Source of the DNA: a virus
Strand: one strand, 5' to 3'
DNA length: 64,000 bases
Virus record (IMG/VR): IMGVR_UViG_3300030202_003189
Location: 146,739 to 210,738 of that record
Both the position numbers and the translations under genes were made by a program. Under the pieces are notes generated by a model. The model saw nothing but the letters and a program-made list of their open reading frames with translations. It had not been told where the DNA came from and did no database searches. Below are positions 1-64,000 of this stretch, piece by piece (within the stretch, counting starts at the first letter, position 1; each line of letters opens with the position of its first letter).

Positions 1-1
1 C

Positions 2-40
2 TATTCAAAATTAGATGTACAATTTGAAGAATTAAATTAA
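2..40 (+). CDS. 3' end of an upstream gene (partial)
   Basis: Frame 2 is open from the window edge to a TAA at 38-40, ending in the residues YSKLDVQFEELN; the other two forward frames carry stops inside the first 30 bases. The next start codon follows two bases after the stop, the same tight spacing seen through the window, so this is probably the tail of a co-directional gene. Twelve residues are too few to name a product. Confidence 0.4.
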   Translation, partial: YSKLDVQFEELN

Positions 41-42
41 CT

Positions 43-396
43 ATGGCACGAATAATAAAATTAAGAGAATCAGATATCACTAATATTGTTAAGAAAATAT
101 TAATGGAAGAAAAAGGTAAGCGTAAGGATGATAAATGTCAGGAAATTAAAGTAAGGAGTGTTAAAGATGTTAAACGTTTATTAGGAAACGCTAAAACTAT
201 GGACGAGTTGGTTACTAACTATAAAAAATTATATAGTGGCCAATCTAATAAAAAAGGTATGCCAACACCAAAAGAAGTTATGGAGAGAAGTAAACAAATA
301 ACTGACGCAGGTCCTAAAGAACCAGTTATTGCGATGTTTTGGTGGATATTTGCCGTTGTTATAGGTCTGATGATAATACTTTGTATCGATTGGTAA
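43..396 (+). CDS. Small protein with KLxES N-terminal motif and C-terminal membrane helix
   Basis: I do not recognise a family. The 117-residue product has a charged, Lys-rich body and one strong hydrophobic segment at about residues 93-115, very near the C-terminus, so it would be a tail-anchored membrane protein. The first 20 residues (KLRESDITNIVKKILMEE) closely resemble the start of the gene at 59877 (KLTETQLRNVVIKIVSE). This suggests a shared N-terminal targeting or docking peptide. The LME|E step fits the (L/I)xE consensus of T4-type prohead protease, but cleavage is inference. The gene starts two bases after the preceding stop and is followed by a strong terminator, so it is probably the last gene of an upstream operon. 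Confidence 0.75.
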   Translation: MARIIKLRESDITNIVKKILMEEKGKRKDDKCQEIKVRSVKDVKRLLGNAKTMDELVTNYKKLYSGQSNKKGMPTPKEVMERSKQITDAGPKEPVIAMFWWIFAVVIGLMIILCIDW

Positions 397-436
397 CACA
401 AGATACTTGATACAAACAATAAAAAAGTATAATATT

Positions 437-464
437 AACCCAACCCTAAAAAAGTTGGGTTTTT
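437..464 (+). terminator. Rho-independent terminator
   Basis: A perfect 8-bp stem (AACCCAAC at 437-444, GTTGGGTT at 454-461) encloses an A-rich loop and the 3' arm runs into a T tract. It separates the small membrane-protein gene from the replication operon that begins at 553. The remaining bases to 552 are AT-rich, and I see no gene in them. Confidence 0.85.
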
Positions 465-552
465 ATGTATACAGCATGTTTACTTTATAATATTTGTTTT
501 GTATACTTAGTAAGTAAAAATATTAATTAATTAGTTAAAAAAAACAAAAAAC

Positions 553-1371
553 ATGAGTAATATACTAGATTCAATTCTTAAGCAGTACGAGTCCAACAAG
601 TCTGGAGTAGGGACCGAAAAAAAGAAAACAGACCTTAGAAAATATTTCGCACCCTTTTTACCAAAAGGAGAGGCGAATGGAGAAAGAACAGTTAGAATTT
701 TACCTCCTAAAGATGGGGCATCACCATTCCAAGAAGCTTGGTTCCATGAGGTACAAATTGATGGTAAATGGCAAAAACTTTATGACCCAGGAAAAAATGA
801 TAACGAAAGAAGTCCTATTACTGAAGTTAATGAAGCATTGTTAATGACAGGAGACCCAGAAGATAAAGTTCTTGCAAGACAATACAGACCAAGAAAATTT
901 TATGTTGTTAGAGTTATCGATAGAGATAAAGAAGAAGAAGGGGTTAAATTCTGGAGATTTAAGCACAATTATAAAGGAGATGGGATAATGGACAAATTAA
1001 TTCCACTATTTCAAAAGAAAGGAGATATTACCGACCCAAGAGAGGGGAGAGATATTAACCTAATTCTTAAAGCGGTTAAATTACCAAGTGGTCATGGAAC
1101 TTACACAACAGTATCAACAATAATGACTGAAGATCCTTCTATGTTAACTACTGATACAGAAAAAGCTAAAAATTGGATGGCTAATACTGAAACATTTAGA
1201 GATGTTTATGTAAAGAAAGATGTAGACTTTCTTGAAAAGGTAGCTAAAGGAGAAAATCCTTATGAAAGAAAAGAGGAAAGTACACCAAAACCAACTTCTA
1301 GTGTTAGCGATACAACAATATCAGAATTAGATAAAGGTACTGAGATTAACATGGATGATATGCCATTTTAA
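553..1371 (+). CDS. 32: gp32-like single-stranded DNA-binding protein
   Basis: Likely the phage ssDNA-binding protein that coats replication and recombination intermediates and organises the T4-type replisome. The 272-residue length, the basic N-terminus, the central OB-type core (YRPRKFYVVRVIDRD followed by a W-R-F-K-H stretch) and the acidic C-terminal tail all match the gp32 family. It lies directly upstream of uvsX. Two things are odd. The protein contains no cysteine, so the zinc site of T4 gp32 (one His and three Cys) is absent. The tail ends in MDDMPF, resembling the DDxPF tip of bacterial SSB rather than that of T4 gp32, which could let it recruit host SSB partners (inference). The start follows an A-rich leader with no Shine-Dalgarno sequence. 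Confidence 0.85.
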   Translation: MSNILDSILKQYESNKSGVGTEKKKTDLRKYFAPFLPKGEANGERTVRILPPKDGASPFQEAWFHEVQIDGKWQKLYDPGKNDNERSPITEVNEALLMTGDPEDKVLARQYRPRKFYVVRVIDRDKEEEGVKFWRFKHNYKGDGIMDKLIPLFQKKGDITDPREGRDINLILKAVKLPSGHGTYTTVSTIMTEDPSMLTTDTEKAKNWMANTETFRDVYVKKDVDFLEKVAKGENPYERKEESTPKPTSSVSDTTISELDKGTEINMDDMPF

Positions 1372-1382
1372 TAATTATAGAT

Positions 1383-2381
1383 ATGGCTAAATCAATAAAG
1401 AAAAAAACATTCTCATTAGAAGACCTACAAGGAAAGTATAGTACAAAGGCAAAATACAAAGAAGATAGTTTCTTTGATGTTGGCGAAGCATTTTACAAAG
1501 CTTGTGGAATACCAGGACCAGCAGAAGGACATATAAATGTATTTTTAGGACATTCTGACACTGGAAAAACCACGGCTTTAGTTAGGTCAGCTATAGACGC
1601 TCAAAAAAAAGGAAAATTACCCGTTTTTATAATAACTGAACAGAAATGGGATTTCCAACACGCAAAATTAATGGGTTTTGATTGTGAATTAAACGCAACA
1701 GGAGAGTGGAGTGGTACATTCTTATTTAATGATGGATTTTCTTATATAGAACAAATTACTGATTATATAAATGAATTAATAGATGAACAACAAAAAGGAA
1801 ATATACCTTATGATTTAGTTTTCTTTTGGGATTCGGTAGGTTCAGTACCTTGTAAAATGACTTTTGAGGGTAAAGGTGGAAAAATGCACAATGCGAGTAC
1901 ATTAGCAGATAAAATAGGAATGGGGATTAATCAAAGAATTACAGGATCAAGAAAAGAAAGTGAAAAGTTTACAAATACCTTAATAATTGTTAATCAACCA
2001 TGGGTAGAATTACCAGATAATCCATTTAGTCAACCAAGAATTAAAATGAAAGGAGGGGAGGCAATATTTCTAAACTCCACACTAGTCTTTTTATTTGGAA
2101 ATCAAAAAAATTCTGGAATATCAAAAATAAACGCCACTAAAAATGGACGTAAAGTAGCTTTTGCTACTAGAACTAAAGTCTCCATACTTAAAAATCATGT
2201 AAATGGTATTGGTTTTTCTGATGGTAGAGTAATCGTTACACCACATAGTTTTATTAATGATGACGCTAACGATATAAAGAAGTACAAAGAAAGTCACTCA
2301 AGTTATTGGGTTGAGCAATTTGAAAAAGCTGGTGAGAAAGTAGATGATGGAAGTTTCGAACTAGTAGAATCCGATGTTTAA
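1383..2381 (+). CDS. uvsX: UvsX, RecA-like recombinase
   Basis: An ATP-dependent strand-exchange protein that forms filaments on ssDNA and drives recombination-dependent replication. The 332-residue protein carries a Walker A motif GHSDTGKT at residues 56-63 and a Walker B strand DLVFFWDS at about 144-151. It also has the RecA-core segment TLIIVNQPW and a GGEAIFLNST loop region typical of UvsX. T4 UvsX is about 390 residues, so this is a compact version. It starts 11 bases after gp32 and is followed by RNase H, so the three are probably co-transcribed. Confidence 0.92.
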   Translation: MAKSIKKKTFSLEDLQGKYSTKAKYKEDSFFDVGEAFYKACGIPGPAEGHINVFLGHSDTGKTTALVRSAIDAQKKGKLPVFIITEQKWDFQHAKLMGFDCELNATGEWSGTFLFNDGFSYIEQITDYINELIDEQQKGNIPYDLVFFWDSVGSVPCKMTFEGKGGKMHNASTLADKIGMGINQRITGSRKESEKFTNTLIIVNQPWVELPDNPFSQPRIKMKGGEAIFLNSTLVFLFGNQKNSGISKINATKNGRKVAFATRTKVSILKNHVNGIGFSDGRVIVTPHSFINDDANDIKKYKESHSSYWVEQFEKAGEKVDDGSFELVESDV

Positions 2382-2399
2382 CCTTTTAATTACAATGAG

Positions 2400-3431
2400 T
2401 TGAGACGTAGAAATAATCAAAAAAATCTTGAAACCCTTGTAGTAGATGGAGATGCTCTTCTAAAAAGATCATTCTTCGGGGCTAAAAATGTTTTTAATGA
2501 AAAAAAAGAACATATCGGCGGACTATACCAATTTATCAATATCCTTAGAAAAACTTTATCAGAGAAGTATTATAATAAAGTTGTTGTTTTTTGGGATGGG
2601 GTAAATGGTAATTTAGCCCGACGTAAGATATATCCAAATTATAAATTGAATAGAAAAAAGAGTAGTAATTATGATTCAGACGCTTTTTTACGTCAGAAAT
2701 TAAGAACACAACAATACTTAGAAGAATTATATATTAGACAATACGTTCATAAAGACACAGAAGCGGATGACCTTATTGCTGAATATTGTATAAACAAAAA
2801 GGAAAAAGAAATAATAACAATTTATACCGCAGATAGGGACCTCGTACAATTAATCAATGAAAAAGTTAGAGTATTTCTTTTAGATAAAAAGGAGTTAGTT
2901 ACAGAGGATACCATTTTAGTAACAAGAGAATTAGAATACCTCCCCAAAAACGTATGTTTAATTAAGATTCTTTTAGGAGACGCGTCCGATAACATATTAG
3001 GGATAAAGGGACTATCACCAAAAAGATTGGGTGAAATATCCCCAGAACTTAAAAGTCGAAAAGTTAACCTACAGGAAATTAAAGATATAGAATACGATGG
3101 GGATAATTGGAGAGTACGTAATGTATTAAATAACATTAAAACCGGAACAAGTAATGGAGGGGTATTTGGGGACGAACTCTATGAGATAAATAATAAGATA
3201 ATAAGTTTAGAAGAACCTTTTATTGATGAAGATATTAGGAAAGATGTAAAAGATTTAGTAAACTTAAATCTAGATCCTTCAGGACGAGATTACAAAAATG
3301 TAATAAAAATGATGATAGAAGATGGGTTAGTTAATGTGATACCAGCTTCATATGAAGATCAGTCAGAATTTTTAATACCATTTATAACACTTAAAAATAA
3401 TGAAACAAAAAATGGAAAAGACAAGAAGTAA
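2400..3431 (+). CDS. rnh: RNase H / 5'-3' exonuclease (FEN1 family)
   Basis: Removes RNA primers and adjacent DNA from Okazaki fragments. FEN/T4 RNase H landmarks are in order: metal-binding VVDGD (residues 14-18), VVVFWDGVNGN, the helical-arch region, TEADDLIAEY, TADRDLVQLI, then LLGDASDNI followed by the H3TH-type IKGLSPKRLG. The length is 343 residues, against about 305 in T4. The only in-frame start upstream of the conserved core is TTG at 2400. An ATG at 2395 lies in another frame and reads ATG-AGT-TGA. Either the gene starts at TTG, or translation couples through the three-codon start-stop, or one base is missing in the assembly near 2399; one inserted base would join that ATG to the frame. 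Confidence 0.88.
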   Translation: MRRRNNQKNLETLVVDGDALLKRSFFGAKNVFNEKKEHIGGLYQFINILRKTLSEKYYNKVVVFWDGVNGNLARRKIYPNYKLNRKKSSNYDSDAFLRQKLRTQQYLEELYIRQYVHKDTEADDLIAEYCINKKEKEIITIYTADRDLVQLINEKVRVFLLDKKELVTEDTILVTRELEYLPKNVCLIKILLGDASDNILGIKGLSPKRLGEISPELKSRKVNLQEIKDIEYDGDNWRVRNVLNNIKTGTSNGGVFGDELYEINNKIISLEEPFIDEDIRKDVKDLVNLNLDPSGRDYKNVIKMMIEDGLVNVIPASYEDQSEFLIPFITLKNNETKNGKDKK

Positions 3432-3876
3432 ATACACAGATAAATTTGAGTTTATATTAAGAATTAATGGGAATATAGTTTGCCAAAGATACTTTAATAT
3501 TAGAGGGTATAACGATAACAGTAAAAACTCTATGGAATTAAGATGGGAATTAGGGGAGATTGTGGATACAATACAAAGTTATTTGAAACAAAAAAGTGAA
3601 GATTTTCTTTGGGCAAATCACAATCCCTTCTCTAATAGAAACTCCGTAGTTAAAGACACAAAAAAAGAGGAAGAAGACTACTTTACCTTCGAAATCAGAG
3701 TGGATGGTAAGGTTATTATTATACAGAGATTCACAGGAATGGTTTTCCCACCTAAAATTAGATATTCAGTAAACATAAAAAGCTTGATACCATCTATAAT
3801 TTCAAAGATTCAGAGGTGTTTAAGTAAGAGAAAATACCTTAATGTTAAAAGATATTACAACCACCAAACTACGTAG
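3400..3876 (+). CDS. Protein built from two copies of one module, between rnh and gp41
   Basis: No family recognised. The 158-residue protein is an internal duplication. Residues about 14-65 and 90-145 both follow the pattern F-x-F-x-I-R-(I/V)-(N/D)-G, then I-x-x-Q-R-(Y)F, then a Ser-containing linker, then a helix with I-x-x-x-I-Q-x-x-L. The two halves have diverged strongly. It overlaps the end of rnh by 32 bases; a second start at 3412, after an A-rich run, would shorten the overlap to 20 and is equally plausible. Its place between the RNase H and helicase genes suggests a replisome accessory role, but nothing in the sequence shows an activity. Confidence 0.7.
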   Translation: MKQKMEKTRSKYTDKFEFILRINGNIVCQRYFNIRGYNDNSKNSMELRWELGEIVDTIQSYLKQKSEDFLWANHNPFSNRNSVVKDTKKEEEDYFTFEIRVDGKVIIIQRFTGMVFPPKIRYSVNIKSLIPSIISKIQRCLSKRKYLNVKRYYNHQTT

Positions 3877-3890
3877 AATAAAGATAAATA

Positions 3891-3910
3891 ATATATTTAT
3901 TATTAAATAA
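3891..3910 (+). promoter_or_regulatory. Candidate phage promoter element upstream of gp41
   Basis: An AT-rich block containing TATATTTATTATTAAA lies 9 bases before the gp41 start. It belongs to a set of TATTTAT-type elements that recur before phage transcription units at 7635, 9884, 35279, 50080 and 55803. No TTG is seen at -33 spacing. The assignment rests on recurrence and position only. Confidence 0.35.
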
Positions 3911-3919
3911 ATTAATAAA

Positions 3920-5293
3920 ATGACAGACAGAAACTTCGGATACCTTGGAGATAAATTCCAATTAAAATTACTTTCACTTTTAATTGTGGATAATAAATTT
4001 GCTGACAATATAGTAGAGTCCATAGAACCCACTTATTTTGATGACCAATATTGTAGATTATTGATGCAGTTAATTAAGGAATATTATGGTAAATATGAGA
4101 CAGTACCAACCCACGATTCACTTGACCAACTTATTAGAATAGAGGTGTCAAATGAAACAGCAAAAGAATACTTAAAAGACACATTAAAAAAACTAAAGGA
4201 CCAAGATTTTGCTGATGCTGACTTTACTCAACAAACAGCATTAAAATTCTGTAAACAACAAGAGATTAAGAAAGCCATCTCCAATTCGGAGAAAATAATG
4301 TCAAATGGTAATTTTGAGGATTATGATAAAATAGAAGATTTATTTAGAAAGGCACTTAGTGTAGGAAATGACAAAGAAGATGGTATTGATGTTTTTACGG
4401 CACTAGAAGATGTTTTATCAGACGATTTTAGACATCCAGTACAAACAGGCATAACAGGAATAGATAACATAACAAATGGGGGACTATCAAAAGGAGAATT
4501 AGGTGTAGTTTTAGCCCCTTTTGGTGTGGGTAAATCTACAGTATTAACAAAATTTGCTAACACTGCTTATAATTTAGGACATAATGTAGTACAAATAATT
4601 TTTGAGGACAACCCAAAAGTTATACAAAGAAAACACATATCATGTTGGACTGGTATTGAACTAAATGAACTATCTGAGAGAAAAGAAGAGGTTAAAGAAA
4701 AGTTAGAAAAGTTTAAGAAGGACAGAGGAAATTTAATAATTAAAAAAATGGCTTCCGATGGGACAACAGTTGCCAAAATAAAACACTATATTAGAAAGTT
4801 AATCACTAGAGGTATAAGACCGGATGTTATTCTTTTAGACTATATTGATTGTGTTGTTCCAAGTAGACTTTTTACAGATGAATACGCTGGAGAAGGTAAT
4901 GTAATGAGAGAGTTTGAAACATTAGTTCATGAATTTGATATGGTAGGGTGGACAGCCGTACAAGGAAACAGAAGTTCAATAGGGGCAGATGTAGTTGAGG
5001 CTCACCAAATAGGAGGGTCGATTAAAAAAGGCCAAATAGGACACTTTATTATGTCTATTGCTAAAACTTTAGAACAAAAAGAAAGTGGAAGGGCAACTAT
5101 AGCAGTACTTAAATCTAGATTTGGTAAAGACGGTGTTATTTTTGAAGACTGTGTATTTGACAATGGTAAAGTACATATAGATACAGATGATCAGGTATCC
5201 TTTTTAGGTTTTGAGGATGTTAAAAAAGAAAAGAATGCGAATAGGGTCTTAGACGCAATACAGAAAAGAAACGAAAAGTTAAATAATAATTAA
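3920..5293 (+). CDS. 41: gp41-like replicative DNA helicase (DnaB family)
   Basis: A hexameric 5'-3' helicase that unwinds the fork ahead of the phage polymerase and works with the primase (here at 42488). The 457-residue length is close to T4 gp41 (475). The N-terminal helical domain (about 1-150) is followed by the RecA-like ATPase with TGITGIDNITNGGL, Walker A APFGVGKST (199-207), Walker B VILLDYID (303-310), and the Q-G-N-R and SK-rich segments of the SF4 helicase core. The downstream reductase starts 16 bases after the stop. Confidence 0.93.
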   Translation: MTDRNFGYLGDKFQLKLLSLLIVDNKFADNIVESIEPTYFDDQYCRLLMQLIKEYYGKYETVPTHDSLDQLIRIEVSNETAKEYLKDTLKKLKDQDFADADFTQQTALKFCKQQEIKKAISNSEKIMSNGNFEDYDKIEDLFRKALSVGNDKEDGIDVFTALEDVLSDDFRHPVQTGITGIDNITNGGLSKGELGVVLAPFGVGKSTVLTKFANTAYNLGHNVVQIIFEDNPKVIQRKHISCWTGIELNELSERKEEVKEKLEKFKKDRGNLIIKKMASDGTTVAKIKHYIRKLITRGIRPDVILLDYIDCVVPSRLFTDEYAGEGNVMREFETLVHEFDMVGWTAVQGNRSSIGADVVEAHQIGGSIKKGQIGHFIMSIAKTLEQKESGRATIAVLKSRFGKDGVIFEDCVFDNGKVHIDTDDQVSFLGFEDVKKEKNANRVLDAIQKRNEKLNNN

Positions 5294-5309
5294 GAAAAAT
5301 TTATAAAAA

Positions 5310-7220
5310 ATGGATGTATCAAATAGAATTTTGTCGGATATTACTGTGTATATGAAATATGCTAAGTATATCCCTGAATTAAATAGAAGAGAAACTTGGG
5401 AAGAATTAGTAACTAGAAATAAGAATATGCATATTAAAAGTTATCCTAACCTAAAAGAAGAGATTGAAGATAAGTATAGATTTGTATATGAAAAGAAGGT
5501 ATTACCCTCCATGAGAAGTATGCAATTTGGTGGAAAACCAATTGAAATATCACCAAACAGAATTTATAATTGTGCTTATATGCCAATTGATAATATAGAT
5601 TCTTTTAGTGAGTGTATGTTTTTACTACTAGGAGGAACAGGTGTAGGATACTCCGTTCAGAAACATCATGTGGCAAAATTACCAATAATACAAAAACCTT
5701 ACCCTAAAAAGAAAAGAAGATTCTTAATTGGAGATTCTATCGAAGGATGGGCAGACTCCATTAAAGTTCTAATGAAATCATATATGAATGGTGGAGGTTC
5801 TAGAGTAGAGTTTGATTTTTCTGATATTAGACCTAAAGGGGCTAGATTAATAACATCAGGTGGTAAAGCACCAGGACCTCAACCACTAAAAGAATGTTTA
5901 GTAAAAATAGAAGGTCTATTAAATCAAAAAGAAAATGGAGAACAACTTACAACAATTGAAGTACATGACATTGTCTGTCATATCGCAGATGCGGTACTTG
6001 CCGGTGGTATTCGTAGAGCAGCTCTTATTAGTTTATTTAGTGCTGATGACGATGCTATGATTGGATGTAAAGCAGGTAACTGGTGGGAAACAAATCCACA
6101 ACGAGGTAGGTCAAATAACTCGGCTGTACTAATGAGACATAAAATCACAAAAGAATTCTTTTTAGAACTATGGAAAAGAGTTGAGTTATCAGGGGCAGGA
6201 GAACCAGGTATATATTTGAATAATGATAAAGACTGGGGAACCAACCCATGTTGTGAAATTGCTCTAAGACCATATCAGTTCTGTAATTTATGTGAGGTAA
6301 ATGTTTCAAACATAGAATCACAAGATGATTTGAATGAAAGAGTGAAGGTGGCGGCATTTATAGGTACATTACAAGCTGGATATACTTCGTTTCATTATTT
6401 AAGAGATGTGTGGAGAGAAACAACAGAAAAAGATGCTTTAATAGGAGTATCAATGACAGGTATAGGATCCGGTAAAGTTTTAAGATATGACATGTCTAAA
6501 GCTGCTAGTCTAGTAAAAAGAGAAAATACTAGAGTTTCGAAATTATTAGGTATTAATCAGGCGGCAAGAACAACAACAGTTAAACCAGCAGGAACAACAT
6601 CATTAACACTAGGAACATCATCAGGTATTCATGCATGGCATAATGATTATTATATTAGAAGAATTAGAGTTGGTAAAAATGAAGCAATATATACTTATTT
6701 AACAATTAATCATCCAGAATTAGTTGAGGATGAATATTTTAGACCTCATGATACTGCGGTTATTAGCATACCACAAAAATCACCAGAAGGTTCCATACTA
6801 AGAACTGAGTCACCATTCCAATTACTAGAAAGAGTTAAAAAGGTTGCATCTGAATGGGTAAATGCTGGACACAGAAAGGGTTCTAATAGTCATAATGTAT
6901 CTGCGACTATTTCTTTAAGAGACCATGAGTGGGATCCTGCAGGAGAATGGATGTGGGAAAATAGAAAATTTTATAATGGATTATCAGTATTACCTTATAA
7001 TGGAGGAACATATAAACAAGCACCATTTGAGGATATTACTGAAGAAACATATGAAGAAATGTTAAAATCTTTAACCAATGTTGACCTATCTAATGTAATA
7101 GAATTAGATGATAACACAGATTTGTCTGGTGAATTAGCTTGTTCTGGTGGTAATTGTGAAATTGATGTAGATATGAAATCTATAGAGGAGAAGGGAGAGG
7201 TTGAATTAAATGACGCATAA
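5310..7220 (+). CDS. nrdJ: Adenosylcobalamin-dependent (class II) ribonucleotide reductase
   Basis: Converts ribonucleotides to deoxyribonucleotides for phage DNA synthesis using a cobalamin-generated thiyl radical. The 636-residue protein resembles the monomeric Lactobacillus-type triphosphate reductase. FSECMFLLLGGTGVGYSVQ is typical of that family. The catalytic cysteines keep the reference spacing: Cys88 in YNC, the N-x-C-x-E triad N312/C314/E316 in NPCCEI, Cys325 exactly 11 residues on, and the C-terminal redox pair Cys611/Cys616, five apart. At 636 residues it is shorter than the 739-residue Lactobacillus enzyme. No small subunit, glutaredoxin or activase lies nearby, as expected for class II. 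It would depend on host cobalamin. Two small Cys-rich proteins overlap or follow it. Confidence 0.92.
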   Translation: MDVSNRILSDITVYMKYAKYIPELNRRETWEELVTRNKNMHIKSYPNLKEEIEDKYRFVYEKKVLPSMRSMQFGGKPIEISPNRIYNCAYMPIDNIDSFSECMFLLLGGTGVGYSVQKHHVAKLPIIQKPYPKKKRRFLIGDSIEGWADSIKVLMKSYMNGGGSRVEFDFSDIRPKGARLITSGGKAPGPQPLKECLVKIEGLLNQKENGEQLTTIEVHDIVCHIADAVLAGGIRRAALISLFSADDDAMIGCKAGNWWETNPQRGRSNNSAVLMRHKITKEFFLELWKRVELSGAGEPGIYLNNDKDWGTNPCCEIALRPYQFCNLCEVNVSNIESQDDLNERVKVAAFIGTLQAGYTSFHYLRDVWRETTEKDALIGVSMTGIGSGKVLRYDMSKAASLVKRENTRVSKLLGINQAARTTTVKPAGTTSLTLGTSSGIHAWHNDYYIRRIRVGKNEAIYTYLTINHPELVEDEYFRPHDTAVISIPQKSPEGSILRTESPFQLLERVKKVASEWVNAGHRKGSNSHNVSATISLRDHEWDPAGEWMWENRKFYNGLSVLPYNGGTYKQAPFEDITEETYEEMLKSLTNVDLSNVIELDDNTDLSGELACSGGNCEIDVDMKSIEEKGEVELNDA

Positions 7221-7416
7221 ATTTAGTAAAGAAATATTATATCACTTTAATTGTGGTAAGTGTAATAAATGGTGGTCAATTGCTGACTACCATTTATTTT
7301 CTAAAGAAGTACGGCCATATCAATACCTACAACCCAGTTTAATGACTTGTCCCCATTGTGGACATAAAAAAGAAGTAAAAGAAATAGAAAATGACGAGAA
7401 GAGACGATTGGATTAG
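7210..7416 (+). CDS. Small zinc-ribbon protein coupled to the reductase gene
   Basis: The 68-residue product has two CxxC knuckles, CGKC at about 15-18 and CPHC at about 47-50, separated by about 28 residues, the arrangement of a zinc ribbon. The rest is aromatic and charged. It starts 11 bases inside the end of nrdJ, so translation is probably coupled. The function is unknown; it could be a nucleic-acid-binding or redox partner. Confidence 0.75.
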   Translation: MTHKFSKEILYHFNCGKCNKWWSIADYHLFSKEVRPYQYLQPSLMTCPHCGHKKEVKEIENDEKRRLD

Positions 7417-7612
7417 TGAACTACACTATAGAGAATTTATTAAACCTAAATTACAACCCCAAGACTTTTATTGGGATGGTGGTAATATGGTAATGACAGA
7501 AGAGTATCATAAAAAAAGAGGGAGTTGTTGTGGTAGTGGGTGTAAACACTGTCCTTTTTGGCCACAATACATTAAAATGAATAAAGAGTTAAAAGAAGAT
7601 GTTAAAGTATAA
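7391..7612 (+). CDS. DUF5522-like small cysteine-rich protein
   Basis: The 73-residue product carries YWDGGNMVMTEEYHKKRG followed by SCCGSGCKHCPF. This matches the pattern of the widespread DUF5522 family (VFTxxYHxxRGxCCGxGCRHCP), known from many bacteria including Bacteroidetes, with no established biochemical role. The Cys cluster suggests a bound metal. It overlaps the zinc-ribbon gene by 26 bases in another frame. This is the last gene of the replication and nucleotide block. Confidence 0.7.
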   Translation: MTRRDDWISELHYREFIKPKLQPQDFYWDGGNMVMTEEYHKKRGSCCGSGCKHCPFWPQYIKMNKELKEDVKV

Positions 7613-7634
7613 GGTCTTACAAATTAAAACCATC

Positions 7635-7649
7635 GATATTTATAATAAA
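7635..7649 (+). promoter_or_regulatory. Candidate late promoter before gp25
   Basis: GATATTTATAATAAA occurs here and, base for base, again at 35279-35293. Both copies precede virion genes, with 9 and 34 bases to the start codon. It includes TATTTATA, the reverse complement of the T4 late promoter box TATAAATA, and also resembles a TAnnTTTR -7 element. No TTG lies at -33. Confidence 0.45.
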
Positions 7650-7658
7650 GAATTATAA

Positions 7659-8039
7659 ATGGCGGTAAAAACAATTAATATAGGGTTTCCTTTCGAAACC
7701 TCACCTATTGGGAATTTTTTGAGGTTAAATAGAACATCAAAAGATGCGATAAAGTCTGATATTACCCACCTTCTAATGACAAGAAAAGGGGAGAGACTTT
7801 ACAATAATGAGTTTGGTTCGGGTTTATATACTTTTTTATTCGAACAAATTGACGAAAAAACAGTAACTGATATTAAATTAGAACTAACAGAAAGTATTGC
7901 TAAGTATATGCCTAATGTGACAATAGACGACTTAATAGTAGAGTCGGATCCTGATAATAATCACATTAAAATTAACTTAGAATATACAATAACTAACACA
8001 TCATTTGATGAGAGTGATGCAATTGAAATTATTTTATAA
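7659..8039 (+). CDS. 25: gp25-like baseplate wedge protein
   Basis: A structural component of the baseplate wedge, of the gp25/GpW lysozyme-related fold found in contractile tails. The 126-residue protein has the family hallmarks IGFPFETSPIGNFLRL, LLMTRKGERLYNNEFGSGL and an F-E-Q-I helix region; T4 gp25 is about 132 residues. It opens the virion block and is followed two bases later by gp6, the conserved gp25-gp6 order. Confidence 0.92.
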   Translation: MAVKTINIGFPFETSPIGNFLRLNRTSKDAIKSDITHLLMTRKGERLYNNEFGSGLYTFLFEQIDEKTVTDIKLELTESIAKYMPNVTIDDLIVESDPDNNHIKINLEYTITNTSFDESDAIEIIL

Positions 8040-8041
8040 AA

Positions 8042-9850
8042 ATGGCTAATCAAGGAATTAACTATAATGCACGTAATTTTGTAGAGGTAAGGTCGGAATT
8101 AATAAATTTTGTTAAACAATATTATCCTGATTTATTTAGTGATTTTAATGACGCTTCTGTGGGACAAATGTTATTGGAGCTTAACGCAGCGGTTGCTGAC
8201 ATGTTATCCTATAATACCGATAGAACATTTCAAGAAACACAGATAGACTATGCTCAGGAAAGAGCTTCCATATTAGCAATGGGACGTACTTTAGGATTAA
8301 ATGTACCAGGAGTAAGACCTAGTATGTGTTTAGTAGATTTCACGGTAATTGTTCCCCCAAAAGGAGATAGTTTCGATATTAATTACGCACCTATGTTAAA
8401 ATATGGATCTCAAGTAGAAGGGGCGGGACAAATATTCCAAGTAGATGAGGATGTTAACTTTGCATCCCCACTTTCATCAGGAGGAGTACCAAACAGATTG
8501 GTATTACCTAATAAAGACAGTAATGGTGTAATAGTATCTTATAGTATTGTTAAGAGAGAGGCGGTAATAAATGGTAGGAGTAAGGTATTAAAAAGAAATG
8601 TTAGACCTGAGGATATAAAACCATTTATGGAGATAATACTACCAGAGACTAATGTTACTAGTATAGAACAAGTTAAACTAGTTGATGGATTAGACGCTGT
8701 GGAACCATCCTTATCTGACTTCCTAAAGTTTGAAAATAGTTTTTATGAGGTAGACTCTTTGGCCGAATCACAAGTTTTTATGGAAGATAAAAATAGACAG
8801 AGTGATAACGGGGCAATAATTCCTGGTAAATGGGTTAGTGTAGATAAGAGATTTGTAAAAGATTACACGGATAAAGGATTTTGTAGATTAACTTTTGGTA
8901 GTGGTACACCAAACGCGCAACCTCTCGTAGACTATATTAATAATAATTCATTAAGTCAGATAGATAATGTACTTAACAATAAGAGTCTAGGAGAATTACC
9001 TAAGGCGAATTCAACACTGTTTATTAGATATAATGTAGGTGGAGGGGAATCCTCTAACGTTGGACCAAATGTGTTGCAGAATAAAGGGGTGATATATATG
9101 ATAACACAAGGTAGTTCAGCTGCCAATAATGAAGTGGTAGAACTATCCTTAAAGTGTACTAACCCTACTCCAGCTATTGGAGGTGCGGATACCCCATCAA
9201 TAGATGAACTAAGACACTTAATAAAATATAATTTCGCAAGTCAAAATAGAGCGGTAACAGTAAGGGATTATTATACTCTCATCACAAAAATGAGTAGTAA
9301 ATTTGGTGTTCCATATAAAAGCGCAATAGCCGAAACACAAAATAAAATTGAAGTATCAACACTGAGTCTGGATAGTAATAGAAAGTTAACAGCAATATCG
9401 ACAGATACACTTAATGATAATATGTCAAGATACCTGGCAAACTATAGAATGATAAATGATTATATAACCGTAACGTCAGGAAAAATAATAAATATATCTA
9501 TGGAGGTTTATTGTTATATTGATAAAAACTTTAATAAGTCATTAGTTATTTCTCAAATGATTAATACTGTTAGTACCTATCTGAGTGTAACCACCCAAAC
9601 GATGGGTCAGAATATCTATTTATCTGACCTTACAAGAGAGTTAAATAATATTGATGGTGTTCTAAATATAGTAGAGTTTAAGGTTTATAATAAAATTGGT
9701 GGTAAATACTCTCTTAATATAACACCACAAGAACTAGACCCAACAACAAATGAAATATCAATCAAAGAAAGTCTTACGTTATTCGGGAACTTTAACACCA
9801 TGTATGAGATAAAATACCCAACCACTGACATTCAAGTATTCGCAAAGTAA
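8042..9850 (+). CDS. 6: gp6-like baseplate wedge protein
   Basis: A core baseplate wedge subunit, homologue of T4 gp6 (660 residues) and P2 gpJ. The 602-residue protein has the typical N-terminus: a tyrosine-rich start, then FSDFNDASVGQMLLELNAAV and MLSYNTDRTFQETQID. The C-terminal part has VTVRDYYTLITKMSSKFG, which matches the J-like domain. It follows gp25 immediately and precedes the giant structural genes. Confidence 0.9.
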   Translation: MANQGINYNARNFVEVRSELINFVKQYYPDLFSDFNDASVGQMLLELNAAVADMLSYNTDRTFQETQIDYAQERASILAMGRTLGLNVPGVRPSMCLVDFTVIVPPKGDSFDINYAPMLKYGSQVEGAGQIFQVDEDVNFASPLSSGGVPNRLVLPNKDSNGVIVSYSIVKREAVINGRSKVLKRNVRPEDIKPFMEIILPETNVTSIEQVKLVDGLDAVEPSLSDFLKFENSFYEVDSLAESQVFMEDKNRQSDNGAIIPGKWVSVDKRFVKDYTDKGFCRLTFGSGTPNAQPLVDYINNNSLSQIDNVLNNKSLGELPKANSTLFIRYNVGGGESSNVGPNVLQNKGVIYMITQGSSAANNEVVELSLKCTNPTPAIGGADTPSIDELRHLIKYNFASQNRAVTVRDYYTLITKMSSKFGVPYKSAIAETQNKIEVSTLSLDSNRKLTAISTDTLNDNMSRYLANYRMINDYITVTSGKIINISMEVYCYIDKNFNKSLVISQMINTVSTYLSVTTQTMGQNIYLSDLTRELNNIDGVLNIVEFKVYNKIGGKYSLNITPQELDPTTNEISIKESLTLFGNFNTMYEIKYPTTDIQVFAK

Positions 9851-9863
9851 ACTCGTTTACTTT
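9844..9863 (+). terminator. Hairpin at the end of gp6
   Basis: A perfect 8-bp inverted repeat (AAAGTAAA at 9844-9851, TTTACTTT at 9856-9863) with a CTCG tetraloop overlaps the gp6 stop codon. It lacks a long T tract beyond the arm, so it may be a weak terminator, an mRNA-stabilising hairpin or a processing site between gp6 and the next, separately promoted unit. Confidence 0.45.
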
Positions 9864-9883
9864 CTGCAAATTATTAATAAAAT

Positions 9884-9903
9884 AATATTTATTAATAAAT
9901 AAA
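9884..9903 (+). promoter_or_regulatory. Candidate late promoter before the 1508-residue structural gene
   Basis: AATATTTATTAATAAATAAA lies 15 bases before the start at 9919 and just after the gp6 hairpin. It is a variant of the TATTTAT element seen before other phage units. The terminator-then-promoter order fits a new transcription unit. Confidence 0.35.
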
Positions 9904-9918
9904 CTAAGAAGTAAACTT

Positions 9919-12900
9919 ATGGGGGACAATCGAACAATACATTTAGCAACAAAAGAAGGCACACAAAGCGTTAATATAGACCTAGAACAAGATTTTGATT
10001 TCCTAGAGGTATTGAGTCTTCGTATAACACAACAAGAGGCTTATAGAATCTTCTGTGCGAACTATGGAGTCTTAGTTGGTAAGGTAAAGGCAAACGGAGG
10101 TTATCCTATTAAGAACGCAAAACTATCTATTTTTATTCCATTAGACAATGTAGACGCAGGAAATTCAGTAATAAGAAATATCTACCCTTTTGAGACACCT
10201 ACAGACACACTACCATCAGGACAAAGATATAATTTATTACCCAGAGATAAGCAATTAGCGACTCCGGCTGATCATACCCCTGTAGGGACGTTCCCATCCA
10301 AATATGACATAATGGTTAATGAAACATTATTATATGTTCATGAGAAGTACTATAAGTACACAACCACCACCAATGAGAATGGAGATTATATGTTTTTTGG
10401 ATTACCTATTGGAACCCAAATAGTTCACATGGATGTTGACTTAAGTGATATAGGAAATAATTCTGTAACACCAGCGGATTTAATGAATTTAGGGTATTCT
10501 GAGGCCCTATTTGAATCCGATGCTAAATTTAAGAGATCAAATGACTTAGACCAATTAGCTCAGATAGTTGGAATAAATAAAACAGTATATATTAGACCTT
10601 TTTGGGGTGATGTGGATGAATGTGAATATGGTATAACAAGGGCTGATTTTGATACCGCAAGGTTTGTTTTCCCTAAGGGTTATCTAATAGGAAGTGTATA
10701 TACCGATGGACCAGCGGAGGATAATAACTCTTTTGTTCCTAAATCATGTTGGCAAGAAAGTTCAACCTCAGCTTCATCTGGAGTAGGACTTAGGGGAGGG
10801 GTTTCGCGAATCGTTAGAGCCGATAGTCTAAGAACACCAGAGGAGGTTGCTAGTGCTGGAGAGAAATATGGAAAAGTTGGAGTAGTAGAAGCTTGTAGAT
10901 TAACATCAGACGGCACAACTGAATATGTTGGTAAATGGAATACAAAACCAGATGGGTCGTTCATGATTCCCTTACCCTTAAATTTAGGAAAAAAGATTTG
11001 GGATGAAGATTCACAATCTTGGGTAGATAATGAGGATGAAGGGTTTGCCACTTTTGCAGATTATAGATTTAAGATCTATTGGGAAGGTCAAGGGGATGGT
11101 AGTAATGAACAAAACGTGGAGAATTACTACGATAATACCATCAACACAACCCAGCTCATTTTAGGATCTGAGGGAGAAGGAGTACTACGTAGTCCAAAGT
11201 ATTCTCAATCAGGAGAAGAATACGGCGACTCCTACTCTTCAATATCAAACCTTACGGGAAATCTTTGGTACGGTACTTTTTATAATAATTCTAATAGAGA
11301 TAGTGCAAAACTTAATAGAGGAGTATTATTTTTACCAAATCCATATGTTGATTTAGGTACCTCAGGAAGTGAGGAGGCTAATAGTTATACCTTCTTTGCA
11401 GAACCAGATACATTAAATGCTAGTTCAGCACCATTTAATATGAAGGATCAATTCGGTAATCAACTAGGAAGATGGTCAAATTACACAAGAATTAGACTAA
11501 GTTCCTATTATACGGTTGCACAGTATTTTAATTATGTAAGTGATTATGATGTTGCAGTACCAGGTAGAAAACCTGAAGGTTGTTTTAGTGAAGGAATACT
11601 CGGGGCTTGGTATAATGGACCCGGAGATTCAGTTTACTCCACTCCAAATAAACCAAGTGTATATGATGACAATGGTCCTGATTGGAATACTCAAAGTGTA
11701 GGAACTAACCCTTGGATAATTTCAAGAAGTTGGGTTGATTCAGACGAAGAAATAAGACAATTCCCAGTTAATTATATTTTTAACAAATATAAAAGAAAAG
11801 ATCCAAGATGGCAAGGAATACACTTAGAAGGTGATGAAGTGTGGTTGAAAAATTATGGAGGGTTTATATCTAACTACACCACAGCCTCATTAAAAGTCTA
11901 TGCGGCTTTTAATATGGGGGCGTCGGCTGGGTTTAATGAACAAACAACCTCTAACTCCGCAGGATGTCATTTGGAACATATAATTGGAAATGGTGGTGGA
12001 TTTAGAGGTAATCACAGAGCGGCTGCTCAGTATTGTGATACACAAGGAGATTGTTGTAACCCACCCCAACTATTATATTGTACAACCAGTGCTTGTGATT
12101 GTACTAACGTATGTACTGGAACGTATGCAGGTAGCTCACTATTTTGTCAGGATGGCGATTGTTTTGGTAAGACGGACGGAACCAACGGAGTTATAGACGG
12201 ATACTGGTTTACCACTGCTAGGAATTTCTACCATTTTGATATGGATGGGGCTTCAGGGAACGGAAACGATTTAATTTTTAACACTACAATAGATGAATGG
12301 GAATCCACCAATCATTTGGATGGTTGTAAAGGATGTATGGATTTGGATACAGTATATGAAGATATGGCGAACTGGTCAATGACAGGAAGAGGAGGGTCTA
12401 TATTTAACGAGGATGCTACTCCTTATTCGTGGGTTATGCCACCAGGTCAAACCCCATTATATGACCCAAACCAAGGGGTTGATATATCGGGAACACTAAC
12501 ATATGGTAATATGAGAGATACTCCATCACCCCTAGCAAAGGGGTCAAATAAAGTTACAATGGTAGGTGATGGTGTAACTGAGAATACAGGTATTATGGGG
12601 AATACTATATGTGGCGGGTTTCTTGCTCCAGTATGGGGACAATACGCTGTCAGAGCACGTATACCTTACGGAGGAGCTGACTCTTGTTTCGCCGGTGTAG
12701 TTGGTATACACTATTGTGATACAACGAGAAAAAATTGTGACCTTAACGCCAATTGGAGCTATTCTGCGGCGACCTCACAATTTTTTAATACAGGATATGA
12801 TAAACAATCTGTATCCTTTGCCGGATTCGCAGGTAATGATGATTATACAAGATCACTGGACTACTCATCTAACTATTGTCCAAGTTTTATCACCGGCCAA

Positions 12901-14445
12901 CCAGCCCTAGTGGATAGTCACTGTAGTGCACTAGAGAAAAATGTAAGAGTTTGTGGGGATGGACATGATAAGGATTGTGGAGCTCTGGGAGCTTACCACC
13001 AAAAAGGGGGTGGAGGATTCGTCAGTTGGGAATTACGTCTAAAGGAAGGTATGGCCGTTAGATTAGGGGTACAACCGGTTGCTGCTAATAGTTGGGATAG
13101 TATTCCGGCATGGTGTGATCCCGGTATTACTTGTAATCACAATGGAACTACTGATGGTGGGAATTTAGCAATCCCATCATTGGCACATGACCAAAATCTC
13201 TGTGATAATGGGTTTGGGTGTGGTTATGTCTACCTTAATATGTCGATTAGTCATTATGTGAATCCTAGAGAAAGTGAACTCGTAGAGAATTACCAAAGAA
13301 CAATAGGAGAACCAATACACGGTTCCTTATATTTTCCACAATACTATGTGGGTACTAACGATGATGAATGTTGTTCAAGATCCAATGGTGACTTTGAGGG
13401 ATGGAGTCATAATGCACCAGAAGAAAGACATAAAGTGGATGTATGGGAAAACTTTTCATTATTATATGCTGGTAGTTTTATGGAGGTTAATGGGACTCTT
13501 AATTTTGAAAATTATACAACAGGACAAGGGGATGTGTTAGGGGGATCACCAGTGAGGAACGGTAAATATTATAACACTAGAACAATAGGAAATACAGATA
13601 TTATTGAGATAACTAAAGAGAAACCTAATTTTAGACTGGGGCCAAACCAATGGGCTAGTATAGACATGAACTTACCTAATACATCAGTTAATTTAAGTTC
13701 TGATTATAATTATTCTCTAATATTAGATAAAAGTGATTATGGCCCTTTCTTCACCAATCAAGACACTCAAAATTGGCCATTAACATACGGTGGAGGTATG
13801 GAAGAACTACAGAATAAGAATTTTGCACCATACGACTGGTTAGATTTTAGATTATCACAACAATATCCTCCACAATTTGATACTAATGAGATAATGCAAA
13901 ACGGTATTGGTGCTCAAGGAGATATTCCAGTTAATTGGGATTGGATGAATGGTGGTAATTGGGGGGCATCAACCTCCTCATTGGTTTATCCAGTACAATT
14001 TCCTTATTATGCTACCGCTGGTAATCTTGTTGAGTCTAACTATAATGTTTTCAGATACGACGTCCAAGGATTTTCTCAAGGGGGTGTTGTATTTCCTGGG
14101 GTATATCCTAGGTGGTACAATTGGTTAAGACCAATGCCAGAGAGTTGGTATTCTACTAATACTTTTTGGTGGAAAGACATCTACGCCCTATCAACCGAAT
14201 ATAAAGAGTTAGATGGTGAAACTCCAGGAGCTTATAGTCCAACAACGCCATGGTCAGCAGGTGAAACTTATAATAATGACTGGGGTACTCAGAAGACACA
14301 AGAAGTTGGTAGATCAGGATGGAGTGCAACTAATCTAAATGCTTATCCTATTCGAAAATATTATTATTTCGGTCTTAGGAAAAATAGATGGACATCTTTA
14401 GATGAATTAAAAGATGTATTAGGAAACGTACAAATGGATTATTAA
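9919..14445 (+). CDS. Giant baseplate/tail structural protein (gp7 position)
   Basis: A 1508-residue protein in the position of T4 gp7, right after gp6. The N-terminus has VNIDLEQDFDFLEVLSLRI, a motif partly shared with the protein at 19645. Residues about 50-178 look like a carboxypeptidase-regulatory or Cna-B-type beta sandwich (GKVKANGGYPIKNAKLSIFI, then ENGDYMFFGLPIGTQ). The middle (about 680-760 and later) is Cys-rich, with clusters such as CDCTNVCTGTY, and Gly/Trp/Asn-rich, as expected of an exposed fibre or receptor-binding region. No enzymatic motif is seen. A peripheral baseplate protein is the likeliest role, by position. Its stop overlaps the next start by one base (TAATG). Confidence 0.75.
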   Translation: MGDNRTIHLATKEGTQSVNIDLEQDFDFLEVLSLRITQQEAYRIFCANYGVLVGKVKANGGYPIKNAKLSIFIPLDNVDAGNSVIRNIYPFETPTDTLPSGQRYNLLPRDKQLATPADHTPVGTFPSKYDIMVNETLLYVHEKYYKYTTTTNENGDYMFFGLPIGTQIVHMDVDLSDIGNNSVTPADLMNLGYSEALFESDAKFKRSNDLDQLAQIVGINKTVYIRPFWGDVDECEYGITRADFDTARFVFPKGYLIGSVYTDGPAEDNNSFVPKSCWQESSTSASSGVGLRGGVSRIVRADSLRTPEEVASAGEKYGKVGVVEACRLTSDGTTEYVGKWNTKPDGSFMIPLPLNLGKKIWDEDSQSWVDNEDEGFATFADYRFKIYWEGQGDGSNEQNVENYYDNTINTTQLILGSEGEGVLRSPKYSQSGEEYGDSYSSISNLTGNLWYGTFYNNSNRDSAKLNRGVLFLPNPYVDLGTSGSEEANSYTFFAEPDTLNASSAPFNMKDQFGNQLGRWSNYTRIRLSSYYTVAQYFNYVSDYDVAVPGRKPEGCFSEGILGAWYNGPGDSVYSTPNKPSVYDDNGPDWNTQSVGTNPWIISRSWVDSDEEIRQFPVNYIFNKYKRKDPRWQGIHLEGDEVWLKNYGGFISNYTTASLKVYAAFNMGASAGFNEQTTSNSAGCHLEHIIGNGGGFRGNHRAAAQYCDTQGDCCNPPQLLYCTTSACDCTNVCTGTYAGSSLFCQDGDCFGKTDGTNGVIDGYWFTTARNFYHFDMDGASGNGNDLIFNTTIDEWESTNHLDGCKGCMDLDTVYEDMANWSMTGRGGSIFNEDATPYSWVMPPGQTPLYDPNQGVDISGTLTYGNMRDTPSPLAKGSNKVTMVGDGVTENTGIMGNTICGGFLAPVWGQYAVRARIPYGGADSCFAGVVGIHYCDTTRKNCDLNANWSYSAATSQFFNTGYDKQSVSFAGFAGNDDYTRSLDYSSNYCPSFITGQPALVDSHCSALEKNVRVCGDGHDKDCGALGAYHQKGGGGFVSWELRLKEGMAVRLGVQPVAANSWDSIPAWCDPGITCNHNGTTDGGNLAIPSLAHDQNLCDNGFGCGYVYLNMSISHYVNPRESELVENYQRTIGEPIHGSLYFPQYYVGTNDDECCSRSNGDFEGWSHNAPEERHKVDVWENFSLLYAGSFMEVNGTLNFENYTTGQGDVLGGSPVRNGKYYNTRTIGNTDIIEITKEKPNFRLGPNQWASIDMNLPNTSVNLSSDYNYSLILDKSDYGPFFTNQDTQNWPLTYGGGMEELQNKNFAPYDWLDFRLSQQYPPQFDTNEIMQNGIGAQGDIPVNWDWMNGGNWGASTSSLVYPVQFPYYATAGNLVESNYNVFRYDVQGFSQGGVVFPGVYPRWYNWLRPMPESWYSTNTFWWKDIYALSTEYKELDGETPGAYSPTTPWSAGETYNNDWGTQKTQEVGRSGWSATNLNAYPIRKYYYFGLRKNRWTSLDELKDVLGNVQMDY

Positions 14446-17400
14446 TGGAAAGAAAAAAGACAATAAGAACACAAGATAAAAGAGCCGGAGCTAAAGGAAT
14501 AGGCTATAGTGAGACTGTTGGTTTTACTAACACAAATAAACCTTTACCAACGGGAGAGGTTATTAAAATAGTTAGTCAATCAGAACAGTTTTTTACTGAA
14601 AGAAAAGAATCAAAATTATATCGACTAACCGCTACTCTCACACCATTAGTTTATCTACCACAACAATATTATTGGATAGGTGCTAACTTAGCACCAAATG
14701 GTGAATTAGCAATCGTAGATTCGACATCACAAACAAGTGTATATGAAACATTAAATTATTCATTACCTAATATTCTCACACCATCCTTTGCCGGTGGTAA
14801 CCCAACAGAATATAATTTTGATTTAGATAATACTAGTAATTGGGTAGGACATATTTTATACCCTTATGAAAATGAATATCTAAAACTATATACAATACCA
14901 GAGTTTACTGCCAGTCTTATGTTTATTCCAGATATTAACGATGCAAGATATGGGATTAATACTGGAATAAATGATTTAGTATATTATGATATAGTGAACT
15001 ATTTAGAGAGTGATTTAGATGGATTAACAATATCAGAATGGTTTAACGGAGTTGACCATATCTTAGAAGAACCACTATGGGTAGATAATAGTGGGGCGGT
15101 TGTACCAGTCACCGATGAAAATGCTACTACACTAACTTTCCCAGAACTAAAAATAAGTAATCAAGAGTATAAAGGGTACACACAAGATGGAGTTCCTTTT
15201 CTTTTTAGTGTTCCGGTAAAAACAGAACAGGGATGGTATACCGCATTATATACACCATTTGAACATAATTTCGAGGAAGGTGACTATATCTTTGTTAAAC
15301 CATTGGTTACAATTGGATATGTAACACTAAACGGTAAATATGACACTTGTGACCCTAGTTTATATGGATTTAAGAGAGTAATTGGTGCATCATGGGATGT
15401 GGTAGGAGATAAATACTCGAGACACTATGTTATTATTGAACATAAGACTAAAAAACATTGGGATTGGGTAACAGCTGGTGGTGGAACAAACACAGCTGGA
15501 GAAAACTATACATGGAGCGTTGAAAGCTCACAAGGGTTTATAAAGAAGGTGTCAAACTACTCACCAGAACTTATCCAATCAATAAGTGTTGAATTTATAA
15601 ATCTTTCTCATTTTACTCTAATTCCTACTCAACCAGATACCATTCTGGTTACCCTAGGTGTGTTAGAAACTGGATTAAGAGTTGATGATAAAGTGTTAAT
15701 AACCATATCTGAAGATGCTTATGGTACAGAATTTTATGAAGAAAGAAGACCATCGTTATTTAATTTAAGTGGAATATATACTGTTGCGAGTATTGAAAGT
15801 TTATTCTCTTTTACAATACGTGCAAGAGAAATTCAGGATAATATACCATTTTTTGATCAAACTCTAAATCAGTTGGTATTTGGTGGAACAAACTATCGTG
15901 TTGAGGTATCAAGGATAGGGTCGACACCATCAGAATATTACCTAAGAAAAGGAAAAATTATAACAAGTATTAATAATTTTGAGATTAATAAATTACCTTT
16001 TAGTAATAGTATATATAGTGATCCTAATTATAATGTTGTTGTAGATGAGGATATTGATATCTCTAAAATAAAAGATAACTACGGAAAACCAATCTCTGAG
16101 TTATTCTTAATGTTAACTAAGAGAGCGGGGCAGAAAACATACGATTTTACTGATGTAGAATGTTTCTTTTCTTGGATGTTTAACTACTCCTCTATATTAG
16201 TAAAAACAGGTGATGGGTTAGATATAGTATCAAAAAGAAGTGCTGATAGTAAACTTAGTGGACATGTAAAGAACGTAAGCGGTGGTTTTATGAGTGAATA
16301 TAATGATTATTTAGGTGATTGGTATTATATGGATTTTGTGGAATATAACAATACTCAACTCACTGAAACTAGAATAGAGAGATTAAAAAATAGATTTAAT
16401 ACAATAGGACGGGAATGTCCAGATAATAAATGTGATGAAGTTTTAATTGACGGATCAAATGGATTTGAGATAAATATATGGGACGTTTACAATAGTTACA
16501 ATGTGGGGAGTCTAACTTTAACAGATGGGGGTTCTAGTATTGGAGGAATACTAAGCTCAAGTAGTGCAGGTCTCGGACAATCACAACCAGCAGATGGTAA
16601 TTACATATATACTACAGTTTTTATCACTCCAGAATTATGTAATTTACCAGATGAGGGGTTATTATTGGAATTTGATTTTACACAGGTCACAACCACAGGG
16701 GTGGTTAGAATCCTAGGACCATCTGGGAATGAAGAGACTTTAGGGAATGGTTCTTCGGCTCTGTTTGTTGGAACTGCCGCTGATGTAAATGGAGTTGCTC
16801 AAACAATAAACTACTCACTAACATTCAACCCAGCCACTTCTGGAGTTTATAGAATATTATTAGGTATAGTTAATTTTGAAGGAAGTTATGATGCTAATAC
16901 GGGGGGTACGTTTTCTCCACCATATGAGGCTTACTTCAATAATGTTACCTTAATGAGGTATTTTGGTACACCAAAATATGGTGGATGGGTATACGATCCT
17001 CTTGCGGATTACCAGATAAAAAGATGGTCAAGTTATATAGAAACTGCTGACCCTTCAGTTCTAGGTATTCCTTATTGGGCTCAAGATGTGGATGGACTAA
17101 TGGTTTGGAGAGAATTACTAGATATTGGTTATTTTGAAGATGTGGAACAGACCTTAGGGGTAGATTACCCTTTCCTAAACGGAAAACACTATATTAATAT
17201 AGATAAAACAATTGCTGTGGGTATAACACCGTCCAAACTTGGAGAAAATAGTTCTTCTTACTCTACTGTAATATATGGATGTATGGATGATGTGGCTGCC
17301 AATTATAACCCTTTTGCAACATATCCTTGTGCCAGTAATATAGTGCAAGGCGGACCATGTGTTGGGGACGTTAACGGAATTATGCAAACATATCCAGGTG

Positions 17401-19637
17401 GTGCCAACCCCAACCCAAATGGATGTTGTTGTTCGTATGTAACTGGAACAAATCCAAGTAGTGCAGGAAATTACGGAACTGTATTTGCAACACAACTTAA
17501 CCCAATTATAATTACTTTTAATACGGCGATTAATACTTTTAGTGGACTACCTTTTGGTCCCAGCCCTGAATACCAAAGAGGTGATCACAATTTTGGGTGG
17601 AACGCGGGTAGGGGTCTATTCCCGTATTGGAAAGAAGCTACTTATTTTGGTACCAATTTTGTCGCTTATGACATAAATGAAAACTTTTCTACTACAAATT
17701 ATCCTTCAAGAAGTCGTTTTTCTGGCGTGGTTTGTGGTGTGTCTAATCCTGTTTTTAACGCAAATAAGGAAAGTGGAGTGATTGCTTATGATATTTTTAG
17801 ATATGAAAACTTTTTACTTACACCAGACTTTACTGATTTTTATGGTTCATTAGACCCGGCTAATACAGGATTTTCACAATTTGGTACAAATAAGGGAAAA
17901 AAACAAGCATTATTTGATAATGAGACATCACCATTTGGGGTTGAAACAAAAGGACCAAGTTTTACTTATAACGCAGCAAATTTTAATAATGGTCAAACGG
18001 ATTGGAGTTCTCAAATAACTGATGCTAATGGATCTACAGGTAATCCAGTGTATTTTGACCATAACCTTTTCGAATTTTATAAGTTCGACACCTCCCAATG
18101 TAATACCTGTTATGATAAGGGTAGTGGGATTCCGGGGACTAATGACTATTTAGCCCCACGACACGGATGGCCTGTAGATGTGGATTCAGATGGAAATGTT
18201 AATAACCCAGCAGGAGTACCAGTTTGGCAACAAACACAACCTTATGGGGGACTGGGGATACAATGGGTAGGTTTTGGTACGGCAGACGGACGGTCTGGAA
18301 TAATAGAGGATTCACAATATGCTATGGTTCCTGGTAGTGTTAATATTGTTGGACATCGATTACCTAGTGACCCAGATAATTGGAGATTTTTTTATGGACA
18401 ATGTACACAAACATGGTATACTAATTTTATAGCATCAACTTCTGAGGGCGCCGCAGAGTGGCCAGACGGTACTCCAGAATCTGACGCTAGTCCATTTTCG
18501 GGTAACCCCTATGCCAATGGAGGAGTCACTCCGGGTAATTTACCCATACCACTTGATAATTGGACTAATTCAAGAGCGGGAAGTATTTTGGGTAAATGTT
18601 ATAAAAGTGACGCTTGTTCTATGAGTTGTGGGTGTATGAATCTAGATGCAGGAAATAGGTGGTATGATTATGATGGTGGGGGAACTTCACAAGCTCAAGC
18701 GGTCGGTAATATTATGAAACCGTACACACAACCTTCATATTTTAAGCCAGATATACCAAATAATATGACATATACTTACGAGTTTAGAGGTAGACTTAAC
18801 ATTGAAATGGGGATTAACTATGATGGATATGAACATTGGTATAATGGTACTAATACTGATCGAGGGTGGTCAGTGGCTGGATCTTGGGTAGGTGGACCAC
18901 CAATAGTATGGAATAATCCAAATATGAATGATGGAACTGCATCTTGGTCTGGAGGTCCTACAGTACTCTCTCTAAGTGAAGCTAAAAACTTAGCTTATAA
19001 AATGTCTCTAACAGACGCTTATCAGAGATATACTAGATTATATTCAGGTTTCTGGATAGGTATTGTTTCTGAAAAATGTGGAGTGGCAGGACCGGGAACA
19101 GGTTCCAATTCTTGTACGTATATCTACGACCCTGATGATGGGACAGCAGGAGGGTCTTCTAACGCACAACCATGGTACCAATCCGAAGGGTATAACTCAT
19201 TTGTTAATAAAAAATGGAATCACGGTTGTGGAGGTTTTGATGTTAATGGAGTACCAGCGGTTAATAAAATGGCGTATAGTCCATGTAGAGACGCCTTCAC
19301 GGCTTATGCAGACTGTAATATAGGAAATATTAATAGTTACGAGTATGACCCAATTAATCATGCAAGTGCTGAGTATCTACCAAGTTGTGGAGAAAGTGGT
19401 TCAAATTCGAATAAGGGAGATTTCCAAAAAAGATGGTCACAAAGTTTTAAGTCCGCACCAATACCAATGCATCAAGGAGACAAAGCTTTTATTTTTATAC
19501 GTTCAGTAGGGGGAACTTTAAGGGATAATAATCTACATTATGAGGGTTATGGAGTAGAATACTATGCTGGGTCTCCACAAGTAACATCATTAGCCACTTA
19601 TTGGGCAGCTAGAAATGTTGATCAAGTAACTATATAA
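14445..19637 (+). CDS. Giant baseplate/tail-fibre protein with a GCMD repeat
   Basis: The largest gene in the window, 1730 residues, with no recognisable enzyme motif. The N-terminal third is ordinary beta-rich structural sequence. Around residues 690-840 there is a beta-sandwich-like region (FEINIWDVYNSYNVGSL onward) resembling carbohydrate-binding modules. At about 945-962 there is one copy of the repeat that begins GCMDDVAANYNPFATYPC, and a second GCMNLDAG segment lies near 1400. The C-terminal half is rich in Gly, Asn, Trp and Cys. Together with its neighbours it would form the outer baseplate or a fibre; receptor binding is inference. Confidence 0.72.
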   Translation: MERKKTIRTQDKRAGAKGIGYSETVGFTNTNKPLPTGEVIKIVSQSEQFFTERKESKLYRLTATLTPLVYLPQQYYWIGANLAPNGELAIVDSTSQTSVYETLNYSLPNILTPSFAGGNPTEYNFDLDNTSNWVGHILYPYENEYLKLYTIPEFTASLMFIPDINDARYGINTGINDLVYYDIVNYLESDLDGLTISEWFNGVDHILEEPLWVDNSGAVVPVTDENATTLTFPELKISNQEYKGYTQDGVPFLFSVPVKTEQGWYTALYTPFEHNFEEGDYIFVKPLVTIGYVTLNGKYDTCDPSLYGFKRVIGASWDVVGDKYSRHYVIIEHKTKKHWDWVTAGGGTNTAGENYTWSVESSQGFIKKVSNYSPELIQSISVEFINLSHFTLIPTQPDTILVTLGVLETGLRVDDKVLITISEDAYGTEFYEERRPSLFNLSGIYTVASIESLFSFTIRAREIQDNIPFFDQTLNQLVFGGTNYRVEVSRIGSTPSEYYLRKGKIITSINNFEINKLPFSNSIYSDPNYNVVVDEDIDISKIKDNYGKPISELFLMLTKRAGQKTYDFTDVECFFSWMFNYSSILVKTGDGLDIVSKRSADSKLSGHVKNVSGGFMSEYNDYLGDWYYMDFVEYNNTQLTETRIERLKNRFNTIGRECPDNKCDEVLIDGSNGFEINIWDVYNSYNVGSLTLTDGGSSIGGILSSSSAGLGQSQPADGNYIYTTVFITPELCNLPDEGLLLEFDFTQVTTTGVVRILGPSGNEETLGNGSSALFVGTAADVNGVAQTINYSLTFNPATSGVYRILLGIVNFEGSYDANTGGTFSPPYEAYFNNVTLMRYFGTPKYGGWVYDPLADYQIKRWSSYIETADPSVLGIPYWAQDVDGLMVWRELLDIGYFEDVEQTLGVDYPFLNGKHYINIDKTIAVGITPSKLGENSSSYSTVIYGCMDDVAANYNPFATYPCASNIVQGGPCVGDVNGIMQTYPGGANPNPNGCCCSYVTGTNPSSAGNYGTVFATQLNPIIITFNTAINTFSGLPFGPSPEYQRGDHNFGWNAGRGLFPYWKEATYFGTNFVAYDINENFSTTNYPSRSRFSGVVCGVSNPVFNANKESGVIAYDIFRYENFLLTPDFTDFYGSLDPANTGFSQFGTNKGKKQALFDNETSPFGVETKGPSFTYNAANFNNGQTDWSSQITDANGSTGNPVYFDHNLFEFYKFDTSQCNTCYDKGSGIPGTNDYLAPRHGWPVDVDSDGNVNNPAGVPVWQQTQPYGGLGIQWVGFGTADGRSGIIEDSQYAMVPGSVNIVGHRLPSDPDNWRFFYGQCTQTWYTNFIASTSEGAAEWPDGTPESDASPFSGNPYANGGVTPGNLPIPLDNWTNSRAGSILGKCYKSDACSMSCGCMNLDAGNRWYDYDGGGTSQAQAVGNIMKPYTQPSYFKPDIPNNMTYTYEFRGRLNIEMGINYDGYEHWYNGTNTDRGWSVAGSWVGGPPIVWNNPNMNDGTASWSGGPTVLSLSEAKNLAYKMSLTDAYQRYTRLYSGFWIGIVSEKCGVAGPGTGSNSCTYIYDPDDGTAGGSSNAQPWYQSEGYNSFVNKKWNHGCGGFDVNGVPAVNKMAYSPCRDAFTAYADCNIGNINSYEYDPINHASAEYLPSCGESGSNSNKGDFQKRWSQSFKSAPIPMHQGDKAFIFIRSVGGTLRDNNLHYEGYGVEYYAGSPQVTSLATYWAARNVDQVTI

Positions 19638-19644
19638 ACATATT

Positions 19645-20547
19645 ATGAGTGATATACAAAAATATAAATTAAGAAGTACAGGGAAAAAACGTAATGTTAA
19701 TATACAGATTGAACAAGACTTTTTCCCAGTTGACAATACCGAAGAGGTAAAAGAGAGAATAGATAAAATAACCCAACTAGAAATTAATCCTATTGATGAT
19801 TGGGAAAAAACAAAATATACTTTAAGATGTGATGAAGGGTCAAATATTGGGGATAACTTAAACGAACAGGCTGGGTGTTACACTATTCAGATGCATATGT
19901 GGAACAATTGTGATGGTTCTGGTTGTATTCCGTCTATGACAACAAGTTGGACAGAATCTGGAATATTTAGTAAACAAGATGTTGCTTATAGATCTGCTCG
20001 GTTTATAGGAAGTTATGTTAGATTATCTTATTTCACAACACCACATCGAGAAACTCAGAAATTAGTATCATATGCTAATATACAATTATCAGAAAATGAT
20101 AATTCCTTTATTAATCTTTGTAAGTCAGAACAGGGTTCGTTCTTATATCATTGGAAATCTGAGGCGAAATTAAATATGACAGATAGTAGACTCTATATGA
20201 AGGTAGAGTTTTTTAATTCAGCGAAGGGAGTCGTTCACACATTAGGTAGGACTTTTCCTGTCGATAGTAATGATGGTAATTTTTATATTGATTATTGGAA
20301 TGAAAAATTTGATTATGTCACGGTGTTATTGGATCCGGCTACCCGAACTTATAGGTTTGAAACAAGTTGGGTTGACCTAGATCTCATAGCATGGTGGAAC
20401 CAATACATAATATCACAAGGTGCAGGTGATCCACTACCTAGACTTAAAAATTATTTAGTTGAAAATACTTATAATAATGGGTGTGAAATGGATCTATGGG
20501 ATAAAAGATTAAATAACTTACCAATCTGGCCAGGAATAGAATATTAA
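19645..20547 (+). CDS. Structural protein with VNIxxEQDF N-terminus
   Basis: A 300-residue protein not matched to a known family. Its start (RSTGKKRNVNIQIEQDF) resembles residues about 14-24 of the giant protein at 9919 (SVNIDLEQDF). Both may use the same N-terminal segment to dock onto the baseplate. The rest is beta-rich with many Trp and Tyr and a Cys-containing stretch near 75-95. It starts 8 bases after the preceding stop and lies within the baseplate/fibre block, so a virion role is likely. Confidence 0.7.
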   Translation: MSDIQKYKLRSTGKKRNVNIQIEQDFFPVDNTEEVKERIDKITQLEINPIDDWEKTKYTLRCDEGSNIGDNLNEQAGCYTIQMHMWNNCDGSGCIPSMTTSWTESGIFSKQDVAYRSARFIGSYVRLSYFTTPHRETQKLVSYANIQLSENDNSFINLCKSEQGSFLYHWKSEAKLNMTDSRLYMKVEFFNSAKGVVHTLGRTFPVDSNDGNFYIDYWNEKFDYVTVLLDPATRTYRFETSWVDLDLIAWWNQYIISQGAGDPLPRLKNYLVENTYNNGCEMDLWDKRLNNLPIWPGIEY

Positions 20548-20549
20548 AA

Positions 20550-20783
20550 ATGAAATCAGGAAAAACAAGAACATATATATTACCTCCTTTACCTAAGGTT
20601 CAGGCACCAACTGTGGTTCAAGTGGAGCCACAACCACAAGATATGTCGGGATTTGCGGATTTTATACCAAAAGGAGTTAAAAACTCAATTAAAAGAATGA
20701 GAAGGTTAAAACCAAATTATTCTATTGAACAATTAAAGACTGCATATAGCGGAGGTACCATAACCCCCTTTTTTGAACAATAA
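20550..20783 (+). CDS. Small Pro-rich protein in the virion block
   Basis: A 77-residue protein, two bases after the previous stop and three before the next start. The first half is Pro/Gln/Val-rich (ILPPLPKVQAPTVVQ) and the second half is basic and helical (KNSIKRMRRLKPNYSIEQL). It could be a linker, chaperone or adaptor for the adjacent fibre proteins. Family unknown. Confidence 0.65.
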   Translation: MKSGKTRTYILPPLPKVQAPTVVQVEPQPQDMSGFADFIPKGVKNSIKRMRRLKPNYSIEQLKTAYSGGTITPFFEQ

Positions 20784-20786
20784 TAA

Positions 20787-23700
20787 ATGGAATATATAAA
20801 AAGAAAAATATCAAGAGGAAGTTTATTAGGAGATAGGACTAATATGAGACGAGCGATTCTAAATCCAGAACCGATATACACTAATGGAATATATCCTTAT
20901 CCTTGTTTGGACACCAATCAATCTATGGATGATTGTATTGAATCCCTTTTTATTGACGTAGATGCTGATGGTATTAAGGACTGGTTTGTGATTCCTCCTA
21001 CATGGTTTGGTGGTAATTTAGTAACTGATGCTTATGGTCAGTGGGAGCAAGATATTGATGAAAAAATTATAGAACTATTTAATGACTTTATTGATGACGC
21101 TTTTCATGATGATTTTGAAATGGGAACCGCTAGATGGTATGGAGGTAGTGAAGAATACGATACAAAATTAGTGTGGAATCAGTATAGCCCATATATTGTT
21201 ATTCCGGGAAATAATAATATTAGATTAGAAATTACTGATATTATCGGAGGTGCCGTTCCAAACTTTGGTAGACTAATTTTACAAACTCCATCAGTTAATC
21301 CCCTATTATCTCCAGGGGTTATGGATCCATTTACACTAAATCAAGGAATACAGTTATCGGCTGGAGTGAATTATAGATTATCGGTGAATATAATGAGTAG
21401 AGTTAGGTCACATAAAGACTTTATCGATGATTTGGCAACCACCAACCCTTTCCAAGTCCAAATAATGGGAATTGATATGGTAACTCAAAATTTAGTGGTG
21501 TTCGATTGGTCATCAGAACAGATTCCATATTATCCTGATAGAGAAACTATAACAACTACATTCACTGCACCTTCAGGAGGTAACTACTGGTTTACTATAG
21601 TGGTTAATATACCAGCAGGACCAACAGGAGTGGTAAATATGGTAGGCGACTTTATACAAATAGATGATTTCTCAATCTCATTAGAAAGTTCACCCAGTCA
21701 ACAGAATACTTTTAACTCAGTAAAAAGAAAAGTATTTGGATTCTTCAAAGGGTTTAATATATTACCAACTGCTTACAATATAGAATTATATAAACATAAC
21801 ATAACAGGATATCTTCTAAATTCTGACCCAATAGATGTTGACAATTTACCTCTAGGGGTGTACGGGTCTCAAACGTACGATGATTTAGGGAACCAAGTTT
21901 ATTATGAATTAACTAACCCTCCTTTAGGGGTTATCCCTTTCTATTATCTTGGTTATAATCTTTATGGTGCTATAACTACTAATGTACAAGGTAATACCCT
22001 AATGAATGATGGGTACTTGTATTGTAATGGTGCAGATTTAGGACCGTGGGATGGGGTTAATAATATATACGAAATAGGGGATGTGGTAGAAGATACTACA
22101 GGTTCATTGTGGTATTGTAGTGCTCTTATTAATGGAGAATGTAATACATGTGCACCAGAAGATGATTGTGGATGGGTGAAATGTTTAAGTATGTTGGCAT
22201 ATGGTGGAGGAACTTTGAATATTAATATACCACTTTACCAAGACGTAAAAGATATTGGTATTTATAGGGATGTAATTCACCCTGGTATTGCGGAGGAATG
22301 TAGTGGAAGTGTAGAAACTTTAACTGAAGATTATAAATGCCCAATACCTTATTATATACAAGACAATGGGGCTGTTATGTTTTATGACCCCCTAACAACT
22401 AAAGAGATAGTAGTTAAAAGACCATGTTGTGAGGACTATAGTGAATATGGTTTTGTGTGGTGGAATGGTAAGTGTTATTTAGACTATGGTAATGACATAC
22501 AAGGACAAGGAAAAGAATTATTTAATTTTCCTTATAGTACTCTGTTTCTAGGAAGAGGTGATAATGGGTTGTTATATTCAGATGTTGGTCTCCAATCACC
22601 AGACCAGGTATTTGTAAATTCAGGACTTCAAGGGGAAATAATACAAGATAGTGGAGAAAGAGTGTTACTTTATAGTCCTTTAGTGAATGATGTCATAGAT
22701 GGTGTAACATATATCGCTAAAGCAACCTTAACAATGGAGGATTATAATAGTCAAACCCTGAGTACAATACAATTAGGAGCAACAGGACAACTCGATCCAG
22801 ACTGGGGTTATATATATTTCGAAGATTTTGAAATGGGAGAAGATGACGATTTACAACCAGGTGTAATAACTACTCCAGGGGCAACAGTTATAGATGCGGT
22901 AGTAGATGGTATATATACCATAATAACCGATGACTTTCCAGGATTAGCGTTAAATCTAATAAGATCATTAGAACAGAATAGAACCTATAGATTCCGGTTT
23001 GGGTATGTTGGTCTTACATTAGGTGGAACAACAACACCATATTATACCCCATCAGTTGATAATGTATTACAGGGTACTGATCTACATATTGAAGTTTCAG
23101 CATACCCTGGTGGTACAACGGTAATACCTCTTATGTTCTATGGAGGATCAGGGTCTAATGACATTGAGGCGGTCTTCACAATCCCAGCCACAGGTAACTA
23201 CTTAATACAATTATTAGTTGTCAACCCACAAGGATCATTTATCGCTGGAGATTTTTATGGTTTTGGATTAGATTATTTTGCAATTGATGAGATGCCCTAT
23301 AATTACACAACTGACAACAATACATTAATTACTCCAAGAAAAGTATGGTCTAGTAATTCTTTTGATGCTGCGGATGGACTACAAACAATAGAGTTGGAGA
23401 GCGAAATTACAGTTAGAGGAGCTACAGATTTAAGTTTAAGGTTAATATGTGATATTAAAGAACCGATAGTTAATAGTCCTTTAACTTTTACTCTACTCTT
23501 AAAAGATTTATCATTGAAATATCACCAAAAACCAAATTTCTTAGGGTGTAAACCAACTCATTTCCTTAATGAGGTAAGTAATACCTTTACACAAGAAATT
23601 AATACACTTACACCTACCCAGGATGGAACCTATGACACTTTCTCCCCGGTAATCCCTGGGGCTATTAACCAACTAACATTTGGGTCTGCTTTTGGTGCAC

Positions 23701-24899
23701 AAGGGATACAAGGAAGTGATATTCAAACTACATCAGCTCCTTATGTAACACCAGTATTTGGTACTGATCATAGAATAATCCCATCTGGACCAGAAGATAC
23801 AAGTGCTCAGTGCGAAACTTCACAATTTATTGTGGGATGGTATTGTAACCTTAACTATTATATTGAACTTAATGGAATACCAGTCCAACAACCTGATGGT
23901 TCTTTAGGAGTTAGAGGTTGTGTGGGTTCTCCAGTGATGATTCCAGGGGTTACCATGTATTCTACAGCAGCTGATTGTGTGGCGCAAAGTGATTGTACAT
24001 CTATAATTGGGTGTATGAATGACGAGGCCACTAATTATAATCCCTCGGCGACAGAACCTTGTTTTGACCTAAATAACGTACCAGGTCAAAATTATGTTTG
24101 TGAATGTGGGATAACTTCTAGTTGTGTGGATCCAAATTCTATACTAACTAATCAACAATATTCGGGTCTTTGTTTTGGTGACCAAAATATGTGTACCGAT
24201 CCCGCTCAATGTAATTCTAACTGGGTACCATTATTAAATGGAGGTCATTGTTGTGTTATGGAAGACTCAGATTGGGGATGTATGGATTACAATTCAGAGG
24301 ACTGGGCCCCTAATATGGAATACGATGGAGGAGAAGTTTATTGTCATTATCAACCAGGATGTCCCGACCCTACTGCAAGTAACTATCTAGTAGGACCAAA
24401 TAATTGTACACCACAGGTGGGGCCAAATGGTAACGTATATAGTTGTACTGATTGTTCTGGTAATCCACCTTCTTCAGTTTGGGGATTAACAGCACAAGCA
24501 ACTAATACCTCCTTAGGGATAACACAAGGACAATTACTATACTCAAACGCTATAATACCTGGGACTCTAGGTGACACTAGTTGTTGTTATTTTGATAATT
24601 CTAACGATATGCCAATAGGGTGTAGTGACCCAATGGCGGTTAACTTTGGCGACCCAATTAATATAGATTGTGCAAATGCAATTAATAACGGTGACCCCTG
24701 TTTCGATAATGGCACTTGTCTATATGGTACCATATTTGAAGTACATTGTTGTGTCAATGTTGGTGGGACATGGGGACCGGCATGTGACGGTTACACCTTA
24801 CTAAGTCAAGCTTCTTATGATGCTTTAATGAACTCTTCGGGTGGTATGTGTCAGGATCTTTTATCTGATTGTATAAATTTAACCCCATGTACAAGTTAA
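20787..24899 (+). CDS. Large fibre/adhesin-like protein with C-terminal GC(M/P/S)D repeats
   Basis: A 1370-residue virion-block protein. Two regions (about 110-305 and 675-835) have the look of jelly-roll carbohydrate-binding modules. Each has a D-F-E-M-G start followed by Asn/Pro-rich strands and a YRF- or YRL-type edge strand (NYRLSVNIMSRV and RTYRFRFGYVGL). The C-terminal 300 residues are Cys-rich. They contain four degenerate copies of the repeat typical of this phage, starting GCMNDEATNYNPSATEPC (about 1075), GCMDYNSEDW (about 1163), GCPDPTASNY (about 1190) and GCSDPMAVNF (about 1277). Exposed, possibly Ca-binding or disulfide-bonded adhesin function is inferred. Confidence 0.72.
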   Translation: MEYIKRKISRGSLLGDRTNMRRAILNPEPIYTNGIYPYPCLDTNQSMDDCIESLFIDVDADGIKDWFVIPPTWFGGNLVTDAYGQWEQDIDEKIIELFNDFIDDAFHDDFEMGTARWYGGSEEYDTKLVWNQYSPYIVIPGNNNIRLEITDIIGGAVPNFGRLILQTPSVNPLLSPGVMDPFTLNQGIQLSAGVNYRLSVNIMSRVRSHKDFIDDLATTNPFQVQIMGIDMVTQNLVVFDWSSEQIPYYPDRETITTTFTAPSGGNYWFTIVVNIPAGPTGVVNMVGDFIQIDDFSISLESSPSQQNTFNSVKRKVFGFFKGFNILPTAYNIELYKHNITGYLLNSDPIDVDNLPLGVYGSQTYDDLGNQVYYELTNPPLGVIPFYYLGYNLYGAITTNVQGNTLMNDGYLYCNGADLGPWDGVNNIYEIGDVVEDTTGSLWYCSALINGECNTCAPEDDCGWVKCLSMLAYGGGTLNINIPLYQDVKDIGIYRDVIHPGIAEECSGSVETLTEDYKCPIPYYIQDNGAVMFYDPLTTKEIVVKRPCCEDYSEYGFVWWNGKCYLDYGNDIQGQGKELFNFPYSTLFLGRGDNGLLYSDVGLQSPDQVFVNSGLQGEIIQDSGERVLLYSPLVNDVIDGVTYIAKATLTMEDYNSQTLSTIQLGATGQLDPDWGYIYFEDFEMGEDDDLQPGVITTPGATVIDAVVDGIYTIITDDFPGLALNLIRSLEQNRTYRFRFGYVGLTLGGTTTPYYTPSVDNVLQGTDLHIEVSAYPGGTTVIPLMFYGGSGSNDIEAVFTIPATGNYLIQLLVVNPQGSFIAGDFYGFGLDYFAIDEMPYNYTTDNNTLITPRKVWSSNSFDAADGLQTIELESEITVRGATDLSLRLICDIKEPIVNSPLTFTLLLKDLSLKYHQKPNFLGCKPTHFLNEVSNTFTQEINTLTPTQDGTYDTFSPVIPGAINQLTFGSAFGAQGIQGSDIQTTSAPYVTPVFGTDHRIIPSGPEDTSAQCETSQFIVGWYCNLNYYIELNGIPVQQPDGSLGVRGCVGSPVMIPGVTMYSTAADCVAQSDCTSIIGCMNDEATNYNPSATEPCFDLNNVPGQNYVCECGITSSCVDPNSILTNQQYSGLCFGDQNMCTDPAQCNSNWVPLLNGGHCCVMEDSDWGCMDYNSEDWAPNMEYDGGEVYCHYQPGCPDPTASNYLVGPNNCTPQVGPNGNVYSCTDCSGNPPSSVWGLTAQATNTSLGITQGQLLYSNAIIPGTLGDTSCCYFDNSNDMPIGCSDPMAVNFGDPINIDCANAINNGDPCFDNGTCLYGTIFEVHCCVNVGGTWGPACDGYTLLSQASYDALMNSSGGMCQDLLSDCINLTPCTS

Positions 24900-24912
24900 T
24901 AATATATAAGTT

Positions 24913-25881
24913 ATGAATAAAAATAAAAAAATAGGATGTTTAGATATAACAGCATTAAATTATGATGAAACTGTAGGGGTTGCTTGTGATAGATGTTGCA
25001 TAAAACCAGAACAGGACAATATCATAAAGGAAGTTCTCAATTTTATGTTATTTGGTAAAAGAGACCCGAATAAACCGATAGATTATTCAACATACGCTGT
25101 GTCAAAACTAGACAATGAACCACTCTTTAACCTACCTTCCCAAGCAAGAGAATATGGGTTACAAATAGGGTGTTTAGGTTTTCATGAACATATTATGAGG
25201 GGAAAAAAATTATATATGGCGTGTTCTTCTCATGAAGACGCTCTATCAGAAGATAGAGTTGAACCAACAGCCGAAGACTATGTTGAAAGTATAACAACAG
25301 AAGGGGTTGTACAGTGGTATAGATCTACAACAATTGAACAACAAGTAAAATTCTGTGAAGAAAAAATAAGTGAGGGTTATAGATGGAATCGTATAGATAG
25401 AATATGTAGTATGCCAAACAGGGATAATACAAACATAGGGAATCATCAGATAGTCGGATACGTAGATAATATACCTGTATGGTATACAAAAGGAGCCGCC
25501 ATGGAATATGCCAATGTAATAAAATGTGATGGATATTACTCCTATAATATGAATGGTACACTTGGATATATTGCTTGTGAGAATTATGATATTGTAAAAG
25601 AGAAACTACTAGGTGTAGAATGTAAAGGAACCAGAAAGATGTTAGACGGGACCTTAGCATTTGTTCAATTAGGTCAAATAAACGCAACTAAATATGGTGA
25701 GGCTTGTTGTCTAGAACAAGCACACCAAGGATATTTATGGAATGGAAGAGGATGTGTTAAAAATCAAATGGAACTAACATGGTCATGTATTGATAATTTA
25801 ACAACAGAAATCTATGATGGTACCGGTGAATATAAAACATTTGACGAATGTCTAATGTTCTGTGAAAAAAATAAAAAATAA
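24913..25881 (+). CDS. Cys-rich protein with one N-terminal GCLD repeat
   Basis: A 322-residue protein, family unknown. It opens with a single repeat unit (GCLDITALNYDETVG, then ACDRCC) and continues with about 20 cysteines spread over the chain, many in pairs (FCEEK, CC). The later part has a spaced pattern of short W/Y-rich segments ending in Cys, suggesting several small disulfide- or metal-stabilised modules. It lies between two GCTDP-repeat proteins, so it is probably part of the same fibre assembly. Confidence 0.68.
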   Translation: MNKNKKIGCLDITALNYDETVGVACDRCCIKPEQDNIIKEVLNFMLFGKRDPNKPIDYSTYAVSKLDNEPLFNLPSQAREYGLQIGCLGFHEHIMRGKKLYMACSSHEDALSEDRVEPTAEDYVESITTEGVVQWYRSTTIEQQVKFCEEKISEGYRWNRIDRICSMPNRDNTNIGNHQIVGYVDNIPVWYTKGAAMEYANVIKCDGYYSYNMNGTLGYIACENYDIVKEKLLGVECKGTRKMLDGTLAFVQLGQINATKYGEACCLEQAHQGYLWNGRGCVKNQMELTWSCIDNLTTEIYDGTGEYKTFDECLMFCEKNKK

Positions 25882-25886
25882 GTATA

Positions 25887-27479
25887 ATGGCACAACCAGG
25901 ATGTATTGATGAATTATGTTTAAGTTTTGACTTTGCTTCTTATCCGTATAGTGGCCCAATTAACTCGTATTTCTTTGAGTCTATTGACACTAATGTGGCT
26001 AATGTTTGGGGACTACCAACTCCGGTAATCGGAGCGTTTAATCCGTTCAGTTTAGGGGCAAATATTTTGATCGGTAGTAGTGACGCTGGTATGACGTCAA
26101 CCACTACCGGACTAAGTACCTCTTACGAATTATTTTACTTCCAAGGAGGTAATTTCTTATCAGTTCCATTGGCAACTCCAATTCTTATACCAAGTACCTA
26201 TGTTGTTAGAGTCACTTCTACATCTGAAATCGCAGATGATGGGTCGGCTTGTATTTATGATTTTTCTTTCGCAATAAATAATAATTATGATTTTATTCCT
26301 TTTGTGATGGCTGGTTCCACAGGAGCGAATGGTTGGTGTAATGCCTGGGGATGTACTGAAGCATCATCACCTAATTATATTCCAGGGGCTAATGCAAATG
26401 ACGGTTCTTGTGTCTATAATATGGATGCTGATCCTTATGGTTGTACCGATAATAATGCTTGTAATTACGATTTCTTAAAAACTATTGACGACGGAAGTTG
26501 TAATTATGATTGTTATGGATGTACAGACCCTAACGCTGGTAATTGGAACACTTCAGCAACAATTCCATGTAATGGACTCTATAATTTTTGTGTAAATATG
26601 GGGGTTTCCAACTGTTGTTGTGATTATAACCAACAAACATTTGGGTGTACAGATTTTTTAGCAGATAACTACGATTCATCAGCTTCATTTGACGATGGAA
26701 GTTGTACCTTCACAACTGAAGGATGTACGGATCCTAGGGCAGATAATTATAACCCTATTTATACAACTGATGATGGAACTTGTAGTATTGGTGGGTGTAT
26801 GGATAACACAGCTTCTAATTGGAATCAGGAAGCCACGTTTGACAATGGTTCCTGTGTGTATGATAACTGTAAATATGGTTGTACGGACCCAACATCGTCT
26901 AATTATGATATTTACGCAACTTGTGATGACGGTTCTTGTATGGGTGGATGTTGTGGAAAAACAAACTCAGGTAATTTTATAATTACAGGTACTACAGAAA
27001 GTAAATTAAACAGAATTAAGTGGCTTGGGACCGCTATAGGGGTCGACTCAAGTGGTGCGGTTCAAGACAATGTAAATATTGCGATGACTGATGCAAACAT
27101 GACGGCAAAATACGGTGTTAATCAATGGTATCCTTTAGTTAGAAGAGTCCCATCTTTAGGAATGAAGAATGGATGGACACAAATAACTCCTGGAGTTGTT
27201 ACTGCATACACCATTGATAATATACATTATTGGGATTATGAGATAGGAAAACAATCAATGTTCGCAGTAGAGATGAAAAATTGTTGTCCAGGATGTCTTT
27301 ATCCAGATATAAAAGAAGAGTGGACAATGGGACATGTTTTCCCTCCACAAATAGAAAATAATGTATTTATAGATAGAGGAATTGCTTCCGTTTTTGAAGA
27401 ACATTATAGATTAACAGAAGTTAAGACTTTGGAGGATTTTGATATTTACCAATCAGGATTTTTCAATATAATAAATTAA
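25887..27479 (+). CDS. Fibre protein with seven GCTDPxA...DDGSC repeats
   Basis: A 530-residue protein in three parts. Residues 1-150 form a beta-rich domain. Residues about 155-351 are seven tandem repeats, each about 20-35 residues, of the form GCTDPxAxNY...ATxDDGSC. The C-terminal part (about 355-530) looks like a virion-attachment domain that ends in charged helices. The Asp-rich DDGSC loops resemble Ca-binding turns and the two Cys per unit could pair. Such repeats are known from secreted proteins of marine Flavobacteriia, so in a phage they suggest a host-derived adhesion stalk (inference). Confidence 0.75.
   Translation: MAQPGCIDELCLSFDFASYPYSGPINSYFFESIDTNVANVWGLPTPVIGAFNPFSLGANILIGSSDAGMTSTTTGLSTSYELFYFQGGNFLSVPLATPILIPSTYVVRVTSTSEIADDGSACIYDFSFAINNNYDFIPFVMAGSTGANGWCNAWGCTEASSPNYIPGANANDGSCVYNMDADPYGCTDNNACNYDFLKTIDDGSCNYDCYGCTDPNAGNWNTSATIPCNGLYNFCVNMGVSNCCCDYNQQTFGCTDFLADNYDSSASFDDGSCTFTTEGCTDPRADNYNPIYTTDDGTCSIGGCMDNTASNWNQEATFDNGSCVYDNCKYGCTDPTSSNYDIYATCDDGSCMGGCCGKTNSGNFIITGTTESKLNRIKWLGTAIGVDSSGAVQDNVNIAMTDANMTAKYGVNQWYPLVRRVPSLGMKNGWTQITPGVVTAYTIDNIHYWDYEIGKQSMFAVEMKNCCPGCLYPDIKEEWTMGHVFPPQIENNVFIDRGIASVFEEHYRLTEVKTLEDFDIYQSGFFNIIN
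26350..26941 (+). repeat. Seven coding repeats, GCTDPxA...DDGSC type
   Basis: Seven degenerate units inside the 530-residue protein, beginning GCTEASSPNY, GCTDNNACNY, GCTDPNAGNW, GCTDFLADNY, GCTDPRADNY, GCMDNTASNW and GCTDPTSSNY; six of the seven end in D(D/N)G(S/T)C. At the DNA level the copies differ at many positions, so this is an old protein repeat rather than a recent DNA duplication. Confidence 0.85.
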
Positions 27480-27497
27480 AAACTAAAAAATTATTAA

Positions 27498-28388
27498 ATG
27501 GCAACAGGTAATTATGGAATAAAAAGACCGGCAGATGTATCACCACAGGATGTGGATATGTACGTACACTACTCACCAAGTAGGGACTCAAACTTTACTA
27601 ATAGTTTCGTAAAAGTAAGTGCCCCTGAATTTTTAACGAGTTATAATAAGCCATCGTCGGGAGGAGCACTAGGAGGGGTGTTAGAAGGTTTGTATAATTT
27701 AACCCTTTCCCCAACAATATTCAATGCTAGGGGTATCTATACCATTGTTTTGAAACCAAGAGAAATTATTAAAACAATAGTTGATTGTGGTAATCTAGCG
27801 GCACTTCCAGAGGTAAAAGGTATTGTCCTTGACAACTCCAATCTTACTTCTGAAGCAGTAAATGGAGGGTTAGTGGGATATAGAATTGAATACTATGACC
27901 AAAATACTAACTCTAAAATAAGAAATTTATTTAGGATAGTTACATCCTCAAATTTAGCAGAGCCAGTTAATCAACAATTATCTAATACAACTCAGAAGGC
28001 AATAAGGTATAGTTTTAACGATGGAGGAAATCTCATATTTTTAACCTTAACCCCAAGTTCTGCACCTAATGTTAAACCAAACGCAGAACCTTTTTTAGGA
28101 CAAACAGGACAGGTGATCGCAATCTCCAATACATTCTTTAATCCAGTAACGATAGAGATAGAACTAACAGAACATGATTTTGATACTTTAGGAACCGGTA
28201 TATTTGGTAACCAAACAAAATCAATCCAAGACGGAATATACACAATTTATGATTCAAGTAACGCTATTTATAAACAATATAACTTATTTGAAATTAAAGA
28301 CACATTTAATGAATCTCTATATGAAGTTAGAGAAGAACGTACAAATGTCGATACCAGTAAAACTTTTAATAGTATAACCTCGTTATAA
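27498..28388 (+). CDS. Baseplate-associated structural protein
   Basis: A 296-residue protein without a recognised family. It has no Cys cluster or repeats and has ordinary mixed alpha/beta composition, unlike the fibre genes before it. It sits between the repeat-bearing fibre gene and the large baseplate-like gene at 28388, whose ATG follows its stop with a one-base overlap (TAATG). A connector between fibre and baseplate is plausible from position only. Confidence 0.65.
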   Translation: MATGNYGIKRPADVSPQDVDMYVHYSPSRDSNFTNSFVKVSAPEFLTSYNKPSSGGALGGVLEGLYNLTLSPTIFNARGIYTIVLKPREIIKTIVDCGNLAALPEVKGIVLDNSNLTSEAVNGGLVGYRIEYYDQNTNSKIRNLFRIVTSSNLAEPVNQQLSNTTQKAIRYSFNDGGNLIFLTLTPSSAPNVKPNAEPFLGQTGQVIAISNTFFNPVTIEIELTEHDFDTLGTGIFGNQTKSIQDGIYTIYDSSNAIYKQYNLFEIKDTFNESLYEVREERTNVDTSKTFNSITSL

Positions 28389-31300
28389 TGGCATATAAAA
28401 GAGTAATAGGTAATTATCAATCTAACGCGGACTTTTCACCGAGTTTAGTGGGATATCAAATATCAGAAGGTAGCATAACGATATTTAACACTTTTTATAC
28501 TACAGCTAATCTGGAGTCTAGAAGTAATATTTTCTACGAAACACAGGGATTTTCTCAAGCAATATCATTGAGTAATTTAGGTATTACGTCCACCCAAGGA
28601 CAATCACTTCTTGATAACAACCTAAATTTAGTCTTAAATCTAGATCAAAACGACCTATTTAATTATACTTTATTTGGTAGTCTAAGAGAACACATAAAGT
28701 CAAGTATTACTAGTATAATAAGGAAGTGGCCAGCTTCCCTATACGTCAATAAGATAGTTAGTGGGGCGACTTTGAATACAATTCTGGAATATGACTACAG
28801 TCCAATAACAAATCGATCAAAATTCAAAGTTCCCGCATCAACGATAAGGAATAATTTTGATATTAATTTAGAGAACTCACCTAATCCATATCAAGGATAT
28901 AATGGGATTAGAATGATGGGGTTAGACTATTATAAATATGTTATAAAATTTCCGGTAACTGGAAGTACAATAGGTAATAGTCCAGGATATGCAAATAATG
29001 TACAAGAATTACCAATAATCGGGTATACTGGCACATCAAACCTTTCACAAAACTATGTGTATTTTAATGTTAAAGGAAATCCTTTCACAGGTACTACTTC
29101 TTCACCTAGTGGAGGAATAATGTCTGCAAATTTCCACATAAAACCAAATAAACAAATAGTCGAAGAATTTTTTTCTAAATTAAAAAATTTAGACAGTTTC
29201 TTATTAAATAGAGAGACAACACCTATTTTTACATCAAAATTTACAGTTCCTATGGAGGGTAATGGAGGTGGATTTATAGAGACACCTAGAAAATACACTT
29301 GGCCAACCACAGATGGGTATAATATAGATATTAACACCACAAAGTATCAAACATACCTTATAGGATTATTAGAGTTGTCCGATTCTTACGACAATTATAA
29401 AACAGATCTAGTTTCTAGGTTTTTTACAACAGAAGCAATAAAAGAATTTGACACATCTGATAATAGAGTACAAAAATTATTAAGAATATACGGTCGTGAA
29501 TTTGATGAAGTTAAAAGATATATAGATGGATTGGCTTTCGCTAATCGTGTTAGTTATAATAAGAGTAATAATATACCGGATCAATTAGTTAAGAACTTTG
29601 CGAGAACATTAGGGTTTGAGACTATTGATTTTAATGATCAGAGTAATCTACTAGAATCTTTTTTTGGAGGAACAAACAACCCTATTTTTTCAGGGACTTC
29701 AGTAAGTATGACACCAGTGGAATTTGATATTGAGTTATGGAGACGATTGATTATAAACGCTGGTTATTTATTTAGGGCAAAAGGGACACGAAAAATCATA
29801 GAATTTTTCTTAAAATTTATTGGTGCACCGGAATCCCTGGTTGAGTTTAATGAATATGTTTACACTACGAGAGGTAAACTTGATACAGACATGGTTAACC
29901 AGTCTATTCACTACTTGACTAATTCTCTTGATCAGGCAGCAGTTTCAGTGGACATACCAATGGACGCAGAAGGATATCCTCGAGTACTTTCTCATGATGA
30001 CAACTACTACTTTCAAATGAAGGGTGGATGGTATCGGGAAACTAACACCATTGGTGCTAACTCACCACATAGAGGTCCTTATGATGGGGGTCAAGAGTAT
30101 TTTGATAAATTTAGGTGTTTTACAGATATCTCTGGGGCTTCGATTACCACCAGAACCGTACCAACAGGAACCATACCAGAAGAAGATTTAACAATAGTTT
30201 TAGTTTCTAATGAATTAGGACTAGAGAATAATTTTAATTATATAAAAAATTCTTTAGGGGCCGGTGTAGGGTTAGGTTATACAAATAGTACTGGAGGAGG
30301 AGGTATAGGAAAAGGTAACACACCAGGGGCTTGTGATCCTAATAATCCAGCATTATTTTGTACATGGACTAATGTAAATGAAGCTGTACAATTTGGTGGT
30401 GGTGCGGTATATGTTTTTGAACACGTTGGGGAAGAAATTCCTGCAAATATGCAACAATTAGCAAAAGATTTATATGATGCAGGATACGCCGTACTCACAA
30501 TAAGTGACTATTCCCAACCTTCATTATATCCTATAACATCTGTGAGTGATCATATAATAGGTGAACCTTGGGGTTTTATTGAGAATCCTTTTATTGACGC
30601 ATTAAATCCTTTAGGTCAAAGTTGGGGAGTTTCCCCATCAATGAGTACCGCACAAGGATGGAACATTACCGGAACCAAACCAGAGGCACAGACACTAGCG
30701 TATAATGCACCACCAAACGAGACAATTATAAACACAGTATATCTACACAATACCAACCAAGGAAGATGGGTACATTCACAAAATCCTAACTTATGGCAAG
30801 GAGGAGTGGGGTCACAGCAATTGTTCACTAATATAATGAACTTCTTAACAATGAGAACCGAAGAATACCGACAATATTTTAATTTTGAATGGAATGACTT
30901 CTACGAACAAGAAATATATGTCTCCTGTCCTGGTTTCTCTTTAACACCACAGGTTGATAATAAAAAATCTTGGTCTGTGAAAGATGGGATCGACACAATT
31001 AGAGATTGGAGTATTAGTGATAGTAATACAGCAACTACTAATACAATTCGAGATACCTATTACGCTGTTGGGGATAGTGAAAAATTAGTATTGAACACCA
31101 AGATGGTAGATGCTCATATTAATGTGGCAAAGGGGATAGAATATGATGTTTACAAATACAATAAGGATTACGGATTTCCAATATCACAGAATTTTGAATA
31201 TTATTCACAAAATTATGCACCAACAATGGGTGACCCAGCAACACCGGGTACTGATAGGTATATGGAAAATAATCTATGGCCAGTTTATAGTTATAGAACG

Positions 31301-32635
31301 AATCCTTTCATGGCTAGTTCTACTGATCCATTAAACCCATTTAGTTATTATTATGGTTCACAATTAAGCGCCGCTTCTTTTACAGTTAGTGCTACAACAT
31401 TTGCTCAGTATATTGATAACCTTAAGACCACCTTTATAAACGTTAAAAATAGAAAGACGATAGGTGGAGGGGGATTTGGATTCCAACCAAATTGGCCAGC
31501 ATATCCAACATTAAGGAATTTATACGAATCTTATGTGAGTGGAGGAACACATTCAACATCAACCGGAGTTGTAACTTATCCATTTAGTAGTAATCAATTA
31601 GATTATGAAAATATGATAGGATTTATGAGTAAAATAGAACCATACTGGACGCCATTAGTAGAGCAATTTATACCTTCTACTACTATAATAGGTCTAGGAA
31701 CAAAATATAGTAATACAGTCTTTGATAAACAGAAATATGTTTATAGACATGGACAACATAGTACAATGGAAATAGAAGATATTTCTAACAGCACAATGTT
31801 AACAAACCCTTTTCCTGCTTATGATACCCCAGATACGTTAAATAATAACACGGGTAGTCAATGGTATAATAAAACAGTAGTATATTCACGAATAATTGGA
31901 CCAGGTGATGCCGCAACAGAAACAGAACCATTAATATTAGTACAAACTGATGGCACCAATACAGTTGGTGGGGTTTCAACCCCAGTTAGTGCCTTAGTTG
32001 CGGGGGGGTCTTTTAGTCTTAGAATAGGGGTTAAATTTATTTCTGGGTTACAAAATATACCAGGTTCTTTAGGGGGACAAAAAACATATAATGTTGGTGG
32101 ATCAATAGGATGTGCCAATAATAGTGTTCCATTTGGACCACCTACGAATTGTTTTGATTTTATTGCGGGTGTTGGAATTCCAGAAAGACAAGGAAAAATA
32201 TTCATAAAAGATGCCATAACTGCAGGTGAGGATTTAGAAATATTAGTTAGAGGACCAGGGTTTTATGAAGTCGATTGGTCTCCTAGTGTTGGGTGTACAA
32301 CCGATTTCAAAATATCTACTAATATAAATGGATTAATATTGGATAGTGTTAAACTTTATAGAAGCACTGGTGCCGTATCAACTGCATATATAGTTGATAT
32401 TGAAAATCGTAATGGGGCCTTTACTATGGGAATGGAATATGACCAAGACGCTCAATTAGATTGTAATAGAATGATGCATTGGAGAGGATTATCTGGAAGT
32501 GCACCACCAGCAGGAGGTACTGCTAAATGGGGACTTTCACCAGGACATGGTAATGTTTGGCCTGGCACTGATGGAACAGAATCTGTTACTGAAATAGATT
32601 GGTATGAAAGAGGATTAATAGACGACGTAGTTTAG
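28388..32635 (+). CDS. Large baseplate protein with a tail-protein-I-like core
   Basis: A 1415-residue structural protein. The segment at about residues 448-492 (LWRRLIINAGYLFRAKGTRK, followed by an IIEFFLKFIGAP helix) resembles the region of phage tail protein I (P2 gpI) and related wedge proteins, in which a helix ends in K/RGT and leads into a second helix. Before it, residues 330-440 are helical (FDEVKRYIDGLAFANRV). After about 500 the protein becomes Gly/Asn/Tyr-rich and beta-like, probably a fused peripheral domain. A wedge protein fused to a fibre-attachment region would explain its size. The homology is weak by eye. Confidence 0.6.
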   Translation: MAYKRVIGNYQSNADFSPSLVGYQISEGSITIFNTFYTTANLESRSNIFYETQGFSQAISLSNLGITSTQGQSLLDNNLNLVLNLDQNDLFNYTLFGSLREHIKSSITSIIRKWPASLYVNKIVSGATLNTILEYDYSPITNRSKFKVPASTIRNNFDINLENSPNPYQGYNGIRMMGLDYYKYVIKFPVTGSTIGNSPGYANNVQELPIIGYTGTSNLSQNYVYFNVKGNPFTGTTSSPSGGIMSANFHIKPNKQIVEEFFSKLKNLDSFLLNRETTPIFTSKFTVPMEGNGGGFIETPRKYTWPTTDGYNIDINTTKYQTYLIGLLELSDSYDNYKTDLVSRFFTTEAIKEFDTSDNRVQKLLRIYGREFDEVKRYIDGLAFANRVSYNKSNNIPDQLVKNFARTLGFETIDFNDQSNLLESFFGGTNNPIFSGTSVSMTPVEFDIELWRRLIINAGYLFRAKGTRKIIEFFLKFIGAPESLVEFNEYVYTTRGKLDTDMVNQSIHYLTNSLDQAAVSVDIPMDAEGYPRVLSHDDNYYFQMKGGWYRETNTIGANSPHRGPYDGGQEYFDKFRCFTDISGASITTRTVPTGTIPEEDLTIVLVSNELGLENNFNYIKNSLGAGVGLGYTNSTGGGGIGKGNTPGACDPNNPALFCTWTNVNEAVQFGGGAVYVFEHVGEEIPANMQQLAKDLYDAGYAVLTISDYSQPSLYPITSVSDHIIGEPWGFIENPFIDALNPLGQSWGVSPSMSTAQGWNITGTKPEAQTLAYNAPPNETIINTVYLHNTNQGRWVHSQNPNLWQGGVGSQQLFTNIMNFLTMRTEEYRQYFNFEWNDFYEQEIYVSCPGFSLTPQVDNKKSWSVKDGIDTIRDWSISDSNTATTNTIRDTYYAVGDSEKLVLNTKMVDAHINVAKGIEYDVYKYNKDYGFPISQNFEYYSQNYAPTMGDPATPGTDRYMENNLWPVYSYRTNPFMASSTDPLNPFSYYYGSQLSAASFTVSATTFAQYIDNLKTTFINVKNRKTIGGGGFGFQPNWPAYPTLRNLYESYVSGGTHSTSTGVVTYPFSSNQLDYENMIGFMSKIEPYWTPLVEQFIPSTTIIGLGTKYSNTVFDKQKYVYRHGQHSTMEIEDISNSTMLTNPFPAYDTPDTLNNNTGSQWYNKTVVYSRIIGPGDAATETEPLILVQTDGTNTVGGVSTPVSALVAGGSFSLRIGVKFISGLQNIPGSLGGQKTYNVGGSIGCANNSVPFGPPTNCFDFIAGVGIPERQGKIFIKDAITAGEDLEILVRGPGFYEVDWSPSVGCTTDFKISTNINGLILDSVKLYRSTGAVSTAYIVDIENRNGAFTMGMEYDQDAQLDCNRMMHWRGLSGSAPPAGGTAKWGLSPGHGNVWPGTDGTESVTEIDWYERGLIDDVV

Positions 32636-32647
32636 AAAATAAATATT

Positions 32648-32968
32648 ATGAAGAAAACAGGAAATATAAATGTAACACCTACAATAACAACAACTTCTAC
32701 AGCCTCTGGTTATGATAGAAGTCCCGATAAGGATGTATCAATCGAAAGAGAGGACGGCACTTATAAAAGAGGACCTGGTACTCTAGACAATACACAGAAT
32801 TATGGTACATTAATTTTAGGTCAAAATATTGAAAGTAATGGGACTATACAAAGAGAAAATATAAAACTATATGGAACTAATAATTTAGGTCCTATAACAA
32901 ATAACAACAAAACACGTACCAAAATAATAAAGGGTAGTGTTAATTCATCATTGTACTCAAATGGATAA
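32648..32968 (+). CDS. Small Thr/Asn-rich protein
   Basis: A 106-residue low-complexity protein. The N-terminal 25 residues are Thr/Ser-rich and the remainder has Gly-Asn turns and charged residues. There is no signal peptide or membrane segment. It lies 12 bases after the large baseplate gene and overlaps the next ATG by 8 bases, so coupled expression with its neighbour is likely. Function unknown. Confidence 0.6.
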   Translation: MKKTGNINVTPTITTTSTASGYDRSPDKDVSIEREDGTYKRGPGTLDNTQNYGTLILGQNIESNGTIQRENIKLYGTNNLGPITNNNKTRTKIIKGSVNSSLYSNG

Positions 32969-35264
32969 ATGTAGATATAAAACTTTATTAAGAGATTCGG
33001 CTAAGTTGATTAGTAATTCACAGTATACTAATCAGAATACTGCTTATATACCTTTAGATGTGTACACATGTTATGATGTATTTTATCGACCTACTATCAC
33101 AATGAGTGGTGCGTCCAAATTATCTAACTATTATAGATACTCTTTTTCAGGAAGTCCGTACACTACTCTGAATATGCTACCAACAGGACCCACGGCATCC
33201 ACTAATAATTCAGTATGGAATGTTACTAAATCTGCGGCAACCCTAGAATATTATATACCACGTAGTTTTGCCACTGGGTATACGGGAAAATTTAGAAGTA
33301 GTGTGTATAAGTGGAGTGATAGACAGAAAGGATTTGTCTACCCCCCAGTACATCAACGATTATTTGGGGCGTTTCCCGAAACACCTAACTTAGCGTGTAG
33401 TGCTACTACAACTTCTAGTACTTATAGTGTCTTTTTTAGTATATCGGCAAATTCTCTAGGACCAGGATTAGATCCTTCATACCTATCAAAACCTTCTTTT
33501 TATTGGTGGGGGAATGATATTACAAGAGGACATGGTTCAGGAGGTCACTTAGCCCCTATATGGGACGGTTTTTATACTGCAGGTACACTATCTAATTACC
33601 TAACAGGAGTTCGCATAACCACGGGTGGAACTATACAAACTTTTGGAAACACAGGAGAGACCTTTTATTATGATGGAAAAAAGGCACCGACAACCGACAT
33701 ACTATCATATACTGCAAGATTTAAGACAGCGGAAAAGAATGGACACATTATACCAATCCCAAACCCAACCACAGGAGCTCTAAACATACTAAACGAAGGT
33801 GTTACTGGTAATGCGGGATATTGGGAAAGGGATCAATGTTACATGTCAGGAATGACATTTGATTTTGCAATAGGTGCAGGTAATGGTTGGTTATCTGGAG
33901 GTCCTCAGTTTATAAGTGCAACCACATCTTATAGTGGATATTATACTGGATTTGCAACAGGAAATGTTTATGTGTATAGTGCATGTTGCCAACACAAACT
34001 AGTTGATACGGTACTTCCATCAGCTTTGGCCTCACAAAGAGGACCCGGACAACCAGAAAATTCAAACGACTTTTTAGTTAAAAGTTCTTTTGTGTATACT
34101 GGAGATGGAACAACCGCAAGTTGTTACCTAACCTCCGGACTGACCTACGATACTTTAATTGATAATCCAGATGATAAAGGGTATGAAGCTTTAGTAAGTA
34201 CAATATATAAAAATAACCTAAATTATTCAGGTACTGATTATACTTTTATTGCTGTAACAGACCCAGCAGTACCTTATATATTAGAACCTAATAATAATGT
34301 AAGTCCTTATGATGCAACAAATTTAGGAATTGCAACTGGTATGACAGATACTGGGATAGGGTTTAATACGACAGAAAAGATTGAATTAATAGTTGAGGAT
34401 TTACCTATTATAACATCTGGACAGTCAGAGTACTATTTAAGTCAGGAACCTGTTGGGGATGTAAGTCTAACCCTAAATGGAGTGGTTCTATTAAAAGACA
34501 TTGAGTATATTAAAGACCAAAGAAAGATAACAATAATGGTGGACAAGACTGTTGCCAATTCAGTTAATATAAAAACCTCCGATAGAATAGTTGTAACCTA
34601 CATAAAAGGTAGTACCATAGATGGATTTGTGTCAGAAACAGAGACAGTCCCGACAACGATGACTTCTGGAGCTACAACTACAGATGTTAATTATAATACA
34701 TTTAATTATAACACGGGATCAACATCATATGAATACTATACCAACCAAGATATAATTAACAGTACTGATTTAAGCAATACAGTAGTTCTATTAAATGGAG
34801 TGAGATTAGTACCTAATGATGAATATTATAGGTCAACAACTAATCCGAAAAGAATAATTTTTAATGAGAATATAAGACTAGTGGCTGGTGAGATAGTGAA
34901 CGTTTTTTATATAACTAATTTAACTGGAATTAACAGTCAAAGTCTATCAACACCATATAAGAATATAACATGGGGAGTAACTCCCACACCAACTACTAGC
35001 TCTGGTTATTTTGAGATACAGGTCACTAATAGTGCCGATACACAATTTTACTCAGCAACGACTTGGACAACTATCACACATCAAGAAAACATGTCCCAAT
35101 ATAACACTAAAATTGGACCATTCGATACACTAAATCAAAAGTATTTATATAGGATAGTTAGTTATAAAACATATGTATCTGTTAGCGGGTCAACTCTAAC
35201 CACAACGGCTACAAGTTCAACAAATAAGTTTGACACGTTTAATGCGTCATTAAAAAGCTATTAG
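32961..35264 (+). CDS. Structural protein with beta-rich repeats, probable tail/fibre component
   Basis: A 767-residue protein if it starts at the ATG at 32961 (MDKCRYK). A longer reading from GTG at 32937 is possible, but it overlaps the previous gene more and adds nothing conserved. The N-terminal 350 residues are Tyr/Ser/Gly-rich. The C-terminal half contains two similar segments, at about residues 455-540 and 545-650. Each has a short strand pair, then LNGVVLLKDIEYI or LNGVRLVPNDEYY, then an R-K/R-I-(T/I)-(I/F) strand, the pattern of small beta domains common in phage fibres. No enzymatic motif is seen. Confidence 0.7.
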   Translation: MDKCRYKTLLRDSAKLISNSQYTNQNTAYIPLDVYTCYDVFYRPTITMSGASKLSNYYRYSFSGSPYTTLNMLPTGPTASTNNSVWNVTKSAATLEYYIPRSFATGYTGKFRSSVYKWSDRQKGFVYPPVHQRLFGAFPETPNLACSATTTSSTYSVFFSISANSLGPGLDPSYLSKPSFYWWGNDITRGHGSGGHLAPIWDGFYTAGTLSNYLTGVRITTGGTIQTFGNTGETFYYDGKKAPTTDILSYTARFKTAEKNGHIIPIPNPTTGALNILNEGVTGNAGYWERDQCYMSGMTFDFAIGAGNGWLSGGPQFISATTSYSGYYTGFATGNVYVYSACCQHKLVDTVLPSALASQRGPGQPENSNDFLVKSSFVYTGDGTTASCYLTSGLTYDTLIDNPDDKGYEALVSTIYKNNLNYSGTDYTFIAVTDPAVPYILEPNNNVSPYDATNLGIATGMTDTGIGFNTTEKIELIVEDLPIITSGQSEYYLSQEPVGDVSLTLNGVVLLKDIEYIKDQRKITIMVDKTVANSVNIKTSDRIVVTYIKGSTIDGFVSETETVPTTMTSGATTTDVNYNTFNYNTGSTSYEYYTNQDIINSTDLSNTVVLLNGVRLVPNDEYYRSTTNPKRIIFNENIRLVAGEIVNVFYITNLTGINSQSLSTPYKNITWGVTPTPTTSSGYFEIQVTNSADTQFYSATTWTTITHQENMSQYNTKIGPFDTLNQKYLYRIVSYKTYVSVSGSTLTTTATSSTNKFDTFNASLKSY

Positions 35265-35278
35265 AAATTTTAGAGTTT

Positions 35279-35293
35279 GATATTTATAATAAA
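35279..35293 (+). promoter_or_regulatory. Candidate late promoter, exact copy of the pre-gp25 element
   Basis: GATATTTATAATAAA, identical to 7635-7649, lies in a 63-base gap before the structural gene at 35328. The exact 15-base recurrence 28 kb apart, both times just before virion genes, argues for function. Confidence 0.45.
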
Positions 35294-35327
35294 ATGAAAG
35301 ATAATATATTAAAGAAAATAAATTAAA

Positions 35328-37781
35328 ATGGGATATATAAAAAAAGATAGTGTAGCATATGTGAGTGCTAAATTAACAGACTATGGTAGAGAAAAATTAG
35401 CATTAGGTAGACTTAACTTTAGTTATTGGGGGTTTGGTGATTCTGAAATGGATTACGGAACTTTTGGTGATGATTATTCGTGGTTAAATAATGGAGCTGG
35501 TGGTAACGTTGATTTAGGTTTATTAAATATTCTACGACCAGCGGATAACCCTCCTGGACAAAGGTATCCTTTATTACGTGTTCCGGGTAATAGTGGAAGT
35601 AGTTACACCTCTATAAGTTCACCAGACGTACTTAAAACGATTATAAATAATCAAGCAGTAACAAGAGGATTTTTTACAGGGGCTACTAAAAATTCTACAT
35701 CTTATCCTGAACGTAAATACGATTACTTTGTCCAATCAGGAACATCCTACACTAAAGGTGTTGGGAAAACTAATTTAGCAAGTATTGTTAGAGCGGGTAG
35801 TAATGTTGTTAAAAGTACTGTACCGGGAACAACTGGTATTGATATAAATTTAGGACAAACTGGGGCTATAACAGATGTAAGTGTAAATGGAGTAGAACCA
35901 GTAGCTGGAGACTTTATGTTATTAGTACCAAACTCATTCGCTCTTTATCCTAATACAATTACACCAGATCCGGCTGTTTTTGTGAGTGATGGAACGACTG
36001 GTCCAGGGACAATAGATTCATCACAAGGTACACCATTTTTATGGTATAGAATAGTTGAGGTGACAGGTACTTTATCAGCTAACAGTCTAAAAGTTACTGT
36101 AGATAGATCAATACCTAATTTTACTGGGTCTACAACTACACAATATAGAGATTCCTATGTGTTCTTTTATGATGGAGGTGGGGTTAACCATAACCCTATT
36201 GACACTTATTACGGAACAGGTACAACAATTCCTTATTGGAATGAGTTAAGTTTATCATTTGACAGTAACTGTGATGTTTCTGTAAATGATGTTAAAATTT
36301 GGAATATGAATATTCCTTGGACAGAAACAGTTGCAGGGTTGACAGCATCAACACACGGAACAGTAGCAAATTTTGGTTCCACAGCCTACACTTCAACTAA
36401 AGAATATCTGGAGTACACAAAACCAGTATTTTCAGAATCTTATGGTGGAATCACAGATGACTATAGACAGAAATCTATTGCGGTTATACACTACACTAAT
36501 AATTCTATTTCTAATTTTTATGGAGAAGGATTTTACTGGTCAGAGACTGGAGTTAATAACTTCCAACTTACTTTACCAACCGTTATGTATAACTATACTG
36601 GGAATACAACGATGGGGTTGTTATTAACAGGAGAAACAAGAGTGACACCAAGAACTTTGGTATCAACATATAATTCAAATAGTGAAATTGATTATTATCA
36701 ATTACATACTTCCGGAGGAACATCTAATACTACAATAGGTGGTATATTAATTGAAAATTACACAGCCCCAGTTAGTGTTGGAAAGATATTTCCCGATCTA
36801 AAAATTGCAGTTATTGATGATGAGGAGATTGTTGCGGCGTTATCTTATAAGAGTAATAGAAACTGGGTTTTACCACAGTTAAAAGCAGATTATACGGCAG
36901 TGACTGGGAGTACGGCGGCTGAAGGAGTATCCCAAGCTGGAGACCAATTCTGGATAACTTACCAATTTACTAGTACTAGTGGATATACAAGTGGGATGTA
37001 CTGTAACAAATATACTTTCCTATCAATGGAAGCAACAAACTGTGACAATTGTGATGGGGCAAATAAAAATATTAAACTTACTTTCCCTTATGGTAGTTTA
37101 CCGTTTATGAGAAGAAATGGTATCGCTGCAGAATCAGGAGGACCAAATGATGAAAAATATTTAGGGTGGGAGGCAACAGGATTTGATATATTGATACAAA
37201 AAACTCAGAATAATGAACCACCAACTTCCACAGGGTGGAAAAGAATTCCAGTTGCTCAGGACGCGGCAGGTAATTCTATATTAAATTCATTTACAGATGG
37301 TGCCGGTGGAACAGACATGTTTGTTGATTATGAAATTTTATATAATGGAGAATTTGTAATAACAAAAGAGTATTTTGATAATTGTGTGATCACTGCGACC
37401 AGTCCATATACACCAGATTATGGTCTATTTAGTCTAAACGATTGGATTCATATGCCACTTTTAACAGACATGACAGACTCAACACCAACAGCAACTCTAA
37501 CTTTTGGAGATGAAAGATGGACGTATGGGAATGTAGATACAGACATTAAAGCAACGGTATTCCGTACAACATTCATGTTTACTGCAGCTGGTACAGACTT
37601 TAATACATCACAGAATCCTACATGGGGTACTGGTAGTGCAGACCCTGCACACAATGTAAGAATTAGTGAGGTATCAGTTTATGATAGTGAATTTAGAGAA
37701 GTCATTGTAGGAAAAATAAGTGATCCGATTGAGAAAAAACAGGATTCACAATTTACATTAGCGATGGGACTAGATTTTTAG
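35328..37781 (+). CDS. Structural protein sharing N- and C-terminal modules with its neighbours
   Basis: An 817-residue virion-block protein with two shared modules. Residues about 12-42 (AKLTDYGREKLALGRLNF, then YWGFGDSEMDY) match the starts of the genes at 37785 and 38284. Residues about 735-817 (FNTSQNPTWG, then ISEVSVYDSEF and SDPIEKK) match the C-terminus of the gene at 40494. The C-terminal pattern resembles a module in many phage structural proteins that ends in a (T/S)xIGLY-type strand, an AVAKLSxPI-type segment and a final LDF. The middle is beta-rich. A tail or neck decoration role is inferred. Confidence 0.7.
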   Translation: MGYIKKDSVAYVSAKLTDYGREKLALGRLNFSYWGFGDSEMDYGTFGDDYSWLNNGAGGNVDLGLLNILRPADNPPGQRYPLLRVPGNSGSSYTSISSPDVLKTIINNQAVTRGFFTGATKNSTSYPERKYDYFVQSGTSYTKGVGKTNLASIVRAGSNVVKSTVPGTTGIDINLGQTGAITDVSVNGVEPVAGDFMLLVPNSFALYPNTITPDPAVFVSDGTTGPGTIDSSQGTPFLWYRIVEVTGTLSANSLKVTVDRSIPNFTGSTTTQYRDSYVFFYDGGGVNHNPIDTYYGTGTTIPYWNELSLSFDSNCDVSVNDVKIWNMNIPWTETVAGLTASTHGTVANFGSTAYTSTKEYLEYTKPVFSESYGGITDDYRQKSIAVIHYTNNSISNFYGEGFYWSETGVNNFQLTLPTVMYNYTGNTTMGLLLTGETRVTPRTLVSTYNSNSEIDYYQLHTSGGTSNTTIGGILIENYTAPVSVGKIFPDLKIAVIDDEEIVAALSYKSNRNWVLPQLKADYTAVTGSTAAEGVSQAGDQFWITYQFTSTSGYTSGMYCNKYTFLSMEATNCDNCDGANKNIKLTFPYGSLPFMRRNGIAAESGGPNDEKYLGWEATGFDILIQKTQNNEPPTSTGWKRIPVAQDAAGNSILNSFTDGAGGTDMFVDYEILYNGEFVITKEYFDNCVITATSPYTPDYGLFSLNDWIHMPLLTDMTDSTPTATLTFGDERWTYGNVDTDIKATVFRTTFMFTAAGTDFNTSQNPTWGTGSADPAHNVRISEVSVYDSEFREVIVGKISDPIEKKQDSQFTLAMGLDF

Positions 37782-37784
37782 ATA

Positions 37785-38258
37785 ATGGGATTCACAAAAA
37801 CAAATACTGAGAATTTTGAAGTTTATTTAACCCCTATGGCTAGAGAAAAATTATATACTGGAAAAGGAGGGAAGATAAAGATTAAGTATTTTAGTTTACA
37901 TGATGGAGACATCAATTACACTAAATCGGCAAAAACACAGACTTTTGCCACAACTCCAGCTGGGAAATACACTGAAGTGCCAAACCTTAGAGGGGAACCT
38001 ACAACAATAGGGGTTAATGGGTGTCAAGTTTACCAGTTAGAAGATTTTATATTAAGAAAGGATACAATGAGTGATCAAAAATGTCCGGATGGGTATATTA
38101 AAAATGAGGTAGGTATATGTGTTAAAAACCCTCTTAATACACAACCTCCTAAGGAGAAAATAATAAAAAGAAAAAATAATGACATTACCAGAACGGCTAA
38201 CAGATTGGGAGGAAATAACTCGAGTGTTGGGATTATACCAGGAGGAAGTAGTTATTAA
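37785..38258 (+). CDS. Short paralogue: LTxxxREKLxxG module protein
   Basis: A 157-residue protein. It begins with the shared module (VYLTPMAREKLYTGKGGKI, then FSLHDGDINY), aligning with residues about 15-42 of the proteins at 35328 and 38284. It has a Cys pair (KCPDGYIKNEVGICV) near residues 105-118 and ends in a Gly/Ser-rich tail. It starts four bases after the previous stop. Because it is little more than the shared module plus a tail, it may define the minimal attachment unit of this family. Confidence 0.7.
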   Translation: MGFTKTNTENFEVYLTPMAREKLYTGKGGKIKIKYFSLHDGDINYTKSAKTQTFATTPAGKYTEVPNLRGEPTTIGVNGCQVYQLEDFILRKDTMSDQKCPDGYIKNEVGICVKNPLNTQPPKEKIIKRKNNDITRTANRLGGNNSSVGIIPGGSSY

Positions 38259-38287
38259 TAACATTAAATAAAAAATTATATAAATGG
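38251..38287 (+). repeat. Repeated gene leader, copy 1
   Basis: The 37 bases spanning the end of one gene and the start of the next are the same as 40461-40497 except at two positions. The core is TTAAATAAAAAATTATATAA followed directly by ATGG. It may be a conserved translation-initiation region, a promoter, or the trace of a gene-plus-leader duplication. Confidence 0.6.
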
Positions 38288-39882
38288 GATATCAACCTTC
38301 AGGAACCACAACTACACAAGTAACTATAGATGTAAAACTCACCAAACAGGGTAGAGAAAGATTAATCTATGGAAGTGGATCCAATATTGCTTATTTTACC
38401 TTACACGATGAAGGAATAAATTATACCTCCACATCCAAACCAACTAGAGGTAGAACACCAGAAGCGGCAGGAACTTTAAGCTCTAATTCAGGGGTGGCCG
38501 ATGGACAAGGTTTTAGAGATGTAATTCTAAGAGAAGTTATAGACGGAATGGGTAATCTTATTGAACAAACTGGAGTTAAACAAGTAAAGTTTGGTACGTC
38601 ATCTAAAGGATGGGGGTCCTTAATTGGATTAACTGCAGACACTGCTAGTTATAATAAGTTAAATGTAACCGTTAATTTGGATTACGCAATTAACTTTATG
38701 AAATGGTTAGCGGGACAAGTGGAACAGGGATCAACTATAGACTATAGTATGTTCTACGACACTAATAACCATCCAGCGTCCTCTCTTAAAGACGGATTCC
38801 TTAACTTTATGGATTACATAGAGATTGATACTGTAGATGAAACAACACAAGCAATACTTAATACAGAAAAAGATGAAATAGATGTATGTTTCTTATCAGA
38901 TAATGATAAGATATTAAATAGAAGTGTTAATAAATATAGTTCTGATTTACAGAAATATATTTTCATGTCTAAAGAAATGTTATACAGTAATGGAGGAAGT
39001 CCTGTAAATATAAGTTATCTTGATAACGCTATGGATAGTCCATTTAAGTTTGCATTCTCGTCAGGGAGAGATTCAACTGTTTCGGAATCGATAGGTAGAT
39101 TAACTAAAGATCCTTCACAAGCTAAACAAAGAGGTAAACTATATGGAGGAGCTGGTAAATGGGGGGTTAGTTTAGGTTCTACCGATTTTGTTTATGGTAT
39201 AAGGAGAAAGGATTGGAAGAGTGATGGTATTAATGGTTTATTTGACTCTGGAATATCGGCAGACGGAGGACAAAAGTCTGGTTTTATATCATATTTTGAT
39301 ATGGTTAACTATAATGATGGGGCCAATGCTATTAATACAGACTTAGATTTTATGGAACTTGATCCTGCTACCTACGAAAATAAAATGTTACCTAAGAGTA
39401 TTAGTAACCCAACAACGGATGTTCCATTATATGTGGGACAATCAATATTAACAAATAAGAATAAGGGATTCTATCCGAGAACTAGAGAAGGTAGTTATCC
39501 ATTTGCCATACCTGGATTAGAGATGTGTTCATTTGGTTCACAGGTAATCGCGGTACAAAATGACATAGTAGAAACATTCTTTAGAAGAACAAGTACTACT
39601 CCATATAATTTTACAAACTTATCCGCTAGTACATACCATACTAGTTTAAGTTTCATTGCAAAACCACGAACAATTAAAGCTTCTAGAGCTAATCCAATTA
39701 AAGAAGGGTTATTAACAGTAACTTTCAAATATAATAAATCCATAGCTGAGTCTACTATAGATTGGGGTATGAAGGCGGATTGGGCTTCGAGTTATAACTA
39801 TAATAATTTTGTAGTAAGAGAAAGAACTGATTACGGATTGTCATATACACACGCATTACCAGATCCAGTAGTGAGTTATTAA
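38284..39882 (+). CDS. Structural paralogue with N-terminal LTxxGRExL module
   Basis: A 532-residue protein whose residues about 16-45 (VKLTKQGRERLIYGSGSNI, then FTLHDEGINY) match the module in the proteins at 35328 and 37785. The rest is unrelated mixed alpha/beta sequence without Cys clusters. The gene has a 25-base intergenic leader that is duplicated before 40494. It is probably one of a set of related proteins that occupy equivalent sites on the tail or neck. Confidence 0.7.
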   Translation: MGYQPSGTTTTQVTIDVKLTKQGRERLIYGSGSNIAYFTLHDEGINYTSTSKPTRGRTPEAAGTLSSNSGVADGQGFRDVILREVIDGMGNLIEQTGVKQVKFGTSSKGWGSLIGLTADTASYNKLNVTVNLDYAINFMKWLAGQVEQGSTIDYSMFYDTNNHPASSLKDGFLNFMDYIEIDTVDETTQAILNTEKDEIDVCFLSDNDKILNRSVNKYSSDLQKYIFMSKEMLYSNGGSPVNISYLDNAMDSPFKFAFSSGRDSTVSESIGRLTKDPSQAKQRGKLYGGAGKWGVSLGSTDFVYGIRRKDWKSDGINGLFDSGISADGGQKSGFISYFDMVNYNDGANAINTDLDFMELDPATYENKMLPKSISNPTTDVPLYVGQSILTNKNKGFYPRTREGSYPFAIPGLEMCSFGSQVIAVQNDIVETFFRRTSTTPYNFTNLSASTYHTSLSFIAKPRTIKASRANPIKEGLLTVTFKYNKSIAESTIDWGMKADWASSYNYNNFVVRERTDYGLSYTHALPDPVVSY

Positions 39883-39895
39883 AAAATAAAGAATT

Positions 39896-40468
39896 ATGCC
39901 ATTATTAAATAAAATACCAACAATATCATCAGGAGATTATAAGAATTATAATGCATATTTTGATGAAACACCGGGAAGAGCAACGGTACAATACTTTCTA
40001 AATACTAAAGTATTAATAACAGATGAAAATGGGGTCTATAGAACAATACTTGGAAATTTGACTCGATCCGAACCATACGCTGACTATACGTCTGCTTATG
40101 TAAAAACATTTATTAATTTTCCGTTTAAGAAAAATCCTCTTTATACAGTGAGTAAAGGTAATATTGACACTAAAAGTGGTATAATAATAAATGAGACTCC
40201 TGCGGGAGAGACTAACCCGACGTATAAAGCTCAACCCACTTTTATGATTGCATGTTCGGGAAGAGACACAATGGCTCTTGACCCATCAACAAAAATGTTG
40301 ACAAATACTAGAATAGTAACACAAGGTGGTTTAACACAAAATAATAATAAACAACAAAATACTACACCTACTAGTCAACCTCAAACAACACGTACCTCAA
40401 GTATGGGATCAACAGGTGGTTCTATGGGTGGTTCTATGGGTGGTAGCGGAGGAGGAGGAGGTTATTAA
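39896..40468 (+). CDS. Structural protein with Gly/Ser-rich tail
   Basis: A 190-residue protein, no family recognised. The first 130 residues look like a compact beta domain. The last 45 residues are low complexity (Gln/Asn/Thr-rich, then repeats of GGSM ending in a Gly run and Tyr). Gly-rich tails are common in phage decoration proteins and connectors. It sits between two members of the paralogous structural set, with short spacers, so a virion role is likely. Confidence 0.62.
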   Translation: MPLLNKIPTISSGDYKNYNAYFDETPGRATVQYFLNTKVLITDENGVYRTILGNLTRSEPYADYTSAYVKTFINFPFKKNPLYTVSKGNIDTKSGIIINETPAGETNPTYKAQPTFMIACSGRDTMALDPSTKMLTNTRIVTQGGLTQNNNKQQNTTPTSQPQTTRTSSMGSTGGSMGGSMGGSGGGGGY

Positions 40469-40497
40469 CAATATTAAATAAAAAATTATATAAATGG
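40461..40497 (+). repeat. Repeated gene leader, copy 2
   Basis: Second copy of the leader at 38251-38287, 35 of 37 bases identical, again covering the last codons of one gene and the first bases of the next. The genes downstream of the two copies (38284 and 40494) are not obviously similar at their N-termini, so the identity is not just protein-coding conservation. Confidence 0.6.
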
Positions 40498-41843
40498 CAT
40501 TAAATAAAGGATTTTTCAAAAAAGTAGAGGACAGCTCCTCAAAAATTAAACCAATAACAATTAATACTGATAGTGTAACACTAAGCGGAAAGTCAATGAA
40601 GTTTTATGTTGGGGATCGTAGAAACCTATCCAACCAATATAATAATATATTCATGACAATGAACTTACCCTTGACACCTACTCAAAGAACGGTATTTGAG
40701 GGAAATTTCTCAACAGGAACAACATATAACTTCTCTGGGACTAGTGGGTTTAATCAGAATGTTATAGTGTTTACACCAATAACAGGTACAAGTTATGGGG
40801 AGTTAATTGTAGGACACTCTATTCATATGAAAGTGCCAGTTCAGACAGGAAATACAACGTGGTTACCAGTTGCTAGTAGTACTTGTGGGGTAATTCCATG
40901 TGTACAAACAATTGATATATATGGGTCTTATCAGTTCCAAGGAGGATATAAAAATAGTTTTGATAATTTAACATCAGAAAGTAGTAAAAATGCAGTTGAG
41001 TTTGGACAACCTATGTACAACATCAATGATGAATTGATTAATTACAATCCTTATAAGAGTAATGTAGTTTTTTTATTCTCTGATTTTGTGAGAAGACCTA
41101 ATAATGATGTGGCAAAATCATGGGCAACACAATCAGCAAACGCTCTAATAAATACAAATAAAGTTTTTAAGGACGGTAAAGAGCCATTTAATTATGAATC
41201 AATTAATATTAATGGTAGAGATATTGTAGACGTACCTGTAGGTCTATGTCTTCTAGATGCTGGCTTTTGTGCCTTAACCCATCCATTTATTACAAATATT
41301 ATCGCATTAACTGCGGGAACAGTTACAGGGGCACAATGGGTAACCCCATCAACTGGACAATATGCTGGACCTACAGAAGTACTAGGGTCTACTTTTCACT
41401 CAGGTAGTGATTCACCCGCTGGGGCTTGGGCGAAAGCTAATGGAGCATCCAACTACGGAGATACAAACTTTGATGCAGGTTGGCTTAATCAAGCAGATAG
41501 TGGAAGTCCATTTACTGCGTTATACTTCACAGGAGGAACGGATAATGGAGGTACCGCAGTTCAAATAACAGATGTTTCAGCATCAACTTCTTTTAGAACA
41601 GTAAGTACAGAATATATACAAAGTGTAACATGTGTCGCTGAAGCAGGAGGGTGGAATACATCCACTAATCCAAGTTGGGTAGAACAGTATGGAGAACAAG
41701 GGGCTAATAACTCAGGAGTTTATGTAACAAAAATCGGATTGTGGGACGAAAATTACAATTTATTAGGGGTTGCAGTTCCTGACACACCTATATTAAAAAC
41801 AGGTACACAATTTATGACCGCAACTCTTAACTTAAAGAGATAA
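40494..41843 (+). CDS. Structural protein sharing the C-terminal module of the 817-residue protein
   Basis: A 449-residue protein that ends the virion block. Its last 90 residues (WNTSTNPSWV, then VYVTKIGLWDENYNLLGVAV and PILKTGTQF) align with the C-terminus of the protein at 35328, in a layout common to phage structural proteins. The N-terminal half has no clear relatives. The next gene is a nuclease 19 bases downstream. Confidence 0.7.
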   Translation: MALNKGFFKKVEDSSSKIKPITINTDSVTLSGKSMKFYVGDRRNLSNQYNNIFMTMNLPLTPTQRTVFEGNFSTGTTYNFSGTSGFNQNVIVFTPITGTSYGELIVGHSIHMKVPVQTGNTTWLPVASSTCGVIPCVQTIDIYGSYQFQGGYKNSFDNLTSESSKNAVEFGQPMYNINDELINYNPYKSNVVFLFSDFVRRPNNDVAKSWATQSANALINTNKVFKDGKEPFNYESININGRDIVDVPVGLCLLDAGFCALTHPFITNIIALTAGTVTGAQWVTPSTGQYAGPTEVLGSTFHSGSDSPAGAWAKANGASNYGDTNFDAGWLNQADSGSPFTALYFTGGTDNGGTAVQITDVSASTSFRTVSTEYIQSVTCVAEAGGWNTSTNPSWVEQYGEQGANNSGVYVTKIGLWDENYNLLGVAVPDTPILKTGTQFMTATLNLKR

Positions 41844-41861
41844 CCTGCTTATATTTTCCCT

Positions 41862-42452
41862 ATGGAAAAAGAAGGTACAGTATTAGGTTTAGATGTTTCT
41901 ACTAAAACAATAGGAATCGCATTGTTTAATATGAGTGGTAAATTGTTAGAGTTAACCCATATTACACCACGCCCAAAACCAAAACCAGAAACAAAAGTTG
42001 GAGAATTAATTAAAAAAGCTAATATCTTTAGTGAGTTTATAGAAAAATACAAAAAGTTAAACATTAAGAAGGTGATTATCGAAGAACCTCTTCTAAGGAG
42101 TAATAATGTGAATACAGTAGGTACACTTCTAAGATATAATGGTATGATATCTAAAATATGTTATGACGAATTAGGGATTCTACCAGAATACATCTCAACC
42201 TATAACTCACGTAAGTTTGCCTTTCCAGAACTAATGGAATCTAGAAAAGAAGGGTCAAAACCAGTCCTATTTGGTGGTTATGACACTAAAATAGATAAGA
42301 AGATGATTGTTTGGGAGAAGGTTGCTACTTTGGAACCACAGATAGTATGGCTCTATACTAGAAATCAAACACTTAAAAAAGAATCATTCGATATGACAGA
42401 TGCCTATGCTTGTGTTTTAGGACATATGAGAGAGAAAGGTATCTGGTCTTAA
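41862..42452 (+). CDS. RuvC-like Holliday-junction resolvase
   Basis: A predicted RNase H-fold junction endonuclease that would resolve branched DNA before packaging, the job of endonuclease VII in T4. The 196-residue protein has the RuvC layout: strand 1 GLDVSTKTIGIAL with Asp11, a second acidic strand VIIEEPL with Glu74/75, and a C-terminal helix with Asp177 and Asp180 (FDMTDAYACVLG). No endonuclease VII-type gene is visible in the window, so this may replace it. It opens the repair/priming cluster that continues with the primase. Confidence 0.82.
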   Translation: MEKEGTVLGLDVSTKTIGIALFNMSGKLLELTHITPRPKPKPETKVGELIKKANIFSEFIEKYKKLNIKKVIIEEPLLRSNNVNTVGTLLRYNGMISKICYDELGILPEYISTYNSRKFAFPELMESRKEGSKPVLFGGYDTKIDKKMIVWEKVATLEPQIVWLYTRNQTLKKESFDMTDAYACVLGHMREKGIWS

Positions 42453-42483
42453 TTGACATACTCAACCCATATTCGTATCTTTA
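42453..42483 (+). promoter_or_regulatory. Candidate host-type promoter before the primase
   Basis: A TTG at 42453-42455 is followed after 20 bases by TATCTTTA at 42476-42483. This is close to the Bacteroidetes consensus TTG-N17-23-TAnnTTTG (last base A instead of G). The primase start is five bases downstream, so a transcript from here would have almost no leader. Confidence 0.4.
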
Positions 42484-42487
42484 ACAC

Positions 42488-43444
42488 ATGGCGAATGAAT
42501 TCATATTAGACATACTAGACGAAATTTTAGGGGAAAGACAGAAATCCAACGAAGGTAAGCAACAAGTTAGTTATGACTGCCCTGTATGTTCTGAGGATAT
42601 AAAAGGACTAAGTAAAGGAGATGGTAAAGGTAACTTTGAGGTTAACTATCGCCTAGGTGTGTATAAATGTTGGGCTTGTAGTGAGACCCACGGCACTCAC
42701 GGGAGTCTTAGGAAATTAATGAATATCTATGCACCTAAAAGAGTAAAAGAAAGATATTTCTCTTTAGTCGATGGAAGTGACTTTGAATATGCTGAAGCAA
42801 ATATTATCACTGAAAAGATTGGATTACCCAAAGAATATATTTCCCTCATTAATAATACGAAAGAAGACTATCAGACTATAAAGGTTAAGAAGTACCTAAA
42901 GAGTCGAGCGATAACTCAAGAAATAATTATTAAGAATAGAATTGGGTTTTGTGAAAAAGGTAAGTATTCAGGTAGGGTTATAATACCTTCATATGATAAA
43001 TATGGAGAACTAAATTACTTTATCAGTAGAAGTTATGTGAATCACAAAATGAAATACCTTAATCCAGTAACGTCAAAAGAGGATATAATCTTTAATGAAG
43101 ATAAAATAGATTGGAATAAGAATTTATTTATAGTAGAAGGAGTGTTCGACTCACTATTTATCCCAAACTCAATACCCATGTTAGGTAAAGTTATGAGTGA
43201 TAAATTATGGGACTCAATATATAAAAAATTAACTAAAAAGATATTCATAGTTCTAGATTCGGATGCCTGGAACGATGCTATAAAATTATATAAAAAATTA
43301 GACGGTGGTAAATTAAAAGAAAAAGTTTTTTTAACTAGAGTTCCAGACAATACAGATGTTGCTGATATTGTGAAAAGTCATGGAATGGAAGAGTTAAAAA
43401 AGATATTATTATCGTCAGGTAGATTAAAAGAAAGTACATTATAA
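42488..43444 (+). CDS. 61: DnaG-type primase (gp61-like)
   Basis: Synthesises RNA primers for lagging-strand synthesis with the gp41 helicase. The 318-residue protein has a zinc-binding domain with Cys31/Cys34 (CPVC) and Cys61/Cys64 (CWAC), followed by a TOPRIM core with LFIVEGVFDSL (Glu217) and IVLDSDAW (Asp257, Asp259). T4 gp61 is 342 residues. Its stop overlaps the next start by one base. Separation from gp41 by 37 kb is unlike a single helicase-primase operon. Confidence 0.9.
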   Translation: MANEFILDILDEILGERQKSNEGKQQVSYDCPVCSEDIKGLSKGDGKGNFEVNYRLGVYKCWACSETHGTHGSLRKLMNIYAPKRVKERYFSLVDGSDFEYAEANIITEKIGLPKEYISLINNTKEDYQTIKVKKYLKSRAITQEIIIKNRIGFCEKGKYSGRVIIPSYDKYGELNYFISRSYVNHKMKYLNPVTSKEDIIFNEDKIDWNKNLFIVEGVFDSLFIPNSIPMLGKVMSDKLWDSIYKKLTKKIFIVLDSDAWNDAIKLYKKLDGGKLKEKVFLTRVPDNTDVADIVKSHGMEELKKILLSSGRLKESTL

Positions 43445-44208
43445 TGGAATTAATAAGAGAATTAGCGAAGTTTAATAATATAAAATATTATGATAAACCA
43501 CACAAATACTATATAGATGGGGAAGAGTTAACCTCCGTTACCACCTTTATTGGTAAGTTTAAGGAAAAATTTGATGAGGAGTATTGGTCTAAAAGAAAGG
43601 CCAAAGAGAGAGGAATAACACAAAAAGAGATATTGGCGGAATGGAAAAACAAAGCATTAACTTCAACAGAGAAGGGAACAGCATTCCATGAATATGCAGA
43701 GAATTACTTAACCAATAGAATATTTCCATTTCCCCAGGAACAGGTAAATAATGTTTTAGGTGAGGGGAATGACGTTAAAGAAAGATTCGATAAATTAGTA
43801 ATTCTTTTTGAGGAGTTTTATAAACAATCATACGGTAAATTAATACCAATTAGGGCTGAGTTAGTTGTTGGAGATAAAGAACTTGGTATTTGTGGAATGG
43901 TGGATCAATTATTCTTTAATGAGAAATCCGGTAAGTTAGAAATATGGGATTGGAAGACTAACAAAAAGATAGATAAGAAGAATAGGTGGCAACAATTCAA
44001 AGAACCCATCTCACATCTTGACGTTTGTGAATTAAATACATATTCTCTACAATTATCCTTATACAAATATATTATAACAAGAAATACAAATATTGACTTA
44101 GGGGATAACTACATTGTGTGGTTTAATGAAAAAAATGACAAATATTTTCCAATAAAATGTCATGACTATACACAAGAGATTAAAGTAATGTTAAAAACTA
44201 AAAAATAA
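43444..44208 (+). CDS. PD-(D/E)XK nuclease (RecB/Cas4-like)
   Basis: A predicted metal-dependent DNA exonuclease. The 254-residue protein shows the RecB/Cas4 core in order: His82 in GTAFHEY, Glu139, Asp154 in CGMVDQLF, the D-x-K pair Asp169/Lys171 in IWDWKTNK, and a QxxxY-type helix in YSLQLSLYKYI. The iron-sulfur cysteines of Cas4 and AddB are not evident. It overlaps both neighbours (primase and gp47) by one base, so it is translated as part of the recombination operon. A role in end processing is likely. Confidence 0.85.
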   Translation: MELIRELAKFNNIKYYDKPHKYYIDGEELTSVTTFIGKFKEKFDEEYWSKRKAKERGITQKEILAEWKNKALTSTEKGTAFHEYAENYLTNRIFPFPQEQVNNVLGEGNDVKERFDKLVILFEEFYKQSYGKLIPIRAELVVGDKELGICGMVDQLFFNEKSGKLEIWDWKTNKKIDKKNRWQQFKEPISHLDVCELNTYSLQLSLYKYIITRNTNIDLGDNYIVWFNEKNDKYFPIKCHDYTQEIKVMLKTKK

Positions 44209-45017
44209 TGATAAAAGTAGTTTATCACATAGCGGATATACACATAAGGTTGTTCAAAAGACACCTAGAATATCAAACTGTACTAGACGATTTCTATAAA
44301 GAAGTAATCAAAGACATTAAGAGGAGAAAACTAACTAAAGAAGAGGTAAGAATTGCCATTGTTGGAGACATGGTTCACTCTAAGAACCAAATGACACCAG
44401 AGTTAGTTAGTTTTGTTATAAAAATGCTAAATGATTGTACTAATATATGTAAAACAGTTATTATATTAGGAAATCATGATTTTTTAGCAAATAATTTAGA
44501 TAGAATGGACGCTTTATCTCCACTTATTGAATCTTTGGGTAACGACGATATTCTATTTTATAAAGACACAGGGTGCTATGAAGATAATAATGTCATCTGG
44601 TGTGTTTTTTCTCAGATTACAGGTTCAGATAGACCTAATATCGAAGAATCAAAAAAGAAATCTCCAAATAAAACACATATTGGGCTTTATCATGACCCAA
44701 TAGTCGGACTAAAAACAGATGTAGGTTATGAATTTGAAGATGGACAAGAAGTTAGTATATTTGAGGGATTAGACTGGACCTTATGTGGGGACATTCATAA
44801 ACGAGAAGTATTAAAAGTAGATAAACGATCGGTTATTATGGTTGGTTCTTTAATACAACAAAATTTTGGGGAAAGTACTGATAGTCATGGTTTTTGTATA
44901 GTCGACATAGAGAAAGATAAATATTCATTTAAGGATATAGAAAATAATTGGGGGTTTTACACCTTTAAGATAAACTCGATAGAAGATATTGAGGAAGAAA
45001 AAGAAATATTATTATGA
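44208..45017 (+). CDS. 47: gp47-like recombination nuclease subunit (SbcD/Mre11)
   Basis: The phosphoesterase subunit of the gp46-gp47 end-resection complex. The 269-residue protein carries the Mre11 metal-site motifs: Asp10/His12 (IADIHI), Asp54 (VGDMVHS), Asn89-His90-Asp91 (LGNHD), His162 (LYHD) and Asp195/His197 (CGDIH). T4 gp47 is about 339 residues, so the C-terminal capping region is short. It overlaps the coiled-coil gene by four bases and gp46 follows, as expected for the complex. Confidence 0.92.
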   Translation: MIKVVYHIADIHIRLFKRHLEYQTVLDDFYKEVIKDIKRRKLTKEEVRIAIVGDMVHSKNQMTPELVSFVIKMLNDCTNICKTVIILGNHDFLANNLDRMDALSPLIESLGNDDILFYKDTGCYEDNNVIWCVFSQITGSDRPNIEESKKKSPNKTHIGLYHDPIVGLKTDVGYEFEDGQEVSIFEGLDWTLCGDIHKREVLKVDKRSVIMVGSLIQQNFGESTDSHGFCIVDIEKDKYSFKDIENNWGFYTFKINSIEDIEEEKEILL

Positions 45018-45484
45018 AAATAGAGATAACACAAGAGATACAAGAGGAATTACAAAAGTTTTGTGAGCTTAACGAAATTGAGGATGTTGAAGCAGAGGCA
45101 CACAGATGTTTTATTTCAGGATTTAATGTAAGAAAATATGGACCTACCCCATTAGGACAAGAAAAAGTTGTAGAAAAGATAGTAGAAGTTGAAAAAATAA
45201 TAGAAAAGATAATAGAGAAAGAGGTACCAATTACAGACGATAGTAAAATACAAGAATTTATAGAACAAATTAATAAACTTAAAAAAGAGTATGAGAATTT
45301 GGAGGAGATAACATCTGATAAAGACACTCAACTACTGTCATTAAGTTCCCAAACCCAATTCTATAAAACTCAAATAAAAGGACTAAAACAAGAAGTGGAA
45401 AAACGTAAAGGACCTCTACAAAGATTATTAAAGGGAGATTTTCTAAGTGGATCTAGGTTGAATAAAAACTTATATGATGACTAA
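45014..45484 (+). CDS. Coiled-coil protein inserted between gp47 and gp46
   Basis: A 156-residue protein with a small N-terminal helical domain. A Val/Glu/Lys-rich repeat follows (VVEKIVEVEKIIEKIIEKEV, residues about 55-75), then a long heptad-like coil (about 80-135). No family recognised. ATGA-type overlap with gp47 and a longer overlap with gp46 place it inside the nuclease operon. It might bridge the two subunits or bind the gp46 coil; that is inference from position and coil content. Confidence 0.72.
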   Translation: MKIEITQEIQEELQKFCELNEIEDVEAEAHRCFISGFNVRKYGPTPLGQEKVVEKIVEVEKIIEKIIEKEVPITDDSKIQEFIEQINKLKKEYENLEEITSDKDTQLLSLSSQTQFYKTQIKGLKQEVEKRKGPLQRLLKGDFLSGSRLNKNLYDD

Positions 45485-47822
45485 GATAAAAATACCAGAA
45501 AAGGCAACCTTAAGAGTTTTTTGGGAAGATAAAGCAGAGAATTACACACAACAAAGGAGAAAGAAGGTAGAATCCTACTTTAAGAACAAATATAAGGTTA
45601 AAAAAGTAAATGTAATATTCAAACCAACCAAAATTAATGAAAAGACAGGTGAGATAGAAATAGATATTTCTGAGAATATTATGGATGATAACTACCAAAA
45701 GAAGTTATTCGCCTCTTGGTTAAGTTTAACTAATCATGGAGTGGAGTGGGAAAGACTATTAGCTTTGAATACAAAGGTCCAAGATAAACTAACTCAGGAG
45801 AGAGATATTGATTATCGACATAGAAGTTGGAAGATTAAGAAAATAGAGTTTGATAATTTCTTATCCTTTGGTGAAGGAAATAGTGTAGATTATGAAAAAT
45901 TAAATGGAATTACGGTAATATCGTCAACTCCACCTAATTTTGGTGGAAAGACCATATTTTGTCTAGATTTATTATTGTTTTTACTTTTTAATACAACAAC
46001 TAGGACCTCTAAAACGATAGAGATTTTTAATAAATACTCAAACAAAGATAGAGTAAGAGTCAAAGGACATTTGATTATAGATAATGAAGAATATTCTATA
46101 GAAAGAGGAATAGTTCGTAAAAAAACAAAAAAAGGAGATTGGACAGTCAAAACAGAGCTTAGATTCCAAAAGATTATGGAGGATGGGTCCATTCTAAATT
46201 TAGAGGGGGAACAAAGAAGAGAAACAGATGAGTTAATTAGAAAAAATATTGGAACTTATGATGATTTCATGTCGACAATAATATCGACTGCATCCAATCT
46301 AGAGAATCTCATAGAAACCAAACCAACAGAAAGAGGAAAGATACTTTCAAAGTTTATTGGGTTGGAAATATTAGAGAATAAAGAAAAAATTGCTAAAGAA
46401 ATGTATTCTAATTGGAATAAGACTCTAAAGATGAATGTTTACAATACAGAAGAGTTGAAGAGTGAGAATCAGGAGTTAAAAGAGGATAATAATGGCCTTA
46501 CTAAACATAAAGAAGAAACTAAAAATAGTTTAACAAACATCGAAAATGAAATATCACTTTTAGAAAAAGAGAAAGAGTCTTATTTGGCTCAGAGAATAGA
46601 AATAGATGAATCCTTAAAAACCATTAAACCAGAAGAAGTAAACACACAAATAACTAACTTAGAGAATAAGATAAAAGAAAGGGACGTATTATACAAAGAG
46701 AGACAACAAGAAATAAAAGATATTGGTAATACAGATTATGATGTAGAAATATATAGTTCCCTATTAGAAGAGGAAAAAGAATTAGAAGTTAAAATAATTA
46801 GAGTTACTTCAAACATAGATGGTAAGAAAAAACACCTTAAAGAACTAGAGAATGGTAAATTTTGTCCAGTGTGTAAAAGAGCGATGGACGATGTGGACCA
46901 TAGTAAAGAGATAGAAGGGATAAATAATGAGATTAATGTAGAGGAAGAAAAAAATACAGAATTATCTAGAGAACTAGAAAAAATACAAAGTAAGGTAACA
47001 AAAGAGAAAGAACTAAAGTTAAATTTCAATAAGGTAGAGAAAATTAAAATAACCTTAAGTAGGATAGAGATTGATAAAGAAAGATGGGAGTTAGATATAG
47101 AAAAGTTAAACTTTACTATAAAAAATTATAATAAGAATTTGGCGGCGATAGAATCTAATAAAAAGATAGAGGAGAAAATTGTAGATGTTAATTATCGTAA
47201 AAGTAAAAAATCTTTAGAAAGAGATCAGAAACTAAATAGTATTTCGGTTACAACTTCTAAGATTAAAAATAATACGATCACAATCGAGAGTAATAAAAAG
47301 ATAATTGAAACCATTAAGAAAGAAGAGGAGATAGATAATGTCTTCAGGGTTTACATACAGATGGTTGGGAAAAACGGTATAGGTAAAATAGTAATGAATA
47401 ATATAATACCATCAATGAATAATGAACTAGAAAGACTTCTAAGTGATACAACAGAGTTTAATATTAAACTAGAGTTAAATGAGAAAAAGGAAGTGGAGTT
47501 TCATATGATAGATAAAGAAACAGAAGTAGTTAAACCTTTATTCGCTGGTAGTGGTTTTGAAAAGACTCTCGCATCCCTAGCTCTTCGGTGCGTACTTACG
47601 AGAATAAGTTGTTTACCAAAACCGAATATAATAGTACTTGATGAGATATTAGGAAAAGTATCTAACGAGAATCTTGAGGGAGTTGCTCAATTCTTTCATA
47701 AAGTAAAAGAGTATTTCCCAATCATTATGTTAATAACTCATAATGAGATGGTTAAGGATTGGGGAGAAAAAATATTAACTATAACTAAGAAAGATAATGT
47801 AAGTTCTGTTTGTCGGTTGTAA
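45474..47822 (+). CDS. 46: gp46-like SbcC/Rad50 ATPase with N-terminal extension
   Basis: The SMC-type ATPase partner of gp47. The 782-residue protein has an extra N-terminal domain of about 118 residues. The usual Rad50 start then follows: IKKIEFDNFLSFGEG, with a degenerate Walker A (STPPNFGGKT, 151-160). The coiled arms run from about 320 to 640 and hold a zinc hook CPVC at 464-467. The C-terminal head has the signature-like GSGFEKTLASLALR and Walker B NIIVLDEILG (Asp723/Glu724). T4 gp46 is 560 residues; the extra length lies in the N-terminal domain and the longer arms. It begins with two adjacent Met codons. Confidence 0.9.
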   Translation: MMTKIKIPEKATLRVFWEDKAENYTQQRRKKVESYFKNKYKVKKVNVIFKPTKINEKTGEIEIDISENIMDDNYQKKLFASWLSLTNHGVEWERLLALNTKVQDKLTQERDIDYRHRSWKIKKIEFDNFLSFGEGNSVDYEKLNGITVISSTPPNFGGKTIFCLDLLLFLLFNTTTRTSKTIEIFNKYSNKDRVRVKGHLIIDNEEYSIERGIVRKKTKKGDWTVKTELRFQKIMEDGSILNLEGEQRRETDELIRKNIGTYDDFMSTIISTASNLENLIETKPTERGKILSKFIGLEILENKEKIAKEMYSNWNKTLKMNVYNTEELKSENQELKEDNNGLTKHKEETKNSLTNIENEISLLEKEKESYLAQRIEIDESLKTIKPEEVNTQITNLENKIKERDVLYKERQQEIKDIGNTDYDVEIYSSLLEEEKELEVKIIRVTSNIDGKKKHLKELENGKFCPVCKRAMDDVDHSKEIEGINNEINVEEEKNTELSRELEKIQSKVTKEKELKLNFNKVEKIKITLSRIEIDKERWELDIEKLNFTIKNYNKNLAAIESNKKIEEKIVDVNYRKSKKSLERDQKLNSISVTTSKIKNNTITIESNKKIIETIKKEEEIDNVFRVYIQMVGKNGIGKIVMNNIIPSMNNELERLLSDTTEFNIKLELNEKKEVEFHMIDKETEVVKPLFAGSGFEKTLASLALRCVLTRISCLPKPNIIVLDEILGKVSNENLEGVAQFFHKVKEYFPIIMLITHNEMVKDWGEKILTITKKDNVSSVCRL

Positions 47823-47839
47823 TAATATTAGTATATTTG
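47809..47839 (+). promoter_or_regulatory. Candidate Bacteroidetes-type promoter
   Basis: TTTG at 47809-47812 is followed after 19 bases by TATATTTG at 47832-47839, an exact match to the Bacteroidetes TAnnTTTG -7 element with accepted spacing from the -33 TTG. It overlaps the end of gp46 and lies 19 bases before the gene at 47859. It is the best host-sigma promoter candidate seen in the window. Confidence 0.6.
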
Positions 47840-47858
47840 CCTTGTTAAATAATTAAAA

Positions 47859-48410
47859 ATGAAGAAATACATATTAATAATTTTTGGAGAGGTTAGTGAA
47901 GAGATAATTATGGAAACGCTTTCGGATCTAGAGGAAGTTAGCGATAACATAAGGTTTTTTACAGGTCCAGGACACGGTATTTATCATTTTGAGAGTAAGG
48001 AAACTGCAACAGAAATTAAGAATATAATAATAGATTATTTGGGTGATACAATACAATCAGTCTTTATTTTCGCATTAGAAGGTGATTATGCCATAGGTAT
48101 GGATGAGGAACTAAGAAGATATTTCTTAGATGCTAAATTTGGAAATGAAAGTTCCACCGAAAGATTAGATAAGTTGAAAGAGACTTACATTGATTTTATA
48201 AAGAATACTGAGGAGGACAATATTGAAGAAAAAATAGGTGTCATACCACTTAAGGAGTTATTAAAAAGACATTTGGATGGGTTACCAGATAAACCTTTAA
48301 GTGTTGATAGTATACTTGATAAGATATTAGAAAAGGGATTGGAATCACTAACCAAAAGAGAAAAGAACTTTCTCGATAACCAAAAAAGAATATTAGATGG
48401 TAAAAAATAA
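47859..48410 (+). CDS. Hypothetical protein with a DUF6576-like C-terminal motif
   Basis: A 183-residue protein. The first 90 residues form an alpha/beta domain (KKYILIIFGEVSEE at the start, then an FFTGPGHGIYHFESKE strand-turn). The C-terminus, SVDSILDKILEKGLESLTKR followed by EKNFL, resembles a short helical motif common at the ends of Bacteroidetes proteins such as rhomboid proteases (DUF6576), of unknown role. It is preceded by a good host-type promoter and overlaps the methyltransferase start by 14 bases. Confidence 0.7.
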   Translation: MKKYILIIFGEVSEEIIMETLSDLEEVSDNIRFFTGPGHGIYHFESKETATEIKNIIIDYLGDTIQSVFIFALEGDYAIGMDEELRRYFLDAKFGNESSTERLDKLKETYIDFIKNTEEDNIEEKIGVIPLKELLKRHLDGLPDKPLSVDSILDKILEKGLESLTKREKNFLDNQKRILDGKK

Positions 48411-49227
48411 TAAAGTATATCATATCGATGCAATACATGGATTATTAAGTTTGGAGGATAATACAGTAGATTTGGTTATAACTTCACCACCCTACGCAGA
48501 CATGAAGAAATATGTAGATGGAAGTGAAGGGATACCAGTAAAACAATATGTGATGTGGTTAATGGATTACGTTAGAGAGATAGAAAGAGTACTGAAACCA
48601 ACAGGTAGTTTCATCTTAAATATAAATGATAAAGTAAGTAACAAATTTAGAGATCCTTACGTTTATGAACTTGTATACAAAATCACAAACTCAACACCAC
48701 TTAAACTATACGAGAGATTATTTTGGAATAAAGGAAAAGGATTATCCCACCCAAAAAGATTTGGGGATAAGATAGAATATCTTTTTTGGTTTGCAAAAAC
48801 AGAGAACTTTACCTTTAATATAGATGAAATGAGAGTACCATACAGTGAATCATCTCTAAAGAGATTTAAGAAACCAATTAAGAAAAGGTATAATAGAACA
48901 GAAGGAGATGATAAGGTAGAATATAAAGATTGGGGACCAAACCCAAAAGGTGCTTTACCATCTACCTTAGTAAACATTGGTTCTGAATCTAAAAGAATTT
49001 CTGATAATCATATTGCTGTTTACCCAGAACAACTAACTGATTATTTCATAAAAGGGGCAACAAATGAGGGTGATCTTGTGTTAGACCCTTTTATGGGTAG
49101 TGGAACTACAGGAGTGTCATCTAAGAAATTAAAAAGAAACTGGATTGGTTTTGACAGTATAGAAGAATATGTTAATTTCGCCAATAAAAGAATAGAATCC
49201 ACTAAAATTAGTGACAAAATGTCATAG
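48397..49227 (+). CDS. Beta-class DNA methyltransferase, probably N4-cytosine
   Basis: A predicted S-adenosylmethionine-dependent modification enzyme. The 276-residue protein has the catalytic motif IV TSPPY (residues 29-33) near the N-terminus and the AdoMet-binding motif I region LDPFMGSGTTG (229-239) near the C-terminus, the order of the beta class. The TSPPY form is more typical of N4-cytosine enzymes, while adenine enzymes usually have DPPY, but this is not decisive. No restriction endonuclease is adjacent, so it is likely an orphan enzyme protecting phage DNA or altering its regulation. Start ATG lies inside the end of the preceding gene. Confidence 0.85.
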   Translation: MVKNNKVYHIDAIHGLLSLEDNTVDLVITSPPYADMKKYVDGSEGIPVKQYVMWLMDYVREIERVLKPTGSFILNINDKVSNKFRDPYVYELVYKITNSTPLKLYERLFWNKGKGLSHPKRFGDKIEYLFWFAKTENFTFNIDEMRVPYSESSLKRFKKPIKKRYNRTEGDDKVEYKDWGPNPKGALPSTLVNIGSESKRISDNHIAVYPEQLTDYFIKGATNEGDLVLDPFMGSGTTGVSSKKLKRNWIGFDSIEEYVNFANKRIESTKISDKMS

Positions 49228-49276
49228 ATAATATCGTGGCACAAATATTGAGTATTAATAATAAAAAAAAGTAACT

Positions 49277-50080
49277 ATGAGTAATAAATTTATAAGTAAC
49301 GATGAAGAGTCAATAACAAAATATTTTAAGGATGTTAGAAAAGAAAGTCTATTAAGTCCTGATGAAGAGATTGAGTTGGCTAAGATGATACAAGAAGGGG
49401 ATCAGAAGGCCATGGATAAAATGGTAAAGTCAAACCTTAGATTTGTCATATCAGTCGCTAAACAATATCAAAATAAAGGATTAAATTTAAGTGATTTAAT
49501 TGCTGAGGGTAATCATGGTCTAATGAAGGCCGCTTTAAGATTTGATCACACAAAAGGATTTAGATTCATTTCTTATGCTGTATGGTGGATAAAACAAACT
49601 ATAACACAGTCATTGAATGAAAATTCTAGAACAATACGGATTCCCGTAAACGTTATAACAGAGAATCAGAAGTTATATAAGGAATTACAAAAAGCTTCAT
49701 CTTATGACGAAGAAGAAAAGATAAGAGAAAACTCTACAGCAAAACATATGCCAACAACAACATCGTTATTTACAAAAATAGACGATGAAGGGTCAGAACT
49801 TATTGACCTTATTGAGGACGAAAGCTGTAAAAGACCTGATTTTTGTAAAGACGAAGAAATCCAACTTAAAAAAGAATTAGACGGAGTCCTAAACATACTA
49901 TCTCAAAGAGAACAAGATATAATAAGAAGATATTTTGGACTATATGGTGAAAATCAAACATTAGAGGCTATTGGAGAGGAGTATTCTCTTACAAAAGAAA
50001 GAATTAGACAAATTAAAGAGAAAGCAATACGTAAATTAAGAAATAATTCTTTTTCCCTCTTCAGGTTCATGGAAGATTAG
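49277..50080 (+). CDS. RpoD-like sigma factor (Bacteroidetes type)
   Basis: A phage-encoded RNA polymerase sigma factor. The 267-residue protein has a short region 1.2 (ESITKYFKDVRKESLLSPDE). Full region 2 follows at about 55-115, including NLRFVISVAKQYQNKGLNL, DLIAEGNHGLMKAA and FISYAVWWIKQ. Region 3 is shortened, running into a 3.2-like finger (DEGSELIDLIEDES). Region 4 ends in a helix-turn-helix at about 227-255 (TLEAIGEEYSLTKERIRQIK). The layout and length are those of Bacteroidetes housekeeping RpoD (about 287 residues), not of T4 gp55. The loss is mainly in region 3.1. It sits near gp46/47, so it may replace gp55 as late sigma (inference). Confidence 0.9.
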   Translation: MSNKFISNDEESITKYFKDVRKESLLSPDEEIELAKMIQEGDQKAMDKMVKSNLRFVISVAKQYQNKGLNLSDLIAEGNHGLMKAALRFDHTKGFRFISYAVWWIKQTITQSLNENSRTIRIPVNVITENQKLYKELQKASSYDEEEKIRENSTAKHMPTTTSLFTKIDDEGSELIDLIEDESCKRPDFCKDEEIQLKKELDGVLNILSQREQDIIRRYFGLYGENQTLEAIGEEYSLTKERIRQIKEKAIRKLRNNSFSLFRFMED

Positions 50081-50097
50081 ATATTTATATATAAATA
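50080..50097 (+). promoter_or_regulatory. Candidate late promoter containing a 16-bp palindrome
   Basis: GATATTTATATATAAATA overlaps the last base of the sigma-factor gene. Bases 50082-50097 are a perfect palindrome containing TATTTATA on one arm and TATAAATA, the T4 late box, on the other. It lies eight bases before the membrane-protein start at 50106. A near-copy, one base from palindromic, occurs at 55803-55820. Confidence 0.45.
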
Positions 50098-50105
50098 AGT
50101 ATATT

Positions 50106-51374
50106 ATGAAAAAATTAATATTTCCTCTTTTAATTGCTCTTGCTGCACTACTAGTTTCAGGTTCTGCCGCATTTTATTCAGTGTTTGGATTGAGTAAATT
50201 ATTTGCTGGGGCCAGCACTCAAGTGATTATAATGGCTGGTTCGTTAGAGTTTGCCAAATTAGTTGTTGCTTCACTACTCTACCAATATTGGGGGACGATT
50301 AATAAATGGTTAAGATCATACCTCTCTATTGCGGTATTTGTTTTAATGATAATAACATCAGGTGGTATTTACGGATTCTTATCTGGAGCTTATCAGGAGA
50401 CGGCAACCAAGTCGGAACTACTCGATAAATCATTATCTATAGTCAACCAAAAACAAATTAGATTTGAAGAACAGAAAGAAGATCTAACCATAGAAAAGAC
50501 CCAGTTAAACAAATCGATATCGGACTTGAGAGTATCCCTATCAAACCCCGCGTCAGTTTCCTATTACGACGCAGATGCCGATCAAGTAATTACAACAACA
50601 TCTAGTTCTACTAGAAGAGCATTACAGTCAGAATTAGAAAGTACTATTAAAGATAGAGATGTTGTTAATCTAAAATTAGAGGCAATACTAGACTCTATAA
50701 ATAAAACAGACGTGGCTTTACTAGATAAAGAAATAGGTAATGAAGCTGAAAGAGAGTTAGGTCCATTAAAATATTTAGCAGAAACAACAGGATACCCAAT
50801 GGGACAGGTAGTTAACTGGTTTTTATTATTGATAATTTTTGTATTTGACCCATTGGCAATTGCCATGGTGGTCGCCGCTAATTTCGCATTTGCACAAATA
50901 AAGAGAAAAGACCCTAAAGAGATTAAAATGTCTCTCCCTGAAGAGAAGAAGTTTAACGAACCATACCCAATGGAAGAAGATAAATGGGTTGTTGAAACGA
51001 CAGAGAAAAACTATCCAACAACAGAAGATATTATTAAATTCAATAGAGAGGAAAATAGAAAGAAAGCGTTAAATGAACCAACTAATGATGTAACAGAAGC
51101 AGATGAAAAACGTATGGATATTATAGGACAAAATGGTAACGATGGATTACACTATGACGAGACCGATATAGACATAGATGAAGAACCTCTTGAAGAAGAA
51201 CATAAAGAAATTATAAAAAGAGAGATGAGTGTAAAAGAAAAGATTGAAACCAAAGCAGATGAACAGAAAAAACGAAAAGCACCAAAGGAAGGGTTTCAGG
51301 GGTACACCATAAATAATCATGCCCAACCGATAATAAATCCTAATGTGTTAAAATATAGAAATAATAGAAAATAA
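50106..51374 (+). CDS. Four-helix membrane protein with periplasmic coiled coil
   Basis: A 422-residue membrane protein. Helices lie at about 4-27, 37-60, 71-94 and 236-265. The 140 residues between helices 3 and 4 form a coiled-coil-rich loop, and the C-terminal 155 residues are highly charged and probably cytoplasmic. The segment AAFYSVFGLSKLFAGAS with IIMAGSLEFAKLVVASLLYQ resembles membrane proteins of unknown function seen in other marine T4-like phages, and the layout recalls DUF4407. Possible roles include superinfection immunity or lysis timing; nothing here proves either. The start directly follows the palindromic late-type element. Confidence 0.8.
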   Translation: MKKLIFPLLIALAALLVSGSAAFYSVFGLSKLFAGASTQVIIMAGSLEFAKLVVASLLYQYWGTINKWLRSYLSIAVFVLMIITSGGIYGFLSGAYQETATKSELLDKSLSIVNQKQIRFEEQKEDLTIEKTQLNKSISDLRVSLSNPASVSYYDADADQVITTTSSSTRRALQSELESTIKDRDVVNLKLEAILDSINKTDVALLDKEIGNEAERELGPLKYLAETTGYPMGQVVNWFLLLIIFVFDPLAIAMVVAANFAFAQIKRKDPKEIKMSLPEEKKFNEPYPMEEDKWVVETTEKNYPTTEDIIKFNREENRKKALNEPTNDVTEADEKRMDIIGQNGNDGLHYDETDIDIDEEPLEEEHKEIIKREMSVKEKIETKADEQKKRKAPKEGFQGYTINNHAQPIINPNVLKYRNNRK

Positions 51375-51375
51375 A

Positions 51376-51996
51376 ATGAAAACAAATAAAAAGAAATATA
51401 TTCTTGGAGAAGGTCATTACACAAGTAAGGAAAATAAAAAGACTAAGATTATTTTAACTAATTCTTTAACTCCGGATATGCGTTTCTTTGAAGGTTGGAA
51501 ACTTAGAAGAAATGGTAATTATAAAAAAGTAACCCCATATACTGTTGATAAAGACGGTACCATATACGAACATTTTAACTCAAAGTACTATTCAGAGTAT
51601 ATGAAGTCAGAGAAGATCGATAAGGAAACTATATTAATTACTTTAGTGAATGAGGGTTGGCTAACGAAAGATTCACATTCAAATAGGTATAAAGACTGGA
51701 GTGGTAATATTTATAAAGGAAAGAATATAATTAAAAAAGAATGGAGAGGATATTTTTTTTGGGCACCATACACCAATAAGCAAATGGAAGCTGTTGGTAG
51801 ATTAGTGGAGTTTCTTTGTGATGAGTACAATATAGAAAAAAATTCTTTATCACATAATGTAATGTTTACAGAAGCACCATCTTTTAATGGAGTTCTTAGT
51901 AGAAGTAATTTTTCTAGAAAATACAAAGATGTATCACCTTCATTTGATTTTAGTTACATTGATAATAAACTATTAAAAGAGATTAAAAATGACTAA
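51376..51996 (+). CDS. Amidase_2-like protein with altered active site
   Basis: A 206-residue protein with the order of N-acetylmuramoyl-L-alanine amidases: an initial strand IILTNSL where active enzymes have a His pair, YTVDKDGTIYEHFNSKYY, the central ITLVNEGWL strand matching the family's (E)L-x-N-E-G, a YTNKQMEAVGRLVEFLC helix, and SHNVMF near 156, where a zinc His is expected. The first His pair is replaced by Thr-Asn, so the usual zinc site is incomplete. It could be a divergent endolysin, a peptidoglycan-binding relic or an inactive paralogue. Homology is judged by eye. Location in the envelope gene set fits a lysis role. Confidence 0.5.
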   Translation: MKTNKKKYILGEGHYTSKENKKTKIILTNSLTPDMRFFEGWKLRRNGNYKKVTPYTVDKDGTIYEHFNSKYYSEYMKSEKIDKETILITLVNEGWLTKDSHSNRYKDWSGNIYKGKNIIKKEWRGYFFWAPYTNKQMEAVGRLVEFLCDEYNIEKNSLSHNVMFTEAPSFNGVLSRSNFSRKYKDVSPSFDFSYIDNKLLKEIKND

Positions 51997-52510
51997 CCAG
52001 TATGACGAGATAAAAGCACTACTCTCAACCAGCAGAAATCTGAAAAGAATAAATACAAATATTCTTAAAGAAGAAGAGGGTAGAGAACTTACACCTGAAG
52101 AACAAAAAAGAGAAGAAGAAGATTTTAGAAGAGCTGTTTCGGATAGAGTTAAATTTGGTAAAATAAGAATATATGATAGTGGTGGACTCCCAAAAGTGGA
52201 ATGGATGGGAGAGCTAATACGAGAAAGAATGGAGTTTGTGTTTTCATTAGACGATACCGTAGGGTGTTATATTAGTGCTGACCTTTTACAATTAAGAGAT
52301 GAAACACTTAAGACTATCGAGAAGTTAAGAGCATACTACGATGGATGGTCAAAGAAATGGTCTGAAGAAACTTCAGCAGATTTTGAAGATATGGAAGAGT
52401 ATGAGGAAGACGTAGAAGATTATGAGGATCCTGTTACAGAACCTGGTGACGATATTGATATGGATGACGAAGAGTTTGATATTGATATAGAGGACGCCTT
52501 AAATGTATAG
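51989..52510 (+). CDS. Protein with long acidic C-terminal tail
   Basis: A 173-residue protein. The first 125 residues are mixed alpha/beta (GKIRIYDSGGLPKVEWMGEL) and the last 45 are almost entirely Asp and Glu with scattered Tyr and Met. No family recognised. Such tails occur in scaffold, DNA-mimic and chaperone-like phage proteins. It overlaps the amidase-like gene by eight bases, and a strongly basic protein follows two bases downstream, so a charge-paired partnership is possible but unproven. Confidence 0.68.
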   Translation: MTNQYDEIKALLSTSRNLKRINTNILKEEEGRELTPEEQKREEEDFRRAVSDRVKFGKIRIYDSGGLPKVEWMGELIRERMEFVFSLDDTVGCYISADLLQLRDETLKTIEKLRAYYDGWSKKWSEETSADFEDMEEYEEDVEDYEDPVTEPGDDIDMDDEEFDIDIEDALNV

Positions 52511-52512
52511 TT

Positions 52513-52821
52513 ATGGAATTTATTAAAAAGTTTTGGAAGTTTATAGTTGCGGTGTTTGGTTTTATTCTTGGTTTAGTTTGGTTTATGAATGCCAACTCTA
52601 GTAAAAAAGTTAAAAAGATTAAGAAGAACATTAAGAGTAACGAAAAGAAAACCAAAGAAGTTCAGAAGAAGATTAAAAAGATTAAAAAAGACAAAAAAGT
52701 TACTAAGAAAAAAATCTCAGAGACAGATAAAAAATTAAAAGAAATTAAGGATAAAAAACCAGTAGTTAAAAAGAAAACAGCTAAAGATGCTGCGACGTCA
52801 TTAAAAAACCGAATTAAATAA
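52513..52821 (+). CDS. Membrane-anchored Lys-rich coiled-coil protein
   Basis: A 102-residue protein with a single N-terminal transmembrane helix (about 5-26) and then an almost uninterrupted Lys-rich heptad coil (repeats of KKIKK and KKTKE type) to the C-terminus. This shape, a short anchor plus rod, is that of an inner-membrane spanin or a holin-linked protein, but also of simple membrane-DNA tethers. It is encoded between the acidic protein and the exported-protein genes. Function unknown. Confidence 0.68.
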   Translation: MEFIKKFWKFIVAVFGFILGLVWFMNANSSKKVKKIKKNIKSNEKKTKEVQKKIKKIKKDKKVTKKKISETDKKLKEIKDKKPVVKKKTAKDAATSLKNRIK

Positions 52822-52822
52822 T

Positions 52823-54127
52823 ATGAAAAAAGTTTTATCATTACTATTAAGTCTAATAACCCTTACATTAACAGCACAAACTTGGACAGCAACAGACATG
52901 AATGGTGTGTCATACGACCTATCCACTTATACATCAACTCAAGGCGGAGGTATTAAGGCTACATTGGTAGATATATCTGCTCATTGGTGTGGACCCTGTT
53001 GGGGTTGGCATACAGGTGGTGTTATGGAGGAATTATATCATGATTTTGGTCCTAATGGAACAGATGAGTTTATGGTATTCTTTATAGACGGAGACGCTGG
53101 GTCATCAGTATCTATATTAAATGGTGCTGGAAGTAGTCAAGGTGATTGGGTTACAGGAACCCCTTACCCTTTAATTGGTCCAAATGGTCAAGGAGCGTCT
53201 GTAGCGAGTAATTATACTTTCCCAGGATATCCCACACTATTTTTACATTGTGGTACGCCAATAGCCCCAGAAATACAAAGATCAGAGAAATGGGTATTTT
53301 GGGATGAGGTACTAAATTGTTCCCAAGCTTTTCAATGGCAAAATCCAGATGCGACAATGTTATTACATCACGGTATGCAAATATGTGAAGCTGGTAATGA
53401 ACTAGATGTAGAGATATATAATGCAAGTGCCTATGTTAGTTTAACTTCAGCACAAATAGAATTAAGAGACCCAAGTGGTGTGTTAGTACACACTCAAACA
53501 TGGCAAGGAAGTTTACAACCTCTTACTAAAGGAACAATTACCTTAAATTATTTAATAACGACACCAGGAACTTGGACTACTAAGGTAATTATGCCAAATG
53601 GAGTCACAGATACTAGACCTAATGGAGATGAGGAAAACGTAGAAGTAATTTTAGGTCCTAGTAATATACATCAAGACTTAACGGTGAATATAATAACAGA
53701 TTCTTATGGTTCAGAAACTACTTGGTCTATAAGCGATGGTAACGTCTCCTATATGTCAGGAGGACCTTACAGTGATGGTACAACAGTACAAACACCATTA
53801 ACAGGAACAATACCAGCAAATGCTTGTGTAACATTTAAGATAGAAGATTCATATGGTGATGGTATCTGTTGTGCTTATGGGAATGGGTCTTATACTATTA
53901 CTGATGGTAATGGAACAATAGTTGCAACAGGAGGACAGTTTGGTTCTAAAGAAGAAGTTATATTCCAAATAGAAAATACAACAGTAGGAATAGATGAGAT
54001 GATATATGTAGAAGAGAATGATAATAGGATTTTTGATATGTTAGGTAGAGAATGGAAATGTGATTTTATTGACTTACCAATAGGAATGTATATTATTAAC
54101 AATAATAAAATATTCAAAACAAAATAA
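52823..54127 (+). CDS. Exported thioredoxin-fold protein with T9SS-type C-terminal domain
   Basis: A 434-residue secreted protein. A Sec signal peptide (residues 1-18) ends in TLTA before Gln19. Next comes a thioredoxin-like domain with an intact WCGPC motif (Trp55-Cys59), a beta-sandwich region, and at about 285-385 a domain with DSYGDGICCAYGNGSY, a pattern common in secreted Flavobacteriia proteins. The last 45 residues (NRIFDMLGREWK, then PIGMYIINNNKIFKTK) look like a type-A T9SS sorting domain. So the protein should cross the inner membrane by Sec and the outer membrane by the host type IX system. This is highly unusual for a phage gene; its virion or host role is unknown. Confidence 0.78.
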   Translation: MKKVLSLLLSLITLTLTAQTWTATDMNGVSYDLSTYTSTQGGGIKATLVDISAHWCGPCWGWHTGGVMEELYHDFGPNGTDEFMVFFIDGDAGSSVSILNGAGSSQGDWVTGTPYPLIGPNGQGASVASNYTFPGYPTLFLHCGTPIAPEIQRSEKWVFWDEVLNCSQAFQWQNPDATMLLHHGMQICEAGNELDVEIYNASAYVSLTSAQIELRDPSGVLVHTQTWQGSLQPLTKGTITLNYLITTPGTWTTKVIMPNGVTDTRPNGDEENVEVILGPSNIHQDLTVNIITDSYGSETTWSISDGNVSYMSGGPYSDGTTVQTPLTGTIPANACVTFKIEDSYGDGICCAYGNGSYTITDGNGTIVATGGQFGSKEEVIFQIENTTVGIDEMIYVEENDNRIFDMLGREWKCDFIDLPIGMYIINNNKIFKTK

Positions 54128-54131
54128 AAAA

Positions 54132-54923
54132 ATGAAAAAGTTACTATTAGTATTATTAGTCTTAATAGGACTACAAACACAAGCACAAATTAACATATGT
54201 GATTCCGTTTCGATTAGCGGTCCACAATATCAACCAACTATCGAGGTTAACAACATCAATACAATTATGATGTATTGGGAAACTACAGGAAGTGATGGAC
54301 TGTATACCTTATCTGAAGATAGTATGACGAATCAACACTTGGTATATAATTACAACTCAACAACTGGTCTACCTTATGATACTATCCTAACGTGTGCTAA
54401 CACCAACTTAACTACATGTTGTTGGACATTTATATGGGATGCAACAATGTGGATGAGAATGGGTGTACAACAACCTTATTTTTGTTGTGATTCAATCACA
54501 TATTGGACTGACCAAAGTCAAGGATTAACTGTTGGTCTTGATACAACAAACATGATTCACAATCCTGACTCTATGACAGTATATTGGGGAGTATGTACTG
54601 GATATGCAGGAGGTGGTATATGTTATGCAGGAAATGGTATAAGTGATTATTTTCCTCAAGTTACAACATCAGATACAATCAAAGTTGGTTATGATGTATA
54701 TATTTACGAGAACGGTGTAGCAGAATCATGTAGTATCGAAGAATGGTTGATATTTGATGGAACTAATTGGGTATTACTTAATATGAACCCAACATCTATC
54801 AATGAAATAACATTTAATAAAGTTAATGATGGAAAGATATACGACTTAATGGGTAGAGAATTAAAAGAAATTCCAGTAGGTAAAATGTATATTAGAAATC
54901 AAAAATTATACATAACTAGATAA
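54132..54923 (+). CDS. Second exported protein with T9SS-type C-terminal domain
   Basis: A 263-residue secreted protein with a Sec signal peptide (1-18, cleavage after TQA) and a Cys-containing beta-rich middle (eleven Cys, including two adjacent pairs). The C-terminus, KIYDLMGRELKEIPVGKMYI followed by RNQKLYITR, is a clear match to the type-A T9SS sorting signal (YDLLGR, then a strand with YI-x-N-x-K). It starts four bases after the thioredoxin-type protein's stop and overlaps the next start by one base (ATAATG), so the two are co-translated. The middle domain is not recognised. Confidence 0.78.
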   Translation: MKKLLLVLLVLIGLQTQAQINICDSVSISGPQYQPTIEVNNINTIMMYWETTGSDGLYTLSEDSMTNQHLVYNYNSTTGLPYDTILTCANTNLTTCCWTFIWDATMWMRMGVQQPYFCCDSITYWTDQSQGLTVGLDTTNMIHNPDSMTVYWGVCTGYAGGGICYAGNGISDYFPQVTTSDTIKVGYDVYIYENGVAESCSIEEWLIFDGTNWVLLNMNPTSINEITFNKVNDGKIYDLMGRELKEIPVGKMYIRNQKLYITR

Positions 54924-55414
54924 TGAAAAGAATATTTTTAACATTAGCATTAGGGTTAGGATTACTAACAGCTAACGCACAACAAATAGATAGACTAGCA
55001 GGACCTAGAGTTGGTGTAACTTTTTTAACACCTGGATTTATGTCAGAGGAATTAGAAACAAGTATGATTACACAATATGGTTGGCAATGGGAATCAAGAT
55101 TTGCAGATAACGGAAGTATTGCAGGACTAGTAGAATGGGTTGTAGTTGTAGGTGGAATGGAACAACAAATGTTTTTACCATCCATATCCTCTCTTGTAGG
55201 GATTAGAACAGGTGAAGGAATGGAATATGCAGTAGGACCAAATTTATCAGCAACAGGAATCAATATGGTATTTACAATAGGTAAAAATTTCAAATCAGGA
55301 GACTTAAATTTTCCTGTTAATTTAGCATTTGTTCCAAATGGTAATGTATGGGGTGAAGATGAAGAATCAGGAGCTAGGATATCAATTATGGTAGGATTTA
55401 ATATGGGTAAATAA
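54923..55414 (+). CDS. Exported, probable outer-membrane beta-strand protein
   Basis: A 163-residue protein with a signal peptide (1-19, ending ANA before Gln20). The mature part alternates hydrophobic and polar residues with Gly (GRNIS-like strands such as GPNLSATGINMVFTIG and ISIMVGFNMGK), as in small outer-membrane barrels. The C-terminus does not end in the usual aromatic residue. A phage-made outer-membrane protein could block receptor use by competing phages; that is inference. One-base overlaps join it to the genes on both sides. Confidence 0.65.
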   Translation: MKRIFLTLALGLGLLTANAQQIDRLAGPRVGVTFLTPGFMSEELETSMITQYGWQWESRFADNGSIAGLVEWVVVVGGMEQQMFLPSISSLVGIRTGEGMEYAVGPNLSATGINMVFTIGKNFKSGDLNFPVNLAFVPNGNVWGEDEESGARISIMVGFNMGK

Positions 55415-55788
55415 TGAAAAAGTTAGTTTTAATTTTAATGTTGTTAACCCCAGTATGGGCATTCACTCAGACTCATACTTTCAGTGAAATTGAAGTAGTA
55501 AAAATGGACTCCTTATTTCAAGTATATGAACAAAATGATAGTCTACAAAAATTAGAAATATCACTTCTAAAAACCCAACTTACCAATTATCAAAAACTTA
55601 ACGAACAAGATAGTATACACTTAATGTATTTGAATGATAATATCGTATTATTAAATCAAAGAATAGATCTTTATGTAGACCTAACTAAAGAGTTAGAACC
55701 AAAATGGTTTAAGAAACCAGTTTTCCAATTTATACTAGGGGCGGCAACCATAGTTACTTCGTCCTGGGTAGTTTCAAATATAAAGTAA
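55414..55788 (+). CDS. Exported coiled-coil protein with C-terminal membrane helix
   Basis: A 124-residue protein with a signal peptide (about 1-17), a periplasmic coil rich in Leu, Gln and Asn (about 25-95), then PKWFKKPVFQ and a hydrophobic C-terminal segment at about 103-121. The signal-coil-anchor shape recalls spanin-like or cell-wall-associated phage proteins with a KPWYKKP-type pre-helix segment seen in other Bacteroidetes phages. It closes the run of four exported genes. Confidence 0.68.
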   Translation: MKKLVLILMLLTPVWAFTQTHTFSEIEVVKMDSLFQVYEQNDSLQKLEISLLKTQLTNYQKLNEQDSIHLMYLNDNIVLLNQRIDLYVDLTKELEPKWFKKPVFQFILGAATIVTSSWVVSNIK

Positions 55789-55802
55789 TTATCCTTATTT
55801 CC

Positions 55803-55820
55803 GTATATTTATATATAAAT
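55803..55820 (+). promoter_or_regulatory. Candidate late promoter, near-copy of the 50080 palindrome
   Basis: GTATATTTATATATAAAT, followed by G, lies ten bases before the gene at 55831. Bases 55806-55821 differ from the perfect palindrome at 50082-50097 only in the last base. It lies in the 42-base gap after the exported-protein operon. Confidence 0.42.
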
Positions 55821-55830
55821 GAAATAAATT

Positions 55831-56160
55831 ATGGACCCAATACAAAAATCCTTAAGAAAAAACCTTCTTGAACGAAGAATATCTAAAAAGATGCAAACTC
55901 CAGAAATAGAGGATGTAAATATTGATTTTACACATCATGATGAGGAAACCACTCTAATGATGCATGAAATAAACGAACTTAATAATAAAATAGGGTACTT
56001 AACTAGTCTTAATACCGACATGGTGGAGTTTTTACATAGTCTAGTTAGAGAATTAGATCATAATAATGATATAGATTTGGGAGACGCTAGAAGAGATTTT
56101 ACAGTATTACTTAATAGATCAGGTAGACGTAAATTTTACCAACAAACAAAAAGATTGTAA
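55831..56160 (+). CDS. Small helical protein, possible virion component
   Basis: A 109-residue protein with basic ends and an acidic middle (INELNNKIGYLTSLNTDMVE). It is probably helical and has no membrane segment. Family unknown. It heads a unit that runs with one-base spacers into probable capsid-associated proteins (56162, 56677, 59877), so it may be expressed with them. Confidence 0.62.
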   Translation: MDPIQKSLRKNLLERRISKKMQTPEIEDVNIDFTHHDEETTLMMHEINELNNKIGYLTSLNTDMVEFLHSLVRELDHNNDIDLGDARRDFTVLLNRSGRRKFYQQTKRL

Positions 56161-56161
56161 T

Positions 56162-56677
56162 ATGAACTTAAGAGACTCAATAAGAAAAAAACTTGAAGAA
56201 GAAGAATGTGGTGTTGGTATGTACTGGTGTCCAATAGGTGGTAAATGTGTTTCAGAAAGTAAAAAGAAAAGAAAAAAAGAACAAACAACTGCAGGAGCTG
56301 CTGGAGCTTATTCACAACCCCTTTTTGGTAAACCAATGAAAAGAAAAATCGCAGAAAATAATGTAAGAATTAAAGAGTCTGAGTTAATCTCATTAATAGA
56401 AAAATCTATCTATAGTGCACAACATGGAGGAGTTATAAAAGAGGCGTTGACAGATGCGGACGAAAAAAGAATTGGGGTGTTAGCTAGAAAAGAACTAAAA
56501 GACTACGAAACCAAACTAGAAAAGAAAATTGATCAACTTATAACAAAGTCATTCAAAGGAAAAGATTTTGAAGATAAGACTCTTAAGATTGCAAGAAATG
56601 CGATTGTACAATTATATAAGGCTTTATGGATTAGAAGAAGTTTCTGGACAGACTATCTTAAGAATGTACCATCATAA
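56162..56677 (+). CDS. Protein with an N-terminal Cys motif and helical C-terminal domain
   Basis: A 171-residue protein. It opens with a basic helix (LRDSIRKKLEEEE) and a short Cys motif (CGVGMYWCPIGGKC). A Lys-rich stretch and KESELISLIEKSI follow, a variant of the KLxES motif. The C-terminal domain (about 100-171) is a long amphipathic helix set (KRIGVLARKELKDYETKLEKK, ending LYKALWIRRSFW). That C-terminal pattern is common to hypothetical proteins in other marine T4-like phages and may be a scaffold or core element. Its stop overlaps the next start by one base. Confidence 0.65.
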   Translation: MNLRDSIRKKLEEEECGVGMYWCPIGGKCVSESKKKRKKEQTTAGAAGAYSQPLFGKPMKRKIAENNVRIKESELISLIEKSIYSAQHGGVIKEALTDADEKRIGVLARKELKDYETKLEKKIDQLITKSFKGKDFEDKTLKIARNAIVQLYKALWIRRSFWTDYLKNVPS

Positions 56678-59600
56678 TGAAAAACATTGTAAAGAAAGAC
56701 TTAATAAGGGCAATCAAACTAAACGAACAGATTGAGGAACAAACAACATCTGGAGATGCTGGATCTTACGTCACTCCTCAAGTTTGGGCAAAAACAACAA
56801 GTGACTTAAAGTCAGTCAACGATCCAAACTGGCCGAAATATGGAGGACCAGGAGCTCAGTATGTAAAAGTAAAGAAAAAGTGTAGAACATTCCCTTATTG
56901 TAATCAAGGAGATATAAACGCACTTGAATTTTATGGACCGACTAAGAAAAAGAAAAAAAGTAAAAAAAGAAAGAGTAAAAAGAAAAGTACAACCCCTTTA
57001 GCAAGAAGAAAGAGAAAAATATCAAAGGATTTAGTTAGAACACAAAGAATAAAAACACCTAGAGGAAAACATTATAACATTGGAAGATGGATTAATGAAA
57101 ACAATGGATATTTATATTATAATGACGCACTAACTCTTGAGGAAGTTCGGTCAGCTATGTTAGAAAATACTATGAGAAAAAACATTACAAATAGATACGC
57201 CTCTTTTACTGATGATAGGACTCAGGGACTGCAATTAGAAGAAGCAACACGAAGATCCTTAAATAAATATCTATTCGAGGATTGTGCTACTTGTGATGCA
57301 ACAGGAGGGTATTATTGTGGAGACGACGTTAATAATTGGACAAACTACTCACCTCAAGGATGTGTTCCATGGTATTATATAGGGGACAATATAAATGATT
57401 GTCAAGATGGTGCAGACGAAATGCCAGGAAATAGAGACCCTAATACAGGGGCTGGTATAAATAACTGTTCTCAAGGACCACCACTACCAATTCTTGGATG
57501 TACTGACCCAACAGCAGATAATTATGATGCAACCGCTACTCAAGATGATGGCAGTTGTACTTTTACTGTTTTAGGGTGTATAGATCCACATGCTAACAAT
57601 TTTGACCCATTAGCTACTGTAGATGATGGTTCATGTACATATGATGTTAAAGGATGTATGGATGATACTGCTAATAACTTTAACCCACTAGCAACTATAG
57701 ATGCTGGTAATTGTACTTATGATGTATATGGTTGTACCGATAAAAACGCATGTAACTTTAATCCTGCTGCAACAATAGATGATGGGAGTTGTGATATGCC
57801 ATCACCGGGTAATCCTTGTACTCCTAATGTAGTCCAAGGATGTACAGATCCAATGGCGATAAATTATAATCCTAATGCAAATCAAGATGATGGAAGTTGT
57901 GCGTACGACATATATGGATGTAATCAAGACTCTGCAATAAATTACAATCCTACTGCAACAATAGATGATGGTAGTTGTGAATATCCTGTTGTAAATCCAT
58001 GTATAGATCTTGATAAATATGTGGACGGACTTGGAGTATCAAAAGATAAATTTTGTAGCGAGTGTGGACCAGGTGGAGATTTTGAGAAAGATGAAATGTG
58101 TACGTGTTGTGATGAAAAACCTGAAATTCTAACTTGTGATGAGTTTCAAGAAAACGAACAAATGGTAGACCAAATCTGTTCTCTTTGTGATACAGATAAC
58201 TCAATTGATGATGCTAATTCAATCCCTAGTAATAATCCACTAGTAAGTATGTATTGTGATTGTTGTACCATGATGAATCAACAATCTCCAGTAACAAGTA
58301 CTTTTGGGTGTGCCACAGACTTCGCAAATTACCTAGAACAAGATATGGAAGGTGTATCTAAAAATTTATTCTGTAACAAATGTGTAGATGAAGAATTTTA
58401 TAACGACCATGATTTTGCATGTGACTGTTGTGAAGAAGAAGAAGATGAATCAGAAGGAGTAGGAGGAGGAGATATTGCAGTTGGGGGACAATCACAAGGA
58501 AAACCAAACAAATCAGAATGTGATTTATCTTGGGAGAGTCCTTGTTCACAAAAACATCTTGGACAATTTACAGGAGGAGTTGACCAACTAAAAGACTGGG
58601 TACATAAAAGAGCGGATGGTTTTAAGAGTACAGGATGTAAACATTTACAAAATGTTGTTAACTGGTTAACCAATCAATTAAATAGTGGAGTGACAGGTAA
58701 AGGTGAACCATTAACTAAAATAGCTATAAGGAGAAAAACGGCAAAAAGAGAATGGGCAATATGTCAAGCTTCACAATGTGGTTGTAAGATTAACATACCA
58801 ACTTTAGAACCTACAATAGGAGGAACAACAGGAGGACCTACACCAACAGGAGGACCTACACCAACAGGAGGACCCACAAACCAAACAGGGGTGATACCTT
58901 GTTGGGGATGTGTAAATGGGACTATAGAACAACACGGAGAGTTGGGTGGAACAACAGGGTTTAATAACTCTAATGTTAACGGAATGTGTGGAACAATGAA
59001 TGGAGTTACTTACTACGATAGAAAAGAACATCCACAACTAGAAAATTGTGGACTACAAGATATAAATCTTCAGGAACAAAAAATTAAAGAATCACGAAAA
59101 AAAATAATTAATATGAAACTAACAGAACAAAGTAATAAAAAACCACAAGGGTATAGAATTTACGCTAAGGCTCATGAAATGAGTGGTAAATCTAACGACG
59201 AAGGTTTAGCAATAGCTAAAAAGAAAATAAAAAACTTCATGAAATTTGATGATAAAGGATCAGAGGTAGACCCAAAAATGTATAGAAACAGTAAAAAACA
59301 GGATGAGTTTGTTGAAGATGTTTATTACAGTTCTGGACAAACGGGACTTAAGTTTAATCATGAACTTTCCGACCAACAGAAAGAAAGAATGGGAGACTAT
59401 TTGAAAGGGTCATCTAAGACAGGTAATGCTGTTAGCGGGGACGTTGCTAATGTTACAACAACAAATGCTGAGGGAGGTGCTAATAACACAGGCGAAATGT
59501 TGGCTAGAGCGGCTAAAAGAAGAGCAGAAAAAGAGGATATGGGTATGAGAATGGCTAATAATGATAGAAGATACTCACCAGATACTCAGGTAACAACTAA

Positions 59601-59874
59601 CGCTCCACTTGTAAAACTAAAAGAGGATGTGATAGATACTCCAAAACAAATTCTTAATTTAATACCAAGAAATTATAAGAAAGATGGTATAATTTTCGAA
59701 ATTACAAACGGAACAGAAACTAAGACAGTTAAGTATGAATCGTTCAAAGGTAAGAAAGGAGGACATATCATTATTTTAGATTCGATTAATCCTGGTGAAC
59801 TTAATGAACAACTAAGTAGAATGAAAACCCTAATCAATCATAGTTCAAAAACAAGACATGATAAATTTAGATAA
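56677..59874 (+). CDS. 1065-residue modular protein: LDL-A-like module plus six GCTDP repeats
   Basis: Domains in order: a short N-terminal helix (VKKDLIRAIKLNEQIEE) like the KLxES motif; a very basic region (about 88-125); an LDL-receptor-A-like module at about 203-248 (GYYCGDD, then CVPWYYIGDNINDCQDGADE); six GCTDP repeats at about 274-434; several Cys-rich segments (about 440-640); a helical domain at about 640-700; a Pro/Gly/Thr-rich linker with GGPTPT repeats; then a charged C-terminal region. It lacks a signal peptide, so the Cys-rich modules are made in the cytoplasm. A virion location is likely given its neighbours. This is the most complex protein in the window; its role is unknown. 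Confidence 0.75.
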   Translation: MKNIVKKDLIRAIKLNEQIEEQTTSGDAGSYVTPQVWAKTTSDLKSVNDPNWPKYGGPGAQYVKVKKKCRTFPYCNQGDINALEFYGPTKKKKKSKKRKSKKKSTTPLARRKRKISKDLVRTQRIKTPRGKHYNIGRWINENNGYLYYNDALTLEEVRSAMLENTMRKNITNRYASFTDDRTQGLQLEEATRRSLNKYLFEDCATCDATGGYYCGDDVNNWTNYSPQGCVPWYYIGDNINDCQDGADEMPGNRDPNTGAGINNCSQGPPLPILGCTDPTADNYDATATQDDGSCTFTVLGCIDPHANNFDPLATVDDGSCTYDVKGCMDDTANNFNPLATIDAGNCTYDVYGCTDKNACNFNPAATIDDGSCDMPSPGNPCTPNVVQGCTDPMAINYNPNANQDDGSCAYDIYGCNQDSAINYNPTATIDDGSCEYPVVNPCIDLDKYVDGLGVSKDKFCSECGPGGDFEKDEMCTCCDEKPEILTCDEFQENEQMVDQICSLCDTDNSIDDANSIPSNNPLVSMYCDCCTMMNQQSPVTSTFGCATDFANYLEQDMEGVSKNLFCNKCVDEEFYNDHDFACDCCEEEEDESEGVGGGDIAVGGQSQGKPNKSECDLSWESPCSQKHLGQFTGGVDQLKDWVHKRADGFKSTGCKHLQNVVNWLTNQLNSGVTGKGEPLTKIAIRRKTAKREWAICQASQCGCKINIPTLEPTIGGTTGGPTPTGGPTPTGGPTNQTGVIPCWGCVNGTIEQHGELGGTTGFNNSNVNGMCGTMNGVTYYDRKEHPQLENCGLQDINLQEQKIKESRKKIINMKLTEQSNKKPQGYRIYAKAHEMSGKSNDEGLAIAKKKIKNFMKFDDKGSEVDPKMYRNSKKQDEFVEDVYYSSGQTGLKFNHELSDQQKERMGDYLKGSSKTGNAVSGDVANVTTTNAEGGANNTGEMLARAAKRRAEKEDMGMRMANNDRRYSPDTQVTTNAPLVKLKEDVIDTPKQILNLIPRNYKKDGIIFEITNGTETKTVKYESFKGKKGGHIIILDSINPGELNEQLSRMKTLINHSSKTRHDKFR
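57283..57420 (+). other. LDL-receptor class A-like module
   Basis: Within the 1065-residue protein, residues about 203-248 follow the class A pattern: Cys pairs, a GYYCGDD turn, then CVPWYYIGD and DCQDGADE, where the Asp and Glu residues are the calcium ligands of the family. This module is common in animals and also occurs in secreted Bacteroidetes proteins; it is rare in phages. Based on motif recognition only. Confidence 0.55.
57496..57978 (+). repeat. Six coding repeats, GCTDPxA...DDGSC type
   Basis: Six consecutive units in the 1065-residue protein, beginning GCTDPTADNY, GCIDPHANNF, GCMDDTANNF, GCTDKNACNF, GCTDPMAINY and GCNQDSAINY, each closing with D(D/A)G(S/N)C. A longer spacer separates units four and five. 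The unit is the same as in the tail-fibre protein at 25887, which links the two regions. Confidence 0.85.
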
Positions 59875-59876
59875 AC

Positions 59877-60446
59877 ATGTATTATACAAGGGTAAAATTA
59901 ACTGAAACACAATTAAGAAATGTTGTCATAAAAATAGTTAGTGAGGGCGATGGTATTAAAGTAGACAAAGGGTCACCTAACCAGGCTTTAATCGACACTA
60001 AGGCACCCAATACAGGGAGACATAATTATGGTCCGATACACGCAGATAATGACTATATAAATACGATAAAGATGGACGGTATATATGACACCGAACCAGT
60101 GAGTTTCGACGGACACAACACATCACCAATCCCTGGACATAAAAATGATAAGGCATCTAACCTTAAAATGAAAGGAGACTTTGGTATTAATGGTGTTAAA
60201 CTAAAAAGAGGTAAAGAAACTCAAGATGTTAAAATAGGTAGTCATTTTGAAAAAGACATAAAAAAGAACACTCCTCTTAAAAATTCTAAGAAAAAACACG
60301 CCTCTCTTCACCCTAAACGCCATAGTAATTCTTCTCGGATAACTAATGTGGTCCACAGAGATGGAGTGACACGAGGAGGAGTAGTATACGATTCATCATT
60401 CAAACCAGGAAAAGGAGGGGATCCATTTACAAAGAAAACATCTTAA
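59877..60446 (+). CDS. Basic protein with KLTExQL N-terminal motif
   Basis: A 189-residue protein, family unknown. The start (VKLTETQLRNVVIKIVSEGD) is the same type of motif as at the beginning of the gene at 43. The rest is polar and increasingly Lys/His/Ser-rich (KKHASLHPKRHSNS) with no Cys, likely flexible and possibly DNA-binding. A short N-terminal peptide followed by a basic chain is the layout of T4 internal proteins packaged with the DNA; that is inference. It begins two bases after the 1065-residue gene. Confidence 0.65.
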   Translation: MYYTRVKLTETQLRNVVIKIVSEGDGIKVDKGSPNQALIDTKAPNTGRHNYGPIHADNDYINTIKMDGIYDTEPVSFDGHNTSPIPGHKNDKASNLKMKGDFGINGVKLKRGKETQDVKIGSHFEKDIKKNTPLKNSKKKHASLHPKRHSNSSRITNVVHRDGVTRGGVVYDSSFKPGKGGDPFTKKTS

Positions 60447-60450
60447 TTTT

Positions 60451-60484
60451 TTGGTTTACTTAGAAAGAGGTAAACATATATTTA
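60451..60484 (+). promoter_or_regulatory. Candidate host-type promoter before the small-gene cluster
   Basis: TTG at 60451-60453 and TATATTTA at 60477-60484 are 23 bases apart, the outer limit of Bacteroidetes -33/-7 spacing. A 6-bp inverted repeat (GTTTAC 60454-60459, GTAAAC 60470-60475) lies exactly between the two elements and could be an operator or a fortuitous hairpin. The first small gene starts five bases later. Confidence 0.38.
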
Positions 60485-60488
60485 GGTT

Positions 60489-60971
60489 ATGGATAAAAAT
60501 AAAGGACCTAATCTCACACCGAAAGAATTCTTTAATTACGTTAGTGCTCCGATAACAGATGATTTTCGGGATATGAGCTTTAAGGTTCATAATATAATAC
60601 CCGAAAAGACAGAATTATATCATGAGATATTAATATCCCTATTTGACATATTATTTGATACCTACTTAGGTGAAGAAATAATTAATACAGAAAATAAGAG
60701 TCGAGAACACTTCGAATGGTGTTGGAATAAGAATAAAGATAACTTCAAAAAAGAGAAAATATTCTTTAATGAGGAAGAAGAGATATTAGATTACTTTACT
60801 CAGTTTGCTCTAGAATCTTTTTATAATGAGGATTTTAATAAAATTGGGGAGATTGAAACAAAAATCAGATGGTTCTGGAATAAATGTTTTGATTATAGTA
60901 GCACTAGAACAAGAAGTGAGTTAGACATTCTTGTCGAGGTATATAAATTATTTGAAAAAAGCTTGAAATAA
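60489..60971 (+). CDS. Hypothetical protein of the small-gene cluster
   Basis: A 160-residue protein, predicted largely helical and acidic, with several aromatic residues (FEWCWNKNK, RWFWNKCFDY). No motif or family recognised. The repeated W-C/F-W-N-K pattern suggests two similar helical hairpins. It is the first gene after a possible host-type promoter, and the cluster of small genes that follows has the character of early host-takeover genes. Confidence 0.62.
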   Translation: MDKNKGPNLTPKEFFNYVSAPITDDFRDMSFKVHNIIPEKTELYHEILISLFDILFDTYLGEEIINTENKSREHFEWCWNKNKDNFKKEKIFFNEEEEILDYFTQFALESFYNEDFNKIGEIETKIRWFWNKCFDYSSTRTRSELDILVEVYKLFEKSLK

Positions 60972-61018
60972 CCTTTATTTATTGGGTTTTTTAATATAAT
61001 TTTCTAAAAAATATTGTT

Positions 61019-61240
61019 ATGAGAATAATGAGAGTAGTTGAACTACAGTTGTTAACAGATAAAGAAAAGATTGAATATATGTTAGAGGAAACTCTAAATA
61101 ATAAGAATTTAGATGTTGATGATAAAATAAATAAAGTTATGGGATTAATAAAAGAACAGACTCAGAATATTAACTCTCTACAACTATGGGCCTCATATAT
61201 GACTGGGGTTACAAATAAAAATGAACAAAAAGAAGAATAA
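61019..61240 (+). CDS. Small acidic helical protein
   Basis: A 73-residue protein with charged amphipathic helices (TDKEKIEYMLEETLNN, then KVMGLIKEQTQNINSL). No Cys and no membrane segment; family unknown. Two bases separate its stop from the Hc1-like gene. Confidence 0.6.
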   Translation: MRIMRVVELQLLTDKEKIEYMLEETLNNKNLDVDDKINKVMGLIKEQTQNINSLQLWASYMTGVTNKNEQKEE

Positions 61241-61242
61241 TT

Positions 61243-61422
61243 ATGAATACTTATTTCGAACTAAAAAAATTAGTGGACAGCTTAGAAGATGATGCCACTA
61301 AAGTTTACACAAAAAATAATAAAGCCGCAGCTGTTAGAGTAAGAAAAACTCTACAAGAAGTTAAGAATCTATCACAAACATTAAGAATAGAAATAAATGA
61401 AGTTAGGAAACAATGGGACTAA
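61243..61422 (+). CDS. Histone H1-like (Hc1 family) DNA-binding protein
   Basis: A 59-residue protein. The pattern FELKKLVDSLEDDATKVYTK followed by NKAAAVRVRKTLQEV and KNLSQTLRIEINEVRK is the one seen in short Bacteroidetes Hc1 proteins (FxxLKxLVxSxExDAxKFYxK, then NKAAGTRxRKxxQExKxLAQxxRxEV). In bacteria these bind DNA and compact chromatin. It may help organise phage or host DNA early in infection (inference). Two bases follow the previous stop, and its end overlaps the next start by ten bases. Confidence 0.8.
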   Translation: MNTYFELKKLVDSLEDDATKVYTKNNKAAAVRVRKTLQEVKNLSQTLRIEINEVRKQWD

Positions 61423-61619
61423 TACTAATAAATAAAATATTATGGATACTACTCTACCTATCGATTCTAAATATAGGTAAGGAGATAGGAATGTTTTTAT
61501 GGAATATATTCGGTAAAGAGGATCCAACGCCACTAGAAATGAGTAGTAGAAATATTTTATTATTAGGGTTATCGACATCATACGTTTTATTATCAATATT
61601 TAATGGAATTCAACTATGA
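61413..61619 (+). CDS. Two-helix small membrane protein
   Basis: A 68-residue protein with hydrophobic segments at about 5-27 and 44-64, joined by a short polar loop (GKEDPTPLEMSS). The size and topology fit a holin or an early membrane effector, but neither can be told from sequence. It overlaps both neighbours by 4-10 bases. Confidence 0.62.
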   Translation: MGLILINKILWILLYLSILNIGKEIGMFLWNIFGKEDPTPLEMSSRNILLLGLSTSYVLLSIFNGIQL

Positions 61620-62026
61620 CAGTTAATGATAAAATAAAACCATTACTTCCTTATCTTAAGGAAATAAAGTTTAGCGACAAACATGTGGTTGTAGGAGGAA
61701 CATTATACCCAAAGTGGATAGTAGAAGAAAAGAATGGACCAATTAAGACAGTAAGGACAGGAGAAGATGAGTCAGGTAAGGTAATATATCATTTTTATGG
61801 GTTAACCAAACAAATAGATATAGATGGGATACTAGATTACTTTTCAGTAATTATAAACGAAAATCTAGATAGAGAAAGAAAACAAGATCTATTCAAGAAG
61901 AAAGTTGAAGAACTAAAAGGGATATTCAAAGGAAGTACACTTACCGATCTTGAAAACCTATCGATGGCCATAACCGAAGATGAAACGGAAGCAAGACCAG
62001 GATATACACAATTAGACGATGAATAG
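61616..62026 (+). CDS. Hypothetical protein, small-gene cluster
   Basis: A 136-residue alpha/beta protein (LPYLKEIKFSDKHVVVGGTL near the start, then an acidic helical C-terminus). Family unknown. ATGA overlap with the membrane protein upstream and an eight-base overlap downstream show tight translational coupling in this cluster. Confidence 0.62.
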   Translation: MTVNDKIKPLLPYLKEIKFSDKHVVVGGTLYPKWIVEEKNGPIKTVRTGEDESGKVIYHFYGLTKQIDIDGILDYFSVIINENLDRERKQDLFKKKVEELKGIFKGSTLTDLENLSMAITEDETEARPGYTQLDDE

Positions 62027-62348
62027 TTTAATTTACATATTATTGGCTTATGGTCTAACAAACATTATCGTATATGGGAGCATATTCGAAAAACCAAGAA
62101 CCTGGTTAAAAAAGAAGTCCCAATGGATAGATGATTTACTATCATGTATGATGTGTTCTTCTTTTTGGGTTGGAGCAATTTTAGGATGGTTTGTTAAAAA
62201 CCCAGTAGATAAACTTATTAATTTTGAAAATGAATTATGGTTTATACCATTAACCGCTTTACTCTATGGAGTTTTTACTTCAGGATGTGTCTGGTTAATT
62301 CACACAATACAAGAATATTTCGAAAGATCTAACCCTAGTAACAATTAG
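62019..62348 (+). CDS. DUF1360-like membrane protein
   Basis: A 109-residue membrane protein with segments at about 3-21, 45-60 and 75-97. YGLTNIIVYGSIFEKPR and LLSCMMCSSFWVGAILGW match the DUF1360 pattern (a first helix ending in a kinked region, then C-x-x-C-x-x-F-W-V-G). Function unknown; the Cys pair may bind metal or be redox active. A strong terminator follows. Confidence 0.7.
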   Translation: MNSLIYILLAYGLTNIIVYGSIFEKPRTWLKKKSQWIDDLLSCMMCSSFWVGAILGWFVKNPVDKLINFENELWFIPLTALLYGVFTSGCVWLIHTIQEYFERSNPSNN

Positions 62349-62374
62349 GATAATTTATTTAATAATATTATATT

Positions 62375-62412
62375 AAATGAGAGATATATTATTTATTCTC
62401 TCATTTTTTTTT
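62375..62412 (+). terminator. Rho-independent terminator
   Basis: A 10-bp stem (AAATGAGAGA at 62375-62384, TCTCTCATTT at 62397-62406) with a 12-base AT-rich loop, followed by six more T to 62412. It ends the operon of small genes before 62427. Confidence 0.85.
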
Positions 62413-62426
62413 AGTAATTATAACAT

Positions 62427-62654
62427 ATGGATCTAGATAGACAAATTATACAATTAAAAAACGATAAGAGACGAATCGATAAGAATATTGCCACACATAA
62501 AAAAAAGTTTATAGATGAGATTAAACAAGGTTTAGGTGAGGAGATAAAGAAAAATATTGTTAAAGAAGAAATAAAAAAAGTAAAAGAAGAACCACAAAAT
62601 AAGGGACTCTTTAGAAAAATGAAAGAATGGATATTGAATCTATCAAAAAAATAG
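62427..62654 (+). CDS. Small Lys/Glu-rich coiled-coil protein
   Basis: A 75-residue protein, nearly all charged helix (QLKNDKRRIDKNIATHKKKF, then EEIKKVKEEP), with a short amphipathic C-terminal helix. No family recognised. It overlaps the next gene by 28 bases. Confidence 0.58.
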   Translation: MDLDRQIIQLKNDKRRIDKNIATHKKKFIDEIKQGLGEEIKKNIVKEEIKKVKEEPQNKGLFRKMKEWILNLSKK

Positions 62655-62842
62655 TAGATTTCTTTGACAAAGAGGTCAGGGAAAAGGAGATAAATCTAAT
62701 CATCTCTTTACCTGCATTAGTGCATCGAAACCTACAAAAACAGATTTGGGAGATAGGAAATAAAGAACAACCACTAGAGTACTCAGACGAGTTTAATCTT
62801 AATATAGAGAAGATCACGTTTACTTTCATCATTAAAAAATAA
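62627..62842 (+). CDS. Small hypothetical protein
   Basis: A 71-residue protein with a helical start (IKKIVDFFDKEVREKEIN) and a beta-like C-terminal end (FNLNIEKITFTFIIKK). Its start lies inside the previous gene in another frame. Unknown function; small size and clustering with similar genes suggest an early effector. Confidence 0.55.
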   Translation: MDIESIKKIVDFFDKEVREKEINLIISLPALVHRNLQKQIWEIGNKEQPLEYSDEFNLNIEKITFTFIIKK

Positions 62843-62849
62843 ATCACAT

Positions 62850-63056
62850 ATGTTTACGTATAAGGTTAGTAAATCTCATTTAATAGAAGGTATAAAGGTC
62901 AAGGTGAAAGGTGAGAAAAATAATGTGTCACATGAGTTTATTACTAGGATAGGATATAGAGAATTAGAGAAAACAAATTACGAAGATATAGTAGACTCTT
63001 TAGTAGAGGCGTTAGAAAAAAAGATTGACTTATTAATTATGAATAATATATATTAA
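62850..63056 (+). CDS. Small hypothetical protein
   Basis: A 68-residue protein, mixed strands then a helix (DSLVEALEKKIDLLIM). Seven bases follow the previous stop and three precede the next ATG. No family recognised. Confidence 0.55.
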   Translation: MFTYKVSKSHLIEGIKVKVKGEKNNVSHEFITRIGYRELEKTNYEDIVDSLVEALEKKIDLLIMNNIY

Positions 63057-63059
63057 TAT

Positions 63060-63371
63060 ATGACAATACAAGAATATCTTATTAAAATGGAGGAACAACT
63101 TGAGAATAGCTTAAGTGATAATCTTAGAAAGTACATACCCACAATTTTAGAAAAGATAGAAGATATTGCTCTTAAACAATTTATAAAAGAAGGGGATCCC
63201 GTCCTTGACCTACAACAATTCAAAAGAATATTCGATAAGATAATGACAGAATCTCTAAATAAAGAATTAGAAAAAAATAAAAGAATAGTAATAAGTGAAG
63301 GGATATTTCAAACAGTTATAGTTAAACGCGATACTGATGATATTATGACTTTTAGTTACTGTCTTAATTAA
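63060..63371 (+). CDS. Hypothetical helical protein
   Basis: A 103-residue protein, mostly helix (YLIKMEEQLENSLSDNLRKY) with a C-terminal strand pair (IFQTVIVKRDTDDIMTFSY). Function unknown. Its stop overlaps the end of the convergent reverse-strand gene through a shared TTAA. Confidence 0.6.
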   Translation: MTIQEYLIKMEEQLENSLSDNLRKYIPTILEKIEDIALKQFIKEGDPVLDLQQFKRIFDKIMTESLNKELEKNKRIVISEGIFQTVIVKRDTDDIMTFSYCLN

Positions 63372-64000
63372 CGTGTCATACCACGCCATAGATATTCTCT
63401 ATCTATTTTTAACACATTAGAAAGTTTACTGTATAATCCACTTCTTTTATCTTTGGGTACCTCTCCTGAGAATAGAATATTAATTTTTTTCTTCCTTAAA
63501 TAAAGATCCTTTATTTTTTCATATAACCTTATAGAATCAGATTTATTTTTAGTGACCAAGAGTTTAATGTCGCCCTCTACCTCTAGACAGATTTTATTTT
63601 GGAAACGATACATATGTCCAGTACTTTTGACAGACTTATTTAATAAAGGAGTAAAAACTTTGGATATCACATCAAGTAGCGTCAACCTAGACTCAATACC
63701 ATGTACCTTAAAAGTTTCTTCATAGTAAAATGGTTTATGTTTGATTAACACCCATTCATCATTATTAAAACTAGGTTCCTTTGTTCGTCCAACAAAGTCT
63801 CGGATAACAATACTTTTTTCTAATTCAGATGTACGACGTTTTAATAATAGAATCTCAAAGTTGACACTAAGAGGGTTTTTATTGTTGATGTACTTTACTG
63901 GAAATAGTACTCTATTATTCCTAACCAAAGTATTAAAACGTTGAGTTGCATTCTTTTTTACATTTGTTTCAAAAACAAGCTTTTTTTTCTTACGATTTTT
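63368..64000 (-). CDS. Reverse-strand gene, 5' end beyond the window
   Basis: The only minus-strand gene. The reading frame ends with a TAA at 63368-63370 and is open to the window edge (at least 211 residues), so the true start lies beyond base 64000; the TTG at 63926 need not be used. The product is basic (KKKKLVFETNVKKNATQRFN near the open end) with alternating strands, and ends LSNVLKIDREYLWRGMTR. No family recognised. It converges on the small-gene cluster, marking a change of transcription direction. Confidence 0.7.
   Translation of the reverse strand, partial: KNRKKKKLVFETNVKKNATQRFNTLVRNNRVLFPVKYINNKNPLSVNFEILLLKRRTSELEKSIVIRDFVGRTKEPSFNNDEWVLIKHKPFYYEETFKVHGIESRLTLLDVISKVFTPLLNKSVKSTGHMYRFQNKICLEVEGDIKLLVTKNKSDSIRLYEKIKDLYLRKKKINILFSGEVPKDKRSGLYSKLSNVLKIDREYLWRGMTR

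Follow-up and report, generated by a model that had tools for sequence, protein, structure and literature searches.

A DUF5522 gene is exchanged together with a monomeric-type class II ribonucleotide reductase gene at one phage locus

Genes at the locus and the reductase they encode

The window (the whole stretch of viral DNA analysed here, 64,000 nucleotides) is part of a 231,285-base IMG/VR record, in which completeness is not stated. It contains a ribonucleotide reductase gene and two small cysteine-rich genes, which lie between a helicase gene and a baseplate gene:

3920..5293, + strand: DnaB-like helicase, left border of the exchangeable reductase cassette (phrog_19, E = 3.4e-62)
5310..7220, + strand: NrdJ, monomeric-type adenosylcobalamin-dependent ribonucleotide reductase, 636 aa (open reading frame, profiles, and alignment)
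7164..7217, + strand: C-terminal extension of NrdJ, residues 619-636, past the C611/C616 pair (alignment)
7210..7416, + strand: putative zinc-ribbon protein, 68 aa, CGKC ... CPHC (open reading frame)
7391..7612, + strand: DUF5522 protein, 73 aa, CC-x3-C-x2-C, conserved cassette partner of NrdJ (PF17653, 63.7 bits)
7659..8039, + strand: gp25-like baseplate wedge protein, right border of the cassette (PF04965, 53.4 bits)

The three cassette genes exist as the original prediction described them, overlapping head to tail. The end of nrdJ overlaps the start of the zinc-ribbon gene by 11 bases, and the zinc-ribbon gene overlaps the DUF5522 gene by 26 bases; the translational coupling that had been proposed may be read from these overlaps. 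The DUF5522 assignment was borne out, with a PF17653 score far above the cut-off of 25 bits. Two CxxC knuckles mark the 68-aa protein as a putative zinc ribbon, and many ribbon families match it weakly, all below cut-off. Profile searches placed gp32-, UvsX-, exonuclease-, and DnaB-like genes on the 5′ side of the cassette and gp25 on the 3′ side, and judged by these neighbours, the source looks like a T4-like phage.

NrdJ matches phrog_367 (E = 1.8e-132), and its best NCBIfam model is TIGR02505 (278 bits, under that model's cut-off of 340). The closest solved enzyme is that of Lactobacillus leichmannii (1L1L). Alignment with 1L1L pairs C88 with C119, N312 with N406, the thiyl residue C314 with C408, E316 with E410, C325 with C419, C611 with C731, and C616 with C736. 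All five catalytic cysteines are present, as predicted, and they, like N312 and E316, do not vary across the 117 aligned rows, which comprise the window and 116 relatives. The further claim that they keep the reference spacing held for residues 314-325 and 611-616 and failed for C88 to C314, which are separated by 226 residues in NrdJ versus 289 in 1L1L. NrdJ is 103 residues shorter than the Lactobacillus enzyme, in agreement with the predicted difference of about 100, and the missing residues are spread over more than one place (NrdJ 92-139 versus chain 123-219; 389-401 versus 481-525). The AlphaFold model of NrdJ (pLDDT 45, from an alignment of 19 rows) is too poor to show where in the structure the missing residues would lie. 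A short NrdJ is not abnormal, since seven of the eight other phage NrdJ proteins examined are equally short, at 615-648 aa, and the eighth has 751 aa.

NrdJ stops 20 residues past C616 and has no C-terminal CRD. Judged by sequence, it is a monomeric-type class II reductase (NrdJm): like L. leichmannii RTPR (1L1L) and the Thermus virus enzyme, it has the same catalytic residues, a C-terminal CxxxxC pair, and no CRD, and it differs from 1L1L in its length, in two extra cysteines, and in the small cysteine-rich gene behind it. The extra cysteines lie at window positions 6249-6293: C315 stands beside the thiyl cysteine in 117 of 117 rows and C328 near C325 in 114 of 117, and L. leichmannii RTPR has other residues at both positions. 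The CRD of dimeric class II enzymes is described as absent from NrdJm in a passage of PMC5704485, and a figure given in one survey is that monomeric class II enzymes make up about 49% of the reductases from marine viral populations (PMC12918982).

Exchange of reductase cassettes between helicase and gp25

The same helicase is the upstream gene in 99 of 112 nrdJ loci. Because vertical inheritance of the whole block therefore had to be excluded, we ran scans anchored on the helicase, taking the best 80 loci for each of three seeds: the window helicase, the helicase of another NrdJ-DUF5522 locus (L412), and that of a class I locus (L364). With the window helicase, 50 of the best 80 loci were readable, and DUF5522 was present in 18 of the 21 with NrdJ and in 0 of the 29 without NrdJ. 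The three scans gave 187 loci, from which 77 were dropped (too short or no usable helicase frame); the 110 that were readable past the reductase represent 76 distinct helicases.

All 76 distinct helicase loci carry a reductase in the slot, namely class I in 43, monomeric NrdJ in 32, and dimeric NrdJ in 1, with the classes identified for representatives and assigned to the remaining loci by similarity to them. DUF5522 follows monomeric NrdJ in 29 of 32 cases (20 of 20 in a second NrdJ lineage, described below, and 9 of 12 in the window lineage), class I NrdB-NrdA in 0 of 43, and dimeric class II in 0 of 1. The Fisher test of DUF5522 against reductase class gives P = 6e-18 over rows that are related to one another. 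On the helicase tree, a quick tree with long-branch warnings, the reductase class changes five to eight times. Five independent pairs can be drawn from this tree, in which DUF5522 tracks the class in four, opposes it in none, and is unchanged in one (P = 0.125, five pairs being too few to reach 0.05).

The exchange is visible in the DNA of closely related loci. Compared over 13 kb, L451 and L454 share 88% DNA identity up to the helicase end and 83% from a point shortly before gp25 onward. In the segment between, L451 carries NrdB-NrdA-thioredoxin (L451:7384-10546, class I), and L454 carries NrdJ (753 aa) and DUF5522 (L454:7386-9831, class II). On the L451 side, similarity returns about 50 bases past thioredoxin; on the L454 side, it returns in the last few bases of DUF5522. 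The same pattern is seen in the pairs L474/L412, L478/L412, and L472/L427, whose flanks are 71-83% identical; L474 has no thioredoxin. Among the distinct loci, 6 of the 43 with class I have thioredoxin after NrdA (next to it in five, one frame further on in L392), and 0 of the 32 with monomeric NrdJ have it behind the reductase (P = 0.035, kinship ignored).

In a group of T4-like phages, the reductase cassette that lies between a DnaB-like helicase and gp25 is exchangeable: related phages swap the reductase class as a whole cassette, partner included. Mere phage synteny is ruled out as the source of the linkage, since the same borders also enclose a different reductase with no DUF5522. A partner gene that tracks one reductase class at one locus provides related phages that can be compared as natural pairs, and it opens the function of DUF5522 to direct testing. 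As a separate observation at the same slot, a class I NrdA (L365:8336-9919) is split by an intein-like segment, with intein matches below cut-off.

Distribution of DUF5522 and the zinc ribbon

A profile search anchored on nrdJ (the best 80 matches and the window) found DUF5522 downstream in 46 of 81 viral loci, and in 31 of 59 after removal of duplicates, partial NrdJ sequences, and loci with less than 1.5 kb downstream. With the phage DUF5522 as query, 76 of the best 80 viral loci lie at most 0.9 kb after nrdJ; in each of the other four, the DUF5522 frame lies 2-179 bases from the contig start, and the zinc ribbon or the NrdJ tail is recognisable by eye in three. With a bacterial DUF5522 as query, 63 of the best 80 viral loci follow nrdJ and 17 do not (L274 among these begins at a contig edge). 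Two of the 17 records without an adjoining nrdJ carry any reductase, and one of these two, L315, has an NrdJ about 6 kb off. As each scan took the best 80 matches, the samples lean toward relatives of the query. The original prediction tied both small genes to nrdJ; for DUF5522, the gene is indeed linked with nrdJ in relatives, and so the proposed partnership stands, and for the zinc ribbon linkage is confined to one subclade. A collection of named phages yielded two weak DUF5522 matches (E = 0.01) and no zinc ribbon, and the three nearest named phages, with NrdJ 63-68% identical, have neither gene.

The best tree of the short NrdJ lineage requires 13 or more gains or losses of DUF5522, of which 9 are forced by starred branches. 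Where NrdJ has no helicase upstream, DUF5522 is absent from six of seven distinct loci, and L227 keeps the pair there; L317 was listed with these loci and does have a helicase, which overlaps. The six records that lack DUF5522 behind nrdJ held no other copy. Since none of the seven records with helicase-free NrdJ encodes a related helicase, they may come from other phages; the records may also be fragments.

Other genes accompany nrdJ in some loci. In loci such as L064, L069, and L547, the linkage outlasts an insertion: genes that by eye resemble GIY-YIG or HNH homing endonucleases lie between nrdJ and a retained DUF5522. Genes that by eye resemble GTP cyclohydrolase I and 6-pyruvoyl-tetrahydropterin synthase follow nrdJ in L040, L043, L073, and L070, as in 7-deazaguanine pathways. 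A small CxH...CxxC protein lies behind nrdJ in some loci without DUF5522 (for example L025, L028, and L050) and was considered as a clean substitute, which was ruled out because L029 has both.

Of 116 loci, 15 encode a zinc-ribbon relative detected by phmmer, and all 15 belong to a single subclade of 28 loci. In this subclade, 15-26 residues follow the last NrdJ cysteine; the ribbon is present in 0 of 88 short-tailed loci. The ribbon and the long tail thus mark a single clade, and their correlation carries no statistical weight. Gains or losses of the ribbon number 10, and L026, L339, and L340 carry it without DUF5522. L044 has another ribbon-like protein behind DUF5522 (a sub-cut-off match to Zn_ribbon_8), so ribbons outside the subclade are possible. 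The zinc ribbon may be a later, dispensable addition in one subclade that perhaps docks on the extended NrdJ tail.

DUF5522 is co-exchanged with monomeric NrdJ at one locus and follows two distant NrdJ lineages. The NrdJ of L454, which represents the second lineage, is 35% identical to the window NrdJ, and its neighbour matches PF17653 with 61.5 bits. A scan with the L454 NrdJ, taking the best 80 matches, left 48 distinct loci that extend 500 bases or more past nrdJ once duplicates and short loci were set aside, and 47 of them have DUF5522. In L589, the remaining one, an unrelated 75-aa frame takes its place. In this lineage gp25/gp6 lies downstream in 48 of 48 loci and the helicase upstream in 43 of 43 where it is visible; as the helicase-gp25 flanks are the same, the second lineage is not an independent locus. 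The best-scoring relative is a bacterial copy for 16 of 21 second-lineage DUF5522 proteins and a window-type copy for 4 of 21 (sets of 79 and 85, respectively), which suggests, without proving, that DUF5522 was recruited separately to this lineage. The reverse comparison, which is biased by set size, places 63 of 85 window-type copies nearest to bacteria. The DUF5522 tree has 5 of 90 branches starred, and its columns are too few for recruitments to be counted.

Cellular DUF5522 proteins (PF17653) occur in Bacteroidota, Acidobacteriota, Verrucomicrobiota, Thermus, and others, and we take human C1orf53 to belong to the family. They share the RG-x-CC-x3-C-x2-C core with the phage proteins; many window-type phage copies differ from them by an added N-terminal DWIxxL...EF segment. 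No NrdJ relative was found in the flanks of 79 of the best 80 cellular loci. The exception, L087, is a phage-like contig in a Flavobacteriia bin that has nrdJ and DUF5522 side by side. A class II enzyme scores over cut-off in 16 of 25 DUF5522-bearing genomes. Among 198 Bacteroidota genomes, the enzyme is present in 27 of 53 with DUF5522 versus 118 of 145 without it (kinship ignored), and this negative association points to a cellular role wider than class II reduction. The cellular gene neighbourhoods revealed no shared functional partner; the commonest clusters vary in strand and distance, and some are antisense frames.

Two arrangements were noted among the cellular copies. In the Verrucomicrobia loci L097, L134, and L161, a further cysteine-rich domain (CPLCGxxNxCQLC...CWC) precedes DUF5522 in one fused protein, and in L159 DUF5522 stands at the end of a far longer frame. 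Seven Bacteroidota genomes have two DUF5522 matches (G103, G107, G139, G150, G166, G252, and G256); in all of these except G150, one match has an in-frame stop and may be a pseudogene or an upstream frame.

Possible roles of the DUF5522 protein

Across 40 DUF5522 rows, R43, G44, C46, C47, C51, and C54 are invariant, and Y27, T36, and P55 are nearly so. The L454 and L547 proteins lack H40 and H53, which would leave the four cysteines to hold any metal. Profile searches matched neither DUF5522 nor the zinc ribbon to a thioredoxin or glutaredoxin family at E values up to 1, to TSCPD or CRD, or to a cobalamin-related family. Two families match the DUF5522 cysteine core below cut-off, PF12669 (E = 0.0022) and PF09791, Oxidored-like (E = 0.0066). 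No PDB relative of DUF5522 was found by sequence or by fold, the model having a pLDDT of 76.7 and a best fold match at E = 4.3.

The original prediction also held that the small proteins might act in place of thioredoxin. This is unsupported, because the record itself encodes a 126-aa WCGPC thioredoxin (101 bits) and a 164-aa glutaredoxin-like protein (28.8 bits). Thioredoxin scores over cut-off in 4 of 18 other long records with DUF5522 behind nrdJ versus 1 of 9 without it, and glutaredoxin in 5 of 18 versus 2 of 9; one of these nine, L027, has a partial DUF5522-like match elsewhere. Neither protein excludes DUF5522 across the 27 long records, and neither is supported as a stand-in for it.

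Because DUF5522 comes with NrdJ and is gone where another reductase type occupies the same spot, the two are probably partners, and we infer that DUF5522 serves NrdJ as a dedicated accessory. Its cysteine content, and analogy with what fills the same slot elsewhere, suggest more weakly a redox or tail-docking role. In the class I cassettes L451 and L372, thioredoxin is the gene next to NrdA, and in Roseobacter phage CRP-2, an annotated glutaredoxin lies directly after nrdJ. In these cases, too, a small cysteine protein occupies the slot, and in L451 it sits inside the exchanged segment. DUF5522 differs in having no thioredoxin or glutaredoxin profile match, and the window phage has its own thioredoxin elsewhere.

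The reading we favour, to which we assign a probability of roughly 45%, is that the three genes are the class II form of the exchangeable cassette and that DUF5522 is a dedicated NrdJ accessory. More tentatively, its four-cysteine centre (CC-x3-C-x2-C) would bind a metal or form a disulfide and help keep NrdJ turning over. For example, DUF5522 might dock on the flexible C-terminal tail of NrdJ and pass electrons between thioredoxin and the C611/C616 pair, or alternatively it might hold the tail in place; in either case it would complement thioredoxin rather than replace it. As a passage of PMC6459318 reports that a Thermus virus NrdJm is active in vitro with host thioredoxin, DUF5522 would improve turnover rather than enable it. 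A bolder version, which we consider doubtful, is that DUF5522 is a new reductase partner, small and metal- or thiol-centred, which would couple the monomeric B12 reductase to its electron source, would have been recruited at least twice, and would take the slot that thioredoxin has in some class I cassettes. If this were true, cellular DUF5522 would be a general thiol or metal adaptor. The name DUF5522 was not found in the literature searched. No such partner for class II reductases of phages appears among the titles and abstracts found there, and PMC3653736 names none in its section on gene organisation.

DUF5522 could instead be unrelated to nucleotide reduction and move with NrdJ through recombination borders in the helicase and gp25. 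Such passive carriage would fit the lack of DUF5522 at most helicase-free loci, its repeated gain and loss while NrdJ stays, the viral and cellular copies that have no adjoining nrdJ, the cellular copies that are not tied to a class II reductase, and the position of both NrdJ lineages at one locus. It accounts poorly for a gene that follows two lineages of such low identity and a class I reductase in 0 of 43 loci, and the closeness of second-lineage copies to bacterial ones hints at separate recruitment; we regard it as unlikely.

DUF5522 might also serve the adenosylcobalamin side of NrdJ and not its thiol side, by loading or protecting the enzyme or by reactivating it once the cofactor is lost. 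Such a role would explain why DUF5522 is absent from class I cassettes and present with the B12-dependent monomeric enzyme at the same locus. We consider this improbable, given that the sole dimeric class II cassette (L358) has no DUF5522 and that the profile matches include no cobalamin-related family. We give similarly low odds to the idea that the small proteins provide monomeric NrdJ in trans with what NrdJb or a fused CRD, the C-terminal zinc finger of class II enzymes, gives dimeric enzymes. There, likewise, a cysteine-rich, presumably metal-binding unit accompanies a class II reductase, and in NrdJa+NrdJb the domain is a separate gene, as a passage of PMC5704485 describes. NrdJm has no CRD, and the dimeric L358 enzyme, from a single locus, has its own TSCPD and C-terminal cysteine array. 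However, NrdJ retains its own C-terminal redox pair, DUF5522 shows no sequence match to NrdJb or the CRD and has four core cysteines rather than six, and a zinc finger is reported in two minor monomeric subclades (a passage of PMC9669993), so it can be fused there too.

Near the end of the record that contains the window (G000:C1:228548-229557, L086:971-1980), two successive small genes encode cysteine motifs, CPAC with a glutaredoxin match and CEEC with no Pfam match. L227 is a candidate for a joining of DUF5522 and NrdJ at another locus.

Follow-up and report, generated by a model that had tools for sequence, protein, structure and literature searches.

Short C-terminal signals on two secreted-type proteins of a giant marine phage point to cargo of the host type IX secretion system

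Two adjacent genes of an uncultured, giant marine phage, presumably of Bacteroidota, probably encode cargo of the type IX secretion system (T9SS) of the host, as judged from their sequences and homologues. Bacteroidota send tagged proteins via the T9SS onto the cell surface, and the system also drives gliding and polymer degradation. Our assignment rests on gene structure, signal-peptide-like N-termini, homology, the class of the C-terminal tail, conservation and genomic context. A preliminary description of this DNA had proposed phage-encoded T9SS cargo carrying type A sorting signals and had known of no described phage system of the kind. The core of that proposal is borne out by bacterial homologues that bear C-terminal T9SS signals (CTDs), by the match of the tails to the short class of CTD and by a protein with a canonical CTD in the same phage; the type A class and the undescribed status are both given up below.

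The window analysed here is the whole stretch of 64,000 nucleotides, bases 146739-210738 of the 231,285-base virus record IMGVR_UViG_3300030202_003189, and positions are those of the window unless the record is named. Because the same record encodes terminase, portal, major head/capsid, contractile sheath and baseplate proteins, it is a large tailed phage (231-kb, jumbo). As first described, two adjacent open reading frames (ORFs) of 434 aa (52823-54127) and 263 aa (54132-54923) lie on the plus strand, with Sec-type N-termini whose predicted cleavage follows LTA and TQA (MKKVLSLLLSLITLTLTA/QT and MKKLLLVLLVLIGLQTQA/QI). Judged by inspection, both N-termini consist of a lysine, a hydrophobic run and then an A/Q junction. 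The C-terminal segments quoted in that description are also present, within the conserved tails NTTVGIDEMIYVEENDNRIFDMLGREWKCDFIDLPIGMYIINNNKIFKTK and NPTSINEITFNKVNDGKIYDLMGRELKEIPVGKMYIRNQKLYITR of proteins 1 and 2. The two genes, their parts and their neighbours are as follows:

51376-51996, plus strand: Amidase_2 endolysin-like gene (PF01510, E 1.9e-8, above cut-off), upstream, two genes beyond the spanin-like gene
52513-52821, plus strand: small membrane-anchored coiled-coil protein, weakly Rz-spanin-like (phrog_739, E 1.2e-5), directly upstream of protein 1
52823-54127, plus strand: protein 1, 434 aa, predicted secreted thioredoxin-like protein with a CUB-like domain and a short T9SS C-terminal signal (ORF, homology)
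52823-52876, plus strand: predicted Sec signal peptide of protein 1, residues 1-18, LTA/Q (sequence; aligns with bacterial signal peptides)
52985-52999, plus strand: WCGPC thioredoxin active-site motif of protein 1, residues 55-59 (alignment; weak PDB thioredoxin match)
53678-53992, plus strand: CUB-like domain of protein 1 (TVNIITDSYGSETTWS..DSYGDGICC), residues 286-390, common to many viral proteins
53975-54124, plus strand: short CTD of protein 1 (NTTVGIDEM..RIFDMLGREWK..LPIGMYIINNNKIFKTK), residues 385-434 (tail alignment, profile, position)
54132-54923, plus strand: protein 2, 263 aa, predicted secreted protein with a short T9SS C-terminal signal and two exchangeable body modules (ORF, homologues)
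54132-54185, plus strand: predicted Sec signal peptide of protein 2, residues 1-18, TQA/Q (homologue alignment)
54795-54920, plus strand: short CTD of protein 2 after the PT/SI junction (SINEITFNKVNDGKIYDLMGRELKEIPVGKMYIRNQKLYITR), residues 222-263 (tail alignment, profiles)
54923-55414, plus strand: 163-aa signal-peptide protein, outer-membrane-like (ORF); a relative with 66% identity also lies 3' of the protein 1 homologue in a 297-kb virus
55414-55788, plus strand: 124-aa signal-peptide protein with a C-terminal hydrophobic segment (ORF)

The phrog_739 match of the coiled-coil protein is possibly driven by composition; by synteny, this gene also precedes a thioredoxin/short-CTD gene in other viruses. 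A sigma-70 family factor (49277-50080; regions 1.2, 2 and 4) is encoded in the window a short way upstream of the amidase and cargo genes, and an adenine-specific DNA methyltransferase-like gene lies at 48397-49227. A search for the Bacteroidota promoter consensus returned 6 sites against 4.4 expected and carries no information.

The body of protein 1 supplies evidence that is independent of the tail profile, and we regard it as decisive. Residues 17-417 are homologous to flavobacterial secreted proteins of about 500 aa (33-38% identity), and a search of 299 genomes from the order of a Crocinitomicaceae MAG gave matches in 262, some over single domains only. The best 12 homologues are about 500 aa long and all 12 possess a signal peptide, WCGPC, a CUB-like domain and a canonical CTD; TIGR04183 scores 41-45 bits (cut-off 23) on each of the three that were scanned. 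Their long CTD (VYPNPA...GSYIV...KNVVVK) begins at the junction where the phage short tail begins, and this body-tail junction aligns between protein 1 and the bacterial proteins (FGS.E..F.....GI.E). From the canonical CTDs of these homologues we therefore conclude that protein 1 belongs to a family of bacterial T9SS cargo as one of its phage members, its long CTD swapped for a short one. The WCGPC motif at residues 55-59, which had been pointed out from the letters alone, is invariant across the bacterial homologues aligned. Protein 1 scores 14 bits with the Pfam thioredoxin model, below the cut-off of 23.5, its bacterial homologues match ResA/TlpA models weakly, and the thioredoxin region is unfolded in an AlphaFold model of protein 1 built on a 15-row alignment (pLDDT 52). 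Among viruses, a 72% identical homologue is encoded in the 297-kb record, and most viral proteins with a CUB-like domain of this type end in a long CTD.

Neither protein matches TIGR04183 or PF18962, even at E = 1, which removes both tails from type A, the class to which they had been assigned. Searches with these two models had also been put forward as the check on the cargo proposal as a whole; taken literally their outcome is negative, yet it is uninformative as a refutation because bacterial short-tail proteins score nothing either. Seven such proteins, from Prevotellaceae, other Bacteroidales and marine Flavobacteriales, gave no TIGR04183 match (7/7), nor did PF18962 match any of those scanned with Pfam (6/6). 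Several of these proteins missed by the models have bodies typical of secreted cargo, namely peptidase C10, GH16 and BspA-type LRR.

To our knowledge, short CTDs have been shown to function in Prevotella intermedia only. The T9SS signals of this species fall into two classes, long and short, the latter with 43-55 residues (Ye et al. 2025, PMC11969387). The short class has a PT/GI cleavage site in which Ile is most conserved, a motif B with a fixed Gly and Tyr, a motif D of GxY followed by Ile and a motif E with a fixed basic residue; its cargo is demonstrated to be cleaved and glycosylated, and P. intermedia is named as the sole species reported with both CTD lengths (PMC11969387). Aligned to this definition, the phage tails present motifs B, D and E in order at the extreme C-terminus and fall in the 40-55 residue class. 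The residues D, G, E, P, G, I and K are invariant in the tail alignment; motif D is an exact GMYI in protein 1 and GKMYI, with one extra residue, in protein 2. A putative cleavage-type junction with Ile at +2 reads TTV/GI in protein 1 and NPT/SI in protein 2, and the junctions of other tail carriers read PT/NI, PT/SI and PT/GI.

The likeness among tails is not put down to chance, because the tail profile reaches 76-94 bits on this phage and turns up again in further viral records. With tail models made from bacterial sequences alone, the two window proteins take first and second place among 250 phage ORFs: the Flavobacteriales model gives them E 2e-16 and 2e-10, the Prevotella model 2e-15 and 4e-5, against E 0.02 for the best reversed decoy. 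For phage against Prevotella tails, hhalign gives 98.8%. All these values are optimistic and partly circular because the bacterial tails had been gathered with the phage profile. Comparison of short with long CTDs by hhalign yielded probabilities of 0.7% and 8.5%, that is, no significant relationship.

When the tail alignment was used to scan 84,980 bacterial and archaeal genomes (GTDB), 22 loci were confirmed, every one of them in Bacteroidota (22/22) and every match stopping 0-6 residues before the stop codon (22/22); where the 5' end is complete, nearly all carriers begin with what looks like a signal peptide. SprA, the T9SS translocon, is present in all six tested bacterial genomes with such tails and was not found in the phage itself. 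Only 2 of 198 Bacteroidota genomes surveyed carry the tail at E <= 1e-4, which rejects the idea that this tail style is general across the phylum; for the same reason the host must belong to a lineage that reads the short tail. The scan of viral contigs found 30 loci, with the tail at or near the C-terminus in 20 of the 20 examined, and the tail is constant across these contigs while the bodies vary. Related viruses, for example, carry it on a different thioredoxin-like protein (224-234 aa, YWCGTC), which passes the Pfam cut-offs for AhpC/TSA and thioredoxin and is encoded directly or one gene downstream of a relative of the coiled-coil gene that precedes protein 1.

Homologues of protein 2, which is small and beta-rich, were found on 16 viral contigs, and Met1, Ala18 and Gln19 are invariant among the 15 homologues aligned. 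Some relatives have the first half of the body only and some the second only; the window protein has both. Throughout the family the signal peptide and the tail are kept while the body modules change, the tail being the most conserved part. A relative (45% over 150 aa) is encoded on a bacterial MAG contig (CAMBDW010000009.1), and the lineage of this MAG may be close to the phage host. Besides the protein 2 relative, the MAG has several short tails and 45 TIGR04183 matches. An AlphaFold model of protein 2 (15-row alignment, bacterial loci excluded, pLDDT 61) places C-terminal strands at residues 235-237, 252-255 and 258-261, which would fit a three-stranded short CTD, weakly. Foldseek against the PDB found no match at E <= 0.001, only Ig/FnIII-like noise.

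A canonical CTD is found in the same phage outside the window, at the C-terminus of a 1262-aa protein (record 33021-36809), where it scores 46.8-51.9 bits with TIGR04183 (cut-off 23) and 45.7 bits with PF18962 (cut-off 27). The TIGR04183 domain of this protein is accompanied by a signal peptide, CUB-like domains and many GCTD..A.NYNP repeats. Downstream of the cargo gene follow genes for a 363-aa signal-peptide protein that resembles an outer-membrane beta-barrel and for a 93-aa membrane protein, then one more small gene and that of a 125-aa thioredoxin-like protein:

Record 33021-38910 (L002:5022-10911): long-CTD cargo module

Repeats like those of the long-CTD cargo also occur in signal-peptide-less proteins of the window (56677-59874 and 24913-25881).

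A viral scan with the protein 1 family reached 179 contigs, chiefly via the CUB-like domain, and TIGR04183 was above cut-off in 37 of 40 viral records searched, 38 of which had been drawn from this CUB-dominated scan. Among the 80 uncultured viral loci retained, relatives of the 363-aa protein occur in 59, of the 93-aa protein in 55 and of the 125-aa protein in 57. A stringent local model detects the long CTD in 50 of the 65 cargo ORFs whose 3' end is intact, and most others show the motif by eye. A search of 199 bacterial genomes, run without a positive control, gave no hit for the 363-aa protein, and GenBank phages gave none either. Against GenBank phages, tblastn gave no match for either window protein, nor for the cargo of a 60-kb phage and both outer-membrane protein homologues of the 363-aa type. 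The 37 of 40 records suggest that CTD cargo is frequent within one section of the marine virosphere and has escaped notice, in part because short CTDs slip past the standard tail models. A wider proposal, to which we give even chances, is that uncultured marine Bacteroidota phages share a T9SS-dependent surface-remodelling/lysis module, often next to a holin gene. It would comprise Sec/T9SS cargo with a CUB-like domain and a CTD, a phage-specific outer-membrane-like protein of ~350 aa and two small proteins, one a membrane protein and one thioredoxin-like. The same kind of cargo would have been miniaturised independently in this jumbo phage, with short CTDs attached to exchangeable bodies, a secreted thioredoxin among them.

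The neighbourhood of the two genes raises the possibility, which we hold to be real but rather doubtful, that both proteins act in lysis: secreted at a late stage, they would weaken the outer surface, and the CTD would do no more than place them at the outer membrane. Amidase and spanin-like genes lie directly upstream, and a holin homologue occurs within 5 kb in 22 of the 80 related viral loci; neither protein, however, has a lytic domain, the spanin match is weak and a neighbourhood alone is insufficient to assign a role. It is unlikely that Sec simply delivers the proteins to the periplasm or the outer membrane and that their tails are inherited relics or folding caps unread by the T9SS. 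Such tails could well go undetected by standard CTD models, as these do, but a relic would hardly be better conserved than any other part of the protein 2 family, in which bodies are exchanged, nor recur on unrelated bodies, nor end secreted proteins of Bacteroidota (peptidase C10, GH16, BspA-type LRR) with SprA present where tested. Very improbable, in our view, is that these are virion components that only resemble secreted host proteins: GCTD-type repeats of the long-CTD protein are also found in a protein of cyanophage S-CAM3 annotated as virion structural, but the Sec signal peptides are clear and would be unexpected on proteins assembled in the cytoplasm, and the bacterial homologues are secreted cargo. 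A misjoin of bacterial DNA into the viral contig, conceivable for a metagenome-derived record with bodies that have bacterial homologues, is rejected, with next to no probability left to it, by the phage structural genes on the same record and by the synteny of the same genes, alongside other phage-shared genes, in independent viral contigs.

Taking proteins 1 and 2 as T9SS cargo, we infer the following course. The infected Bacteroidota cell would make both proteins, and Sec would carry them over the inner membrane with loss of the signal peptide. In the periplasm they would be recognised through the C-terminal short CTD of ~42-46 residues (motif B 'YDLMGRE', D 'GxY/GKMYI', E 'K..(K/R)'), pass through the SprA/PorV translocon of the host and be cut after the PT/SI or TTV/GI-type junction, to stay on the cell surface or leave it, as suggested by P. 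intermedia. Protein 1 is a phage version of a thioredoxin-like secreted cargo common in flavobacteria, with a short CTD in place of the long one. The most likely purpose would be to remodel the outer surface of the infected cell at a late stage, for example by blocking adsorption or by helping to open the outer membrane at lysis. The amidase and spanin-like genes upstream, and the holin often found beside the long-CTD module of other phages, suggest that the genes are expressed late and act to remodel or open the outer surface; this lysis-gene neighbourhood, together with the phage-specific outer-membrane protein that accompanies long-CTD cargo, is what points to remodelling. Surface exclusion, as proposed for Cryophage, is a possible alternative role, by analogy; effects on gliding, adhesion or disulfide reduction, conjectured in the preliminary description, may be others.

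Two further features of the record were observed. On its minus strand, at ~84356-92535 (L007:4356-12535), lies a set of genes for a surface sugar of acetamidino or aminated type (UDP-GlcNAc 2-epimerase, PseC/LegC-like aminotransferase, N-acetyl sugar amidotransferase WbuX, AglZ/HisF2, HisH and a sugar dehydratase), which could alter the surface glycan of the host. A full-length DnaK chaperone of 621 aa is encoded at 222889-224754 (L011:17889-19754; 966 bits, above cut-off).

If the cargo reading is true, a phage that addresses proteins to the host surface would have a direct route to alter adsorption, exclude rivals or open the outer membrane, and the finding supplies named, testable genes. 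What appears to be new is that phages use the short tail, that a thioredoxin is among their cargo, and the module with its wide occurrence: the literature searched, which covers few subscription journals and preprints, yielded no phage short CTDs, no phage thioredoxin-like T9SS cargo and no shared module. HBP35 of Porphyromonas gingivalis, a bacterial virulence protein, resembles protein 1 in having a thioredoxin motif. It is T9SS cargo, and the last 22 residues of its CTD carry the signal (PMC5445135).

The idea of phage T9SS cargo is itself not new, because Cryophage cargo was reported in 2020; the statement that no phage system of this kind had been described is overturned by that report (PMC7468147) and by one on a BACON cluster of crAss-like phages (PMC6949934, 2019). 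According to the available text of the former, Cryophage is a 76-kb Bacteroidetes phage encoding T9SS sorting-domain proteins, as the present phage appears to do, and these are proposed to exploit the secretion system of the host, with superinfection exclusion as a possible function (Bellas et al. 2020, PMC7468147). In that text the sorting domains are of type A, on an endoglucanase, a GH39 protein and a PA14 protein among the variable genes, and, unlike in the present phage, no short CTD, thioredoxin cargo or conserved module is described (PMC7468147). The crAss-like cluster likewise has T9SS sorting domains on phage contigs, mentioned in passing on proteins near BACON ORFs, and its protein families differ from those found here (PMC6949934). 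The closest likeness in the tail is to the short CTDs of P. intermedia, which share with the phage tails the length (43-55 aa), the PT/GI site, motifs B, D and E and the lack of dependence on a long beta-sandwich, but which belong to bacterial chromosome genes and have GxY as motif D, whereas the phage protein 2 family has GKMYI. For protein 1 as a whole, the flavobacterial secreted thioredoxin-like proteins (TIGR04183) present the same order of signal peptide, WCGPC, CUB-like domain and C-terminal signal at 33-38% identity, and differ in ending with a long canonical CTD where the phage protein has a short one.
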